NCBI GenBank assembly: GCA_947073765.1
Contig: CAMTMZ010000003.1
Coordinates: forward strand, 1 to 64,000
Origin: an uncultured Bacillota bacterium
Lineage (GTDB): Bacteria > Bacillota > Clostridia > Oscillospirales > Oscillospiraceae
Direction: 5' to 3'
DNA: 64,000 bases
The notes beneath the pieces were generated by a model that had not been told where the DNA came from, made no database searches, and saw only the letters and a list, made by a program, of their open reading frames with translations. Below, piece by piece: positions 1 through 64,000 of this stretch; the stretch's first letter is position 1, and every line of letters starts with the position of its first letter. A program made the position numbers and the translations under genes.

Positions 1-669
1 GACTGCGGCGCGAAGCTGTACCACCACCGCAGTATCACGTTGACGAAAGAGCAGGAGAGTTACATCTGCTCAAACTACCAGTCAAGAAAGAAATGTACTG
101 CCCACTATATCCGGGCCGTGGTTTTAGAACAGCTTGTACTCCAAAATCTCCAACGTGTTGTTGCCTACGCCCAGGAGGACGAGAACGAGTTTGTGCGGCG
201 CGTGATGGAGAACAAGACCGCCGTACAGAGGGCAGAGCAGGAGCAGGCCAAGCGCAAGCTGGAAAAGCAGGAGCGGCGAATCAGTGAGCTTGACCGTATC
301 ATTCAACAGCTCTATGAAGATCGTGTTTCGGGGGCGTTGAGCGCGGAGCGGTTTGCAAAGTTATCCGGGGGCTACGAGAAAGAGCAGGAGGAACTGAAGC
401 AGTCCGCAAAGGAATTGCAGGCTATTGTAAACACGATTGAAACCCAGGCCGTCAATGTGCAGAGCTTTCTGAAGATTGTGCGGAAGTACACCGCGCCGAC
501 GGAGCTGACCCCGGCCCTGTTACGCGAGTTTGTGGAAAAGATCGTTGTCCACGCCCCGGACAAGTCCAGCGGCCATCGCACCCAGCGGATTGACGTGCAT
601 TACAATTTCATTGGCGAAATTGATTTTTCCCCGGAATACAGCCAGGTTAGCAGACAGACAACCGCATAA
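1..669 (+). CDS. Large serine recombinase, C-terminal part (zinc beta-ribbon/coiled-coil, DUF4368-like); 5' truncated by window
   Basis: Frame is open from base 1 (DCGAKLYHHRS...YICSNYQSRKKCTAHYIRAVVLEQLVLQNLQRV...), typical Cys-containing ribbon followed by coiled coil of TndX-like recombinases. Confidence 0.85.
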   Translation, partial: DCGAKLYHHRSITLTKEQESYICSNYQSRKKCTAHYIRAVVLEQLVLQNLQRVVAYAQEDENEFVRRVMENKTAVQRAEQEQAKRKLEKQERRISELDRIIQQLYEDRVSGALSAERFAKLSGGYEKEQEELKQSAKELQAIVNTIETQAVNVQSFLKIVRKYTAPTELTPALLREFVEKIVVHAPDKSSGHRTQRIDVHYNFIGEIDFSPEYSQVSRQTTA

Positions 670-739
670 CGCTACTGCATCATGCGGTTGCCTACCATAT
701 TCCTGAAATGTTCTTTATGCGTACTGTGCATATGCTCTT

Positions 740-2080
740 TTAATAGTTGTACCAAATAACCTCTATACGCTTATTATCTTTTTTACTTCCTACTCCTGTA
801 GTCGTATGAAATTCTTCCCGGTGCCAGCCTGTTTCCTCATTCAAATATTTGTTGTATAGCTGTAAATCATAGTTTGATACCAAAATCCTGCATTTCGCCT
901 TTTGAATACAACGCAAAAACTTTTCCTGATCGTCATATCCAAATGACATTGCGTATACCTTACCTAAATTCGTAGGCATTTTTTTGCCGTCGTATTTCCG
1001 TCTTATTGCGTCAGCTAAACGTGGTGTATGGTCAACATCAATATCTTCCAGCATTTCCGTTTCTTTTTCTACGCTGATATATGATGGGTCGCAGTACATC
1101 ATAACTCTTGGATTGTTTATCCACTCGTTTAAAACTCTAAACGCTGGCGGAAGTTCACCAAAAGAAGTATTTATATCTACAAACATCATGCGTCTAAAAA
1201 AGGCCATAGCGTCAATTTGATATACTTCTACGCCCTCCAACCTTTCCGCACAGTCAAACAACTTAGCGATCTGCCGCTTGTACTGGTCGTTTGTTTTAAA
1301 CTTCTCGGCGCTCCACGTTTGCCCCATTCCGTCTCGTGACTGTTGGAACACTACATAAGTAGCTAGGGCTAAATCCATGTCAGACACATATAGTCCCAAA
1401 TCAGAAGAGCGTTCCAAAAACCCGGTATTTTCCTTGACCTGATACGCTTCTACCCAGTCAGCAAGACAATTCTTCAATTCCTTTTGAAACTGCCGACGAT
1501 CTTCAAAGGGGGTTCCTTTTGCTTGCTCTTCTTCATCCTGCAATACTTCCCTTAATCGTGTTAAACTCTCCTGAACTGCTGGCGCAATTTTATGAGGTGG
1601 GGTTTTCCGTTTTGGATTAACTGCTTTTTCCGCCATTTCGTATGCTTGCCACAATATTTCATCAAGTAAATTATTTGCAGTATAAGGTTCTACTATTTTC
1701 TTCTCAATCAATAACTGTCGTAATCTCTTTTTGGACTGTACTTCTAAATCATCTTCTGCACTGTCAAAAACAGCCTTCTGCTTATTAAACTCTTCCTCAC
1801 TGTATACTGTTTCATCTTCCAGCCTATGTATAAATTCAATCGACTTAATCGGGTCAGACAGTATGCGCATTAGTGCCGTTAAACCTGAACTGTAGTCATT
1901 GTAACATTCAACTTTATGACGAGGTTTATTTAACAACACCCGGCACATACCACCAAATGGAGTTACAAAGATGTCCGTATCATCATAATTAAGCCGGTCA
2001 GCTATAAAATGAGCCATGCGACCCTTACCGCCGTAGTATGGTGCAATCGAAATAGTGTCCCGCTTATTCATCCCCGTCAC
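740..2080 (-). CDS. DNA adenine methylase (D12/Dam class), with long insertion
   Basis: N-terminal APYYGGKGRM (SAM motif of Dam-like enzymes) and CDPSYIS (DPPY-type motif); 446 aa. Confidence 0.7.
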   Translation of the reverse strand: MTGMNKRDTISIAPYYGGKGRMAHFIADRLNYDDTDIFVTPFGGMCRVLLNKPRHKVECYNDYSSGLTALMRILSDPIKSIEFIHRLEDETVYSEEEFNKQKAVFDSAEDDLEVQSKKRLRQLLIEKKIVEPYTANNLLDEILWQAYEMAEKAVNPKRKTPPHKIAPAVQESLTRLREVLQDEEEQAKGTPFEDRRQFQKELKNCLADWVEAYQVKENTGFLERSSDLGLYVSDMDLALATYVVFQQSRDGMGQTWSAEKFKTNDQYKRQIAKLFDCAERLEGVEVYQIDAMAFFRRMMFVDINTSFGELPPAFRVLNEWINNPRVMMYCDPSYISVEKETEMLEDIDVDHTPRLADAIRRKYDGKKMPTNLGKVYAMSFGYDDQEKFLRCIQKAKCRILVSNYDLQLYNKYLNEETGWHREEFHTTTGVGSKKDNKRIEVIWYNY

Positions 2081-2762
2081 CCTTAACTTTTTTTCGCTTC
2101 TCCTGCTTAATTGGCAGTGTAATGCCTAACTTTTCTCTATAAAAAGCAACTACTCTTTCCGGCTTGTTTGATAATCGTTTTAATATTGCATAACGTCCAG
2201 ACACCACATGAATATATCCACCCTGCGCAAGCTGCGTGCGCAAGTTTTTCATTTCATATTCACTATATCCACAGTCAGTAGAAAGTTCATTAAACATATT
2301 TACAGGTACATAACAGAAATCATCTGAAATGTATTCTGTACTGCCTATAAAAAACTCCTTGACTTCTCCAAGGAAATCACTATACCGGGTGTCACCTGTT
2401 GCAAAAGTTACTGTACTAACTTCAATATTAACATATTCTTCCTCAATCCTGCGGGCCAAATCTCTATAATATGTGTCTCCCATCACTACGCCGAACCTTT
2501 TAAAGTCCTTAATATCTCGGCCCAAATCAACAATAGATGTAACAATGGAGCCATTCTCGTTTCTGTCTTTAAAGTTGGTAATCTTCATGCTTTCGACATG
2601 AGTTTCACTGTCCTTATAGACTTCCAGCTTAAAAGAAAACCTTGCCTCAATATCAGCCTTATTGCTTTTATTTACATCAACACTCATTACACCTGTTTGC
2701 CTATCAAACATCCAAACTACATTCTTCTTATCTTCTTTTCCTGCCATAATACAGCCCTCCAT
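2064..2762 (-). CDS. Hypothetical protein overlapping the start of the methylase gene
   Basis: 232-aa ORF, 17-nt overlap with downstream methylase ORF, AT-rich region; no recognised family. Confidence 0.6.
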   Translation of the reverse strand: MEGCIMAGKEDKKNVVWMFDRQTGVMSVDVNKSNKADIEARFSFKLEVYKDSETHVESMKITNFKDRNENGSIVTSIVDLGRDIKDFKRFGVVMGDTYYRDLARRIEEEYVNIEVSTVTFATGDTRYSDFLGEVKEFFIGSTEYISDDFCYVPVNMFNELSTDCGYSEYEMKNLRTQLAQGGYIHVVSGRYAILKRLSNKPERVVAFYREKLGITLPIKQEKRKKVKGDGDE

Positions 2763-3189
2763 TTTATGTATCGGGTAACTGTATTAAATGTAACATATAG
2801 AAAGATTTTTGTCTATATAAAACGAAAAAGGTACTCGCTTTAATCAAGCAAGTATCTTCACAAAAAATAATATAATGGTTACAGCGGTTAATGCGGTTAC
2901 ACCGGTTACATCCACTAAACAAACTGACTTATATAATCAGGATAACAAATTTAACTAAAATTGTCAAGCCCTAATTTTTTCCATTCCCCCCTCGCCCTAT
3001 TTGCACACAGGTGAGAATAAAGTGAAACTTTTCCCCAACACTTACCTACAGTACTCAACACTTATCAATAGTAATACCAAATGCTTCCAATTAGTCTCAA
3101 CTATTCCTAATCGCTCCATCCATCAGAAAAATACTGTATATCGTTTCAAAATAGAGGTATCGCACAATATATAGTATAAAACAACAAAA

Positions 3190-3224
3190 AAGAAGATAGA
3201 GATTCAACGTCTCTACCTTCTTTT
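3190..3224 (-). terminator. Intrinsic terminator of tRNA-Leu/tRNA-fMet unit
   Basis: AAAAGAAGGTAGAGACGTTGAATCTCTATCTTCTTTTTTGT on minus strand. Confidence 0.6.
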
Positions 3225-3227
3225 CAC

Positions 3228-3303
<76 letters not shown>

Positions 3304-3306
3304 ATA

Positions 3307-3393
3307 TGGTGCCGGAGACCGGGGTCGAACCGGCACGGGATCGCTCCCACGGGATTTTAAGTCCCGGGCGTCTGCCAATTCCGCCACTCCGGC
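3307..3393 (-). tRNA. tRNA-Leu (TAA)
   Basis: Class II tRNA, GCCGGAG...GACTTAAAATC...CTCCGGCACCA on minus strand. Confidence 0.95.
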
Positions 3394-3718
3394 ATGGGTG
3401 GCTTCCGGTCTTTAAGTGCTGAAACAGGATACCATAAAATTAGGTTTTTGTCAAGGGGAAATTTTTAATGGAATTCGCCGGCAAGTTTTAATATGTAAAT
3501 GGACAGTCAGATTTTGTCTGGCTGCTATTTTTTATCAGCATTGGTAGGGGCAGGACCTCAGAGAGGAACTCAAAAATGAGCAAAGGATTCAACTCGATGT
3601 GCCGGCTCAAAAAGCTGTATTCAGTTCATCCATCACGGGAGCAGGACGCGGGATAATCAATGCCTGTCACCGCTATTCTGTTTAAACTTTTCATCATACC
3701 AGAAAACCGGTATTTGCA

Positions 3719-4246
3719 TTAATCAATTCCAAATTCCTTCGCGTATTTTACGGTTCCATGAATGCCAGGAGCGTCCTCTTTTATTTTACATGCCATAAAA
3801 TTTTCGCTGGGCACATCAAAGGGAGGCATGATACCAAATTTATCGGCCGGCAAATACCCTGACTTTGGATAATATTGTTGACTTCCCAACACAATTGAAT
3901 AGACATAACCTAATTCCTTCGCAATTTTATGTCCCGCGTTGATTAAGGAGACGCCGATTCCTCTCCTTTGATACTTGGGCAGAACAGATAACGGTGCTAA
4001 TGCTAAAACTGTATTTTCCTCGACCTTTGCCCGGGTAAACATGATATGTCCCACAATTTTTCCATCCATTTCGGCAACCAAGGACAGATCAGGAATAAAC
4101 GCGTCTCCTTTTCTCAATGCGTTTACCAAATCCTGCTCGTTTCCGTCGGAATGTTCGGCATGCTGAAAAGCAGCTTTCACTACAGAATATACAATATCAT
4201 AGTCCTTAGGTTCTTCTTTCCGGATAAGCATAATTTTACTCCTCAA
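3719..4246 (-). CDS. GNAT family N-acetyltransferase
   Basis: IVGHIMFTRAKV...LAPLSVLPKYQRRGIGVSLINAGHKIAKELGY acetyl-CoA binding motif. Confidence 0.85.
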   Translation of the reverse strand: MRSKIMLIRKEEPKDYDIVYSVVKAAFQHAEHSDGNEQDLVNALRKGDAFIPDLSLVAEMDGKIVGHIMFTRAKVEENTVLALAPLSVLPKYQRRGIGVSLINAGHKIAKELGYVYSIVLGSQQYYPKSGYLPADKFGIMPPFDVPSENFMACKIKEDAPGIHGTVKYAKEFGID

Positions 4247-4422
4247 AAAACAGTTTGTCGGTTAGTTTATGAATTCAAGTATAGCACATCTTTCTGTTAA
4301 AACAATCCTCGTTCTATATCCGTTCCGACGGTCCAGAGCGTTTTGGCTGTCTGCAAATAGTAAGGGAGGGGTAACTTCCTTATGTTACCTCTCCCAATTG
4401 GCGGGCTTCGATTGGTATTGCC

Positions 4423-5472
4423 TCAGTCCAGTCCCTCCATACCGAAGAGGCTTGCGGGAAGAACGTCAGACAGCTCCACCAAAACTGGATCCAGTCCGCC
4501 GTCCCACTGTACTGCGGGGGGAGTGCGCACGGAGACGTGTCCGTTTAAAGGTCCTGTGGGCAGCAAGACGGCTACACCTGGGGAAGTTTCCCCGCTGAAG
4601 GGCAGCAGCCTGCCCCCGTGCATTCGGACAATGTGCTGGGCGATGGGCAGGCCCAGGCCAGCTCCCTGGCCAGGGCGGGGAGGACCCTCTCCAATGCTGC
4701 CCCGAAGCAGGGCGTCCAGCTGTTCCCTGCCAGGCTGAGACAAGCTGTTGGAGATGGTAAGCAGAGCGCTGTCCCCGCTGCGGCGCAGGAAGAGGACAAC
4801 TTGGCCCGCCTCCATGGCCCGGGCCGCATTGGAAATGAGTCCCAGGAGAAGCTGCCGCAAAAGCCTGGGGTCGCCGGGGATAAGCAGGCCCTGCCGCCTG
4901 TCGTGGAGGGAGTAGGATAGGCTGACGCCGGCCTCCCGCAGCAGCCTCTCCGCCAGAAGCGCTGTGTCGCGGCACAACCCGTCTAAATCCATGGTCACCG
5001 GATGGAAGGATAGTTCCCCCGCGGCGGCCCGCTGCATAAATTCCATATTATTGATCAGACGGAAGAGCCGATGAAAGCTTTTGCTGAAGGTGTCAGCGGA
5101 TACTTGACCCCCAGGCACAGTGGCAGGGCCCACCTCCGCCAGAATTTCGCCCAGCAGCCCCCGCAGCTGTTGCAGCACGCCGTCCAGCTGCCAGTTTTCC
5201 AAGGCGCTTCTGGTGTTGGGCCGGAAGAGGAGCACCGTTCCTTCCGGACCGGATTTGCTGGTATAGGTGTAGGTCGATGAGTCGAAGATAAAGCTTCCGG
5301 CCTGGTTTTCCCCTGGAGAGGGGAGGGGAAGTGCGACAGGTAGCGGAGCCCCAAGGGTGAGCCGGGGCAGATATTGTCTGGCCTTCTCATTGGCGGCCAG
5401 CACAAGGCCCTCCCGCAGCTGTACTACGGCTTCTGGGAAGGCGTCCAACAGGGACTGGATGGAATGTGGCAT
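4423..5472 (-). CDS. Sensor histidine kinase (HATPase_c), apparently without adjacent response regulator
   Basis: GLISNAARAMEAG (N box), GEGPPRPGQGAGLGLPIAQHIVRMHGGRL (G boxes). Confidence 0.8.
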   Translation of the reverse strand: MPHSIQSLLDAFPEAVVQLREGLVLAANEKARQYLPRLTLGAPLPVALPLPSPGENQAGSFIFDSSTYTYTSKSGPEGTVLLFRPNTRSALENWQLDGVLQQLRGLLGEILAEVGPATVPGGQVSADTFSKSFHRLFRLINNMEFMQRAAAGELSFHPVTMDLDGLCRDTALLAERLLREAGVSLSYSLHDRRQGLLIPGDPRLLRQLLLGLISNAARAMEAGQVVLFLRRSGDSALLTISNSLSQPGREQLDALLRGSIGEGPPRPGQGAGLGLPIAQHIVRMHGGRLLPFSGETSPGVAVLLPTGPLNGHVSVRTPPAVQWDGGLDPVLVELSDVLPASLFGMEGLD

Positions 5473-5640
5473 AAATACCCCTTTACAAACTGGAGCCTTC
5501 CGTGGGCGGCCGCAATTTTACTTGTTGTAGCATGTGCAGATGAGCGAAGCCCTATAATTACTTTAGTATATCAAAATTTCCCAGTCACTACAATAGAAAA
5601 AGTCGAAATAAGTCGAATTTTCAACAAAAATTTACAAAAA

Positions 5641-5676
5641 TACCCGGTGGACCATACGGACCGCCGGGTATTTTGT
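5641..5676 (-). terminator. Intrinsic terminator downstream of MATE gene
   Basis: ATACCCGGCGGTCCGTATGGTCCACCGGGTATTTTTG on minus strand. Confidence 0.6.
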
Positions 5677-5703
5677 ACTGTAAAAAAGGCTGTGAGGCAG
5701 AGA

Positions 5704-7113
5704 TCAGCGATGGGCTCCAGCCCGCAGGGGGACAGTTTGGGCGTCGGCGGCCGTCTCACCGGAGCGGTTAGGATAGAGCCGGCGCAGCCTGGCAATGCAG
5801 AACGCGCTGGCAGGTACCAGGAACAGGTCGGCGCACACCCAGGCGGCAGGGGAGGCGAAGCAGGCCGCGGTATAGCCAAAAGCGGGCACGAGCATCAGCC
5901 CAACTACCGTGCGGGCGGCCATCTCCAGCACTCCGGACAGGATAGCGAAGGTACTAAAGCCCATACCTTGGATGGAAAACCGGATGATATTGACCAGAGA
6001 CAGCGGAAAAAAGAAAGCGGACTGGATCACAATGTATCGGGTGGTCAGCTGTGTGAGGAGGATCACGTCCAGCTCCTGGGGGTCCAGGAAGAGCAGCGCG
6101 CACTGGGGAGCGAAGCGGAGAATGGCGCAGAAAGCAATGACCGAGTAGCCCAGGCCAAGCACTGAGCAGGAGCGGATGCCCTGGCCCAGCCGGTCCAGCT
6201 TGCACGCCCCCACGTTCTGACCGCAGTAGGTGGACATGGTGGCGCCCAAGGCGTCGAAGGGGCAGGCCAAAAGCTGATACACCTTGCCCCCTGCCGCAAC
6301 GGCAGCCACATAGAGGCTGCCCAGGGCATTTACTGAGGACTGGAGCACAATAGAGCCGATGGCGGTGATGGAATACTGCAGGCCCATAGGGATGCCCATG
6401 GAGCATAGCACCCCGCAGGAGTGGAGGTCCAGCCGTCGCTCCTCCTTTGTCATGCGGAGGATGGGGTACTTTTTCCGCATGTAGAACAGGCAGGCTGTCC
6501 CGGATACCGCCTGAGAGGCCACTGTGGCAATGGCCGCGCCAGCCACGCCCAGCCTGACGCCCAGAATCAGCGCGAAGTCCAGGGCAATGTTCAGCACGGA
6601 AGACAGGGCCAGAAAATAAACCGGAGTTTTGCTGTCTCCCAGGGAACGGATGATCCCGGCCAGAAGATTGTACAGAAAGGTGGCGGGGATTCCCATAAAG
6701 ATAATAAAGATATAGAGATAAGCGTTGTGGAAGATGTCCGCCGGGGTGCGCATGATGGTTAAAATCTGGCGGCAAAGCAGCCCGGTGACCGCAGTGAGCA
6801 CCAGGGCGAAAAGGACTGACAACCGGGCGGCGTTGGCCGCATAGCGGCGCATTTTGGAGGGTTCATTGGCCCCCAGCCGCTGGGCCACCGGGATGGCGAA
6901 GCCGTTGCACACACCCATGCAGAAGCCAATGACAAGAAAGTTGATAGAGCCGGTGGAGCCCACTGCGGCCAGGGCGGCGGAGCCCAGCAGCTTGCCCACA
7001 ATCATGGTATCTACCAGATTGTACAGCTGCTGGAACAGCATCCCAAACAGGGTGGGCAGGGCAAAGCTGGCAATCAATCCCATGGGGCTGCCAGTAGTCA
7101 GGTTTTTGGTCAT
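5704..7113 (-). CDS. MATE family efflux transporter
   Basis: MTKNLTTGSPMGLIASFALPTLFGMLFQQLYNLVDTMIVGKLLG...; internal ATG at 7113 preceded by AAGGAAGGG. Confidence 0.92.
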   Translation of the reverse strand: MTKNLTTGSPMGLIASFALPTLFGMLFQQLYNLVDTMIVGKLLGSAALAAVGSTGSINFLVIGFCMGVCNGFAIPVAQRLGANEPSKMRRYAANAARLSVLFALVLTAVTGLLCRQILTIMRTPADIFHNAYLYIFIIFMGIPATFLYNLLAGIIRSLGDSKTPVYFLALSSVLNIALDFALILGVRLGVAGAAIATVASQAVSGTACLFYMRKKYPILRMTKEERRLDLHSCGVLCSMGIPMGLQYSITAIGSIVLQSSVNALGSLYVAAVAAGGKVYQLLACPFDALGATMSTYCGQNVGACKLDRLGQGIRSCSVLGLGYSVIAFCAILRFAPQCALLFLDPQELDVILLTQLTTRYIVIQSAFFFPLSLVNIIRFSIQGMGFSTFAILSGVLEMAARTVVGLMLVPAFGYTAACFASPAAWVCADLFLVPASAFCIARLRRLYPNRSGETAADAQTVPLRAGAHR

Positions 7114-7262
7114 AGGGTTCCCTTCCTTTTGGAAAATCTCCGCCCTATTATAGTCATCCCAACCCTGTCTGACTAGCGGCTTTTTGACGGTTTTGCGCCT
7201 TCCGTCCCAATGATTTTTCATCAAAATCCCCGTCCGTGCTTTGCCGGGCGGGGACTTTGCGT

Positions 7263-9110
7263 TTACGCATTTTTTGCCATGCGGCGGCAGGCCAGGGCAG
7301 TGGCCAGAAAGTAGCCTCCATAGACCACCAGGAGCACCCCGGCAGTAACGGCGCTGCTGGCGGCGCTGTCCACCTTGCCCACGGCGGAGATAATGTCATT
7401 GGCGGCTTTCATCCCCACAACGGAGTGGACCACGGCCAGGGTCAGGGGAAGCAGGAAGGCCAGGGCCACCTGCTGGGTGGCGGACTTCTTTACCTGACGC
7501 TCCTCCGCCCCCAGGCGGCGGAGAATGGCGTACCGGACGGTGTTGTCGGCCCCCTGACTTAGCTGCTGGAGGGCCAGCACCGCCGCAGCGGCCAGCAGGA
7601 AAGTAAAGCCCAGGTACAGTCCCAAAAACAGGGCCAGAATCTTGTTGCCAACCATGTCGCCGTAGATAGACAGCCGGGTCTCCATTCGGACGGACAGCTT
7701 TGTGTTCAGAGGGCGGATTAGCTGGAGAAGCAGGGTTTCGGTCTCCTCCTTGCCGTCCTGCGCGTAGTCAGCGGACCAGATTTGGCGGCGGACCTCCAAC
7801 TGTCCAGCCATTTCGTCGGGAATAACCACGCAGCGCAGACTCAGGCTGCCGGTGGAAAGCTTATCTTCCCGCTGTTCCAGCAGGGCGGGAAGGGGTCCGG
7901 TGTAGGCGGGAAGACCCTGACGGGTGAGCAGGGCATCACAGTCGGATACCTTGATGGCGGCACTGGCGTCTTCGATGCCGGTAATCTCTTTATTGTTGTA
8001 GTAGAACAATGTGTCATGGCTCCAGGTCAGCCGGGTATCCGGGTCAAATCCCCCCTCCCGGAGGAGGGCGTCAAAGTCGATCACCTCCGTGTCCCCGGAC
8101 TGGTTCTGTACGGTAATGTCAAAGGGGGCCTCCTGGTCGGTCATGGCGGACAGAGTGGAGTTGAGCCCCAGAGAACTGGCGGTGATGCCGATGGCCAGCA
8201 GCAGGAGGATGCACACCACTGTCTGGGCCAAATAGGTGGTGTGGACCTTGCTGATCCACTGCCGCAGAGTAAAGACATTCAGATTTTTAAAGTACAGCCC
8301 GGGGCGGCTCTGGACGAACTTCATCACAAACCCGGACAGGGACCGGAACACCAGCAGGGTGCCTGCGGTGCCCAGGGACAGCATGACCACACAGAGGGGC
8401 AGTATGGCGATGGCCAGCGCCATGCCGAAGTACAGCAGGATGGCGTAGGCGGCGGCGACACAGGCAACCCCCAGTACGAACTGGAACACCGCCACCCCCA
8501 GGGGACGGGGCTTTAAAATCTCGTTCTTTCGTTCCCCGTGGATCAGGTCGATGAGCCTGGAGCGGGACACCTGCACCCCGCTGAGGGCCATCACCAGCAG
8601 GAAGATGACGCCAAAGTAGAGAGCTGTCTTCCCCGCCGCCCGAGGGGAGAAGTTGACAGCCAGCATGGCGGACACGTCCATCTCAAACATGGATAGGGTG
8701 AGGGCGGACATCCCGAGGCTGGCTGCCACCCCCAGGGCCAGTCCGGCGGCCAGGGAGATCAGGCCGATGAGGCCGGTCTCCAGGAAGAGCAGCCGCGACA
8801 CCTGCCCCTGGCTCAGGCCCAGGAGGAGGTAGGTGCCCAGCTCCCGTTTCCGCCGCCGGAGGAGAAAGCGGTTGGCGTAGAGGATCAGGCAGGCCAGCAC
8901 CACCGCCACCACCACGGAAAAAATGTCCATAAAGATCATAATGGAATCCACAATTGGGTTGCCGTTCTTGGCCAGAAATACCATGGCCCCCTGGCCGTCC
9001 AGGGAGTTGAAGGTATAGAACAGGCACACGCCAAAGGTGAGGGTGAGCAAATATACCCCGTAGTCCCGGAAGGAGCGGCGCACGTTGCGCAGGGCCAGCT
9101 TAGAGAACAT
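7263..9110 (-). CDS. ABC transporter permease, FtsX/BceB-like
   Basis: MFSKLALRNVRRSFRDYGVYLLTLTFGVCLFYTFNS... multi-TM FtsX-like protein paired with ATPase. Confidence 0.88.
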   Translation of the reverse strand: MFSKLALRNVRRSFRDYGVYLLTLTFGVCLFYTFNSLDGQGAMVFLAKNGNPIVDSIMIFMDIFSVVVAVVLACLILYANRFLLRRRKRELGTYLLLGLSQGQVSRLLFLETGLIGLISLAAGLALGVAASLGMSALTLSMFEMDVSAMLAVNFSPRAAGKTALYFGVIFLLVMALSGVQVSRSRLIDLIHGERKNEILKPRPLGVAVFQFVLGVACVAAAYAILLYFGMALAIAILPLCVVMLSLGTAGTLLVFRSLSGFVMKFVQSRPGLYFKNLNVFTLRQWISKVHTTYLAQTVVCILLLLAIGITASSLGLNSTLSAMTDQEAPFDITVQNQSGDTEVIDFDALLREGGFDPDTRLTWSHDTLFYYNNKEITGIEDASAAIKVSDCDALLTRQGLPAYTGPLPALLEQREDKLSTGSLSLRCVVIPDEMAGQLEVRRQIWSADYAQDGKEETETLLLQLIRPLNTKLSVRMETRLSIYGDMVGNKILALFLGLYLGFTFLLAAAAVLALQQLSQGADNTVRYAILRRLGAEERQVKKSATQQVALAFLLPLTLAVVHSVVGMKAANDIISAVGKVDSAASSAVTAGVLLVVYGGYFLATALACRRMAKNA

Positions 9111-9867
9111 CGGCCATCCCTCCTCCCATCTCGGTGACCACTTGGATGATCTTCTGGAAGAACACCTTCCGGCTGTCCTCCCTCCGGTGAAGCTCCAGGA
9201 AGAGCCGCCCGTCCCGAAGAAAGACCACCCGGCGGCAGCAGCTGGCGGTAAAGGCGTCGTGGGTGACCATAAGGATGGTGGCCCCCAAGTCCCGGTTCAG
9301 CTCGTCCAGCCGGTCCAGCAGCAGCTGGGAGGATTTGGAATCCAGCGCGCCGGTGGGCTCGTCGGCCAGCACCAGGGCCGGACGGGTCACCATGGCCCGG
9401 GCGGCGGCGCACCGCTGCTGCTGGCCTCCGGACATCTGGTAGGGGTACTTGTCCAGGCAGCCGGCAATGCCCAGAAGGTCCGCCATCTCCCGCACCCGCT
9501 TGTCGATCTTGTGGGCGGGCAGGCGGATGATGGACAGGGACAGGGCGATATTCTCGTAGGCTGTGAGGGTGTCCAGCAGGTTGCAGTCCTGAAAGATAAA
9601 GCCCAGCCGCTCCCGGCGGAATTTGGCCAGCTCCTTGCCCTTCAGGCGGGTGAGCTCCTTTCCGTCGATAACGATGGACCCGGCGGAGGGCCGGTCGATG
9701 GTGGACACGCAGTTTAATAAGGTGGTCTTGCCCGACCCGGAGGGACCCATCACCCCCACAAACTCCCCCGCCTCCAGGGACAGGGACACACCGTCCAGGG
9801 CCCGGGTCAGCGACCCGCCCTTGCCATAGACCTTTTTCAGGTCGGTAATCGTTAAAATCTCAGACAT
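9100..9867 (-). CDS. ABC transporter ATP-binding protein, BceA/MacB-like
   Basis: GPSGSGKTTLLN Walker A, MSGGQQQR signature, LADEPTGALDS Walker B. Confidence 0.93.
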   Translation of the reverse strand: MSEILTITDLKKVYGKGGSLTRALDGVSLSLEAGEFVGVMGPSGSGKTTLLNCVSTIDRPSAGSIVIDGKELTRLKGKELAKFRRERLGFIFQDCNLLDTLTAYENIALSLSIIRLPAHKIDKRVREMADLLGIAGCLDKYPYQMSGGQQQRCAAARAMVTRPALVLADEPTGALDSKSSQLLLDRLDELNRDLGATILMVTHDAFTASCCRRVVFLRDGRLFLELHRREDSRKVFFQKIIQVVTEMGGGMADVL

Positions 9868-10045
9868 AGCGAGATTCCCCTTTCCTAAAACTGTACTAGA
9901 TCATATCATACAGTTGTGGAAAATGCTTTAAAGGAACAATGAGGATTTTATTAAGGGATCATTAAGATTTCCCATATGGAGCCTGGCCTTGATTTTTCGC
10001 ACAAAGTATGCGATACTATTAAAATAAAAGAGAGGAGATGAGAGG

Positions 10046-10678
10046 TTGCTGGAGATCCGACAGCTGTGCAAGCGCTATGGGGGCCGTCAGGTGTTGTACC
10101 CGGCGAGCTTTGTCCTGCCGCGGGGGCAGTGCCTGGGCCTGGCCGGAAGCAATGGCTCGGGGAAATCCACTCTGCTGCGGCTTATCGCTCAGGTAGAGCG
10201 GCCTGACGGGGGAGAGGTGCTCTATCAGGGCCGTTCCGTTCTGAAAGACCGGCAGTTTTTGAGAACCATGCTGGGCTACGTTCCCCAAAGCGCTGAGCTG
10301 AGCCGGGAGCTGACGGTGAAGCGGCAGCTTCAGCTGTGGCAGGCTGCCTGCGGCCTGTCCGGCTCTTTGCCAGGGGAGGTTTTGGAACTGCTGGGGCTGG
10401 AGCTGATGCTGAAAAAGCCCATCCGAGCTCTGTCGGGCGGGATGGCCCAGCGGGTTAGCATCGCCTTGGCTCTGCTGGCCCGGCCTAAAGTCCTGCTGAT
10501 GGACGAGGTGACCTCCGGCCTGGACCGGGACTATGTCCCCCGGCTGCTGGACTGGCTGGAGGGGAGCTTTCTGCCCGGGGGCGGCAGTCTGATCTGGTGC
10601 AGCCACCACCCTGGTGAGCTGGAGAGGCTTTGCGGGGCGGTTTTGCGCCTTGAAGAGGGAAAACTGCTTGCAGAATGA
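10046..10678 (+). CDS. ABC transporter ATP-binding protein
   Basis: GSNGSGKSTLLRL, LSGGMAQRVSIALALL, VLLMDEVTSGLD; TTG start. Confidence 0.9.
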   Translation: MLEIRQLCKRYGGRQVLYPASFVLPRGQCLGLAGSNGSGKSTLLRLIAQVERPDGGEVLYQGRSVLKDRQFLRTMLGYVPQSAELSRELTVKRQLQLWQAACGLSGSLPGEVLELLGLELMLKKPIRALSGGMAQRVSIALALLARPKVLLMDEVTSGLDRDYVPRLLDWLEGSFLPGGGSLIWCSHHPGELERLCGAVLRLEEGKLLAE

Positions 10679-10737
10679 CCGTGCGGGGACGGCTTTTATG
10701 CCTTGCCCCAAACATAATTGTGAAAGGGAGGATACAT

Positions 10738-12429
10738 ATGACCTGCAAAAACTGTGGAAATGAGATGCGGGACGACGCCCGCTTCTGTCCTCACTGCGGC
10801 ACACTGAACGGACCTGACCAGTCCGCCGGGCAGTCCGCTGTTCCCGCCTGGGAGGGCCCTGAAGACGGTGGAAAAAAGAAAAAGACCGGCCTGATCATTG
10901 CGGCCGTTGCGGCTGTTGCGGCAGTGGCGGTGGTGCTGGTGGTAGCGCTGGGCGGGCTGTTCTCCAACCCCAAGAAGCAGGTGGAGGCCGCGTTTGTCAA
11001 AAGCGCCGCCGCCTATGCTGCCGCTGAGGAAAGGCTGGGTCTGCCCGATATTCAGCAGTGGCAGCAGGACAAAGCCATTGCCCAGCGCATGAGCCTGGAG
11101 CTGAAAAGCATTAACAGCGACCTGGTGGGAATGGATCTGTCCGCGCTCAGCGGCCTGGGCCTGGGCCTGTCCACTAACTACAGCGGCGCGGAGCGCTGGC
11201 TGTCCTATAACCTGAGGGCCTATTGGGGAGAGGAGGAACTGCTCTCCCTCCGGGCGGCGGCGGATGACGCGAAATTCTACTTCAATTCTCCTCAGATTAC
11301 CGGAGATGTTTTCTACGGAGCCAATACGGAGACCCTGGGCGTGGACCTGGCTGCCCGGTCTGCTGAAGACGCGGAGGAGATAAAAAATATCAGCTTCAAT
11401 GTCTTTGACCTTATTGACCAAATGCTGGAGCAGATCAACGCCCGGGAGATGGAAAAGGCTGTTTCCCAGGCCAATAAAGCCCTTTGGGCCCAGGCCAAGG
11501 TAAAGAAAACCGGAGCCAGGACGATGGACATCAACGGCGCTGACATCAAAACTGCCGCCTATCGTGTTACGATTCCGGAGGAGGCGCTTTATCAGTATGT
11601 GGATGACATGGAGCTTGTTCTGGCTGCCATGAATTACTTTTCTATCTATGAGGAGATGCTCCGCTCCGCCGGCCTTCCCCAGGATGAGATCGACAATATT
11701 ATGGGCGACCTGGATACCCTGGATCTCTATGGCGATCTGGCTGACAGCTTCCGGGACCTGGTTGATGAATTGGGGGATCTGGAGCTGAATGTGTGCCTCA
11801 GCGGCGGCTATGTGGCCGCCGTAGAGTACGAGGGACGGGTTGACGGCTCTGAGATGAAGGTATCTGTCCTCATGGGGGGCGGCGGGGAGTATGTGGACGA
11901 CGTCAGCGTCAACATTGAAAGCCCGAGCCTGGCCATTGACATCAAATCCTCCGGTGATCATGGCCTGAAGAGCGGTGTCTATACTGATGAGACGACCGCC
12001 CGTATCCGCCAGTTCGGCAGCACGCTGGCCCGGGTGACCTCTGAGCTGACCATCGACCCCAAATCCCAAAAGGACAACCTGCAGTGGAAGCTGGGGGTGG
12101 ACAGTTCCGGCCTGAGTATCTTTGTACTGGACATAAAAGGCGATTTGACGCTGGAGAAGGACTGCATCTCCCTGGATTCGGAGGAGGTCTCTGTCCGGGC
12201 GGTGGGTATGGAGGTGTGTCAGCTGGCGTTGAGTTACTATGCAGACTGTCATCCGGTCTCTGAGCCGGTTTCCAACCCCCGGCTGGTTACCCAGATGGAC
12301 GAGGAGGAGCTGATGGCGATGGTGCTGGACACGCAGGAGCGAGTTATGGTCTGGGGAAATGAGATGGAGCAGCTGTTCCTGACCCGTCTGCCCCAGGAGC
12401 TGCTGTGGGACCTGATGAGCGTCTATTAA
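10738..12429 (+). CDS. Zinc-ribbon, single-TM protein with large extracytoplasmic region
   Basis: MTCKNCGNEMRDDARFCPHCG zinc ribbon followed by KKKKTGLIIAAVAAVAAVAVVLVVAL TM helix. Confidence 0.8.
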   Translation: MTCKNCGNEMRDDARFCPHCGTLNGPDQSAGQSAVPAWEGPEDGGKKKKTGLIIAAVAAVAAVAVVLVVALGGLFSNPKKQVEAAFVKSAAAYAAAEERLGLPDIQQWQQDKAIAQRMSLELKSINSDLVGMDLSALSGLGLGLSTNYSGAERWLSYNLRAYWGEEELLSLRAAADDAKFYFNSPQITGDVFYGANTETLGVDLAARSAEDAEEIKNISFNVFDLIDQMLEQINAREMEKAVSQANKALWAQAKVKKTGARTMDINGADIKTAAYRVTIPEEALYQYVDDMELVLAAMNYFSIYEEMLRSAGLPQDEIDNIMGDLDTLDLYGDLADSFRDLVDELGDLELNVCLSGGYVAAVEYEGRVDGSEMKVSVLMGGGGEYVDDVSVNIESPSLAIDIKSSGDHGLKSGVYTDETTARIRQFGSTLARVTSELTIDPKSQKDNLQWKLGVDSSGLSIFVLDIKGDLTLEKDCISLDSEEVSVRAVGMEVCQLALSYYADCHPVSEPVSNPRLVTQMDEEELMAMVLDTQERVMVWGNEMEQLFLTRLPQELLWDLMSVY

Positions 12430-12435
12430 GAGACT

Positions 12436-13638
12436 ATGGGGTATTTTATTCAGCTTTTTAAACTGAATCTGGTCAGGCTCTGCCAACAGCGATGGCTGCT
12501 GGCAGGGCTTGGCCTTTTGTGTCTGATGCTCCCCCTGGGGGCGGGCCGGGCGGGGGAGTATCTGCTCTCCCGGGGAGTGGGCTTTTCTGGGGTGAAGCTG
12601 GCCGTCACCGCCCCAGAGGGGGACAGCGTCCCCCAGCTGCTGGAGCAATTCATGGGGGAAATGGAGGATATCGCTCAGTACTGCACCATCCGCTCCATGG
12701 ACAGATCCGACGCCCTGGACGCCCTGAAAAGGGGAGAGGTAACCGCTGTATTGGAGCTGCCGGAGGACTTTATCCGCGGCGTTATGTGGGGGAGCAACCC
12801 TGATCTTCGGCTTATCGTGGCCGGGGACCGGCCCCTGGAATCTCTGCTGCTGCTGTGGGTGGGCCAGAGCGCCTGCGATATCCTCTCCGCCTTTCAGGCC
12901 GGGGTGTACGCCGTTCTGGAGCTTTATGAGGAAGCCCCGCCCCCCGGCCTCACCCGGGACCAGGTGGTGTTTGACATCAATTTCCAGTACATCTCCCTGG
13001 CGATGGACCGCAGCAGCATGTTTCAGACAGAAATGGTCTCCGCCACCCGGTTCCTGCCTGTCTCTCTCCACTACGCCCTGTCCCTTGCCGCCTATTTTGC
13101 CCTTGCCGCAGCTCCGGTGTTTATTCCCCTCTACAGCGGAGGCTGGCTGACCTTCCAGCGCCGCCTGCGGGCCGCGGGGCGGAGGACGGCCGCCGGCTGC
13201 TTCAGCGCTGTGGCGGCCGGGGTGCCCGCGCTGCTCGTGTTCCTTCTTCCCACGCTTGTTGTTGCGGCGGGCGGGCGGGTCACGCTGCCGCTGATGGGGG
13301 CAGGGTTAGGCATGGCCCTGCTGTGTTCTCTGTTTTGTGCCCTGTGCTGCCTGACTGCGGGGAGTGCTGCCGGGTGCGGAGTGCTGGCTTTCGGCGCCGC
13401 CCTGCTGTCCCTGGCGCTGGCCGGGGGGATCGTGCCCCCCGTATTGCTCCCCGGGCCTGTGCAGGAGCTGGGGTGGCTCTCACCTGTGACCTGGCTGCGG
13501 CAGCTGGCTGCCTGGGCCTTGGGCTATCCCATGGAAGTTTCCGCCTGGGTCTGCCTTGCGCTGGCCGGGGTGGGGATGGCCGCCCTCTCATTGATTTTGT
13601 ACAGCCGCCAGGTGGAGCGGCAGGAGGTGGGGCCGTGA
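12436..13638 (+). CDS. ABC-2 type transporter permease
   Basis: N-terminal TM, long extracellular loop, C-terminal TM block; same-strand neighbour of ATPase. Confidence 0.75.
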   Translation: MGYFIQLFKLNLVRLCQQRWLLAGLGLLCLMLPLGAGRAGEYLLSRGVGFSGVKLAVTAPEGDSVPQLLEQFMGEMEDIAQYCTIRSMDRSDALDALKRGEVTAVLELPEDFIRGVMWGSNPDLRLIVAGDRPLESLLLLWVGQSACDILSAFQAGVYAVLELYEEAPPPGLTRDQVVFDINFQYISLAMDRSSMFQTEMVSATRFLPVSLHYALSLAAYFALAAAPVFIPLYSGGWLTFQRRLRAAGRRTAAGCFSAVAAGVPALLVFLLPTLVVAAGGRVTLPLMGAGLGMALLCSLFCALCCLTAGSAAGCGVLAFGAALLSLALAGGIVPPVLLPGPVQELGWLSPVTWLRQLAAWALGYPMEVSAWVCLALAGVGMAALSLILYSRQVERQEVGP

Positions 13639-14762
13639 GCTTTGGTATGGTACTGCTTCGGGAGAGCCTTCGAACCCAGTTGCTTCGGGGCCGGACCTGG
13701 CTGCTTCTGTTTCTGCTGCCCCTGATGATCTGGGGGAGCGCCCGCCTGCTTCCAGCGGAGGAGGTGTCCACCCCTGTTGAGGTGGGGGTGGTGCTCCCGG
13801 AAGAGGGCGGGGAGGAATTTTGGACCCGCCTGGAGGAGCGCAGCGGCCTGGTCGTTACCTTCCATCAGGTGGACTACCCCCAGGCTGAGGGTCAGGTGGC
13901 CGCCGGGCGATGGGACTGCGCCGTGATCCTCCCGGAGGACTTTTTACAGCGGATGGAACGGCAGGAGGTGGAGGGACTGTTTACCCTGCTGGTCGGGCCC
14001 GGTTCCGCGGCTTACCCTATGGTGCGGGAGACGGCGGCCGCCTGTGTGGCTGAGCTCATTTCTCCGAGGATGGCGGGGGACTACCTGCTGGACAGTGGAA
14101 TCCTGGATGAGGAGGGGCTGGTTCAAGCCAGATCCAGGCTGGAGAAGGTCCTGTTGGACCAGGACCGGGTGCTGGTGTCTATGGAGACAGCGGACGGCCG
14201 TCCCTTGGACGCTATTACCCTGGCGGACAGAGGCGTGTCAAATCTGCTGGCAGGACTGACCGCTATATTGCTGCTCATCTGGATGCTGATGGCCGCTATG
14301 GACCTGGGGCGGTGGCTGGATTCCCCCTTTGCCCGGCGGCTGGCGCCCCTCCGGGGGACGCTGCCGCTGCTGCTTCCCCGGCTGGGGGCGGAGCTGCTGC
14401 CCGCCCTGAGCTCCGGGGTCCTGGCTCTGCTGGCGGCGGGCGGCAGCCCGGCCTGTATCCTGGCCCTGGTCCCGTATCTGATGTTTTGGGGAGCGGCGGC
14501 TCTGGCGCTGGCCTGTTTCCGGCCCCTTTGGAGCGCCATGCCCGCCCTGCTCCCCTTTGCCCCGGCGCTGGGGCTGCTGCTCTCCCCTGTGCTGCTGGAC
14601 TTATCCTTGCTGTTCCCCGCTCTGGGGCCGGTCATCCGCTGGATGCCCGTTACCCTCTATCTCAGGGCAGGGGGCGGGATATGGGGAGACGGACTGGTTC
14701 TGGCAGGGGGTGGCGTGGCCATCCTAGCCCTGCTTACCGCTCTGGAGCGGAGGAAAACATAA
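13635..14762 (+). CDS. ABC-2 type transporter permease (second subunit)
   Basis: GTG start overlapping previous stop (GTGA): VSFGMVLLRESLRTQLLRGRTWLLLFLLPLMIWG...; supplied ORF starts too far upstream. Confidence 0.75.
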   Translation: MSFGMVLLRESLRTQLLRGRTWLLLFLLPLMIWGSARLLPAEEVSTPVEVGVVLPEEGGEEFWTRLEERSGLVVTFHQVDYPQAEGQVAAGRWDCAVILPEDFLQRMERQEVEGLFTLLVGPGSAAYPMVRETAAACVAELISPRMAGDYLLDSGILDEEGLVQARSRLEKVLLDQDRVLVSMETADGRPLDAITLADRGVSNLLAGLTAILLLIWMLMAAMDLGRWLDSPFARRLAPLRGTLPLLLPRLGAELLPALSSGVLALLAAGGSPACILALVPYLMFWGAAALALACFRPLWSAMPALLPFAPALGLLLSPVLLDLSLLFPALGPVIRWMPVTLYLRAGGGIWGDGLVLAGGGVAILALLTALERRKT

Positions 14763-14919
14763 CAAAGCGGCCCGGCGGACTGCCCGCCGGGCCGCGACGC
14801 TGTGATTCAGGAGGAAGAAAACCGTTATCCTTGGTGAAAGCGCCGCTGGGGCGCGGGTAAGGGTGGGGGGAACTGCCGCGGCTCCCCTCACTCCATACTA
14901 TGCCTGCGGCGGCGGATGG

Positions 14920-15204
14920 TCACAGAAAAAACAGCCACCCGGCCCAGCATAACGAGGCCAGTGCGGCCCCCAGCGCCCCCCAGGCAGGAGCGGGAAGCCG
15001 ATCCAGCCGCCGGTTCCACACCTTGCCCTGTTTAATATAGCCATCGGCCGCCTGACGGGCCTCCCGGAGCACCTTGTCAGCGCTTACCCCCTCCTGGGCC
15101 AGGGCCTCCTCCTTGACAATGAAGATAGCCTCCTCAAACAGCCGGGGGTCAGGGGATTTGACCAGAATTACCTGCCGGGTGATCCCTTTAACCATCATGA
15201 CCAC
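14920..15204 (-). CDS. Small membrane-anchored conserved hypothetical protein
   Basis: 94 aa with C-terminal TM segment. Confidence 0.5.
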   Translation of the reverse strand: MVMMVKGITRQVILVKSPDPRLFEEAIFIVKEEALAQEGVSADKVLREARQAADGYIKQGKVWNRRLDRLPAPAWGALGAALASLCWAGWLFFL

Positions 15205-15324
15205 ATCCTTTCCCAGTCTTTTCCTCTAGTCTGCCCCGGTTTGGGCCGGGATATCCCAAAAAGTGCCCTTGTCCGGCGGACAGCGGCGGTTTGCGGGCTG
15301 TTCCGCACCGCTGCTGGGCTGCTC

Positions 15325-16215
15325 TCAGCTCAGCAGCAGCTCCAGTTCCTCCAACGAGATTCCAGGCTGCAGAGCCATGCTGATGCCGTAGCCGATTACC
15401 TTGGAGAGGTCGTTTACCTGGCTGTCAATGTCCTTGGGGGTAACCAGCAGCTCACTGCCCTCCCCCAGGGCGGGGAGCTCCTCCGTCCCAAGCAGATCGG
15501 CAGCCAGGGTGGCGCCATCCACGACGGTGGGCACCCCCACCGCGATCACGGGCACCCCGAGACTTTCCCGGGTCAGTCCCATGCGGTGGTTGCCTACCCC
15601 AGAGCCGGGAGTGATCCCCGTATCGGCAATCTGCACCGTTTTGCACAGCCGTTTCAATGACCGGGAGGCCAGAGCGTCCACCGCCACCACGCAGACCGGG
15701 CACAGCTTTTCACACACCGCCCGCACCAGCTCGCCGCTCTCCACTCCGGTGGTGCCCATCACCTCCGCCGCCAAGGAGGCCACCGGCCGCAGAGCTCCAA
15801 AGTGCTCCGGCATCTGCCGCACAAGGTGGCGGGTAACCAAGGTGCTCTGGTGAACCTTGGGGCCGATGGCGTCGGGCGTGATGGCCCGGTTGCCCAGCCC
15901 CGCCACCAGCACCAGGCCCTCTCCGGGGATATCCTGGAGCAGACCGGACAACTCCCCGGCCACTGCCCGGACAGCGCGCTGAAAGATACCCTCCTCCCGG
16001 CTGGCTAGCCCCTCCAGGGTGAGGGTAACGTAGTTTCCCCGGGGCTTGCCAAGAGCGCTCTCCCCCCGCTGATCCAGAACCCGCACAGTGTTGACGCGGA
16101 TACCCTCCCGCAGGCTGTCGCGGGCCTCAACCCCGGGGAGGGCGGATACCGACCCCGTCCGCTCCTGCCACAGCTCCCTGGCCTCCAGGGCCAGATCGGT
16201 TCGGCGCATACGCAT
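15325..16215 (-). CDS. gpr: GPR endopeptidase (spore germination protease)
   Basis: MRMRRTDLALEARELWQ...NYVTLTLEGL...LVAGLGNRAITPDAIGPKV...VVAVDALASRSLKRLCKTVQIADTGITPGSGVGNHR. Confidence 0.93.
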   Translation of the reverse strand: MRMRRTDLALEARELWQERTGSVSALPGVEARDSLREGIRVNTVRVLDQRGESALGKPRGNYVTLTLEGLASREEGIFQRAVRAVAGELSGLLQDIPGEGLVLVAGLGNRAITPDAIGPKVHQSTLVTRHLVRQMPEHFGALRPVASLAAEVMGTTGVESGELVRAVCEKLCPVCVVAVDALASRSLKRLCKTVQIADTGITPGSGVGNHRMGLTRESLGVPVIAVGVPTVVDGATLAADLLGTEELPALGEGSELLVTPKDIDSQVNDLSKVIGYGISMALQPGISLEELELLLS

Positions 16216-16416
16216 AGCTTCCCGCCTCCTTATGCAATATGTTGTGAAAAAATTCCGTTCAGACTCTAGCTTTTGCGGCTTTGTAAAAACTATCCCGCTT
16301 TCCCAAAAAAAATCAAAAAAACAGTTGATTTTTTGGAAAGGGGGTGGTACAATACAAATCTGCGTGGGTGTGTTATCACCTGAATTTAAGGATGAAAATC
16401 GGAGGAGGTGTTTGGT

Positions 16417-16680
16417 TTGCCGAATATTAAGTCTGCCAAGAAGCGCGTTCTGGTGTCTCAGACCAAGGCCGCGCAGAACAAGGCTGCGAAGTCCGCGCTG
16501 AAGACCGACATCAAGAAGTTTGAGGCCGCGGTGGCGGAAGGCAACCGCAGCGAGGCCGATGTCGCTTACAAGGTGGCTGTCAAGGCGGTGGATAAGGCCG
16601 CTGCCAAGGGCCTGCTGCACCGCAACAATGCCGCCAACAAGAAGAGCAAAATGACGCTGAAGCTGAGCAAGCTGGTCTGA
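16417..16680 (+). CDS. rpsT: 30S ribosomal protein S20
   Basis: (M)PNIKSAKKRVLVSQTKAAQNKAAKSALKTDIKKFE; TTG start with GGAGGAGG RBS. Confidence 0.93.
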   Translation: MPNIKSAKKRVLVSQTKAAQNKAAKSALKTDIKKFEAAVAEGNRSEADVAYKVAVKAVDKAAAKGLLHRNNAANKKSKMTLKLSKLV

Positions 16681-16696
16681 GCATGGGCGCACGGAG

Positions 16697-16724
16697 AGCC
16701 GTCTGGAGAACAGGCGGCTTTTTT
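16697..16724 (+). terminator. rpsT terminator
   Basis: AGCCGTCTGGAGAACAGGCGGCTTTTTT. Confidence 0.75.
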
Positions 16725-16846
16725 CGTATTTGTTTTCACGGCGGAATGTGGTAAACTGGTGTGAGGGAAGGCGCTTTGGCCGCCCTCCGCTGAAAATTTG
16801 ACGGGCTGCCCAGGGGGCGGTCTTGACAGGAAAGGAGACCCCAGAC

Positions 16847-17707
16847 ATGAAAAAAATTTTCTCTCTGCCCCCGGTCTCCTTCGCCCTGGAGGCTGGACAG
16901 CTCTACCTGCGGGTAGGGGCGTCACGGTCGGCGGCGGCTCTGTCTTACTTTTTGATTCTCACCCTGTTTCCCTTGGTGGTCTGTGTCAATTACTTCATTG
17001 GTCTGTTCCATCTGGACCTGGAAAATTTTCTGAGCTCGTTGGATCAGCTTCTGCCTGATGAGGTGCTGGTGATTTTGATTGACTATTTGGGCTATGTGTC
17101 CGGGAGTCAGTCCCAGGCGCTGCTGCTGGCCAGCCTGGTCACCATTCTGATCTCCGCCTCGGCGGGGCTGCGCACCCTGCTGGCCACCATGGATGAGCTC
17201 CACGGGCGGACAGATACCCGACCTGTCCGGCGGGCAGTGTTCAGTGTGGTGCTTTCGGCGCTGTTTTTGCTCACCGTCTATTTGTCGATGGTGGTGATAT
17301 TCACCGGGGAGTGGTTTTTCTGGCTGCTGGAGGAGCATCTGCCTGTGCGGGTGAAAGAGCTGCTGCCCCTGGCCGCCCTGTCGGGGCTGTGGCGGTGGAT
17401 GCGCTACCTGCTGCTGTTCTGCTTTGTGCTGCTGCTGGTGCTCCTGGTCTATCGGGCTGGGACCCCCCGGGGCGCCATGCGGCTGCCGGTGGTGGCGCTG
17501 TCCTCTCTGCTGGCGGCGGCAGCCATCTCGGCGGCGTCGGTGATGTTCTCCTGGTTTATCGATATGTCCTCCCGCTATGCCCTGGTTTACGGCTCACTGG
17601 CTTCCCTCATCATTCTGCTGGTGTGGCTCTACCTGTGCGGCAACCTGCTGCTGCTGGGGGCCGTGGTGGGAAGAGTGCTGGAAAACCGGATGAAAGGGCG
17701 GTCTTGA
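16847..17707 (+). CDS. YihY/BrkB family membrane protein
   Basis: LPPVSFALEAGQLYLRVGASRSAAALSYFLILTLFPLVVCVNYFIGLF...; six-TM BrkB pattern. Confidence 0.85.
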   Translation: MKKIFSLPPVSFALEAGQLYLRVGASRSAAALSYFLILTLFPLVVCVNYFIGLFHLDLENFLSSLDQLLPDEVLVILIDYLGYVSGSQSQALLLASLVTILISASAGLRTLLATMDELHGRTDTRPVRRAVFSVVLSALFLLTVYLSMVVIFTGEWFFWLLEEHLPVRVKELLPLAALSGLWRWMRYLLLFCFVLLLVLLVYRAGTPRGAMRLPVVALSSLLAAAAISAASVMFSWFIDMSSRYALVYGSLASLIILLVWLYLCGNLLLLGAVVGRVLENRMKGRS

Positions 17708-17789
17708 TTTTCCGAGGCGGCCGATTGAAGACTCCGGCTTCTTGAGAGTAAACCAGGGTTAGGAGGAAGATGGAAAAATATTGAGATGG

Positions 17790-17814
17790 AAGGCGGCCGC
17801 AGGGCCGCCTTTTT
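17790..17814 (+). terminator. Terminator downstream of BrkB gene
   Basis: AAGGCGGCCGCAGGGCCGCCTTTTT. Confidence 0.6.
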
Positions 17815-17912
17815 GATGTGTTTCTCCCTTTCCAAATGGGCAAAAATGTGCTATGCTTAAACGGAAAAGATTTTGCCGCGCCAGGTTCTGGGGCGGAAGA
17901 TGAGGTGACGGT

Positions 17913-20900
17913 ATGAATAAGATGATCCGCCAGCTGAACCGGGATATCCTGGAGGCTCTGTCCGCCCGGCGGACGGGAGGAGCGGCCGGCCGCAGGACCG
18001 TCCAGGATATGATGAAGCGGCCTGAGTGGACCGCCGGACTGGCCGCCCTCTTCCCCATTCGGGAGCGGCTGAGCTGCGCCCGGGTGCTGGAGCTCTGCGC
18101 CCCGACTCTGAATCGGCTGTGCCCCAAGGTGCCGGAGAAGGGCTGGGGGCCCTTTACCTACCAGTATGTCTGCCATACAATGTTCCCAGACGGCGGCTTT
18201 GCTCCGGAGGCGGGACGGTGCGGCGCAGGGGCGGAGTTTTACCTCACCGTGCTGCAGGTGCTGCTGGACCAGGAGCGGGCGGCGCTGCCCTTCGACCCTA
18301 TGCTGGACTTTCAGTTTTTGAGCGAGGAGGAGTATGAGGCCTGCGACAAGGCCCACGAATACCGCCGCTTCCTGGCGGCGTGGCGGGGGGAGTTCCTCTA
18401 TGAGCTGATGCGGTTGGGGATGGAATTTACCCCCTTTAAGACTCTGAGCCACATCGCCGGAGTGCACTACATCGCCATGACCGCTGCCCGGGGATTGGCC
18501 GCGGCGGGAGTGGAGGTGGATATGGCCCTGATCTCCGGCGCGGCCGCCGCCCACGACGTTGGAAAATTTGGCTGCCGCCCCGGGGAGCGGGTGCCCTATC
18601 TCCATTACTACTACACTGACCAGTGGCTGCTGGAGCGGAGAATGGAGGACATCAGCCACATCGCCGCAAACCACTCCACCTGGGACCTGGAGCTGGAGTC
18701 GCTGTCTGTGGAGTCGCTGCTGCTGATCTACGCCGATTTCCGCTCCAAGTCGGAGCGTGGAAGCCGGGGGGAGGAGATTGTGGTGCTCTATCCCCTGGAT
18801 GAGTCCTTTCAGGTGATCTTGTCCAAGCTGGACAATGTGGACCGGAAAAAACGCCGCCGGTATGAGTTCGTCTACGGTAAGCTCCACGACTTTGAGGACT
18901 ACATGCGCCGGCTGGGCGTGGATGTGGACCTGACCGGGGAGCGGCAGGATCCGGCCCCGGTGAAGGATCCCGCCCTGATGGGGCCGGAGGAGACTCTGGA
19001 TGGGCTGATTCTGCTGTCGGTGGAGCACAACCTGCAGCTGATGCACATGCTGTCTAACGAGCAGAGGTTTGGCAACATCATTGAGGCCGCCCGCTCAACC
19101 AAGAGCTGGCAGCAGCTGCGGGCCTACCTTAATGTGTTCGGGGAATACTTTACCTACCTGTCCGTGCGGCAGAAGACCCAGGCGCTGTCTTTCCTCTATG
19201 AGCTGCTGATGCACAGGGAGGGCGATATCCGCCGCCAGGCCGGCGCGCTCATTGGCCAGATTATCGCCCGGTTCCACCTGGTCTACCGCAAGGAATTGCC
19301 CGCCCACGCCCAGAACGACCCGGCGGAGGAGGTGCCTTTTACCCTGTGGGGCCAGTATTTGGATATGATTATCTTTCCCGACCATAAGACCACGCCCCAG
19401 CAGCGCTCTCACATCAGCTACACCCTGAAGCTTGTGGTGGAGTCGATGCTGACCCATGCCAGGCCCGGAGATATCCCACGGTTTCTGGATGCTCTGCTGC
19501 GATATTTCAACGACCCGGAGCACACTGATGACGATACCGCCTTTACCCTGCTGGACGCCGTCCGCTACCTGCCCCCCAAGCACTACGGGGAGCAGACACG
19601 GGAGCGGCTGGTGGATTTTGCCGCCCACTTTGCCGCGTCTCAGGACCTGCGGCTGGTGACTGCCGCGCTCCAGTTTCTGCGGGAGACGGTGCGCAACATC
19701 CCCCGCAGCCACCCCCAGATGGCCCGTATCGCCGACATTGTCCAGGGGGTGCCGTCCAGTCAGCTTACCACCGTATTTTTGAAGTGCCGCATTCTCCGCC
19801 GGGCGGGGCGGAATGTGTCCGCTCTGGAGGATACCCTGTACGGCGCCGACATCACCAGCGAGGTGTTTTTGGACAACCTGAAAACTGCCACCGCGTGGAT
19901 TGTGAAGGTGGCCGGAGTGGAACTGCTCCGGGACCAGGTGGAGCATGGGATGCAGGCGCATATCCTTCACATTGCCACCCATTTCTCCAATCTGGTGAAG
20001 GTGTCGGAGCGGGTGGTGGTGCGGCACACCGCCGGCTCAGCGCTGGTACACACCTTGTCGCTGCTGCGCCGGGACCAGCGCAATGAGGTGGTGGTGGAGC
20101 TGGGCAAGGGGCTGGAGATGGGCCAGTATGAGATCTCTAAGTACATTCCCCAGTATTTGGGGGAGGCCGCCCTCTATCTGCACCCCAGCGAGCTGGACGA
20201 GCAGGTGCTGTGGCTGAAGACCCTGCTGGGCTCCCCCAATGACTCCGCCGTGGCCGGAGCGCTGAACACCATTGCCGTGCTGCTGCAGCATTACCCCGCC
20301 TACCAGCAGCGCTTTCCCGAGCGGCGGGAGGTATATGAGGGGCGGCGGCAGGAGCTGCTGGGTCTGCTGCTCCAGGGGCTGGCCCACTACCGGGAGACGG
20401 TGCGGCAGGAGGCCCTGCTGGTGACCGGAAAGCTGCTGTTTGAAAGTCCCCTGCTGGACATGGAGGAGAAGGCGAGGCTGTTTTCGCTAAGCTACCGCAA
20501 GCTGCTGTTCCTCACCCAGGAGTCCTCCTCCCAGCGGGACGGGCTTACCTTTTTCTACCGTGCGGCCGCCCTGGCCTGCATCAACCGCTTTATTGCCCTG
20601 CGGCGGCTGGACCAGGGCCCGTTCACCTTTGAAAAGCCCCGGAAGATTGCCTTCTTCCCCGGAACCTTTGATCCCTTTACCCTGTCTCACAAGGGGATCG
20701 TCCACGCCATCCGGGATTTGGGCTTTGAGGTCTATCTGGCGGTGGATGAGTTCTCCTGGTCCAAGAAGGCTCAGCCCCATTTGATCCGGCGGCAGATTGT
20801 CAACCTGTCGGTGGCGGGGGATTTCCATGTACACCTGTTTCCTGACGATATCCCGGTGAACATCGCCAACCCCGCCGATTTGCGGCGGCTGACCGACTTG

Positions 20901-22706
20901 TTTCCCGGCCAGAAGGTTTATATTGTGGCGGGGAGCGACGTGGTGGCCAACGCATCTTCCTACAAGGTGCCCCCCCAGCCCTGCTCCATCCACCGGATGA
21001 ACCATGTGATCTTCCGCCGGGCGGGGGAGGCGGAGCTGCCCGCGCCGCTGCCCATCTCCGGTGAGGTGATACAGCTGCAGCTGCCCCCCCACCTGGAGGA
21101 TATCAGCTCCACCCGCATCCGGGAGAATGTGGATCTGAACCGAGATATTTCCAACTTTATCGACCCGGTGATTCAGGATTTTATCTATCAGAATGGGCTG
21201 TATCTCCGGGACAGCCAGGATAAGCCCATGCTGGGGGCAGGCGACCTGGAGTTTGAGTGGGCGGGAGAGCCGGACCCCATGCTGGTGGACAGCCTGACCG
21301 CGGGGCAGCCCGGCCGGGAGGCGGTGCGCACCGCCATCACCGATCAGGGAGACCGGGTGCTGCTGCTGCGCCGGGCCGGAGCTGGGGATATTCTGGGCTA
21401 CATCGCCTACCGTGCCCTTACCACCTCTCAGCTGTTCGCGGCCCTGGGGGATACTGAGCTTGCCAACCGCGTGCGCCTGCGGGCCGCGGGCAAGACGCTG
21501 CTGATCACCGCACTGGCTGCCGGCACCGGGGAGTCCTTTAAGGACTACCACCAGCTGCTGCTGTGTGAGCTGTTGGCCCGGGCCCTGGAAGAGGGGTGCG
21601 TGTATGGGGTGTTCTTCCCCCACGACGGCCGGATGAGCGAGGGGTTGGAGGATGTGCTGACCCGCACCGGCTTTGTGGTGCGGGAGGAGGGGCGGCCCAT
21701 CTGGGAGAGCGATATGCACGCCCCCACCACCCTGATTCAAAATTTGGAGACCACCATTCAGGAACCGCTGTGCCAAAACCCCAAAGTGCTGGCCGCCGTC
21801 CGGCGCAGCCACCAAAGCCTGCAGCGGGCCCTGGCCGGGCTCTACCCAGGGTCGCTGCTGCTCACCCTGTCCGCCGACATCATTCACCAGCGACTGCTGG
21901 AGAAAATTACCACCTACAACAATGTGCCCGCCGTGCCCACCACCCCCCGGGTACTGGGGGAGAACATGTGCGTGCCCTATGGTAAGCTCCTGCGGGGAAA
22001 GATGGTGCCCAACACAGTGACCAAAACCATACACACGGACCGGGTCTACTCCCCCGACCTGTCTGAGAGTGTGATGGAGCCCTTCCCATACTACGCCCCA
22101 ATCTCCAGCCAGATCAGGACTATCAAGTCCTTTGACCGGCCGGTGATCCTGGTGGATGATATGATGCACCCGGGCTTCCGCTTCAAGGCGCTGGACCCCA
22201 TTCTCCGCCGGGAGGGGGTGCCCATCCGCATGGTCCTGGTGGGGCTGCTGTCCGGCTACGGAAAGGACCTGATGGACGCGTGGGAGCGGCCGGTGGACTC
22301 GGTCTACTACCTGCCTACCCTGCGGCAGTGGTTTATTGAGGCCACACTGTACCCCTTTATCGGGGGGAATACGGTGCGGCGGTCCAGCTCCCCGGTGCCC
22401 GGTCTGCTGCCCGGCATCAACCACATTCTGCCCTACGCCAGCCCCATCTATCAGGAGTCCTGCGCCCGGGAGGCTGTGTTCAACCTGTCCCGCACCTGTC
22501 TAGAGGGGGCGCTGGACGTGATCCGCACCCTGGAACAGGAGTACCGTGTGCTGTATGGCCGCAACCTCACGCTGGCCCGCCTGCCCGAGGCGGTGATACT
22601 CCCCCTGTGCCCCGACAAGGGCACCTGCCTGCACTATGACCCCACCCTGTCCGCTTCCGTCTATCTGGAAAACGACCTGGAGGTGCTGCTGCGGCAGAAC
22701 CAGTAA
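17913..22706 (+). CDS. 1597-aa multidomain protein: HD domain, helical repeats, NadD-like nucleotidyltransferase, GNAT-like, PRTase-like C-terminus
   Basis: HD: AAAAHDVGKFG...HIAANHSTWD; nucleotidyltransferase: IAFFPGTFDPFTLSHKGIV and ISSTRIREN; PRTase-like PRPP loop: PVILVDDMMHPGFRFKAL. Confidence 0.85.
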   Translation: MNKMIRQLNRDILEALSARRTGGAAGRRTVQDMMKRPEWTAGLAALFPIRERLSCARVLELCAPTLNRLCPKVPEKGWGPFTYQYVCHTMFPDGGFAPEAGRCGAGAEFYLTVLQVLLDQERAALPFDPMLDFQFLSEEEYEACDKAHEYRRFLAAWRGEFLYELMRLGMEFTPFKTLSHIAGVHYIAMTAARGLAAAGVEVDMALISGAAAAHDVGKFGCRPGERVPYLHYYYTDQWLLERRMEDISHIAANHSTWDLELESLSVESLLLIYADFRSKSERGSRGEEIVVLYPLDESFQVILSKLDNVDRKKRRRYEFVYGKLHDFEDYMRRLGVDVDLTGERQDPAPVKDPALMGPEETLDGLILLSVEHNLQLMHMLSNEQRFGNIIEAARSTKSWQQLRAYLNVFGEYFTYLSVRQKTQALSFLYELLMHREGDIRRQAGALIGQIIARFHLVYRKELPAHAQNDPAEEVPFTLWGQYLDMIIFPDHKTTPQQRSHISYTLKLVVESMLTHARPGDIPRFLDALLRYFNDPEHTDDDTAFTLLDAVRYLPPKHYGEQTRERLVDFAAHFAASQDLRLVTAALQFLRETVRNIPRSHPQMARIADIVQGVPSSQLTTVFLKCRILRRAGRNVSALEDTLYGADITSEVFLDNLKTATAWIVKVAGVELLRDQVEHGMQAHILHIATHFSNLVKVSERVVVRHTAGSALVHTLSLLRRDQRNEVVVELGKGLEMGQYEISKYIPQYLGEAALYLHPSELDEQVLWLKTLLGSPNDSAVAGALNTIAVLLQHYPAYQQRFPERREVYEGRRQELLGLLLQGLAHYRETVRQEALLVTGKLLFESPLLDMEEKARLFSLSYRKLLFLTQESSSQRDGLTFFYRAAALACINRFIALRRLDQGPFTFEKPRKIAFFPGTFDPFTLSHKGIVHAIRDLGFEVYLAVDEFSWSKKAQPHLIRRQIVNLSVAGDFHVHLFPDDIPVNIANPADLRRLTDLFPGQKVYIVAGSDVVANASSYKVPPQPCSIHRMNHVIFRRAGEAELPAPLPISGEVIQLQLPPHLEDISSTRIRENVDLNRDISNFIDPVIQDFIYQNGLYLRDSQDKPMLGAGDLEFEWAGEPDPMLVDSLTAGQPGREAVRTAITDQGDRVLLLRRAGAGDILGYIAYRALTTSQLFAALGDTELANRVRLRAAGKTLLITALAAGTGESFKDYHQLLLCELLARALEEGCVYGVFFPHDGRMSEGLEDVLTRTGFVVREEGRPIWESDMHAPTTLIQNLETTIQEPLCQNPKVLAAVRRSHQSLQRALAGLYPGSLLLTLSADIIHQRLLEKITTYNNVPAVPTTPRVLGENMCVPYGKLLRGKMVPNTVTKTIHTDRVYSPDLSESVMEPFPYYAPISSQIRTIKSFDRPVILVDDMMHPGFRFKALDPILRREGVPIRMVLVGLLSGYGKDLMDAWERPVDSVYYLPTLRQWFIEATLYPFIGGNTVRRSSSPVPGLLPGINHILPYASPIYQESCAREAVFNLSRTCLEGALDVIRTLEQEYRVLYGRNLTLARLPEAVILPLCPDKGTCLHYDPTLSASVYLENDLEVLLRQNQ

Positions 22707-22927
22707 GGAGATGTCCCAATGCTTGACATCTGAAACCGTTTCCAGGCGGCCGGAACTGACGAATTTTGAAACCGCCCTCTATGGACGGTACGGCAGATGC
22801 CGCGCCAGTCTGATCTGCTTCCGGGACCCCGATGAGAAGCGCGCTTCCGATAATCCAAAACCCGACTTTCGGCCTTTGTGCAGACCTTTAATGATCCGTA
22901 AACAACATTATAGGACGTGATATTGCC

Positions 22928-24169
22928 ATGTATTACTACAACATGAACGGTGCGACGCTGGTCTCCCTCACCCCCTTAGAGGGCTTTGGCCCTGAGGCGG
23001 AGCCCGCCCGGAGCTGGCGGATGTTCGCCGCCGTGCCTGGGGACCCGGTGCTGGGCCGGGGGTCCTTTAAGGTGTCCCACCCGGGACAGCTCACCGGAGC
23101 GGGGCACACCCTGGACGCCCTGGACCAAAGCCGCCTGCCCCAGGTGCAGGCGGACGAGTGGACCGCCCGGGCCATTGAGGACGGAAGGCTCACCGCCGTA
23201 AACACCGCACGCCCCGGCTGGGAGGAACTGCTGAAATGGTCCAACCACTCCGACAAAAAGCGGGTGAACATCCTGGCCATCGGGGATGTGGGCTCCACCC
23301 TCCTCACCGGACTGAAACTGCTGGGGGGAGATGTGATCTCCTCCATCGGCATCTGCGATCTCAGCGACCAGATCACCGCCCGGTGGGAGTTTGAGATGGG
23401 GCAGATCAGCCTGCCCTGGGACTATGACCTCTTCCCGGAGGTGGAGGTGGTGGCCCCGGAGAACCTGTTCGACTGCGATATGTTCGTATTTGTGGCCTCC
23501 AAGGGTATCCCGCCGGTGGGGTCTCAGGTGAAGGATGTGCGGATGTATCAGTTTGAGAATAACGCCAAAATTGTGAAACACTACGCCAAAATGGCCCGGG
23601 AGAAGAGTTTTAAGGGCATATGGTGCGCGGTGTCCGATCCGGTGGACCCCCTGGCCAAGACCGCCTATCTGGAGAGCAACCGGGACGAAAACGGAAACTG
23701 GGACGGCAGGGGACTGCGGCCGGAACAGATACAAGGTTTTGGCCTGGGGGTGATGAACGCCCGGGCGGCCTACTTTGCCAAACGGGACGGGCGGCTGGCC
23801 TCCTTCCTCACCGAGGGCAGGTCCTTCGGTCCTCATGGCACGGGGCTGTTTATCGCAAACTCTGTGGAAAATTACGACGAGACGCTGTCTCAAGAGCTGA
23901 CCCAGCTCACTGTGACCGCCAATCTGAAGATGCGGGAGATCGGCTTTAAGCCTTACGTGGCCCCAGCCCTGTCCTCTGGGGCCCTGTCCCTGCTGCTCAC
24001 CCTCCGGGGAGCGTGGCACTGCGGGTCGGTGTTTCTGGATGGGGTGTACATGGGAGTGAAAAACCGCTACACCCCGGCAGGGGTGGAGACGGAGCTATTG
24101 CCCCGGATTCCGGACCCCCTCTTTGGCCACATCCGGGAGGCGGCGGAGCACCTCAAGGCGATTGTCTAA
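22928..24169 (+). CDS. LDH/MDH-superfamily-like dehydrogenase
   Basis: Rossmann VNILAIGDVGSTLLTGL, VSDPVDPLAKTAY (NPVD-like), FGLGVMNARAAYF, SFGPHGTGLF (catalytic His context). Confidence 0.6.
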   Translation: MYYYNMNGATLVSLTPLEGFGPEAEPARSWRMFAAVPGDPVLGRGSFKVSHPGQLTGAGHTLDALDQSRLPQVQADEWTARAIEDGRLTAVNTARPGWEELLKWSNHSDKKRVNILAIGDVGSTLLTGLKLLGGDVISSIGICDLSDQITARWEFEMGQISLPWDYDLFPEVEVVAPENLFDCDMFVFVASKGIPPVGSQVKDVRMYQFENNAKIVKHYAKMAREKSFKGIWCAVSDPVDPLAKTAYLESNRDENGNWDGRGLRPEQIQGFGLGVMNARAAYFAKRDGRLASFLTEGRSFGPHGTGLFIANSVENYDETLSQELTQLTVTANLKMREIGFKPYVAPALSSGALSLLLTLRGAWHCGSVFLDGVYMGVKNRYTPAGVETELLPRIPDPLFGHIREAAEHLKAIV

Positions 24170-24219
24170 AAAGGGGGCGGTCTGTGGCCGCCCCCGTATT
24201 TCAGAAAGAAGGTGGTACT

Positions 24220-25278
24220 ATGTCCATCGCGCTTATACGCCCCGCTCCCGATTCCGGGTGGGCGGGGCAGCGGCTGGAGGATATCTTGCGGTATGCTCTG
24301 GACGGAAAAGAGATCCATGAGGTCCGCCGGGCGGAGGAGCTGGACGGGCTGGAGGGCCGGAGGGTTCTGCTGGCCCTGCCTTTGGGGGACACAGGAGTCA
24401 GCCTGGAATACATGCGCATGCTCTCCCGGCTGCGGAAGGAGCCGGGACTGCTAAGGGGCTGCACCGGGGGGCTCATTGTGGACGGAGCGGGGGAGCTGTA
24501 CACCAAATCCGCCGCCGCCGAGGGAGCCCTGGCCATGAACCGGGCGGGCTGCGCCCTGGTTGGGCGGCCCCTGGTGGAGGGCACCGGGTCGCTGGTTAAC
24601 TTTGCCGTTCAGGCCAAAAACTTGGGCGTTGGCCTGATGGACGCCTACCGCCACGCTGCCCGGGAGCTGGCGGAGCGGGTGGAGGGATTTTCCTTCCTGA
24701 AAAAAGAGCGGCCGGAGATTCTGGTGCTCCACGCCTCCAGCCACCACACCTCCAACACCATGGATTTGTGGGCTCAGGTGAGGGAACAGGTGGGGGACCA
24801 GTGCGTTGTGCAGGAGATCGGCCTGCGCAACGGCACCCTGTCCGACTGCTCCGGCTGTCCCTACACTATGTGCCTCCACTTTGGGGAACAGGGAGGATGC
24901 TTTTATGGCGGGGTAATGCGGGATGAGGTCTATCCAGCCGTCCGCTCCGCCGACGCTCTGGTGCTGCTGAGCCCCAACTACAACGACGCCCTGTCCGCCA
25001 ACCTTACCGCGTTTATCAACCGGCTCACCGCCCTGTTCCGGCAGACACGGTTTTACGACAAGGCGGTGTTCACCATAGTGGTGTCCGGTTACTCAGGGGG
25101 GGATGTGGTGGCCAGGCAGGTCATCGCCGGGATGAATATGAACAAGTCCTTCTATCTTCCGCCAAACTTTGCCCTGATTGAGACGGCCAACAACCCCGGG
25201 GAGGCCCTGGCCCTGCCAGGGATTCAGCAGCGGCTGGAGGGATTTGCCCAAAATATGCTGGAGACTCTGTGTGTATAG
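24220..25278 (+). CDS. NAD(P)H-dependent FMN reductase / flavodoxin-like protein with Cys cluster
   Basis: PEILVLHASSHHTSNT...CSGCPYTMCLHFGEQGGCFYGGVMRDEVYPAVRSADALVLLSPNYNDALSANLTAFINRL. Confidence 0.8.
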   Translation: MSIALIRPAPDSGWAGQRLEDILRYALDGKEIHEVRRAEELDGLEGRRVLLALPLGDTGVSLEYMRMLSRLRKEPGLLRGCTGGLIVDGAGELYTKSAAAEGALAMNRAGCALVGRPLVEGTGSLVNFAVQAKNLGVGLMDAYRHAARELAERVEGFSFLKKERPEILVLHASSHHTSNTMDLWAQVREQVGDQCVVQEIGLRNGTLSDCSGCPYTMCLHFGEQGGCFYGGVMRDEVYPAVRSADALVLLSPNYNDALSANLTAFINRLTALFRQTRFYDKAVFTIVVSGYSGGDVVARQVIAGMNMNKSFYLPPNFALIETANNPGEALALPGIQQRLEGFAQNMLETLCV

Positions 25279-25281
25279 TGT

Positions 25282-25316
25282 CAAGCCCCGCGGCTTATGC
25301 CGCGGGGCTTGATAGA
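25282..25316. terminator. Strong hairpin between convergent genes
   Basis: CAAGCCCCGCGGCTTATGCCGCGGGGCTTG; no long U tract. Confidence 0.45.
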
Positions 25317-26063
25317 TCATTTCAGGTAATCTCTGGGATCCACCGGCTGGCCGTTCAGGGTGGTTTCCAGATGGACGTGGGAGTCCACGCCCACCTCGGC
25401 CAGAGCGGAGGCGCCTACGGCGCCCAGCTCGCTACCGATGTCCACCGAATCGCCCACCTCCACCAGAACCTCCTCTGCCAGGTTGCAGTACCAGGACTGG
25501 AGTCCGCCGCCGTGGTCCACAACTACGGTAGTGCCCATAAGGCCGTCGGTATAGACCTGCTCTACGGTGCCCGCGCTGATGGACAGCACTTTGACTCCCT
25601 GAGCCGCGGCGATGTCCAGCCCGCCGTGGGTGCGCCAGTCACCCAGGGTGGGATCCAGGGAGAGGGTCTCCACACTGTAGTCCCGGAGAATGGTGCCCTG
25701 TACCGGCCAGGTAAATACCTTAGACAAGGTCTGCTTGCTGCTCTGGGTGTCCGGCTCGGGGGCTGTGTCCTTTACCGGCTCAGGGTCGTCCGGCTGCGGG
25801 GCGGGCTTGGCGGCGGGGGGAGTGACTGGGGGATCCGTCTTGATGTCAGGGGTGGGGATGGCAGGTCGGGATACGCTCTGGTCCGGGATGGTGACAGAGG
25901 CGTCGCCTCCCACCGGCGCGGTGGCGCGGGTGTCGTTGACAACAGTCTTCAGCAGATAATAGCCCGAAATTCCTATGGTGGCGACGCACAGGAACAGGAC
26001 TATGTAAAAGCCCTTTCCCATGGCGAAGTCGCCCAACTTGCTTAAAAAGCTCCGGTTTTTCAA
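25317..26063 (-). CDS. M23 family metallopeptidase, SpoIIQ-like
   Basis: N-terminal TM, HGGLDIAAAQGVKVLSISAGTVEQV...HVHLE LytM motifs. Confidence 0.85.
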   Translation of the reverse strand: MKNRSFLSKLGDFAMGKGFYIVLFLCVATIGISGYYLLKTVVNDTRATAPVGGDASVTIPDQSVSRPAIPTPDIKTDPPVTPPAAKPAPQPDDPEPVKDTAPEPDTQSSKQTLSKVFTWPVQGTILRDYSVETLSLDPTLGDWRTHGGLDIAAAQGVKVLSISAGTVEQVYTDGLMGTTVVVDHGGGLQSWYCNLAEEVLVEVGDSVDIGSELGAVGASALAEVGVDSHVHLETTLNGQPVDPRDYLK

Positions 26064-26213
26064 AAAACCACCTCCGAACCCTATTTTGGACAGGGGGAGG
26101 GACGGTTATACATGGACGGCAAAAATTTTCACGCCCCTTGCAAAATGTGGGGAAAGAGGGTACAATGGGGGAGAAAATCGGCCCCGCAGGGCCTTGAAGA
26201 GGAGGAACTGACT

Positions 26214-26651
26214 ATGATTGCCATCGCGTCTGACCATGGAGGCTACCAGCTTAAGGAGCACCTGAAGGCCTATCTGGCCGCCAAGGGCGTCACCTGCCTG
26301 GACTGCGGCACCGACAGCACCGACAGCTGCGACTATCCTATATTCGGCAAAGCGGCCGCCCAGGCGGTGGCCAGCGGCCAATGCGAGAGGGGAATTGTGA
26401 TCTGCACCACCGGAATCGGGATATCCATCTCTGCCAACAAGGTGAAGGGGGTGCGCTGCGCCCTGTGCGGCGACCCGCTGTCAGCGGAGATGACCCGCCG
26501 CCACAACGACGCCAATATGCTGGCCTTGGGCGCCGGCATCACGGGACCTATGACCGCGGAGCGGATTGTGGACGTTTTTCTGAGCACCGGATTTGAGGGA
26601 GGACGCCACGAGCGCCGGGTGAAGCTGATGATGGAGATTGAACAGGAGTGA
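26214..26651 (+). CDS. rpiB: Ribose 5-phosphate isomerase B
   Basis: MIAIASDHGGYQLKEHL...GIVICTTGIGISISANKVKGVRCAL...HNDANMLALGAGI. Confidence 0.93.
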   Translation: MIAIASDHGGYQLKEHLKAYLAAKGVTCLDCGTDSTDSCDYPIFGKAAAQAVASGQCERGIVICTTGIGISISANKVKGVRCALCGDPLSAEMTRRHNDANMLALGAGITGPMTAERIVDVFLSTGFEGGRHERRVKLMMEIEQE

Positions 26652-26690
26652 GCTCCGCCGCGGCGGAGCGTCATAACAGTGGAACAGAAA

Positions 26691-26723
26691 AACCGGCGCC
26701 GCTTGTGCGGCGCCGGTTTTTTT
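26691..26723. terminator. Bidirectional terminator between rpiB and RNase J
   Basis: AACCGGCGCCGCTTGTGCGGCGCCGGTTTTTTT. Confidence 0.8.
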
Positions 26724-28380
26724 ATACCTCCATGATGACAGGCAGGATCATGGGAGAGCGCTTTGTCTTTTTATACAGGTAGCCGGACAGATCGCCCTTG
26801 ATGGCCCCCTTGATGGCGGACCAGTCGGTGGTGCAGCGGGCGTCCATATGCCGGATGGCCTCCAGAGCCACTTGACGCAGTTCCTCCAGCAGGCCCTCCG
26901 ACTCTTTCACATAGACAAAGCCCCGGGTAATGATGTCCGGACCGGAGACCAATTGGCCGTCTTCCCCGGACATGGACAGGGCCACAACAATCATGCCGTC
27001 CTCGGCCAAGTGACGGCGGTCCCGGAGGACCACACTGCCCACGTCGCCCACGCCGTAGCCGTCTACAAAGACCTGGCCGGCGGTGACAGTGCCGGTGAGC
27101 TTGGCGGAGGAGGGGGTGAGCTCCATCACCCGGCCGATGTCGCCAATGAGAATCCGGTTGGGCTCCATCCCCATCTGCTGGGCCAGCTTGCTGTGGATCT
27201 GGAGCATCCGTTGCTCCCCGTGGACGGGGATGAAAAATTTGGGCTTGACCAGGGCGTGGACAATCTTCAACTCCTCCTGGCAGGCGTGGCCGGAGACATG
27301 GAGGGTCAGCTCCCGCTCGTTCATCACCTCTACCCCCTTGCGGTAGAGCTCGTTGACCACGTTGCCAATGGCGTTCTCGTTGCCCGGGATGGCGGAGGCG
27401 GAGATAATCACCCGGTCGCCGGGGAGCAGGTCCACCTGCCGGTGGGTGTTGAAGGCCATGCGGGTGAGGGCGGACATGGTCTCGCCCTGACTGCCGGTAG
27501 TGATGATGCACACCCGGTCTTTGGGCAGGGATTTGATGTGGTTTAAGTCCATGAGGATGCCGTCGGGAACGTTCATGTATCCCAGCTCGGTGGACACCCT
27601 CATTACGTTCTCCATGGACCGGCCGGTAACGGCCACCTTCCGTCCGTAGCGGGCGGCGACATCGATGATCTGCTGGATGCGGTCCACGTTGGAGGCGAAG
27701 GTGGTGACAATGATCCGCTCCTGACAACCCCGGAACAGCGCGTCGAAGGCGGCGCCCACGCTGCGCTCTGAGCGGGTGTAGCCGGGGCGTTCCACATTGG
27801 TGGAGTCGGCCAGCAGGGCCAGCACGCCCTCCCTGCCCAGCTCCCCAAGACGGGCCAGGTCCATCATGCCCCCCTGGATGGGGGTGGCGTCTATTTTGAA
27901 GTCGCCGGTGTGGATACAGGTACCCACCGGGCACTTGATGGCAAAGGCCACCGCGTCGGCAATGGAGTGGTTTACGTGGATAAATTCCACGGTGAATTTT
28001 CCCGCCTTTACCACCTGGCCTGACTCGCAGGTGAGGAGCTTGGTGCGGTCCAGCAGGCGGTGCTCCTCCAGCTTCAGCTTGATCAGCCCTGCCGACATGC
28101 GAGTGGCGTAGATGGGGGCGTTAATGGAGCGAAGCACATAGGGCAGGGCTCCGATGTGGTCCTCGTGGCCGTGGGTGATGAAGATGCCCCGGATTTTGTT
28201 CTGGTTCTTGATGAGGTAGGTGACGTCGGGGATGACCACGTCGATGCCGTACATATCGTCGTCAGGGAAGCCCATGCCGCAGTCTACCACGATGATATCG
28301 CCGCCGTACTCATATACAGTGAGGTTCTTGCCGATCTCGTTGAGGCCGCCAAGAGGAATGATTTTCAGTTTTTCTGCCAT
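26722..28380 (-). CDS. rnj: Ribonuclease J
   Basis: MAEKLKIIPLGGLNEIGKNLTVYEYG...ITHGHEDHIGALPYVL; beta-CASP RNase J. Confidence 0.95.
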   Translation of the reverse strand: MAEKLKIIPLGGLNEIGKNLTVYEYGGDIIVVDCGMGFPDDDMYGIDVVIPDVTYLIKNQNKIRGIFITHGHEDHIGALPYVLRSINAPIYATRMSAGLIKLKLEEHRLLDRTKLLTCESGQVVKAGKFTVEFIHVNHSIADAVAFAIKCPVGTCIHTGDFKIDATPIQGGMMDLARLGELGREGVLALLADSTNVERPGYTRSERSVGAAFDALFRGCQERIIVTTFASNVDRIQQIIDVAARYGRKVAVTGRSMENVMRVSTELGYMNVPDGILMDLNHIKSLPKDRVCIITTGSQGETMSALTRMAFNTHRQVDLLPGDRVIISASAIPGNENAIGNVVNELYRKGVEVMNERELTLHVSGHACQEELKIVHALVKPKFFIPVHGEQRMLQIHSKLAQQMGMEPNRILIGDIGRVMELTPSSAKLTGTVTAGQVFVDGYGVGDVGSVVLRDRRHLAEDGMIVVALSMSGEDGQLVSGPDIITRGFVYVKESEGLLEELRQVALEAIRHMDARCTTDWSAIKGAIKGDLSGYLYKKTKRSPMILPVIMEV

Positions 28381-28469
28381 GATAACTCCTTTTTTGTTGT
28401 TAGTATTGATGTAGTCAGACAGAAAAATCCAAGGGAAACAGGCCGTACCGATGGTACGGCCTCCAGGCG

Positions 28470-28625
28470 AAGCGCAGCCCCGCCCCGGCCCTGCCTCGCC
28501 GGTTGGGGGATACGGCCCTTTCGCCTGCCGATGGAAGTCTGTCGAAACTGGTTCCCCGGTCCTGAGTCCGTCTGCGTTACGGGTAAGGGCGCAGGGAATA
28601 TATTTAGACGCCGGGGCGGGAAAAG
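28470..28625 (-). ncRNA. Candidate structured ncRNA (possibly 6S-like)
   Basis: Long-range 11-bp closing stem CCCGCCCCGGC (28479-28489) / GCCGGGGCGGG (28610-28620), second stem CCCTGC/GCAGGG, internal hairpins; minus strand terminator-like GGCCGTACCATCGGTACGGCC at 28441-28461. Confidence 0.35.
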
Positions 28626-28800
28626 AATTCCCGGCCCCACGCGTTTAAATCATGTTGCGGGGGCGGCCTGCGGCCGCCCGCATTTTTCAGCCTGCTGCGG
28701 AAGCGGTTACAGAACCTTCCGGCAGAACAGAGCATAATAAACTCTTATAGTTTACCACACTTTTCCTGAAAAGTATACTATGCGTTTGTTAAGAACAAAA

Positions 28801-31164
28801 TTACTGCGCATTATCCTTCTCTTGGTCACATTGCTCAGAGAGCGCCCGGTCAATTTCCGCCGTGCGGCCGGCGTAGAAGTCGCACAGCTCGGCTGCCAGC
28901 TCCAGATCGGGGCCCTCAGCCAGGATGCGCAGGGCGGAGCGCCGGGCGATGGGGGTGAGGTAGACCCAGCCGCTGCCGGTGCGCATCCGCAGGCCCTCGC
29001 CGGTGGGCTGTCGGGCGTGCTCCCGGGCCAGAGCCTGCATGACGCGGCCCCGGTCGGAGGACAGAGGGACCTCACGCTTCCAGGAGGAGAAGCGGGGGGT
29101 TTTGGAGATGAGGGACTCCAGCTTCTGTCCGGATACCGCCATGCGGGAGCAGAGGCGCAGCGCGGCGGCGGGGGCCTGGCGCAGCCAGGGCTGAGCGGCG
29201 TAGAGCTCCGCGGCCTGGTCCCCGTCCCGGTCCAGCCGAAGGACGGTGCCCCCATAGCCGGCGGCCACCAGCTCCACCGCCGCGCTGGCTGACGGAGGGA
29301 CGGCCACCCGGCCAGAGCCGTTTTCCATCTCGATGAGGGTGAGCAGAACCAGCAGCTGGTTTGGATCCACCACGGCGCCCTGCTCATCCTGAGCGGTGAG
29401 GGAGAAACCTCCCCGCCGGGCCTGGAAGGCCACAATGCCCGGCCGCCAAGTCCGCTCCAGCCTGCAGCCCAGGGCGGAAAGAGCCTGGCGCAGCGCCCGG
29501 TCCTCGGGGGTAGCGTCTCCTACCGCGGCGGTGATCCGGCGCAGTGCGGGCCGGCGTAGGGCGGCCAACTCCGCCACCTTCCGCCCCCACTGCTCCGGAG
29601 TGAATTCCAGCTGGCGCAGACGGCCTACTTTTTCTCCCCGGGTGCGGCGGACCTCCCCCTGAAGCAGGGCCTGCTCCAGCTTTCGCTCCCGGGTCCGGCC
29701 CAGGGGCATCCCCCGTTGGTCGAAAAAGTGGAGGTAGACAATATTTTCACTCTCCTCCACAAAGAGGGAGACGGGGAGGCGGTGGAGAGCGGCCAGGCCG
29801 GCCCCTTGAACGGGGCTGGTGAGGGAGTGGGTGAGAACCTCGCTCCCCGCCGCAGCCGCGCCCGCCGCAGCCGCCCGGGCCAGCATTCCAGCTCCGGGGG
29901 TGGGAGAACAGCCCACCCCTACCGGGCCCTCCGTCCCCAAGACGCTGCCCAAAGTGAGCAGGGCCTCGGGGCCCAGGTCCTCTCCCAGGACGCCCCGGAT
30001 GACACCGCTGTCACCAAAGCGCAGAGCTCCTTTCTGGCTCCCGCTGGTGATGGATCGGGCCAGGCGGCAGCCTGCCGGGGCGGTCTGGCCCGGCCAGAGG
30101 CGGACACGCTCCAGCAGGACGGCCCCCTCCTCGGCCAGGGAATTTTCCCCCAGCACTGCCCCCTCGTTGAGGACGGAGCCCTGCCGGGAGGCAGCGTTTT
30201 TGCACAGGATGGCGCCATAAAGGGTGGAACGGGCCCCGACGGAGGCGTTTTCCAGCAAAATGGACCGCTGGACCATGGATTTTTCCCCCACCCGGGCACC
30301 CTGCTCCAGCACAGTGTGGGGGCCCACCAGACAGCCTGTGCCCAAAGAGACTCCGCTGCCGATCCAGCAGGGGGGGACCAGATTGAGGTCCTGGGGGAGC
30401 GGCTGGGCCGACCAGACCCCGGGGGCGCGCTTGGGCAGGCCCATATCCAGCGTTACCTTGCCGGACAGGGCGTCGCAGACGCTGGCGAGGTAGGCGCCGC
30501 AGTCACCCATGTCCCGCCAATAGCCCTCCAGAGGCAGTGCGTAGAGGGGGCCCCCCTCCCGGAGGAGGGCGGGAAAGAGGTCCCTGCCAAAGTCCCAGGC
30601 CTCGTCTTGGGGCACCCGCTCCATGGCGGCGGGGGAGAGGACGTAGATGCCGGTGTTGATCTGGTCGGTGAACACTTGGCCCCACCCGGGTTTTTCCACA
30701 AATCGCTCCACCCGGCCCTCGGCGCCGGTGAGGACCAGACCGTACTCCAGAGGGTTGGGGTGGCGGTAGAGCCCCAGGGTGGCATGGGCCCCCCGCTCCC
30801 GGTGGAAGGCGGCCAGAGCGGTAAGGTCCAGGTCGCACACACAGTCGCCGCTGATGACCAGGAAGTCCTCTCCGCCAAGATGGGTCATGCAGCTTTTGAC
30901 GCTGCCTGCGGTGCCCAGGGGCTCCTCCTCGATAAAATAGGTCAGCTGCACCCCCAGCCGGTCCCCACTGCCAAAATAGTCCATCACCGCCTGGGGTTTG
31001 TAGCACAGGGTGACACAGATGTCATTTACACCGTGGGCTTTCAGCAGGTTGATGATGTGCTCCATCACCGGCCGCCCCAGCAGAGGGGTCATGGGCTTGG
31101 GGCTGCCCAGAGACAGCGGCCGCAGACGGGTGCCCTCCCCGCCGGCCATAATAACTGCTTTCAA
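28801..31164 (-). CDS. Sugar-phosphate nucleotidyltransferase fused to degenerate phosphomannomutase-like domain
   Basis: MKAVIMAGGEGTRLRPLSLGSPKPMTPLLGRPVMEHII; left-handed beta-helix repeats; FGDSGVIRGVLGEDLGPEAL PMM-like N-terminus. Confidence 0.85.
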   Translation of the reverse strand: MKAVIMAGGEGTRLRPLSLGSPKPMTPLLGRPVMEHIINLLKAHGVNDICVTLCYKPQAVMDYFGSGDRLGVQLTYFIEEEPLGTAGSVKSCMTHLGGEDFLVISGDCVCDLDLTALAAFHRERGAHATLGLYRHPNPLEYGLVLTGAEGRVERFVEKPGWGQVFTDQINTGIYVLSPAAMERVPQDEAWDFGRDLFPALLREGGPLYALPLEGYWRDMGDCGAYLASVCDALSGKVTLDMGLPKRAPGVWSAQPLPQDLNLVPPCWIGSGVSLGTGCLVGPHTVLEQGARVGEKSMVQRSILLENASVGARSTLYGAILCKNAASRQGSVLNEGAVLGENSLAEEGAVLLERVRLWPGQTAPAGCRLARSITSGSQKGALRFGDSGVIRGVLGEDLGPEALLTLGSVLGTEGPVGVGCSPTPGAGMLARAAAAGAAAAGSEVLTHSLTSPVQGAGLAALHRLPVSLFVEESENIVYLHFFDQRGMPLGRTRERKLEQALLQGEVRRTRGEKVGRLRQLEFTPEQWGRKVAELAALRRPALRRITAAVGDATPEDRALRQALSALGCRLERTWRPGIVAFQARRGGFSLTAQDEQGAVVDPNQLLVLLTLIEMENGSGRVAVPPSASAAVELVAAGYGGTVLRLDRDGDQAAELYAAQPWLRQAPAAALRLCSRMAVSGQKLESLISKTPRFSSWKREVPLSSDRGRVMQALAREHARQPTGEGLRMRTGSGWVYLTPIARRSALRILAEGPDLELAAELCDFYAGRTAEIDRALSEQCDQEKDNAQ

Positions 31165-31284
31165 ACGCTTCGCCGTCCTTCCATCAGTTCGTGAGGGTTA
31201 GTATGGCTTGAGCGGCGGCGTTTCAAACTTGTCCCACAAGACAATATATGGTATAATGGCGAAAAAATGAGGAGGAGTTTGGAT

Positions 31285-31503
31285 ATGGAGATTCGGCCGG
31301 GCCGTTACCGCCACTTTAAAGGGAAGGAATATGAGGTGATCGGGGTGGCCTCCCACTCGGAGACGCTGGAACCTATGGTGGTATACCGGGCGCTGTATGG
31401 AGAAGGCGGCTTATGGGTGCGCCCCGCCGCCATGTGGACGGAGCGGGTGGACCGGGAGGGATACTCCGGACCCAGGTTTGTGTGGACAGGAGAGAAAAAA
31501 TGA
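31285..31503 (+). CDS. DUF1653 domain-containing protein
   Basis: GRYRHFKGKEYEVIGVASHSETLEPMVVYRALYGEGGLWVRPAAMW. Confidence 0.88.
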   Translation: MEIRPGRYRHFKGKEYEVIGVASHSETLEPMVVYRALYGEGGLWVRPAAMWTERVDREGYSGPRFVWTGEKK

Positions 31504-31835
31504 ACATTCAGATTTTTGGCAGGAGCAAGTGCTTCGATACCAAAAAGGCGGAGCGGTGGTTTAAGGAGAGACGGATCAAATTCCAGGCGGTGGACCTGAA
31601 AAAGCAGGGGATGAGCCTGGGGGAGCTGGCCAGCGTGAGGAGCGCGGTGGGGCTGGAGGCCATGGTAGATCCCAAACACCCAGACGCGGCGCTGGTGGCC
31701 TATCTGGCCGGCGACCAGGCCAAGCTGGAAAAGCTCTTTGAGAATCCGGCCCTGCTGCGCACGCCCATCGTCAGAAACGGGAGACAGGCCGCGGTGGGCT
31801 ACTGTCCGGAGATATGGGAGCGGTGGCAGCAGTAG
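31500..31835 (+). CDS. ArsC/Spx-like family protein
   Basis: IFGRSKCFDTKKAERWFKERRIKFQAVDLKKQGMS; ATGA overlap with upstream gene. Confidence 0.85.
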   Translation: MNIQIFGRSKCFDTKKAERWFKERRIKFQAVDLKKQGMSLGELASVRSAVGLEAMVDPKHPDAALVAYLAGDQAKLEKLFENPALLRTPIVRNGRQAAVGYCPEIWERWQQ

Positions 31836-31906
31836 GAAAAGTGCGTTTTATGGGACAGGTACTCCGCTATGCTGGGGTGTGAGACCTGAAGAGGAGGAGA
31901 TTGTCA

Positions 31907-32938
31907 ATGGCAAAGAGCCCAAACCAGAAGACCAAGCTGCTCCATCTGGCCCGCATGCTCCTGCGGCAGACCGACGAGGACCACCCCCTTACGGTGCCCG
32001 AGATTATTGAACGGCTGGCCCGGGAGGATATCAAGGCCGAGCGCAAGAGTGTATACGACGACCTGGAGGCCCTGCGGCTGTTTGGCCTGGATGTGCAGAG
32101 CCGGAAGGGGAAGGCGCCGGGGTGGTTTGTGGGGGCGCGGGAGTTTGAGCTGCCCGAGGTGAAGCTGCTGATGGACGCGGTGCAGTCCTCCCGATTTCTC
32201 ACCCAGAAGAAGAGCGACGCCCTGATCCGCAAGCTGGAACGGCTGGCCAGCGTCCACCAGGGGGGGCAGCTTCAGCGGCAGGTGTATGTGTCCGGGCGCA
32301 TCAAGGTGATGAACGAGAGCATCTACTACAATGTGGATAAGCTCCACGACGCCATCGCCAAGCGAAAGGCCATTACATTTAAGTATTTTGACTACGATAC
32401 CGCCCGGAAGAAGGTGTTTCATCATGGAGGAAAGCGGTATGTGGTATCCCCCTACGGGCTGATCTGGAACAGCGAAAACTACTACCTGGTGGCCTTTGAC
32501 CACGCCCACCGGGAGCTGCGGCACTACAGGGTGGACAAGATGAGCGAGATTGTGGTGTCCGGCATGGAGCGGGAGGGGGAGGAGATGTACCCCGGCTTTC
32601 AGCTGGCCGAGTACGGCCAGAAGCACTTTGGCATGTACAGCGGACCGGAGATGAGGGTTACCCTGCGGGGACAGCGGGAGAAGGCCGGGCTGGTGTGGGA
32701 CCGGTTTGGCCAGGATATGATTCTGGTGCCGGAGGGGGAGGACTATTTTACCGTTACCCTGCCGGTGGTGGTGAGTCCCCAGTTTTTTGGCTGGCTGTTG
32801 GGGCTGGGAGGAAGTGTTACCCTGACGGGGCCGCAGGAGGCTGTGGCGGCCTACCGCCAGCGGTTAGAGGAGGCGCTGGAGGAGCTGCCGCGGGAATCCT
32901 CTTTGGGGGAGACTGTTCCCGCTGACATGAAAATGTAA
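31907..32938 (+). CDS. WYL domain-containing transcriptional regulator
   Basis: N-terminal HTH, KAITFKYFDYD...YVVSPYGLIWNSENYYLVAFDHAHRELRHYRVDKM. Confidence 0.9.
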   Translation: MAKSPNQKTKLLHLARMLLRQTDEDHPLTVPEIIERLAREDIKAERKSVYDDLEALRLFGLDVQSRKGKAPGWFVGAREFELPEVKLLMDAVQSSRFLTQKKSDALIRKLERLASVHQGGQLQRQVYVSGRIKVMNESIYYNVDKLHDAIAKRKAITFKYFDYDTARKKVFHHGGKRYVVSPYGLIWNSENYYLVAFDHAHRELRHYRVDKMSEIVVSGMEREGEEMYPGFQLAEYGQKHFGMYSGPEMRVTLRGQREKAGLVWDRFGQDMILVPEGEDYFTVTLPVVVSPQFFGWLLGLGGSVTLTGPQEAVAAYRQRLEEALEELPRESSLGETVPADMKM

Positions 32939-33032
32939 GATTAAAATTCCCCGATGCGGTGGAAATTTTCCCGGGGCTGTGATATGATAGACATGAGCAA
33001 GTACATCCGCCGGTGTGAGAGGAGGGGTCTCA

Positions 33033-33461
33033 ATGACCATTTTTTGGCTGATTGCCTTTTTCGTCTTTGCTGTAGGCGAGGCGGTAACGGTGGGGCTGGT
33101 GTCGGTGTGGTTCGCCGTGGGGGCGCTGGCCGCTATGTTCGCTACCGCCCTGGGAGCGGGACTGTGGCTGCAGGTGACTGTGTTTTTGGGCATCTCCGCC
33201 TTGGCTCTGGCCCTGTTCAAGCCGCTGAGCAGCAAAATTCTCAAGCCCAGGGTGTTCGCCACCAACGCGGACCGGGTGATCGGCTCCGCCGCCCTGGTTA
33301 CGGAGACCATTGACAACACCCAGGCCCAGGGCCAGGTGAAGGTGAAGACGGACGGCCAGGTGTGGACCGCCCGGTCGGCCCAGAATGTGGTAATTCCCGC
33401 CGGGACCGATGTGCGGGTGCTGCGCATCGAGGGCGTGAAGGTTATGGTTGAGACGTTGTAA
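33033..33461 (+). CDS. NfeD family protein
   Basis: TM helices followed by GSAALVTETID...GQVWTARSAQNVVIPAGTDVRVLRIEGVKVMVE OB-fold. Confidence 0.88.
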   Translation: MTIFWLIAFFVFAVGEAVTVGLVSVWFAVGALAAMFATALGAGLWLQVTVFLGISALALALFKPLSSKILKPRVFATNADRVIGSAALVTETIDNTQAQGQVKVKTDGQVWTARSAQNVVIPAGTDVRVLRIEGVKVMVETL

Positions 33462-33491
33462 GCCGCCGGAACCGTGAAAAAGGAGGAGTAA

Positions 33492-34469
33492 ATGATGGAG
33501 TACATTATCCCGACCCTGATTGTGATTGTGATCGCCATTGTGGTGTTCGCGCTGCTGGCCAGCATTGTGCGCATTGTGCCCCAGTCCCGGGCCTATGTGG
33601 TCACCTGGCTGGGGACCTTCCGCACCGTATGGGGTGCCGGCGTCCACTTTAAGGTGCCGATTGTGGAGCGGATCGCCAAGAATGTCTCGCTGAAGGAGCA
33701 GGTAGTGGACTTCGCTCCCCAGCCCGTGATTACCAAGGACAATGTGACGATGCAGATTGACAGCGTGATCTACTTTCAGATCACCGATCCCAAGCTGTAT
33801 ACCTACGGGGTGGAGAACCCCATGTCCGCCATTGAGAACCTTACCGCCACCACCCTGAGAAACATTATCGGTGACCTGGACCTGGAGCAGACCCTCACCA
33901 GCCGGGACCACATCAACACCAAGATGCGGGCCCTGCTGGACGAGGCCACCGACCCCTGGGGCATCAAGGTGAACCGGGTGGAGCTGAAAAACATTATGCC
34001 CCCCAGGGATATCCAGGAGGCCATGGAGAAGCAGATGCGGGCCGAGCGGGAGCGCCGGGAGTCTGTGCTGCAGGCCCAGGGCAAGAAGGAATCTCAGATT
34101 CTGGTGGCCGAGGGTGAGAAGCAGGCGGCCATCCTCCGGGCCGACGCCGCCAAGCAGGCGGCGATCCTCCAGGCCGAGGGCGCCAAGCAGGCCAAGATTC
34201 TGGAGGCTGAGGCTGAGGCTGAGGCCATTTTGAAGGTGCAGCAGGCCACCGCCGACGCCATCCGGCTGATCAACGAGTCCGCCCCCGGACAGGGCGTGCT
34301 CACCATCAAGGCGCTGGAGGCCTTTACCGCCGCCGCCAACGGGAAGGCCACCAAGATTATTATCCCCAGCGAGCTGCAGGGGATCGCCGGGCTGGCCGCC
34401 GCCGCCAAGACCGTGTTTGACACGGAGGATCCCAGGGCGACCATTACCAAAACTGTGCCCAAGCAGTAA
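33492..34469 (+). CDS. SPFH domain / stomatin-prohibitin family protein
   Basis: IVPQSRAYVVTWLGTFRTVWGAGVHFKVPIVERIAKNVSLKEQVVDF...; paired with NfeD. Confidence 0.93.
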   Translation: MMEYIIPTLIVIVIAIVVFALLASIVRIVPQSRAYVVTWLGTFRTVWGAGVHFKVPIVERIAKNVSLKEQVVDFAPQPVITKDNVTMQIDSVIYFQITDPKLYTYGVENPMSAIENLTATTLRNIIGDLDLEQTLTSRDHINTKMRALLDEATDPWGIKVNRVELKNIMPPRDIQEAMEKQMRAERERRESVLQAQGKKESQILVAEGEKQAAILRADAAKQAAILQAEGAKQAKILEAEAEAEAILKVQQATADAIRLINESAPGQGVLTIKALEAFTAAANGKATKIIIPSELQGIAGLAAAAKTVFDTEDPRATITKTVPKQ

Positions 34470-34486
34470 ATATTTGACAGACCATA

Positions 34487-34516
34487 AAAGGGCCGGGGAG
34501 CGATCCCCGGCCCTTT
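34487..34516. terminator. Bidirectional terminator
   Basis: AAAGGGCCGGGGAGCGATCCCCGGCCCTTT. Confidence 0.7.
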
Positions 34517-34643
34517 ACTCCGCGTCCTCGTCGTCGGAAGCGAGATACATGTCCTCACACTTCCTCTGGGCCGCGATCAGCTTGTTGATGGCCTCTTCCG
34601 TGGCGTTCAGCAGTTCGTAATACATCTTTTTATAGTTGGGCAT
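34515..34643 (-). CDS. 42-aa small protein MPNYKKMYYELLNATEEAINKLIAAQRKCEDMYLASDDEDAE, divergent from XRE gene
   Basis: Manual translation; not in supplied ORF track; related to the 37665 sequence (19 identical positions over about 35). Confidence 0.65.
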   Translation of the reverse strand: MPNYKKMYYELLNATEEAINKLIAAQRKCEDMYLASDDEDAE

Positions 34644-34667
34644 ATTATCACCTCACTGAAATTATAT

Positions 34668-34706
34668 TCGGTGATACCGAGTTTCGCCAAGATCGGTATT
34701 GCCGAT
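34668..34706. promoter_or_regulatory. Putative operators of the divergent XRE module
   Basis: TCGGTGATACCGA (34668-34680) and ATCGGTATTGCCGAT (34692-34706), both with perfect arms. Confidence 0.5.
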
Positions 34707-34732
34707 ATTATATATTTTTTCAGGGTGATATC

Positions 34733-34963
34733 GTGTTGTTTCCAAGGATTCGGGATTTACGGGAGGATCATGACAAAAAGCAGCTTGAGCTTGCGGCTTA
34801 TCTGAATGTTAAGCCTAACACGTATTCTGACTATGAGCGGGGAAAAATCAACATACAAATCGACACTTTGATTCAACTCGCCGACTTCTACGGCGTCAGT
34901 CTGGACTATCTGGTGGGCCGGGACGACGTGCCCAACCGAAAACAGAGAAAAATTACAAAGTAA
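34733..34963 (+). CDS. XRE family transcriptional regulator
   Basis: IRDLREDHDKKQLELAAYLNVKPNTYSDYERGKINIQIDTLIQLADFYGVSLDYLVGRDD. Confidence 0.9.
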   Translation: MLFPRIRDLREDHDKKQLELAAYLNVKPNTYSDYERGKINIQIDTLIQLADFYGVSLDYLVGRDDVPNRKQRKITK

Positions 34964-35017
34964 GTTTTTCGCCCCGCCGCACATACTGACAGCAAATACG
35001 TCAAGGAGGCGGCGGCG

Positions 35018-35731
35018 GTGAGATGGAAAAGGTTCGGGGCTTTTTTGTGGGCGGCGGCGCTGATGCTGGCACTGTCTGGACAGGAAGGGATACAGCGGGC
35101 GGACGCCCCGGCCCAGGTTACGCTGGAGGACCCGCCGCTGGTGGCGCTCACCTTTGACGACGGGCCCCGGTCCTCCACCACCGGTCCGCTGCTGGACGGG
35201 CTGGAGCTGCGGGAGACGCCCGCCACTTTTTTTCTGGTGGGAAACCGCATCCCGGGCAACGAGGACCTGGTGCGGCGCATGGCGGCGGAGGGCCACCAGA
35301 TCGGTATACACACCTACGACCATGTGGAGCTGAAGGGGCTGGGACAAAAAGACTTTGACCTGCAGGTGGGCAAGACCCGGGCGCTGATCACAAACCTGGT
35401 GGGGGAGGGGAACTACTGGCTTCGGCCCCCCTACGGACTGCTGGACAAACGCGCCGGAAGCTGGTGCGGCGGGCCCATTATTCTGTGGTCGGTGGATCCG
35501 GAGGACTGGAAGGACGACGACGTGGACCGGGTGACGGCGGCCGTGGTGGAGCACGTGGGAGACGGGGATATTATCCTGCTCCACGATTTGTTTCCCTCCT
35601 CCGCCCAGGCAGCCCTGCGGATTGTGGACACCCTGCTGGCGAAGGGGTACTGCTTTGTGACGGTGGAACAGCTGATGGCGGAGCGGGGCGTTACCCCGGA
35701 GGCGGGGGTCCGCTACCGAAAAATAAATTAA
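35018..35731 (+). CDS. Polysaccharide deacetylase family protein
   Basis: VALTFDDGPRSSTTGPLLDGL...GIHTYDHVELKGL...WLRPPYGLLD. Confidence 0.92.
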   Translation: MRWKRFGAFLWAAALMLALSGQEGIQRADAPAQVTLEDPPLVALTFDDGPRSSTTGPLLDGLELRETPATFFLVGNRIPGNEDLVRRMAAEGHQIGIHTYDHVELKGLGQKDFDLQVGKTRALITNLVGEGNYWLRPPYGLLDKRAGSWCGGPIILWSVDPEDWKDDDVDRVTAAVVEHVGDGDIILLHDLFPSSAQAALRIVDTLLAKGYCFVTVEQLMAERGVTPEAGVRYRKIN

Positions 35732-35810
35732 ATTTTACCGAAAACGATTGTAATTTCCCCCAAGATCGTGTAAACTGGGGGCAACAGTTTATCATAGGAG
35801 GTACAATCAT

Positions 35811-35981
35811 ATGAAAGTTGCCCGCTTTGTGCTGAAGATTGTGGCGCTGTCGCTGGCCGCGGCGGCCGCTGTGTGCGCCATCATCGCCTACTGGGACGGC
35901 CTGACTGAGATGTGCGGGACCGTGAAGGGAAAGTTACAGCGCTCGGCCCATATCGACGAGTACGACGACTACGAGGAGTAA
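35811..35981 (+). CDS. 56-aa small membrane protein
   Basis: MKVARFVLKIVALSLAAAAAVCAIIAYWDGLTEMCGTVKGKLQRSAHIDEYDDYEE with AGGAGG RBS; absent from ORF track. Confidence 0.65.
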   Translation: MKVARFVLKIVALSLAAAAAVCAIIAYWDGLTEMCGTVKGKLQRSAHIDEYDDYEE

Positions 35982-35984
35982 GCC

Positions 35985-36019
35985 AAAAAACCGCCGGTCA
36001 GCTGACCGGCGGCTTTTTA
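35985..36019. terminator. Bidirectional terminator
   Basis: AAAAAACCGCCGGTCAGCTGACCGGCGGCTTTTTA. Confidence 0.75.
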
Positions 36020-36595
36020 TCGGATGTGCCAGCGTAGGGCGGATATGTCTCCGGATCGGCGCAGGCAGGCGGCAGTGAGGACAAGGTCGGCAAAAAGGGT
36101 AGCCAGGGCCATCCAGCTCACAGGGGCGGGGACCCGGGCCAGCCAGGGGGACAGCGCGGGGTGGAGCCAGTACACCAGGCCCAGGGACAGCACGCCCCAG
36201 GCCAGGGAGAAGGGCAGGCACACCCGGCCTTGGAGACTGCCGGGCAGGCCGTCGTAATTCCAGAAGGACACCCCCAGAACCCTCTCGTGGTACAGGGCAG
36301 CCAGATACTCCGCGGCGGTGGCGGCCAGCCCCCCGAAGAGGAAGAGCGCCCAGGGGCGGCGGTCCACCCAATTCGGCAGGGACAGAATGAGGCAGGCCCC
36401 CACGCCGTACACCGGGCACAGGGGGAGCACCAGCAGGCCCTTCCGATAGGGTCGGCCGCCGGTCAGCCCGGCAAAGGCCGACTCCAGCAGAAAGCCAAGA
36501 AAACTGTAGGTGATAAAATTCCAAAACCAGATCACAAAACCCCTCCGTTTCCACACCTTTTTGATAGGGTGTGGAGCCGGAGGGGTTTTATACAA
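36017..36595 (-). CDS. Putative ABC-transporter type IV (PF06541-like) membrane protein
   Basis: FWNFITYSFLGFLLESAFAGLTGGRPYRKGLLVLPLCPVYGVGA... Confidence 0.75.
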   Translation of the reverse strand: MYKTPPAPHPIKKVWKRRGFVIWFWNFITYSFLGFLLESAFAGLTGGRPYRKGLLVLPLCPVYGVGACLILSLPNWVDRRPWALFLFGGLAATAAEYLAALYHERVLGVSFWNYDGLPGSLQGRVCLPFSLAWGVLSLGLVYWLHPALSPWLARVPAPVSWMALATLFADLVLTAACLRRSGDISALRWHIR

Positions 36596-36612
36596 GAGGT
36601 TCAGAAAATGAT

Positions 36613-37230
36613 TTAGCCGGCCAGGCCGTGGTGGGCGCCGGCGTGACAGCCAGTCTCACAGAAGCCGGCGGCGTGAGGGCCGCCGCAGTAGGGGACGTCC
36701 TCATGGGTGTGGGGACCGGAGATGGCACAGTCCTCGTAGGGACACAGGGCGCGGCAGGCGCCATCGCAGAAGCCGGAGGCGTGATTGTAGCCGCAGTAGG
36801 GGATATCCTCATGAGTGTGGGGACCGGTGAGAGTGCAGTCCTCATAGGGACACAGGGCCCGGCAGGCGCCGTCGCAGAAGCCGCCGGTGTGGGCATAGCC
36901 GCAGCAGGCCGTACCGCTGTGGACGTGGCGGCCGGTGAGACGGCAGTTCTCATAGGAGCACAGGGCCCGGCAGTTGTTATCACACACCCCGGAGGCGTGG
37001 CTGTAGCCGCAGTAGTACAGGCCGTCGTGAAGGTGGCGGCCGGCGGCGGTACAGCCGTCATAGGGGCAGACGGTGACGGTGGTCTGGACGGGCTGGGCAG
37101 CCTGGCGGTATCCGCCGTGGTGGCCGCGGCCAGCGCCGTGACAGCCGTGGGCGGCGGCGGGGACAATGAGCAGGGCGGCCAAAGCCGCGCAGAGCGCGCC
37201 GGCGAGAAGACGGCCCTTCCGCTTGAACAT
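36613..37230 (-). CDS. Secreted Cys/His-rich tandem-repeat protein
   Basis: Signal peptide then four repeats of CPYxxCxxxGxHxHxxxxYCGYxHxxGxCDxxCRAL. Confidence 0.75.
   Translation of the reverse strand: MFKRKGRLLAGALCAALAALLIVPAAAHGCHGAGRGHHGGYRQAAQPVQTTVTVCPYDGCTAAGRHLHDGLYYCGYSHASGVCDNNCRALCSYENCRLTGRHVHSGTACCGYAHTGGFCDGACRALCPYEDCTLTGPHTHEDIPYCGYNHASGFCDGACRALCPYEDCAISGPHTHEDVPYCGGPHAAGFCETGCHAGAHHGLAG
36637..37068 (-). repeat. Four tandem about 108-bp coding repeats
   Basis: 36-aa unit repeated in the Cys/His-rich protein. Confidence 0.75.
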
Positions 37231-37317
37231 GGGAATGACTTCCTTTCTGTCCGCTCATTTCGGGCGGGTGATATCCCTATTGTAGCACAGGGCGGGCCGG
37301 TGTTCAAGTTTATTATT

Positions 37318-37545
37318 TTAAGTCTTTGGCTCCTCCGGGACATACTCCAGCAACTCGCCGATGGAACAGCCTAAAGCGGAGCAGATCCGGGCCAGAACAT
37401 CCAAGTCCACCCGGGCGACGTTGTTTTTGCAGTAATTGTTGATCTGAGTACGCTCCATGGCGGCCAAATGGGAAAAGCGGTTTTTACTGATGCCGGAGCG
37501 TTCAATCAGCTCACCCAAATGGACAACAACCTTCCCATGTCCCAT
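37318..37545 (-). CDS. XRE family transcriptional regulator
   Basis: HLGELIERSGISKNRFSHLAAMERTQINNYCKNNVARVDLDVLARICSALGCSIGELLEYVPEE. Confidence 0.9.
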   Translation of the reverse strand: MGHGKVVVHLGELIERSGISKNRFSHLAAMERTQINNYCKNNVARVDLDVLARICSALGCSIGELLEYVPEEPKT

Positions 37546-37564
37546 GCAGATAACCCCCTGTAAA

Positions 37565-37601
37565 ATCTTACTTGACAAATTCAGCATATATTAAGTAAGA
37601 T
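37565..37601. promoter_or_regulatory. Divergent-module operator/promoter
   Basis: Inverted repeat ATCTTACTT-N19-AAGTAAGAT overlapping TTGACA-N18-TAAGAT. Confidence 0.55.
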
Positions 37602-37664
37602 GAGAAGGACAGTTCTAAAATATCCTGTGTAAATATCAGCACAGAAAATTAAGGGGGTACTATT

Positions 37665-37800
37665 ATGCCAGATTACAATAGAGATGTACCATACTATGGT
37701 CCGGGCCAGTGAAAAAGCAATGAATATTCTGATCTCGGCTCAGCGGGAGTGTGAGGGGATGTATCTCTCCGCAGGAGGTGACACATCAGACGACTCAAAA
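37665..37800 (+). pseudogene. Frameshifted paralogue of the 34515-34643 small protein
   Basis: MPDYNR then one extra base then MYHTMVRASEKAMNILISAQRECEGMYLSAGGD; AAGGGGG RBS precedes 37665. Confidence 0.55.
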
Positions 37801-37900
37801 ACCGAATGGAAAGCCGCCGCAAAATTGCAATTTCCCTGCTTGCGGAGATGCTCTCTTTATGGTAGGATATTGGAGAGAAACGGGAAGAGGAGCGGGAGAA

Positions 37901-38962
37901 ATGCGGCATTTGATCGACTTTGGAGACCTGTCCAGGCAGGAATGGGATGAGCTGTATGCCCGGGCCAGCGGGATTATGGACGACCAGGGGAAGTATCTGG
38001 ACACCTGCCGGGGAAAGGTGATGGCCTCACTGTTTTATGAGCCCTCCACCCGCACCAACTTTTCCTTTCAAACCGCCATGCTCCGCCTGGGAGGTACGGT
38101 GTTCGGCTTTGCGGATCCCAGCTCCTCCTCCGCCGCCAAGGGGGAGAGCCTGAAGGACACCATTAAGATGGTGTCCGGCTACGCGGATGTGGTGGTGATG
38201 CGCACTCCCTGGGAGGGGGCGGCCAAAGCGGCGTCGCTGTATTCCAATGTGCCGGTGGTGAACGCCGGCGACGGCGGACACATGCACCCCACCCAGACCA
38301 CCGCCGACCTGACCACCATGACCCGCCTGCTGGGGGGGGTGGACGGTCTGGCTGTGGGGCTGTGCGGGGATTTAAAAAACGGCCGCACCGTCCACTCTCT
38401 CATCAAGGCCATGGCCAAGTTTGAGAATATCCGCTTTTTCCTGATCTCCCCCAGGGAGCTGGCTGTTCCCGGCTATATGCGGGCCTTTATGCGGGAAAAT
38501 GACATGCGTTTTACCGAAGTGACCGGGCTGGAGGCTGTGATTCCACAGCTGGATGTATTGTACATGACCCGCATCCAGCGGGAGCGGTTTGTGGACCCCC
38601 TGGAGTATGAGCGGAACAAGGGGATATATGTGCTCACCCGCCGCAAGCTGGAGCGGGCCAAGGAGAAAATGCTGGTGATGCATCCCCTGCCCAGGGTGGA
38701 TGAGATCGCCGTGGATGTGGATGACGACCCCAGGGCCGCCTATTTTCAACAGGCCCGGTACGGCATGTTTGCCCGGATGGCCCTGCTGGCCGACCTGGCC
38801 AACCAGCCCAGGCTGGAGCGGACAGAGGCAGTGGAAATCGGCAGAGCTCCCGTGTGCCGCAACCCCCGGTGTATTACCCAGACGGAGGACTATCTGCCCC
38901 CCCTGGTAAAGAAGACCGGGGGCGTGGAGTGCTGCGCTTTCTGTGACGCGGCGCTGGAGTAG
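37901..38962 (+). CDS. pyrB: Aspartate carbamoyltransferase catalytic chain with C-terminal PyrI-like zinc knuckle
   Basis: SLFYEPSTRTNFSFQTAMLRLGG, MHPLPRVDEI, C-terminal CRNPRCITQTEDYLPPLVKKTGGVECCAFCD (C-x4-C-x20-C-x2-C). Confidence 0.93.
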   Translation: MRHLIDFGDLSRQEWDELYARASGIMDDQGKYLDTCRGKVMASLFYEPSTRTNFSFQTAMLRLGGTVFGFADPSSSSAAKGESLKDTIKMVSGYADVVVMRTPWEGAAKAASLYSNVPVVNAGDGGHMHPTQTTADLTTMTRLLGGVDGLAVGLCGDLKNGRTVHSLIKAMAKFENIRFFLISPRELAVPGYMRAFMRENDMRFTEVTGLEAVIPQLDVLYMTRIQRERFVDPLEYERNKGIYVLTRRKLERAKEKMLVMHPLPRVDEIAVDVDDDPRAAYFQQARYGMFARMALLADLANQPRLERTEAVEIGRAPVCRNPRCITQTEDYLPPLVKKTGGVECCAFCDAALE

Positions 38963-39089
38963 GGAGAATCTACCCAGCGGGGCGGCGGGCGCAGAAAAGA
39001 ACTTTCCGGCAAAACTGGGTTTTGCTCTTGACAGGCCGAAAAAAATGTGGTAATATCCAAAGGCTGATGTGAGAGGGCGCACCACCCAT

Positions 39090-39163
39090 GCGGGTGTAGT
39101 TCAATGGTAGAATCCCAGCCTTCCAAGCTGGTCGCGTGGGTTCGATTCCCATCACCCGCTCCA
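39090..39163 (+). tRNA. tRNA-Gly (TCC)
   Basis: GCGGGTGTAGTTCAATGGTAGAATCCCAGCCTTCCAAGCTGG...CACCCGCTCCA. Confidence 0.95.
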
Positions 39164-39292
39164 ACGTCGCCGCAAGCTTTATATCCCTCGCTTTCCGCCT
39201 GGGGACGAAAGCCCGCTCATTTCGCCGCGGCTCCTCTCCAGTCCGGACCCGCCGCGCCGCGCTCCGATTTGGTTTGGGGAGGCGCGTGATAC

Positions 39293-39369
<77 letters not shown>

Positions 39370-39404
39370 GCCGGCTTTAGGCAGAATTGTAAGTCAGTGA
39401 TATG

Positions 39405-39481
39405 GTGGGTATAGCTCAGTTGGTTAGAGCACCGGATTGTGGTTCCGGGTGTCGAGGGTTCGAATCCCTTTACCCACCCCA
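39405..39481 (+). tRNA. tRNA-His (GTG)
   Basis: GTGGGTATAGCTCAGTTGGTTAGAGCACCGGATTGTGGTTCCGG...TACCCACCCCA. Confidence 0.95.
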
Positions 39482-39538
39482 CATGAGAGGCGGAAGGGCC
39501 GGAGCTTCTGCTCCGGCCCCAGCCATTCCCCAATATAC

Positions 39539-39613
39539 AGGGGTGTAGCCAAGTGGTAAGGCAAGGGACTTTGACTCCCTCATCCGCTGGTTCGAGTCCA
39601 GCCATCCCTGCCA
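39539..39613 (+). tRNA. tRNA-Gln (TTG)
   Basis: AGGGGTGTAGCCAAGTGGTAAGGCAAGGGACTTTGACTCCC...CATCCCTGCCA. Confidence 0.93.
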
Positions 39614-39719
39614 CATCGTCACCGCAAGCTCCATATTCCCCCGCTCCAGACACGGCCTGCCGCGCCAGGTTTGCATTTTGGGGATGTGGTCCTGTGCGTT
39701 TCCATGATGTAGTTTTTTC

Positions 39720-39795
39720 GACCCAGTAGCTCAGCCGGTAGAGCAACTGCCTTTTAAGCCGTGGGTCCGGGGTTCGAGTCCCCGCTGGGTCACCA
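39720..39795 (+). tRNA. tRNA-Lys (TTT)
   Basis: GACCCAGTAGCTCAGCCGGTAGAGCAACTGCCTTTTAAGCCG...CTGGGTCACCA. Confidence 0.95.
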
Positions 39796-39834
39796 AGTCG
39801 GAGCAAGCGATATATCGCTTGCTCCGACTTTTTT
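39795..39834 (+). terminator. Perfect 36-bp palindrome plus T run terminating the tRNA cluster; member of a dispersed repeat family
   Basis: AAGTCGGAGCAAGCGATATATCGCTTGCTCCGACTTTTTT. Confidence 0.75.
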
Positions 39835-40056
39835 CAATAGTCCGAGCGCACTCATTTCGCTGTTCCTACTCTCCAAACTGCAACCGCTTTGCTGGGTTGC
39901 AGTTTGGCTTTGGGTACAAGTATTCTGCAAAAATCGATTTTGACCGCTCGATACAAAGAAGCCCTAGAGCCGCAACGGTTCTAGGGTTTCTTTATTTTAG
40001 TGTATTTGTCAAGATGCTCATCGGCGTCAATCCATGCATCGTATCATTATTTTGAT

Positions 40057-40200
40057 GCCCGCGCGGATGGTTCCACCGTGGAGTATGACGATCTCCCTGG
40101 CGATGGCCAGCCCAAGCCATGTGCCCCCTGTGTCGGAGGAGCGGGACCTGTCCGCCCGGTAGAACTTGTCAAAGAGGGAGGCAAGGACCTGGTCCGGCAT
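40057..40200 (-). pseudogene. Remnant of sensor histidine kinase HATPase domain
   Basis: Minus strand MPDQVLASLFDKFYRADRSRSSDTGGTWLGLAIAREIVILHGGTIRAG, lacking the rest of the gene. Confidence 0.7.
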
Positions 40201-40332
40201 ATCCTAGCCCCTATATCAGATTTTTTTCAGAAGCTCCTTGCTTTTTCCATGATTAATCCTTAAGATTTTCTAAAATGTCCATCTGTTCGGACAGAGAGGC
40301 TTTGACTGCACTCGGGCCTGAAGATGCAACAC

Positions 40333-41919
40333 TTATAAATTGGAAAATACGTCCATCTGCTTTTGCAGCTCCCCTACAATCTCCTGATTGGTGCCCATGC
40401 CGGCAGTGATGCCCTCCATATCATCCACCAATACGCGGGTGCTGCCGGCAACGCCGGTGACGTCGGATACCGCATCGTCGATTGCGCCGGAGATATTGGA
40501 GATGGACCCGGCGATATCGTCCATTGCAGTCTTCAGCCGGGCGGTTCGGTCGTTGAACGCCTCCATAGCGTGTCCCACGTAGTCGGAGTCCTCCCGATAC
40601 TGCTGACCGGCCTGTACAGACCGGTCCAGCTGAGTCATTATCGCCTGACTCAGGTAGCCGGCCAGCTCCCGGGCGCTCTCTGAGAGGTAGTCCACCGCTC
40701 CCGTAACCACACCGCTGACCTCTTGGATATTGTTGGCCGTCTCGGCACAGGAGTCGGCCAGCTGGCGGATCTCCTGCGCCACGATAGAAAATCCGGCGCC
40801 CGCCGCTCCCGCCCGGGCAGCCTCGATGGAGGCGTTGATGGCAATCAGGTTGGTAGAGGCCGAAATGTTGAGAATCGCCTTGGTCAGAACGCTGATCTGG
40901 TTGACGTTCTGGCTTTTTTCAATGGCCTGATCCAGAAGAGACATGATTTCCGACGTCTTTTTTCGCACCTCATCCATCTCCAGCCGGGCGGAGCGTTCCA
41001 TCTCCTCGGCCCGTTCCCGCATTTCCACGGAGTAGGCCGTAATGGCGGAGCACTCCTCCGCCATGGTCCGGGCGTCAGACTGGGTGCCGGAGGTGCTGCG
41101 CTGGATGGCTGACGTGCTGGCGGCGATTTCCTCCAGGGCGGCAGAGAGCTGCTCCGCCAGGCCGGACAGGTCCCGGACGCTGCCGCTGGAGGTCTGTGTC
41201 CGCTGGCGCACATCGCTCACCACGCCGCTGATGCGTTCAGAGCTGTCCTGAAGGGTGTCCATCGCGTCGTGAATCGGGGAAATCACATGCTTCCGGATGA
41301 TGCGGAACGCCGCCGCCACCAGAAGGACGCCGGCAGTCAGGGTGGCCGCGCTGATGACCAGCGCGGTAATGTAGACAAAGGTCAAATGTCTGCGTGCGGC
41401 CTCGGCCCGGTCGCTGACCGCGGCGTAGAGATTGGCGACGCTCTGATCTGCGGCCTCGCTCCAATGGGCCACATCCCCGTTGGCCGTGGCGTAGGCCTCC
41501 TGGGTCTTACTGTCGGCGCTGGCGCACACCAGATCGACCAGAGCGTGTTTGAAGGCGTCGTAATCCTGAAGAAGGGACTGGTAAACCGCTGCGTCCTCCT
41601 CGGAAACAAAGCTCTCATAGCTGGCCAGCATCTCATCCAGAGATGCCTCCTTTGCCTTGATTTCCTGGACGAGCCGGATCATGGTCGCGTGATCTGCCGC
41701 CACAATATGGGACAGGGCCAGCAGGTGAATATCTGTCATGGAGCGCCTGATTTCTTCCAGCTTTCCTTCACTGACCATATACTCGTCCACAATGGTTCCT
41801 GCATTGGAGTGGACGTTGTTGATGCTGAACACCGCCAGAATGTTGGACAGAAACGCCACCAGCCCCAGCAGAACGATGGGCAGAATTAAACGCTGCTGTA
41901 ATGTCAGTTTGCCTCTCAT
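40333..41919 (-). CDS. Methyl-accepting chemotaxis protein
   Basis: Two TMs, HAMP-like region, signalling tip VLTKAILNISASTNLIAINASIEAARAGAAGAGFSIVAQEIRQLADSCAETANNI. Confidence 0.93.
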   Translation of the reverse strand: MRGKLTLQQRLILPIVLLGLVAFLSNILAVFSINNVHSNAGTIVDEYMVSEGKLEEIRRSMTDIHLLALSHIVAADHATMIRLVQEIKAKEASLDEMLASYESFVSEEDAAVYQSLLQDYDAFKHALVDLVCASADSKTQEAYATANGDVAHWSEAADQSVANLYAAVSDRAEAARRHLTFVYITALVISAATLTAGVLLVAAAFRIIRKHVISPIHDAMDTLQDSSERISGVVSDVRQRTQTSSGSVRDLSGLAEQLSAALEEIAASTSAIQRSTSGTQSDARTMAEECSAITAYSVEMRERAEEMERSARLEMDEVRKKTSEIMSLLDQAIEKSQNVNQISVLTKAILNISASTNLIAINASIEAARAGAAGAGFSIVAQEIRQLADSCAETANNIQEVSGVVTGAVDYLSESARELAGYLSQAIMTQLDRSVQAGQQYREDSDYVGHAMEAFNDRTARLKTAMDDIAGSISNISGAIDDAVSDVTGVAGSTRVLVDDMEGITAGMGTNQEIVGELQKQMDVFSNL

Positions 41920-41950
41920 GAGATTTCCTCCCAAGTATCATACTCTGTGC

Positions 41951-43186
41951 CTACCGCGCGGCGACGCTCTCTGCCAGCCGGTCCAGCTGGACCTGAAGAG
42001 AGGCGCCGGAGGGGTTTCCTGCCGCCATATTCAAGGCGAATTCGGATACCGGGTCCCAGAACTTTCCGCCCACCCGCTGGAGCTGGGAAAATTCCGATTG
42101 AGCCAGCAGGGCCGCAATGGCCGGCGAGGCCTGAACCTGCGGGGAATTTGCCGCGCTGATATTGGCCGGGCCCTGTCCCCGCCGCTCAAAGCGCAGGCGC
42201 TGGCTTTCCTCGTTGGTGATCCACTCAGCCAGCCGCGCCGCCCACTCCGGGTGCTCGGAATAGGCATTCACGCCAATCAGCTTGCATCCGCAGAAGGAGG
42301 CCATCTGTATTTGTCTCCCCGCACAGGTATAGCAGGGCAGCTTGGCCGCCCCGGTATTCTCTCCCCAGGCCTCCTGAACCGCTACAGCGTTCCAGACGCC
42401 GCTCACCCCGGCAATTACAGAGCCATTCTGCACACCGGCCAGAAATTCCTGATCCGTCATATTGGCAAAGCCGGGACTGCCTGCGATGGACAGCATGGCC
42501 TCGGCCACATCCACGCCGCGTATGGTCCCCTCGGTGCTGTTCCAGGTGCAGTAGTTGGTAAGGCCATCTTCGTTAAGGCCGACGGTCAGACCGGTGTTGC
42601 CGAAAAAGGCGTAGACATACCACGCGGAGGACCAGTCCATCGCCACCAGCCGCCCGGCCTGAGCGGCAAGGTCCAGCATCTGCTCCAGACTTTGGATATC
42701 CCCTTCTGAGAAATACGCCTTGTTGTAGTATAGAAAATACCCATTATCCGCGGTCAGGGGGTAGGCGTAGAGGTCGTTCCCCACACTGGCCGCCTCCACC
42801 GCGGCGGAGAGGCTGGCGCTTCGGATCGACGCGCTGTCCCCGATGGGGTCCAGACCTCCGGCCGCAGCCAGGGCGGACACCTGATCGTCGGCGAAAGCAA
42901 ATACGTCCGCTCCCCCCTCCAGATCGCCCAGCAGCGCATCCTTGCAGTTGGATTCGCTCTGGGGCTGAAATGTGATCTGAAAGCTGGCCTGGCCGGCGTA
43001 GTGAGATTGAAATGAAGTAAAAATTTCCTGGAGCAGCACCTCGTCCTCCTCCGCGCCCCACACGGTCAGCTCAATGGTCTCCGGCTCTGCTTCGCGCTCT
43101 GGGGAAGGGGCTTCCCGGCTGCCGCAGGCTGTCAGGAAAACCAGCGGCAGAAACAAGCACAGCGAGAGGAAAAATGTTTTCTTCAT
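41951..43186 (-). CDS. Extracellular solute-binding lipoprotein (ABC-type SBP), no adjacent permeases
   Basis: LVFLTACGSREAPSPER lipobox; ELTVWGAEEDEVLLQEIFTSFQSHYAGQASFQITF. Confidence 0.85.
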   Translation of the reverse strand: MKKTFFLSLCLFLPLVFLTACGSREAPSPEREAEPETIELTVWGAEEDEVLLQEIFTSFQSHYAGQASFQITFQPQSESNCKDALLGDLEGGADVFAFADDQVSALAAAGGLDPIGDSASIRSASLSAAVEAASVGNDLYAYPLTADNGYFLYYNKAYFSEGDIQSLEQMLDLAAQAGRLVAMDWSSAWYVYAFFGNTGLTVGLNEDGLTNYCTWNSTEGTIRGVDVAEAMLSIAGSPGFANMTDQEFLAGVQNGSVIAGVSGVWNAVAVQEAWGENTGAAKLPCYTCAGRQIQMASFCGCKLIGVNAYSEHPEWAARLAEWITNEESQRLRFERRGQGPANISAANSPQVQASPAIAALLAQSEFSQLQRVGGKFWDPVSEFALNMAAGNPSGASLQVQLDRLAESVAAR

Positions 43187-43396
43187 CAGCAACCACCCTT
43201 CCAGTTGATTCCAGGGAATTATACCACATGACTGCCCATATTGGCAATGGCTTTTCTCTGGCCGATATGCGGCGGGCGCAGGAATATCAAGATATAAAAA
43301 GGTTTTTTATCGTACTTGATTTTCTTATAGGCTTCGTTTAGAATAGGATACGTCAGCCGCAAAAAACCTGATTATAAAACAGGGGGGTAAGTTCAA

Positions 43397-43759
43397 ATGC
43401 AGAAGCGTATTTTAGTGGTGGATGACGACGAAATGAACCTGATGAGGACGCAGATCATCCTCGAGGGAAGCTATGATGTAGTGCTGGCGGGTTCAGGGAT
43501 ACGGGCGCTGCATGTGCTGAAAAATGAAAGAATAGACCTGGTCCTTCTGGATATTGACATGCCTTTGATGAACGGGATCGAGACGTTTGAACATATGAAG
43601 GAGTTCGCCGCGGAGATACCTGTCATCTTTTTAACGGCCTCGGGAGAGGTGGAGGACGTGATCGGTGCGCTCCTGCTGGGCGCAGTGGATTATCTGAAAA
43701 AGCCTTATCCGCCAAAGGAACTTTTGAAGCGGGTGGCCCAGGAGTTTGAGAAGAGATGA
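43397..43759 (+). CDS. Response regulator (single REC domain)
   Basis: RILVVDDDEMNLMRTQIILEG...LVLLDIDMPLMNGIETFEHMKEF...VIFLTAS...DYLKKPYPP. Confidence 0.93.
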   Translation: MQKRILVVDDDEMNLMRTQIILEGSYDVVLAGSGIRALHVLKNERIDLVLLDIDMPLMNGIETFEHMKEFAAEIPVIFLTASGEVEDVIGALLLGAVDYLKKPYPPKELLKRVAQEFEKR

Positions 43760-46314
43760 GGGCAGGGGAGCAGACGAGCAGGCATCTGCTGCTGGCAGTT
43801 ATCACCACAGTGTTCAGTGGGATGCTGGGTCTGGTCACTGTGGCTATGGCCTGGGAACTTTGGATGATTCCTCTGATGGCGGCCGGCTGCTTCAGTGTGT
43901 GGCTTCTGCACATTGCGAAGATTGGCTCGGGCGTTTTTTATGAAAATCTCTGCGCTGGATTTGTGCTGCTGGAATTCTTTTTCTTTGGTGTGCATGAATC
44001 CAGCCTTTATGACATACCTGCCATGGCCTGTATTATCGTTCTTGCGCTGTTCGCACTGAACAAGAAATGGGTCGTGTATGCCCTTGAGGCGCTCTATGCG
44101 CTGGCGCTGCTCTACCACGTCTTCATTCTCCATACCATTTCTTTCGATATGGAGTTCCAGGACGGTATCCGCCTGGGGCTGGGGGCTGCTGTGACCTTTT
44201 GCGGGGCGGCGCTGGCAGGATACTGGATCAAGCAGCGCAGTATACAGCGGAAATGGTATGACCATGTGTTTGCTGACCTGGAAGCGTCCGGGAAGCAGAA
44301 CGCTGTTTTTTTGTCAAACGTGTCTCATGAGCTCCGCACACCGATCAATATGGTGATTGGAATCAGCGAGGTAGCGCTGGGAACGGAGCTCTCCCCGGAT
44401 ATCAGGGAAAACATGACGTCAATCAAGCTGGCTGGGATGCGTCTGTCCAGCCAGATCAACAAGATGCTTGACTATACGGAGATTGTGGAAGGTACGCTGA
44501 CCCCGGCCAAGGAGGAGTATATGATCACCTCCGTGCTGAACGACGTCATTACCATGACCGCGCTGCAGAGCAACCGGCAGAATTTGGAGATTGTATTCGA
44601 CATCGATCCGGAGACGCCCGCAGTCCTCGTTGGAGACGCGGAGAAAATCTCCCATGTGCTCAAGACTCTGGTGGAAAATTCCATCAAATTCACAGAGGAG
44701 GGCGGCGTGAACGTCCGCATCGGATACCGACCGGAGAGCTATGGCGTCAATTTGATTATCGATATCTGCGACACAGGCATCGGCATGACGGATTCTCAGA
44801 TGCTGCAGATGTATGACGACTTTTACCAGGCGGACTCCGGAAGCAGCCGCCTGGTGGGCGGCCTCGGCCTCGGGCTTCCCATCGCCCGGGGAATTTTAAA
44901 TGCCATGGGCGGCTTTATCCACTTTGACAGCAAGGAGCAGCAGGGGCTGCACGCCCATATTGTGATTCCTCAGGGGGTGGCGGACGATCAGCCGTGCATT
45001 GTGCTCGACCATGCGGATCAGGTATGTGTCGCGTGCTATTTCCGGCCGGAACGGTACAGCTGTGACGAGGTTCGGGGGTATTATGACGGCCTCATCAGAA
45101 GCCTGCTGGAAGGGCTGGGCATTCATGGATATCAGACACACAGCTTTGAAGGACTTCTTAAATTACAGCGCAGTCATAACCTGACCCATGTGTTCATCGC
45201 GCAGTCGGAGTATGAAGAGGATCGGGCGTACTATGAGGAGCTGGCCGGCACGCTCCGGGTTGTGATCATTGCGGAGAAGGATTTTACGCTGGACAGTGTG
45301 AGCCGGCTGTATGTCATGCACAAGCCCTTTTCTGCGCTCTCCGTTGCCAACCTGCTGAACGGAGACCTGGGGGCGCGGGGCTTCGCGGAGGCTCAGGCCG
45401 CTGGCCGGAAGCCGTTCATCTGCTCAGGCGTCCGGGCGCTGGCCGTGGACGACGAGGAGATGAATCTGGTGGTGGCCAGGGGCGTATTGGGAAGTTATGG
45501 GATTGAAGTTGATACCTGCCTGAGCGGACGGGAGGCTTTGGCGCGGTGTGACAGCACTTCCTATGACATTATCTTCCTGGATCACATGATGCCGGGATTT
45601 GATGGTGTGCAAACCCTGAAAAAGATCCGGGAGCTCCAGAACGGCGCTTATCAGGACCTGCCGGTAATTGCGCTGACCGCAAATACTGTCAGCGGGGCGC
45701 GGGAGATGTTCCGCAGTGAAGGCTTTACAGAATTTGTCCCCAAGCCCATTGAACGCACTGTTCTGGAGCGGGTGCTGCGAAAGGTGCTGCCTAATCGTTT
45801 TATCCAATACGTTGAAGAGTTGGAGGATACGCCCTTGGGCAGTGGGCAGGCTGTTTCGGAAGAGGAGAGGCCTGAGGCCCCTGACGAAGGCTCCGCGCCG
45901 GCGGAGCATGTCGAGCCTGTGGAGGCGGCAGGTTCTGCACAGGCGCCCGCCGGCGAGCCGGCGATTCCCTACGGCCGGCTGACCCAGGCCGGCATCAATG
46001 TAGATCTGGGGCTGAATTACTGCGGCGGAGATGAGAGCTTCTTCCGGGAGATGCTGCGGATGTTCCATGCCAAGGGCGGAGACAAAAAAGCGGAAATTAT
46101 TTCTCTGTATGAGGCTGAAAATTGGACGGACTATGCGATAAAGGTCCATGCGCTCAAGAGCACGTCGCTGACCATCGGCGCAGAGGCCCTTTCCGCGCAG
46201 GCGAAGGAGCTGGAGCTGGCCGGGAAGCGGGGAGACGTGGAGTTTATCCTGGCACATCACGCCGCGCTGATGTGTGCGTACGATGAAATCTGCACGCAGA
46301 TTGCCGGAATATAG
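43756..46314 (+). CDS. Hybrid sensor histidine kinase (TM-HK-pseudoREC-REC-HPt)
   Basis: FLSNVSHELRTPINMVIGISEVALG; IIFLDHMMPGFDGVQ; HPt VHALKSTSLTIGA. Confidence 0.92.
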   Translation: MRAGEQTSRHLLLAVITTVFSGMLGLVTVAMAWELWMIPLMAAGCFSVWLLHIAKIGSGVFYENLCAGFVLLEFFFFGVHESSLYDIPAMACIIVLALFALNKKWVVYALEALYALALLYHVFILHTISFDMEFQDGIRLGLGAAVTFCGAALAGYWIKQRSIQRKWYDHVFADLEASGKQNAVFLSNVSHELRTPINMVIGISEVALGTELSPDIRENMTSIKLAGMRLSSQINKMLDYTEIVEGTLTPAKEEYMITSVLNDVITMTALQSNRQNLEIVFDIDPETPAVLVGDAEKISHVLKTLVENSIKFTEEGGVNVRIGYRPESYGVNLIIDICDTGIGMTDSQMLQMYDDFYQADSGSSRLVGGLGLGLPIARGILNAMGGFIHFDSKEQQGLHAHIVIPQGVADDQPCIVLDHADQVCVACYFRPERYSCDEVRGYYDGLIRSLLEGLGIHGYQTHSFEGLLKLQRSHNLTHVFIAQSEYEEDRAYYEELAGTLRVVIIAEKDFTLDSVSRLYVMHKPFSALSVANLLNGDLGARGFAEAQAAGRKPFICSGVRALAVDDEEMNLVVARGVLGSYGIEVDTCLSGREALARCDSTSYDIIFLDHMMPGFDGVQTLKKIRELQNGAYQDLPVIALTANTVSGAREMFRSEGFTEFVPKPIERTVLERVLRKVLPNRFIQYVEELEDTPLGSGQAVSEEERPEAPDEGSAPAEHVEPVEAAGSAQAPAGEPAIPYGRLTQAGINVDLGLNYCGGDESFFREMLRMFHAKGGDKKAEIISLYEAENWTDYAIKVHALKSTSLTIGAEALSAQAKELELAGKRGDVEFILAHHAALMCAYDEICTQIAGI

Positions 46315-46341
46315 TCTGTTCTGATATTTCCTCTGAGCGCC

Positions 46342-49038
46342 ATGTTGGAAGGAGCGGGAATTTGTGTGATAAAAAAATGGTTTAGTATTATCGTTGACCA
46401 TAAGATCAGCCTGCGTGAGCGTATGTTCCGCATTGCAACAGCGATCTGCATGGTCGCACTGATATTCACCCTGCCCATGGGCAGAAGCGCATTGAACCTT
46501 GTCCTTCTGATGGTAAGCCTGGCGGTCATCGCGGTGATTGTGCGTGTCAGCATTCAAAGAGGACAGGTACAAAACGGAGCTACGGCAATTGTGGTGCTGC
46601 TGCTTGTGCTGTTTCCATTTACATTTTTTACCGCAGGCGGTTTTTACAGCGGAGTGCCGGAGTGGTTCGTCCTTTGCTTTATCTATGTCTGCATCACCCT
46701 GCAGGGAAAACGCATGGCGGTGTTTTTCGTGCTGTGCGCGGCGGAAACACTGCTGTGCTATAGCATCGCTTACTATTTTCCGGAGCTGGCCTCCCTGAAC
46801 ACCCAGCAGCGTTCCTTTTTTGAATCCGCGTTCTCCATGGTCATGGTTGGACTGCTCACCAGTGTGCTGCTCATGTTCCTGAACCGGATGTATGAGGAAG
46901 AGAACGCCCTGACTCAGCAGCAGAAAAAAGAGATTGAAGAGCTGAATCAGGCGGAAAACCATTTCTTCTCCAGCATGAGCCACGAGATTCGCACACCCAT
47001 CAATACTATCATCGGGTTGAATGAGATCACGCTGCGGGGCGATATTCCGGAGGAGGTGGCGGAGAACGCCAGGAATATCCAGGGGGCCAGCAAGCTGCTG
47101 CTCACTCTGATCAATGACATCCTGGATATCTCCAAGATTAAGTCCGGAAAGATGGAGATTATCAACGCATCCTATGAGACGGGGACGCTTTTTTCAGAGA
47201 TTGTCAACATGATCTGGATTAAGGCAAAGGAGAAGGGGCTGGAATTTAAGCTCCACATAGACCCATCTATTCCAAGTATGCTCTGCGGGGACGAGGTGCG
47301 TATCAAGCAGATTTTAATCAACCTGTTAAATAACGCGGTAAAATACACCAGCGAGGGCTCCGTTACCCTCTCTGTCCGGTGCGAGCGCCAGGGTGTCAAC
47401 CGGGTACTCGTCTGGTATTCTGTGGAGGATACCGGACAGGGGGTAAAAAAGGAAAATATTCCATATCTGTTTAATGCGTTCCGGCGGGTGGACGAGGAAA
47501 AAAACCGCCATATCGAGGGGACCGGGCTGGGTCTGAGTATTGTCCAGCAGCTGGTAGAGCTGATGGGCGGCGAGATCAGCGTAAACAGCGTCTATACCAA
47601 GGGGTCAAAATTTGTCGTTACCCTGGAGCAGGATATTGTGGACGAAAAAGAGCTGGGGACATTTACACTGGCCTCCCGGGCGAAGCTTCACGATGAGGGG
47701 ACATACCAGCAGAGCTTTGAGGCGCCAGACGCACATATCCTGGTGGTGGACGACAATGACATGAACCTGATGGTGGTGACCAAGCTGCTCTCAGCCACCA
47801 GGATTCAAATCGACACCGCGTCCAGTGGGGCGGAGTGCCTGAAGCTGACCCAAAACCGCCATTATGACTGCATTTTGATGGACCATCTGATGCCGGAGAT
47901 GGACGGGATCGAGTGTCTCCATGCCCTGCGCGTACAGCCTGGAGGGCTGTGCCAGGATGCTCCTGTGGTGGCCCTGACCGCCAATGCGGGCAGCGACAAC
48001 CAGCTGCTATACCGGAAGGAGGGGTTCAGCGGCTACTTGGCCAAGCCGGTCAGCGGTGCGCTGCTGGAGGCGGCTGTGCTGAACATTCTGCCCAAGGAAC
48101 TGGTGCGGCAGCGTGAGGATGCCGCACAGTCAGAAATGGAAAAGGAAATCCTGATTTTTGAGCAGGCGAAAAGGCGCTCCATCCTGGTTACAACGGACAG
48201 CGTATGTGACCTTCCGGAATCACTCCGCAGGGAGTTTGGCATCTCTGTCTGTCCATACTACGTCTGCACAGAGGAGGGCCGCTTCCTGGATGGCGAGGAA
48301 CTGACGCCGGATGAGCTGCTGGCGCACATTGTAAAGGGGCGGAAGGGCTATTCCCAGCCGCCTGAGGTGGAGGACTACGAGCGGTTTTTCGCAGAGAAGC
48401 TGACAGAGGCGCAGAATGTGATTCACATCACGATGGCAAAGCATGTCAGCACCGGCTATCAAAACGCGCTTGAGGCGGCGAAATCCTTTGATAACGTCAC
48501 CGTGATAGACTCCGGGCATCTCTCCAGCAGTATGGGTCTGGCGGTGCTGTACGCGGCGCAGCTGACAGAGCATCACGCCACAAAGGCGGAGATCACCGCA
48601 TCCATCAGACAGATAGAACACTTGATTTCCTCTGCCTTTATCATAGATAACATCCATATGATGTGCCAGTCGGGACGAATCTCGAAACGTATACAGGTCC
48701 TTTGCGACGCGCTGCTGCTGCACCCGATCCTTGTGCTGAAAAAGAGCAAAATGGTGATAGGCGGTGTGGAAATGGGCGGCTTTAACAGTGTTGCGAAAAA
48801 GTATATCCGGAGGGTGCTTCAGGAGGCCAGGACCATCGACCGGCGCATCCTGTTTATCACGTATTCCGGCCTGGATGAGGAAAAGCTCCAATATATTCAG
48901 AATTTGGTGCGGCAGTACTGTTCGTTTGAACGGATTTATCTGCAAAAGGCATCCTCCGCTATCGCAAGTAACTGCGGACCTGGGTCATTCGGCCTGCTGT
49001 TTATGCGAAAGGATGGTACGGCAGCGTCGACGGCTTAA
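46342..49038 (+). CDS. Hybrid sensor histidine kinase (TM-HK-REC) fused to C-terminal DegV domain
   Basis: FFSSMSHEIRTPINTIIGLNEI; HILVVDDNDMNLMVV...CILMDHLMPEMDGIE; ILVTTDSVCDLPESLRREFGISVCPYYVCTEEGRFLDGEELTPDELL. Confidence 0.93.
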   Translation: MLEGAGICVIKKWFSIIVDHKISLRERMFRIATAICMVALIFTLPMGRSALNLVLLMVSLAVIAVIVRVSIQRGQVQNGATAIVVLLLVLFPFTFFTAGGFYSGVPEWFVLCFIYVCITLQGKRMAVFFVLCAAETLLCYSIAYYFPELASLNTQQRSFFESAFSMVMVGLLTSVLLMFLNRMYEEENALTQQQKKEIEELNQAENHFFSSMSHEIRTPINTIIGLNEITLRGDIPEEVAENARNIQGASKLLLTLINDILDISKIKSGKMEIINASYETGTLFSEIVNMIWIKAKEKGLEFKLHIDPSIPSMLCGDEVRIKQILINLLNNAVKYTSEGSVTLSVRCERQGVNRVLVWYSVEDTGQGVKKENIPYLFNAFRRVDEEKNRHIEGTGLGLSIVQQLVELMGGEISVNSVYTKGSKFVVTLEQDIVDEKELGTFTLASRAKLHDEGTYQQSFEAPDAHILVVDDNDMNLMVVTKLLSATRIQIDTASSGAECLKLTQNRHYDCILMDHLMPEMDGIECLHALRVQPGGLCQDAPVVALTANAGSDNQLLYRKEGFSGYLAKPVSGALLEAAVLNILPKELVRQREDAAQSEMEKEILIFEQAKRRSILVTTDSVCDLPESLRREFGISVCPYYVCTEEGRFLDGEELTPDELLAHIVKGRKGYSQPPEVEDYERFFAEKLTEAQNVIHITMAKHVSTGYQNALEAAKSFDNVTVIDSGHLSSSMGLAVLYAAQLTEHHATKAEITASIRQIEHLISSAFIIDNIHMMCQSGRISKRIQVLCDALLLHPILVLKKSKMVIGGVEMGGFNSVAKKYIRRVLQEARTIDRRILFITYSGLDEEKLQYIQNLVRQYCSFERIYLQKASSAIASNCGPGSFGLLFMRKDGTAASTA

Positions 49039-49284
49039 AGGGAAAAGCAGGGCGGCCTCCACCAGGCTGTCCGCTGATGTGTGGTCGATTTTTTGGAATT
49101 TTTATTTGCATTCCAAAGTCGGCCACACACTTATTTTTTTCACGCAGAAGGAGCACAGCCGATATGCTTGGCTGTGCTTTGTTCTTTGTAAAACGTTTGG
49201 AATCCTTTAACGCATGTCCTCATCTTGCTGCTGACGTTGAGGTTTCCCTGTTCCTGTCCCTTAATGAGAGGGAGATGTTTACTT

Positions 49285-49335
49285 GCTCAAGACTGGAGAT
49301 TCCCCACTCCCTGTGGTGCAGGGGGTGGGGAATCT
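49285..49335. terminator. Hairpin downstream of LysR gene
   Basis: AGATTCCCCACTCCCTGTGGTGCAGGGGGTGGGGAATCTT. Confidence 0.45.
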
Positions 49336-49339
49336 TCTG

Positions 49340-50236
49340 TCAATCCAAAACTTCCGGGCGCGCCCGGCGAACCAGCTCGATAAAGCATTCCATATATTGG
49401 GAAAGCCACTTGTCTCTGTGGTAGATAACTTGGGAATAATAAATCTGCGGCGCAAGGTCGACATCCAGTACGGAGATTTTTTTCTTTTCGATAAAATTTG
49501 AAACGGAGTACCGCGGTAGGAAAGAGGCGCTGCGGCTGTCCTGAAGCAGTTCGACGATCGCGCGGATGTTGTCCACTACGATGGAATGGTAGAGAGTAAT
49601 GTTATAATCGGCGGCGATCTCGTGCAGACGCTCGTAACATCGCCCGCTGGGTTCCGCAACAATAAAGGGAACCGACAACATTTCCTCCGGCGGGATAGCT
49701 GTTTTTTTGGCAAAGGGATGCTGCGGCGAGGCAATAAAGGATATTTCCTCTCTGCATCGGTAACAACAGCAAAAGGCCGGGTCGCCGACCAAGTCGTGGG
49801 AGATATAAGCCAGATCAATTTGATTTTGTTTCAGCATTAAAAGCATTTGAGAGGCTTGTCCCAGTTTGATCTCCACATTTACTTTGGGAAACCGCCGGCC
49901 CAATTCAGGTAGCACTTTTAGAATTACCGCAAAAAACAGCGACTCTAGAACTCCGATTCGCAAAGTGCCGCAGATTTCCTGTGGCTCCTGCCCCAGGCCG
50001 CTGACCTTCTGCATCAGGCGGAGTATTTCCGCAGCATGAGGCAGAAATGTCTTTCCGGCTGCCGTTAAGTAGTTTCTGCGGCCAATGCGCTCAAAAAGCG
50101 GGTAACCCAGTTCCTGCTCTAGACGCTGAATCTGCATTGTCACCGTGGATTGGGCAAAATTCAGCTTTTCAGCGGCGCGTGTGTAATTTTCCAGACTGGC
50201 AACCTGTAAAAATGTTTCGATGCTTTGAATGTCCAT
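49340..50236 (-). CDS. LysR family transcriptional regulator
   Basis: MDIQSIETFLQVASLENYTRAAEKLNFAQSTVTMQIQRLEQELGYPLFERIGRRNYLTAAG. Confidence 0.95.
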   Translation of the reverse strand: MDIQSIETFLQVASLENYTRAAEKLNFAQSTVTMQIQRLEQELGYPLFERIGRRNYLTAAGKTFLPHAAEILRLMQKVSGLGQEPQEICGTLRIGVLESLFFAVILKVLPELGRRFPKVNVEIKLGQASQMLLMLKQNQIDLAYISHDLVGDPAFCCCYRCREEISFIASPQHPFAKKTAIPPEEMLSVPFIVAEPSGRCYERLHEIAADYNITLYHSIVVDNIRAIVELLQDSRSASFLPRYSVSNFIEKKKISVLDVDLAPQIYYSQVIYHRDKWLSQYMECFIELVRRARPEVLD

Positions 50237-50261
50237 ATGGTTCTCCTTTTATCTAAAATTA

Positions 50262-50276
50262 TGATTGTTACAATCA
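50262..50276. promoter_or_regulatory. LysR-type operator
   Basis: TGATTGTTACAATCA, perfect dyad matching T-N11-A, in the divergent intergenic region. Confidence 0.55.
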
Positions 50277-50391
50277 GAATAATTTATTTTACAAATCGTT
50301 TCATTGCAATTATACTAAAATTAAGAAAACCATTCAAGTGTTTTCCGGCATTTTACTAATTACAGCAATAGACAGAAAGGATGGATCATAC

Positions 50392-51633
50392 ATGAGCAAA
50401 ATGGCATATTTGAAGGATATGCCCATCGCGGTTCTGGGGGGCGGCGCAGTAGGAAAAACCTGCGCCGCGGACAACAAACTTGCCGGCCGGGAGGTGCGTC
50501 TGTACGACGCCATGCCCTTTGCCGCCACATCCCTGAAGGATGTGGACAAGACCGGCATCCTGCTGGACGGCGTTCAGCGCAACAAGTGCTGCTTTGAGCG
50601 TTCCGGCCGGGCCTATTTCGATTTGGTGACCACCGACATTGCTGCCGCCGTGAAGGGTGCGGGCCATATTATTATTGCTATGGGCTCCTGGGGCCATGAG
50701 GCGACCTTCCGGTCTCTGATCCCTTATCTGGAGGACGGTCAGGTGGTCAACATCTTTGCCGACAACTTTGGCTGCTTGCTGCTCCGCCGCCTGATGCGGG
50801 AAATGGGCTGCGCCAAGAAGGTTATCGTGGGCGGCTGGTCCTCTGCTCCCTATGGCACCCGAATCGAGTCCATCGGCAAGTTCCAGTTCCCTCATGTCAG
50901 CGCCAAGTACCGTGCCATCACCCTGCGGGGCGCCGCTCTGCCCATGAAGGATACCGACGATTTTCTGGAAGCCTCTCAGTACCTGCCCTGTATGGACGCC
51001 GTGACCCAAGGAGACGGTCCCTCCAAGGCGAATACGATTCTGGATGTGGACTTTGCCAATGTAAACCCTGTCATCCATGTTCCCGCCACAGTGTTGGGGG
51101 TATCCACCATGGAAAACTGGGGGGTCATTTTCTGCGGCCACGACAAAACTACCTATTCCATGTACTCCCACGGCCTGTGTCCTTCCATCTGTGAGGTACA
51201 GTACCAGTTCTATAACGAGGAGATCGCCCTGGCTAAAGCCATTGGCGTGGGCTGCCCGGAGTACAAGTACGAGATGTTCTTTTCCCGCCGAAGTGTGCTG
51301 ACTCAAGAGTATATGGGGTTGGATGAGAATGGAAACGACAACGTGGTCTTCCCGCTGGATCAGCCCTCCAGTGAGGGCAACACCGGCCCCAACACCATCC
51401 ACCACCGCTACATGACCGAGGACGTGCCCATCGGCTGTAAAATCTACCACGACTTAGGCGTCCAATACGGCGTGCCTACCCCCATCATTGACGCCATGAT
51501 TATCCTGGCTGGCGCCATGCATAAGAAGAGCTTCTTTGAGAACAGCCGGTACACCCTGGCCTACCTGGGCATTGATAACATGCCTAAGGAGGAGTTGCTG
51601 GCCTATCTGAACGACGGCGCCTACAGACGCTGA
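50392..51633 (+). CDS. NAD/NADP octopine/nopaline dehydrogenase family protein
   Basis: MPIAVLGGGAVGKTCAADNKLAGREVRLYD...; C-terminal helical domain NWGVIFCGHDKTTYSMYSHGLCPSICEV. Confidence 0.8.
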   Translation: MSKMAYLKDMPIAVLGGGAVGKTCAADNKLAGREVRLYDAMPFAATSLKDVDKTGILLDGVQRNKCCFERSGRAYFDLVTTDIAAAVKGAGHIIIAMGSWGHEATFRSLIPYLEDGQVVNIFADNFGCLLLRRLMREMGCAKKVIVGGWSSAPYGTRIESIGKFQFPHVSAKYRAITLRGAALPMKDTDDFLEASQYLPCMDAVTQGDGPSKANTILDVDFANVNPVIHVPATVLGVSTMENWGVIFCGHDKTTYSMYSHGLCPSICEVQYQFYNEEIALAKAIGVGCPEYKYEMFFSRRSVLTQEYMGLDENGNDNVVFPLDQPSSEGNTGPNTIHHRYMTEDVPIGCKIYHDLGVQYGVPTPIIDAMIILAGAMHKKSFFENSRYTLAYLGIDNMPKEELLAYLNDGAYRR

Positions 51634-51662
51634 TTCGGATGCGGGCAGTTCGGAGGACAGCT

Positions 51663-53003
51663 ATGGAATTTATCACGGATCACCGCACAGAACGTTATAT
51701 TCTGGACACCAAATGGAAGGATCTGTCTGAAAAAGCAAAGATACATATTCAGATGTGCGGCGTCGACCTGATGACGGCGCTGATCCTGGGCAGCTACGGA
51801 AACCAGTTCAAGGCGGGCCAAAAACTGGCTCAAAGCATGGGCCTTTCCGGCAGTATCCCTGTTATCGGTTCTGATACGCGCTACAATCTTTTGGGTGCAT
51901 CCATCGTTATGGGTCACAGCAGCAACTCGTTCGATATTGACGATGGCTACCGGATGATCTGCGGACATCCCGGTACATCCTTCGTGGCTGGTACCCTGGC
52001 AACGGCCTGGGACCGGGACGTCAGCTATCGGGAGTACCTGACCACGCTGTCCGTCTGCTATGAGATCACCATCCGCTGGGCCCTCGCCATGCAGGATCAT
52101 TACCACTTTATGCACAGCACCGGCGCCTACGGGGCTTTCGGCACCGCCGCAGGTATGGGTCGCCTGATGGGCCTGGACGAGAAGCAGCTGAACAACGCCC
52201 TGTCTGTCGCCGATTTCCATGCCCCCATGGTTCCGGTGATGCGTTCGGTGGAATACCCCTCCATGAACAAGGATGGCGTTCCCTTCGGCGCTTTGGTGGG
52301 TACAATGGCTGTTTTGGAGACGTTGAGCGGCACCACAGGAAAAACACACATTTTGGAGCTTCCAGAATACCGCAAGCATCTCGATACTCTGGGTAACGTC
52401 TACTATGGTACCGAGCTTTACTTTAAGCCATACACCTGCTGCCGCTGGGCGCATCAGCCCATTTGGGCCTGCCAGAACATGATGAAGGAGCACGGCTTTA
52501 CCTTCCGAGAGGTTGACCATGTTAAAATCAACACCTTTGGATCGGCCGCCAGACTGAGCAAAATCAAACCCGCAAGCACAGACGAGGCGCAGTATAACAT
52601 CGCATTCCCGGTAGCCGCCGCCCTAGTGCATGGAGATGTGTCCTATAGTCAAGTTCGGGAGGAGGCGCTTACCGATCCGAATGTGCTGAACATGATGGAC
52701 CGGCTGGAGTTTTCTGTAGACCCGGAGATGGAGCGGCAGTTTCCGGGCAAGCGCCTGGCCTGGTGTGAGATCACACTGAAGAGCGGTGTCCGGCTCCGCT
52801 CCAGAGTATATGACGCGCCGGGAGAACCGGAAGACCCCGAACTGGGTCTGGATTGGATTCTTAAAAAGTTTAAGCGGATCACTGCGCTGATGCTGAACGA
52901 GACAGATCAGGACATGCTGTTGGACCTGATGACGCGGCAGTTGGATACGCCTGTCCGTGTGTTGGTAGAAAAGATCAACGGTTCTCTGCGGCGGGATATT
53001 TAG
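51663..53003 (+). CDS. MmgE/PrpD family protein
   Basis: LLGASIVMGHSSNSFDIDDGYRMICGHPGTSFVAGTLATAW...HFMHSTGAYGAFGTAAGMGRLMGLDEKQLNNAL. Confidence 0.88.
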   Translation: MEFITDHRTERYILDTKWKDLSEKAKIHIQMCGVDLMTALILGSYGNQFKAGQKLAQSMGLSGSIPVIGSDTRYNLLGASIVMGHSSNSFDIDDGYRMICGHPGTSFVAGTLATAWDRDVSYREYLTTLSVCYEITIRWALAMQDHYHFMHSTGAYGAFGTAAGMGRLMGLDEKQLNNALSVADFHAPMVPVMRSVEYPSMNKDGVPFGALVGTMAVLETLSGTTGKTHILELPEYRKHLDTLGNVYYGTELYFKPYTCCRWAHQPIWACQNMMKEHGFTFREVDHVKINTFGSAARLSKIKPASTDEAQYNIAFPVAAALVHGDVSYSQVREEALTDPNVLNMMDRLEFSVDPEMERQFPGKRLAWCEITLKSGVRLRSRVYDAPGEPEDPELGLDWILKKFKRITALMLNETDQDMLLDLMTRQLDTPVRVLVEKINGSLRRDI

Positions 53004-53115
53004 CGCTTTCCCTTCTTCTTTAGAGGAAACAGAGACGATCTGCCGTTTCATTCTGGGGGATTGCCCTGTTTCCTCTCTTCTCGTGGAAACTGACTTTACA
53101 GCAAGGAGGTTCTTG

Positions 53116-55068
53116 ATGAGATTTTTCAAAAAGAAAGAAGACAAACCTGTAGATATCGACCTTCACGAATTGGAGGTCGAGTCGGGCAACCGACTGGAAC
53201 ATCTGCCCGGCTGGACACAAAAAATGGTTGCTGTCGTGGCAATTATGTGGACTGTTTTCCAGGTTTACACCGCCCTGACAGGCCTGTTTCCCGCCATGAT
53301 CCAACGTATGACGACCCTGTCTTTCGGTCTGTTTCTCTGCTTTATCTGCTTTAAGATGAAGCGGAATGACACCAATAAAGTGCCGATCTACGATTGGATT
53401 TTGGCCATCGTCTCCGTTGCGATCGACGTCTATATCATCGCCACCTTTGACACGCTGACGAAACGCGGCGGAAATCCTACCCAGATGGATATCATATTTG
53501 GTATTCTTCTGATCCTCCTGGTTTTGGAGGGGACCCGTCGGGCCGTGGGTAAGCCGCTAGTGATCGTGGCGCTCCTCTTTCTGCTCTACGCCTATTTCGG
53601 CCCATATCTTCCCGGGGCCATTTCCCACCGCGGCTACAGCATCAACCGCATTTCGTCCCAAATGTTTCTGACTGCTGAGGGCATCTTTGGAACTCCGATG
53701 TCAGTTATGACCACCTTTGTTTACAGCTTTGTGGTTTTTGGCTGTTTCCTGGAGGTTACCGGGGGCGCGAAGCTGTTTATCAACCTGGCCTTTGCCCTGA
53801 CTGGCAAATTCGCCGGCGGACCTGCGAAGACGGCAGTTGTTGCCTCCGGTCTGCTTGGGACGATTTCCGGGTCTGGTCTTGCCAATGTGGTCACCACCGG
53901 CACTTTTACGATCCCTTTGATGAAAACCTGCGGTTACGACGCTACCTTTGCCGGAGGTGTGGAGGCTTCTTCTTCCTCAGCGGGGCAGATTATGCCGCCA
54001 GTTATGGGTGCGGCCGCCTTTATCATGGCAGAGACGACGGGCGTTCCTTACCTGCAGATTTGTATTGCAGCTGCGATTCCCGCAGTCCTATACTACATGT
54101 GTGTAATGCTCTCTGTGGATTTTGAGGCCCGCCGCTGCCATTTGAAAACGGTGGCGCGGGAGGAGGTTCCAGATCTGCTCCCCACCCTCAAGCGCTGCTA
54201 TCCTCTTTTGCTGCCTATCGCGACATTGATCGTTATGCTGTGCATTGGATTTACTCCCCTGAAGGCCTCCATCTATGCGACAGCGGCCATGATCCTCACC
54301 TCTTTTTTAAGCAAAGAGACCCGGCTCAATGGCAAGCGGACGCTTGAAGCCCTGACAAAGTCGGCCTACAATTCAATCACTGTCTGTGTGGCCTGTGCCG
54401 TTTGCGGAATTGTCACCGGCGTTATCACGCTGACCGGTTTGGGACTGAAACTCTCCGACCTGATCCTGACAGCCTCGGGAGGTGACCTCTTCCTCACGCT
54501 CCTGTTGACCATGGTCGCATCCATTATCCTGGGCATGGGGCTGCCCACCACGGCAAAATACATTGTTTTGTCCGCCATCGCGGCTCCCGCTCTGGTCAAG
54601 CTGGGTGTGCCCTTGGTTGGCGCACATCTGTTCATTCTGTACTTTGGCGTAATTGCTGAGGTCACGCCTCCCGTCGCCCTCACCTCCTATGCCGCCGCCG
54701 CGGTGGCAAAGGCGCCAGGGGTAAAAACAGCCCTGCAGGGCCTGAAGATTTCCATCGGCGCGTTCTTCATTCCCTTTATGTTCTGTTACTACCCATCACT
54801 GCTGTTCGTCGATGTTACCCCAGCTGGCCTGTTCGCCGGCTTTTACAGCGCGTTTATCGGCATGATTTGCCTCTGTGGCTGCTCGATCGGTTATTTCTTC
54901 GGCCCGCTGAAGACTTGGAAGAGAGTCTTTATGTTTCTTGGTGTCGCGCTTCTGCTGCATCCCAGCACTGTGACGGATATCCTGGGCACAGTTGTGGTTT
55001 TGATCATGTTCCTGGTTCAAAAGCGCATGACTGGGAAGGGCTCTCAGGCTGTTTCAGCCGAATCTTAA
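53116..55068 (+). CDS. TRAP transporter permease, fused small/large subunit
   Basis: Multi-TM, GGPAKTAVVASGLLGTISGSGLANVVTTGTFTIPLMKTCGYDATFAGGVEASSSSAGQIMPPVMGAAAFIMAE. Confidence 0.93.
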   Translation: MRFFKKKEDKPVDIDLHELEVESGNRLEHLPGWTQKMVAVVAIMWTVFQVYTALTGLFPAMIQRMTTLSFGLFLCFICFKMKRNDTNKVPIYDWILAIVSVAIDVYIIATFDTLTKRGGNPTQMDIIFGILLILLVLEGTRRAVGKPLVIVALLFLLYAYFGPYLPGAISHRGYSINRISSQMFLTAEGIFGTPMSVMTTFVYSFVVFGCFLEVTGGAKLFINLAFALTGKFAGGPAKTAVVASGLLGTISGSGLANVVTTGTFTIPLMKTCGYDATFAGGVEASSSSAGQIMPPVMGAAAFIMAETTGVPYLQICIAAAIPAVLYYMCVMLSVDFEARRCHLKTVAREEVPDLLPTLKRCYPLLLPIATLIVMLCIGFTPLKASIYATAAMILTSFLSKETRLNGKRTLEALTKSAYNSITVCVACAVCGIVTGVITLTGLGLKLSDLILTASGGDLFLTLLLTMVASIILGMGLPTTAKYIVLSAIAAPALVKLGVPLVGAHLFILYFGVIAEVTPPVALTSYAAAAVAKAPGVKTALQGLKISIGAFFIPFMFCYYPSLLFVDVTPAGLFAGFYSAFIGMICLCGCSIGYFFGPLKTWKRVFMFLGVALLLHPSTVTDILGTVVVLIMFLVQKRMTGKGSQAVSAES

Positions 55069-55109
55069 CAACGGCTGCGTATAAAACAGATCAATAAGGA
55101 GGAACTGTA

Positions 55110-56132
55110 ATGAAAAAAATCCTATCGCTCGCACTTGCGGCTGCTATGGCGCTGTCTCTGGCCGCCTGCGGAAATGGCTCCTCTCCTGGCGGGACGCCGG
55201 CCTCCGGCAGCAACAGCAACTCTGGACCCGCGCAGCCTGGTACCGGAGGCAAGGGCATCTATTTGTCCCTGGGCACTGGCGGTGTAACCGGTACCTATTA
55301 CCCCTTGGGCGGCGCCTTTGCCAACATGATCACCAACAATATCGATGGCTACACCTGTACGGCCGAATCTACCGGCGGCTCGGTTGAGAATGTTTGGATG
55401 CTGGCACGGGGAGAAATTGACATCGGCTTTGTGGATGCATCCTCCGCCTACCAATCCCAGCACTCCGAGGGGGACTTCTCTGACGGCAGCGCGTCCAGCA
55501 TTAAGCCCATTGTCTCTATTTACAACGAGCTGGTCCAGTTGGTTTCCTGTGACTCTAATATTACCTCCATTGCTGATTTAAAGGGCAAGAAAGTTGCGGT
55601 AGGTTCCGCTGGCTCCGGCACTGAGGTGATGGCCCGCCAATTGCTGGCGCTGTATGATTTGAGTTACGATGATATCGATGAGGATTTCCTGGGATTCGGC
55701 GATGCCTCTACTGGCCTGAAGGATAAGACGCTGGACGCGGCCATTATCTGGGCCGGCGCGCCGACCTCCGGCCTGCTGGAATTGGGTGCGCAGAACGACT
55801 TCTATATGATCGATATTCCTGCAGACAAAATCGCCAAACTGAAGGAAACCCAGCCCTTCTGCGTTGAAGTTATGATTGACAGCACCATGTATTCCGGTAT
55901 GAAGAACACCGCGACTACCATCGGCGTTCCGGCAACGCTGTGTGTCCGGGGAGACCTGGATGAGGATCTGGTCTATAATTTTCTCACCTACTGCTTCGAG
56001 CATCTGGACCAGGTTGCAGATGCCCATACACAGGGAGCGAACCTGTCTTTAGAGACGGCCCTGCTTGGCCTGGAAAATACCGAGCTGCATCCCGGCGCTG
56101 TGAAGTTCTATACGGAAAAAGGACTTTTTTAA
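55110..56132 (+). CDS. TAXI family TRAP transporter solute-binding lipoprotein
   Basis: LSLAACGNGSS lipobox; LSLGTGGVTGTYYPLGGAFANMITNN...TAESTGGSVENVWMLARGEIDIGFV. Confidence 0.93.
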   Translation: MKKILSLALAAAMALSLAACGNGSSPGGTPASGSNSNSGPAQPGTGGKGIYLSLGTGGVTGTYYPLGGAFANMITNNIDGYTCTAESTGGSVENVWMLARGEIDIGFVDASSAYQSQHSEGDFSDGSASSIKPIVSIYNELVQLVSCDSNITSIADLKGKKVAVGSAGSGTEVMARQLLALYDLSYDDIDEDFLGFGDASTGLKDKTLDAAIIWAGAPTSGLLELGAQNDFYMIDIPADKIAKLKETQPFCVEVMIDSTMYSGMKNTATTIGVPATLCVRGDLDEDLVYNFLTYCFEHLDQVADAHTQGANLSLETALLGLENTELHPGAVKFYTEKGLF

Positions 56133-56139
56133 GCTGGAG

Positions 56140-56177
56140 AAAAAGGGCAGGCGGATATTGTCCGCTTGCCCTTTTTA
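56140..56177 (+). terminator. Terminator of TRAP operon
   Basis: AAAAAGGGCAGGCGGATATTGTCCGCTTGCCCTTTTTA. Confidence 0.75.
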
Positions 56178-56237
56178 GTTAAGGTGGAGCTCTCAAATTG
56201 CAGATCCCACTGTGGGCAGAGGAAAGGAAACGGCAGT

Positions 56238-56771
56238 ATGGACGCGATTACGCTGAATTTTAAGGTATCGGTCTCTGATTTCAGGGAGGCCAGCTATTAT
56301 GGACTTTTTATGCGCAGACGAAACGCCTTTCGGGTTGCCGCCACTGTGCTTTTGGCATCTTTTGTGTACGGCGTTTTGTGCTATCATAAAGTTTTACCTA
56401 TGGAGCCGCTTCTGCCGCTTCTAGCGGGCGCTTATCTGATTTGGTTTCTGTTTATTTTGGCCCATGTGGAGCGACAAATTTTAAGCTACACAAGGTCGCA
56501 TGATTCGCTCATCGGCGCAAGCTATACAGCCAGCTTTAGCGATAGCCAGTTTTCTTTTTTTGTTCCGGATAGAAAATTTTGTGTCTCCGGCGCTATTTCA
56601 GAGTTGAATTGTGCCTTTGAGCTCTCCCGGTGTTTCCTAATCTATGCCACGCAGGAGCAGCTCTTTATTGTGCCAATACGCCAAATGTCCCAAAATGAGA
56701 TCAACACGCTGCGGAACATTCTGCAAACGGGTTTAAGCAGCCGTTTTGCCAGTCAATTTGGAAAAATATGA
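56238..56771 (+). CDS. YcxB-like membrane protein
   Basis: Two TMs then GASYTASFSDSQFSFFVPDRKFCVSGAISELNCAFELSRCFLIYATQEQLFIVPIRQM. Confidence 0.55.
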   Translation: MDAITLNFKVSVSDFREASYYGLFMRRRNAFRVAATVLLASFVYGVLCYHKVLPMEPLLPLLAGAYLIWFLFILAHVERQILSYTRSHDSLIGASYTASFSDSQFSFFVPDRKFCVSGAISELNCAFELSRCFLIYATQEQLFIVPIRQMSQNEINTLRNILQTGLSSRFASQFGKI

Positions 56772-56787
56772 AACTGCTGAAAAGTGA

Positions 56788-56822
56788 GGAGCAAGCTTTA
56801 TAAAGCTTGCTCCGACTTTTTT
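56788..56822 (+). repeat. Palindromic repeat/terminator, second copy of the tRNA-cluster element
   Basis: GGAGCAAGCTTTATAAAGCTTGCTCCGACTTTTTTT. Confidence 0.65.
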
Positions 56823-57213
56823 TGAAAGCTGGGGGGTGCTCATTTTACCGCTCTGCTCATCGGTCGCTGATGAGCCAGCCCTCGTCTTGAAAGAGCCAGT
56901 CGTCCAGATCGAGGCCGCAGGGCGCGGGGTGGCCGGCAGGCGGGGGAAGGGGTGTTTTATTGTCGTTCATGGGGGTTCCTCCGTTGAAAGATTTTGAATA
57001 GACACAATATGTATCAGTATATGCGGCGGGAGAGAAAATATGTGCGTGTCCTTCCCTGACCAGCGAGAGAGAAAAGCCCGCGGGGTTTTTGGCGAAAAAT
57101 CCTTGACTTTTGGAAAATTTCCAGTATAATAATTAAGTCCGTCTTTAAAAGATGGCAATATCCTTGCTCCCGGCGGACGTCGGGGGCCATATGTCCATAA
57201 GGAGGTGCAAAAC

Positions 57214-57510
57214 ATGGCAAAGATTAACGCAAACTACGAGGCGCTCTATATCCTGAAGCCCGACCTGAGTGAAGAGCAGATTCAGGGGCTGGTGGAGCGG
57301 TTTAAGGGCGTGGTGGAGACCAACGGCACGGTGTCTGAGGTTGACGAGTGGGGCAAGCGCCGTCTGGCTTATCCCATCGAGGACCTGATGGAGGGCTACT
57401 ATGTGCTGATGACCTTTACCGCCGCCGTTGCCGTTCCCGCTGAGCTGGATCGTATCTTCCGGATTACCGACGGCGTGATGCGTTCCATGATCGTCTGCAA
57501 GGACGAGTAA
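57214..57510 (+). CDS. rpsF: 30S ribosomal protein S6
   Basis: MAKINANYEALYILKPDLSEEQIQGLVERFK...GKRRLAYPIEDLMEGYYVLMTF. Confidence 0.95.
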   Translation: MAKINANYEALYILKPDLSEEQIQGLVERFKGVVETNGTVSEVDEWGKRRLAYPIEDLMEGYYVLMTFTAAVAVPAELDRIFRITDGVMRSMIVCKDE

Positions 57511-57522
57511 GGGGGCCCGAAA

Positions 57523-58008
57523 GTGCTCAATCATATCGTTATCATGGGCCGGCTGGCCCGTGACCCGGAGCTCCGGCGCACCCAGGCGGGAGTCCCTGTG
57601 GCCTCTTTTCGCCTGGCGGTGGACCGGGACTTTAAGGACAAAAACACCGGCGAGCGGGCCACCGATTGGATTGACGTGGTGGCCTGGCGTCAGACCGGCG
57701 AGTTTGTCAGCCGCTACTTTACCAAGGGCCGCATGGCTGTGGTGGAGGGGCGGCTCCAGATGCGCGACTGGACCGACAAGGACGGCAATAAGCGCACCAG
57801 CGCCGAGGTAGTGGCGGACAACGTCTATTTCGGCGACTCCAAGCGGGACGGCGATGGCGGGGGGTACGCCCCCAGCTACGGCGGCCAGGGGAGCTATTCC
57901 GCCCCGGCCCTCCGGCCCTCCGACTCCTTCAGCGGTTATGACTCTCCCGCTCCGGACGGGGGCCAGTTCGCTGAACTCTCAACTGACGACGGCGAGCTGC
58001 CGTTTTGA
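57523..58008 (+). CDS. ssb: Single-stranded DNA-binding protein
   Basis: LNHIVIMGRLARDPELRRTQAGVPVASFRLAVDRDFKD...; C-terminal DDGELPF. Confidence 0.95.
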   Translation: MLNHIVIMGRLARDPELRRTQAGVPVASFRLAVDRDFKDKNTGERATDWIDVVAWRQTGEFVSRYFTKGRMAVVEGRLQMRDWTDKDGNKRTSAEVVADNVYFGDSKRDGDGGGYAPSYGGQGSYSAPALRPSDSFSGYDSPAPDGGQFAELSTDDGELPF

Positions 58009-58046
58009 CTTAGACCATATCAGGTCGTAAAAAGGAGGTTAATTCC

Positions 58047-58292
58047 ATGGCTATGGAACGCGATAATAAGCCTATGCGCGGCCGTAAGCGCCGCAAGGTC
58101 TGCGCCTTCTGCGCCGACAAGGTGGAGTGCATCGACTACAAGGACGCCGCCAAGCTGCGCCGGTTCATCTCCGAGCGGGCCAAAATTCTGCCCCGCCGCA
58201 CCACCGGCACCTGCGCCATGCATCAGCGTCAGCTGACGGAGGCCATCAAGCGCGCCCGTCAGGTTGCTCTGCTGCCCTACGTTACCGATTAA
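58047..58292 (+). CDS. rpsR: 30S ribosomal protein S18
   Basis: [64 protein letters not shown]. Confidence 0.95.
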
Positions 58293-58298
58293 CAGAAG

Positions 58299-58339
58299 AG
58301 GCCTCTGCCCGCCGCTGCGGGCAGAGGCCTTTGTGTTTG
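58299..58339 (+). terminator. rpsR terminator
   Basis: AGGCCTCTGCCCGCCGCTGCGGGCAGAGGCCTTTGTGTTT. Confidence 0.7.
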
Positions 58340-58455
58340 AGGGGGCGGGAGGGCGCGGAGCGGAAAGCGCCTTGCCCGATGGCAAAATTTTTGGGAAAAA
58401 TTTTCCGAAATCTATGAAAAAAAACACTAGGAAAATGGATATCTTCGGGGTATAA

Positions 58456-59529
<1,074 letters not shown>

Positions 59530-59545
59530 AATTAATGGATGAGGA

Positions 59546-59578
59546 GGGAGCGCCGCAGCCGCGGCGCTCCCTCTTTTT
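59546..59578 (+). terminator. gap terminator
   Basis: GGGAGCGCCGCAGCCGCGGCGCTCCCTCTTTTT. Confidence 0.8.
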
Positions 59579-59625
59579 ACAGATAAAAAATCCCGGAACG
59601 CTTGGGGGGCGTTCCGGGAATTGCA

Positions 59626-61185
59626 TTATTTGGCGTATTCAATGGCTTTGGTCTCCCGCAGGAGATGGACCTTGATCTGACCGGGATATTCCAACTCATC
59701 CTCGATCTTTTTGGCGATCTCCCGGGCAAGCAGGACCATCTGGTCCTCACTGACCACCTCGGGCTTGATCATGATGCGCACCTCACGGCCGGCCTGAATG
59801 GCAAAGGACTTTTCCACACCGTTAAAGGAGGAGGTGATCTCCTCCAGGGCCTCCAGGCGCTTGATATAGTTCTCCAGGTTCTCGCGCCGGGCTCCGGGAC
59901 GGGCGGCGGAGATGGCGTCAGCTGCCTGGACCAGGCAGGCGACCACGGTTCTGGGCTCCACGTCATTGTGATGGGCGTGGATGGCGTGGATGATGTTTTC
60001 GCTTTCCCGGTACTTTCTGGCCAGCTCCACACCGATCTGGACGTGGGAGCCCTCCACCTCGTGGTCAATGGACTTGCCCAAATCGTGAAGCAGGCCGGCG
60101 CGCTTGGCCTCGGTGACGTTGGCGCCGATCTCGGCGGCCAGCAGACCGGCCACATGGGACACCTCGATGGAGTGGTTGAGCACGTTCTGACCGTAGCTGG
60201 TGCGGTAGCGCATCCGGCCCAGCAGCTTGACCAGCTCGGGGTGCAGGCCGTGGACGTTGGTCTCAAAGATGGCCCGCTCGCCCTCGGACTTGATGACCAT
60301 GTCTACCTCCCGTTTGGCCTTTTCCACCATCTCCTCGATGCGGGCGGGGTGAATGCGGCCGTCCAGAATCAGCTTTTCCAGAGCCAGGCGGGCAATCTCC
60401 CGGCGGACGGGGTCGAAGCAGGAGACGGTGATGGCCTCGGGAGTGTCGTCGATAATCAGATCCACACCGGTGAGGGTCTCCAGGGTGCGGATGTTACGGC
60501 CCTCCCGGCCGATGATGCGGCCCTTCATATCGTCGTTAGGCAAAGGGACTACCGAGACAGTGGCCTCAGACACATGGTCGGCGGCGCAGCGCTGGATGGC
60601 CAGGGAGATGATTTCACGGGCGCGGGTGTCCGCCTCGTCCTTGAAGCGGGCCTCGATCTCCTTGATCTTCATGGCCGACTCGTGGGTGACGTCCTCCTCC
60701 AGCTGCTTGAGCAGGTAGTTCTTGGCCTCCTCAGCGGTAAGGCCGGAGATGCGCTCCAGCTCGTCCACCTGCTTCTGTTTGAGCTGCTCGGCCTCGGCCT
60801 GGGTTGCGTCCAGCTTGGCCAGTTTGGTGGAGAGCTGCTCCTCTTTCTTCTCGATGTTTTCGGTTTTCCGGTCCAGGTTTTCCTCCTTCTGCTGCAGCCG
60901 GTTCTCCTGGCGCTGCAATTCAGCGCGGCGGTCCTTGACCTCCTTCTCGTGCTCGTTTTTGGCCTTGAGAATTTCCTCCTTGGCCTCTACCAGGGCCTCG
61001 CGTTTTTTGCTCTCGGCGCTTTTATAGGCCTCGTTGACGATGCGGGTGGCCTCGTCCTCAGCGGATTTGATCTCCCGCTCGGCTGTGGCTTTACGGCGGT
61101 TCCAGCCGAACACAGCTCCGCCCAGGGCGCCGATGATCAGCGCAGCGAAGATCCCGATGATTGCAAAGAATTTAAATGGGTCCAT
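59626..61185 (-). CDS. rny: Ribonuclease Y
   Basis: N-terminal TM, coiled coil, [51 protein letters not shown]. Confidence 0.95.
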
Positions 61186-61556
61186 TGGGTCTTGTAACAC
61201 CTCCAAAATTTTTCGTGGCCGCGGCGGACCGCCGCGGAGCCTGACACCGGGGTTTGACCCGGTACGGGCTTGCAGTAAAAGGCCGCAAGGAAGGTGACAG
61301 GCGGGCAGCCTCCCTCCCTTGCGACAACTGAAAAACATCCCCACAGGTTTTTCAATATTTGTCCACTCAATATTGTAAAGGCACAGGGCTTTTCTGTCAA
61401 GATTTATTCATATTTGAAATGGAGGGTTTTTTGAAAAAATTTTCCAAAATATAAAAAAATAGGGGATGGGCGGGTCTGTGCGGCGGCGTAAGGCGCGGAG
61501 ACAGCCGCGGTCTGTCCCTCAGTCCGGCAAAAAAGGGGGGCGGCCACAGGCCGCCC

Positions 61557-62603
61557 TTACCACAGTTGCCCTACTTCGGCTCCGGTGTAGTACCAGGTGA
61601 GGATATCCTCAAAGCCGCTGCCACTCTTGGCCATGGCGTTGGCGCCGTACTGGCTCATGCCCACACCGTGGCCGTAGCCGGTGACGTCGAAAGTGAATTG
61701 GGTGCCGTCCCAGGCGGTGGTGAAGCAGGCGGAGCGCAGGGAGAATAAAGAACGTACCTGTCCACCGGTGAGGGTGACGCCTCCAAGGGGGATGGAGATG
61801 ACTCCTCCGCCATCGTTTCGGCTGGCCTGGCCGAACCAGGTGGACGGGTCTCCGGACAGATCCGCTCCAGGGTAGGAGGCCAGGGTAAGGGATTTTACTT
61901 CCTCCGCGTTCAGGATTACCTGGGTGCGGTAGTTGGGCACCTCGTCCCCCTCGGGGCTGTCCACGCTCTTCAGGTAGGCCACCGAATTGCCCCAGACCTC
62001 TGCCGCGTCAACAGTTTTCCCGGCGGCGGAGGAGAAAAACAGAGCCTGGATGGGCTGGCCGGCGTAAAGTACGCCAAGACCGTCGGTGGCGGCCACGGCC
62101 CGGTCAATCTTTGCCCCGTACTCCCCAGAGTTCAGCCCCCACCGGGCCTCCGCCGAGGAGCGGGCGATATAGGCCTGGCAGCAGGTGCTGTCGCCGCAGA
62201 TGTCAGCCCCTGGGTGCTTTTGGGAGGAGCTGTTCTGGCGGATCACCGTGTAAGTGCGGGCGGCGCAGGCCTGGGCCTTCAGGGCCTCCTCCTCGAAGGA
62301 GGCGGGCATCTCCGCCGCCACCACGCCCCAGAGGTAGTCTGACATGGTGAGCTCCAACGTGTTTCCTTCCTTGGTCAGTAAGCGGACGGTGCGGCCCCGG
62401 TCCCGGGCGCCGGTGGGGGAAGCAGGCTGGCTGCCGGATGAGGCGCTCTCGCCGGCGGGAGGGATGGAATCCTCCGCCCGCTGGTAGACGGGATCTCCAC
62501 GGATGACCAGCGCTGGAAGAAGAAACAGGGCTGCCGTGAGCAGCAGCGCCGCACTTACCGCCTGGCGGGCCCCGCCGGTAAATATTTTGCTGTCCCACGC
62601 CAT
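61557..62603 (-). CDS. spoIID: SpoIID/LytB domain protein (stage II sporulation protein D)
   Basis: MSDYLWGVVAAEMPASFEEEALKAQACAARTYT...FFSSAAGKTVDAAEVWGNSVAYLKSV...GYGHGVGMSQYGANAMAKSG. Confidence 0.9.
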   Translation of the reverse strand: MAWDSKIFTGGARQAVSAALLLTAALFLLPALVIRGDPVYQRAEDSIPPAGESASSGSQPASPTGARDRGRTVRLLTKEGNTLELTMSDYLWGVVAAEMPASFEEEALKAQACAARTYTVIRQNSSSQKHPGADICGDSTCCQAYIARSSAEARWGLNSGEYGAKIDRAVAATDGLGVLYAGQPIQALFFSSAAGKTVDAAEVWGNSVAYLKSVDSPEGDEVPNYRTQVILNAEEVKSLTLASYPGADLSGDPSTWFGQASRNDGGGVISIPLGGVTLTGGQVRSLFSLRSACFTTAWDGTQFTFDVTGYGHGVGMSQYGANAMAKSGSGFEDILTWYYTGAEVGQLW

Positions 62604-62758
62604 AGCTGTCCCCTCCCTTTGGCTCTATTGTATGGGACAGGCACCTGGAATATGCTCAAAATCCCCTTGCGGTTTTCTGGTTGGAGTTGTATAATCAGAG
62701 GGAGTGGGCCCCAGGCCGGCCCGCAGGATTTGGAACAATCTGGAGGAGGAGTTGCAGC

Positions 62759-64000
62759 ATGGATGGTCAGCTGGAATGGCAGGAAGAATACAGCACCGGA
62801 GTGGATGTAATCGACAGGGAACATCAGCGGCTTTTTAAGATTGTGAATAAGCTGTTCGCCTTTAAAGAGGAGGGGAAGGACAGCCAATGGACCTGTCAGG
62901 AGGGAATCAAATACTTCCGGGGACACGCGACGAAACACTTTGAGGATGAGGAGGCGTATATGGCCTCCATTGGCTATGAGGGCCTGGAGCGGCACCGGCG
63001 GATTCATCAGGGGTTTCGGGAGAACACGCTCCCAGCCCTGGAGCAGGAGCTGGAGCGGACAGATTATGCGCCCGACGCGGTGGACCACTTTCTGGGTGTG
63101 TGCACCGGGTGGCTGGTGGGGCACACCCTGACAGAGGACCAGGCCATTACCGGAAAGCGTGAGGGTACCTGGGAAGCCCTGCTGCCGGGACAAGAACTGA
63201 TGGAGATGAAAACAGTGGTTGCCCAGCTGGTATTTGATTTGTTCCGTTTAGAGTCTCAGCTGGTCAGTGACGCTTACAGTGGGGAAAAGTTTGGCAAGGG
63301 AGTATATTACCGGCTGGTATATGGCAGAGGGAAGGAGGAACAGCGGCAGGAGGTTATCCTGGTGTTTGAGGAGAAGCTGCTGGTAAACACGGTGGGGAAA
63401 ATTCTGGGCCTGCAGACCAGTAAGCTGGACAGCATGCTGCTCCACGCCGTGCGGTATACGGCCCAGCAGTTTGTGGAGCGGGTGATCAAGCGCCTGCCGG
63501 CCATGGCCGGCTGCAAGCTCAAAGAGGAGAACTTAATGTCCTATGAGCAATTTCAGCGGGTGTTTGAGCGCAAACAGCTCCAGGCCAGCCTGCTGTTCAA
63601 CACCGGAGGCGCGGGATATTTCGCCTTTTGCATCATTGCGCCCCATCTGCTGGAAAATGGATTGGTGACCCCCATTGAGCACGACAACGCCTTGGCCGAG
63701 GTGGAGAAGTATTTGCTGGAGAGGGAGGAACAGGAGAAACAGGAGCGGGTAAGGCATCTGCCCAAGGTGCTGATTGTGGACGACTCAGCGACAGTGCGGC
63801 ATAGCATGGAACAGCTGCTGAGGGAGGACTATGAGGTGGCCCAGGCGGAATCTGGCGTGGCCGCCATCCGCGGGATGACCCTGAACCGGCCGGACCTAGT
63901 TCTGCTGGACTATGAGATGCCGGTGGTCAATGGAAAGCAGACCCTGGAGATGTTCCGTTTGGAGAGGTCTTTTGCGGAAATTCCGGTGATTTTCCTCACC
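62759..64000 (+). CDS. Hemerythrin / CheX-like / response-regulator fusion, truncated by window end
   Basis: Manual translation: WQEEYSTGVDVIDREHQRLFKIVN...HATKHFEDEEAYM...HRRIHQGF...HTLTED; LIVDDSATVRHSMEQLL...LVLLDYEMPVVNGKQTLEMF. Confidence 0.88.
   Translation, partial: MDGQLEWQEEYSTGVDVIDREHQRLFKIVNKLFAFKEEGKDSQWTCQEGIKYFRGHATKHFEDEEAYMASIGYEGLERHRRIHQGFRENTLPALEQELERTDYAPDAVDHFLGVCTGWLVGHTLTEDQAITGKREGTWEALLPGQELMEMKTVVAQLVFDLFRLESQLVSDAYSGEKFGKGVYYRLVYGRGKEEQRQEVILVFEEKLLVNTVGKILGLQTSKLDSMLLHAVRYTAQQFVERVIKRLPAMAGCKLKEENLMSYEQFQRVFERKQLQASLLFNTGGAGYFAFCIIAPHLLENGLVTPIEHDNALAEVEKYLLEREEQEKQERVRHLPKVLIVDDSATVRHSMEQLLREDYEVAQAESGVAAIRGMTLNRPDLVLLDYEMPVVNGKQTLEMFRLERSFAEIPVIFLT

Follow-up and report, generated by a model that had tools for sequence, protein, structure and literature searches.

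The 64,000-nucleotide stretch of DNA analyzed here (the window) contains a three-gene operon, spanning 43397-49038, that encodes a lone receiver (REC), a hybrid kinase of HK-REC-HPt architecture, and, as its third gene, a hybrid kinase fused to a DegV domain (HK-REC-DegV). Genes 1 and 2 overlap by 4 bases. The operon and its putative signals are as follows.

43316..43344, + strand: promoter-like site before the operon (consensus scan alone, 9/12, weak)
43397..43759, + strand: gene 1, stand-alone REC of 120 amino acids, probable terminal phospho-acceptor (Pfam Response_reg, 2.6e-28)
43756..46314, + strand: gene 2, membrane hybrid kinase HK-REC-HPt of 852 amino acids (Pfam HisKA, HATPase_c, Response_reg, and Hpt)
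46048..46236, + strand: HPt domain of gene 2, amino acids 765-827 (Pfam Hpt, 3e-5, at the gathering score)
46342..49038, + strand: gene 3, HK-REC-DegV fusion (898 amino acids as annotated; 890 from the probable start)
49150..49180, + strand: terminator-like hairpin behind the operon (consensus scan, 13-pair stem)

Divergent from the relay operon lie genes for a methyl-accepting chemotaxis protein (MCP; 40333-41934, − strand) and an extracellular solute-binding protein (SBP; 41951-43192, − strand). On its other side (49340-56132), a LysR regulator gene is divergent from octopine-dehydrogenase-like, MmgE/PrpD, TRAP DctM-type, and TAXI/NMT1-like receptor genes, a cluster with an apparent function in uptake and catabolism. 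Farther away, the first 4,000 nucleotides of the window have a G+C content of 37-48%, versus ∼60% around them, and may be the edge of a mobile island; a D12-class DNA methylase gene (740-2080, − strand) lies inside this low-G+C stretch. A 1,597-amino-acid open frame at 17913-22706 (+ strand) gave a single weak, cytidylyltransferase-like match.

Gene 3 is one open frame (46342-49038, + strand; 898 amino acids) without an internal stop, in the order membrane segment, HisKA, HATPase, REC, DegV, confirming the preliminary description of a transmembrane HK-REC kinase that runs uninterrupted into a complete DegV domain. Its four Pfam matches all exceeded the curated cut-offs: HisKA (residues 206-269; 5e-15), HATPase_c (316-430; 1e-26), Response_reg (466-579; 5e-22), and DegV (614-889; 2e-41); NCBIfam also assigned a DegV EDD domain (TIGR00762, 4.9e-45). 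Gene 3 therefore has what defines a hybrid kinase: HisKA with its His, HATPase_c, and REC with its Asp. The kinase His motif is present in 136 of 138 distinct fused genes, and the REC Asp motif in 132-134 of them. Translation likely begins at GTG 46366 rather than at 46342, yielding a product of 890 amino acids, because the orthologue alignment starts there (‘MIKKWF’), behind GGAAGGAG.

46347..46354, + strand: Shine-Dalgarno-like GGAAGGAG for the probable start GTG 46366 (sequence; orthologue alignment)
46366..46911, + strand: membrane sensor part, six helices, with an ‘FFTAGG.YSGVPEWFV’ motif (helices in structure model)
46957..47148, + strand: HisKA, phospho-acceptor His214 (Pfam; His214 invariant among 36 relatives)
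47287..47631, + strand: HATPase_c (Pfam)
47737..48078, + strand: REC, phospho-acceptor Asp514 (Pfam; Asp514 invariant among 36 relatives)
48181..49008, + strand: DegV domain, amino acids 614-889 (Pfam, 2.1e-41; TIGR00762, 4.9e-45; model pLDDT, 90)

The membrane sensor part of gene 3 has no Pfam name; its six helices were read from a full-length model whose pTM (0.40) is too low for any domain arrangement.

Other genomes of the same genus encode full-length orthologues (79-96% identity), and across Oscillospiraceae, Lachnospiraceae, and a third family (f66) the full-length fusion is found in >100 genomes. A scan with one genome per species yielded 163 places, the best 80 of which we used as close loci. 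In these best 80 of 163, which come from independent assemblies and include isolates, the DegV part is 69-92% identical; the kinase part shares its open frame in 79, and a contig end cuts the other locus (L073). Names among the best 80 include Lawsonibacter, Oscillibacter, Anaerotruncus, Acetatifactor, Schaedlerella, and Sporofaciens; we take many of the close-clade records to be mouse-gut material (MGBC, iMGMC, and named mouse isolates). The fusion is present in 9 of 391 genomes sampled evenly across the class, whereas 72 of 397 Lachnospiraceae genomes (f51) passed the score, ∼68 of them with a long frame; a phylum-wide sample revealed no further family beyond those two and f66. Candidate DegV fusions with frames of 522-666 amino acids in G317, G146, G293, G124, and G268 were rejected as standalone DegVs with a long upstream open frame without homology.

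Relative to close orthologues, the DegV part has a dN/dS of 0.07-0.17, which indicates that the fused DegV domains are under purifying selection. In our tree, fused DegVs group in a single deep clade on a long stem (stem length, 1.02; support, 100); therefore, this type of fusion appears to have arisen once, or to have been inherited from one altered DegV. We give no credence to an assembly error at about 48.15 kb or to chance read-through from a kinase gene into an adjacent degV gene, because the identical junction recurs in >100 genomes and in independent assemblies, dN/dS is low, and the fused domains form one deep clade; our searches likewise refuted restriction of the fusion to this genome, part of the other reservation attached to the preliminary description.

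At least one inter-family horizontal transfer is clear from sequence comparisons of the Lachnospiraceae genome G1112. Its RpoB is 64% identical to that of the window's genome, versus 87% for the DegV kinase, and it is 80-90% identical to the RpoB of family members whose DegV kinase is 74-78% identical. In the tree, the G1112 DegV kinase nests in the Lawsonibacter clade.

The three-gene cassette is common to the 80 close loci, among which we found no conserved flanking genes beyond it, and virtually every locus has a gene 2-type kinase immediately upstream of the DegV kinase. Close to the cassette we found an SBP relative at 4 of the 80 loci and an MCP relative at L101. Proteins of ∼255 amino acids with a C-terminal REC recur beside DegV-kinase genes (L198:3389-4156, L200:3287-4030, and L234:2788-3579; also L213, L216, L220, L223, and L235); the two that we scanned, from L198 and L200, have an N-terminal half without a Pfam match. 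One operon (L208:4754-10140) contains two tandem HK-REC-DegV genes.

For the larger comparison, we used the 133 distinct operons in which the partner kinase could be seen, de-duplicated by sequence similarity alone, and called domains with small HMMs built from Pfam-checked members. In all 133, the HPt is found in exactly one place per kinase pair: on the partner kinase (n = 114), on the DegV kinase (n = 14), or in a gene of its own nearby (n = 5); in none do both kinases carry it, and in none is it missing. Where the DegV kinase ends in DegV, the upstream kinase has an HPt; where a longer DegV kinase (∼1,140 amino acids) has an HPt at its end, its upstream neighbor lacks one. According to the tree, the HPt has changed position at least two times. 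This complementary placement is the best evidence that the kinase pair acts as one phosphorelay, which is what it looks like. In the window, the HPt available to the pair is in gene 2, and genes 1 to 3 (43397-49038) would thus pair HK-REC-HPt with HK-REC-DegV in one membrane phosphorelay. We infer that phosphate flows from the kinase His to the REC Asp, then to the pair's single HPt, and finally to the Asp of a receiver outside the pair.

What that receiver does is suggested by the head genes of related operons. Among the 133 distinct operons, 85 have a REC alone at the head, a count that the window's numerous close relatives inflate. A further 26 have a GGDEF and/or HD-GYP protein there and 1 has REC-HPt; in the other 21, no head gene was recognized (example head genes were checked with Pfam). 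The nearest relatives of the window's lone REC are the RECs of REC-HD-GYP head proteins in sister operons. Moreover, the membrane sensor module of the DegV kinases is also found on an HD-GYP-like protein (L300:1390-2589). The HD-GYP-like domain of that protein was recognized from sequence alone, and its gene adjoins one whose product has a Ser/Thr-kinase-like N-terminus. Because of the REC-HD-GYP and REC-GGDEF head genes, the kinship of the RECs, and the shared sensor module, the output of the wider family is likely c-di-GMP turnover. Counting against this for the window itself, its operon contains no GGDEF, EAL, or HD-GYP response regulator, having the lone REC instead; several GGDEF proteins and one HD-GYP match are encoded elsewhere in that genome. 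Here too we infer a c-di-GMP output: with a receiver that stands alone in the window and is joined to HD-GYP or GGDEF in relatives, the most likely effect of the pathway is to adjust c-di-GMP.

The DegV domain modeled alone gave a pLDDT of 90, and in Foldseek searches the model matched a fatty-acid-bound Thermus DegV protein (2dt8; TM-score, 0.86) and FakB1 structures (TM-score, 0.81-0.84), with a probability of 1.00 for FakB1/FakB2 entries. The fold is thus a genuine DegV fold. FakB1 holds the carboxylate of its fatty acid with Thr62, Ser95, and His270; Arg173 is a latch and catalytic residue needed for the kinase reaction, Arg205 is the key FakA-binding residue, and complete conservation is reported for both arginines (PMC8892158). 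We transferred these positions via sequence alignment, not superposition, and compared 139 distinct fused DegVs with 46 standalone DegVs (47 rows less L191, a short locus that corresponds to the fused gene of L194).

48352..48354, + strand: Ser671, FakB1 Thr62 place, carboxylate hydroxyl (phmmer alignment; S/T in 129/139 fused)
48448..48450, + strand: Ser703, FakB1 Ser95 place (S/T in 116/139 fused)
48676..48678, + strand: Arg779, FakB1 Arg173 place (R in 71/139 fused, 46/46 standalone)
48772..48774, + strand: Met811, FakB1 Arg205 place, with the FakA-binding, membrane-contact Arg lost (phmmer alignment; R in 1/139 fused, 42/46 standalone)
48970..48972, + strand: Asn877, FakB1 His270 place (N in 133/139 fused, H in 2/139; H in 43/46 standalone)

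The carboxylate network thus reads Ser, Ser, Asn in the window, departing from FakB at His270, and Arg205, which is Met811 here, is replaced in 138 of 139 fused DegVs. Two earlier readings of these positions were dropped: a Thr62-to-Tyr change seen with MAFFT, since phmmer and a wider alignment put Ser671 at that place, and the view, from the 80 close loci, that all fused DegVs have lost the His, since 2 of 139 keep it (e.g., in L193). Because His270 and Arg205 are replaced, while standalones mostly keep both, fused DegVs fail as FakB; the fold and the pair of hydroxyls are nevertheless retained. The preliminary description therefore stands in part: the domain is a conserved, true DegV fold joined to a complete phosphorelay, but it does not read as a FakB-type carrier; neither the operon nor the changed pocket residues figure in that description. 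Of the two functions proposed there, lipid-responsive signaling may apply and is the better half, and kinase-controlled fatty-acid handling through FakA is unlikely given the loss of the FakA-binding Arg205 and of His270.

Three observations lead us to favor a ligand-sensing regulatory role over fatty-acid delivery: the DegV domain is mobile, dedicated output genes exist, and the contacts with FakA are lost. Although DegV lies behind REC in the window, it is at the N-terminus in L231, before a dCache sensor and HK-REC-HPt, and in L259, before a six-helix membrane part and HK-REC; in other relatives it is between REC and HPt. The fused DegV is therefore probably a built-in sensor rather than part of a metabolic enzyme. 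We envisage a FakB-like carrier turned cytosolic sensor, which would have kept the fold and two carboxylate hydroxyls and lost the contacts for transfer to FakA, and whose occupancy by a ligand would set the balance of kinase and phosphatase activities; the likeliest ligand is an amphipathic lipid close to the membrane, such as a fatty acid. Taken jointly, the proposal that the operon is one relay that adjusts c-di-GMP, with DegV as its cytosolic sensor for a lipid-type ligand, seems to us evenly poised between right and wrong. Two features count against the sensor: the His-to-Asn change, along with an Arg173 that half of the family has lost, may equally well point to another ligand or to no ligand at all, and the commonest architecture has DegV behind REC, the usual place of an output domain.

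The first of these features bears on what DegV binds. A pocket rebuilt by the His-to-Asn change and the loss of Arg could serve another small molecule, and DegV would then sense something other than a fatty acid; family-wide replacement of His270 and Arg205 in a domain that keeps its fold under purifying selection speaks for this. We nonetheless consider it unlikely, if still worth serious thought, as the hydroxyls at the Thr62 and Ser95 places are mostly kept and, among the Foldseek matches listed, nearly every solved structure is described as lipid binding. That DegV binds no ligand, its sole role being dimerization or docking between the two kinases, is decidedly improbable: several pocket residues are lost and pairing with one partner kinase is strict, but the domain is full length, with all of its secondary structure and the hydroxyl pair retained, and its position relative to the kinase varies, which a docking geometry would resist.

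The second feature, together with a genome that encodes FakA (FakA-like_C match of 7e-74 on contig C16) and an operon without a DNA-binding domain, would fit DegV as the output: REC phosphorylation would open or close the lipid pocket and so control the supply of fatty acids to FakA and phospholipid synthesis. DegV does lie directly behind REC in most members, but it is also found N-terminal of the kinase or before HPt, relatives have dedicated c-di-GMP outputs, and most standalones keep the Arg205 and His270 that nearly all fused domains have lost; such a role is hardly probable.

We return, then, to DegV as a sensor. If it senses lipids, these kinases would be a direct molecular link from fatty-acid state to c-di-GMP-type signaling in abundant gut bacteria, and a clear example of a metabolic carrier protein turned receptor; the rule of one HPt per pair, in addition, suggests a natural way in which two hybrid kinases come to be joined in a single relay. 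Our search of open-access papers turned up no published description of a kinase-DegV fusion. More broadly, and with the balance tilting somewhat against the full combination, we tentatively propose a large class of gut-Clostridia relays, hitherto undescribed in the papers searched, in which a degenerate fatty-acid carrier domain serves as a histidine kinase's built-in lipid sensor, wired to c-di-GMP enzymes and passed on horizontally between bacterial families, that lets fatty-acid state inform lifestyle decisions.

Several known systems resemble parts of this arrangement. FakB of the FakAB fatty acid kinase has the same fold and shares the hydroxyls at the Thr62 and Ser95 places; here, however, DegV is covalently joined to a membrane hybrid kinase, Asn replaces His270, Arg205 is lost, and Arg173 is variable. 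DhaQ, a co-activator of the Lactococcus dha operon, is a kinase substrate-binding subunit turned regulator; its structures (2iu4 and 2iu6) were among the Foldseek matches to the DegV model, as distant fold relatives. It too has the fold of a metabolic kinase subunit put to regulatory use, but its partner is a transcription factor and it is not fused to a kinase. BarA/ArcB/TorS-type relays have the same HisKA-HATPase-REC core, with an HPt in the pair; TorS, BarA, and ArcB gave the best NCBIfam kinase matches, although far below their cut-offs, and the systems differ in that two hybrid kinases per operon here share one HPt, one of them carrying DegV, with an unnamed six-helix sensor. In SaeRS of Staphylococcus aureus, a two-component kinase is tied to the fatty-acid pool of FakAB, its activity depending on fatty acid kinase (PMC5539427); the tie is indirect there, and the kinase is without DegV. 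Finally, REC-HD-GYP and REC-GGDEF c-di-GMP systems resemble the head gene of many related operons, whereas the window's clade retains the lone REC only.
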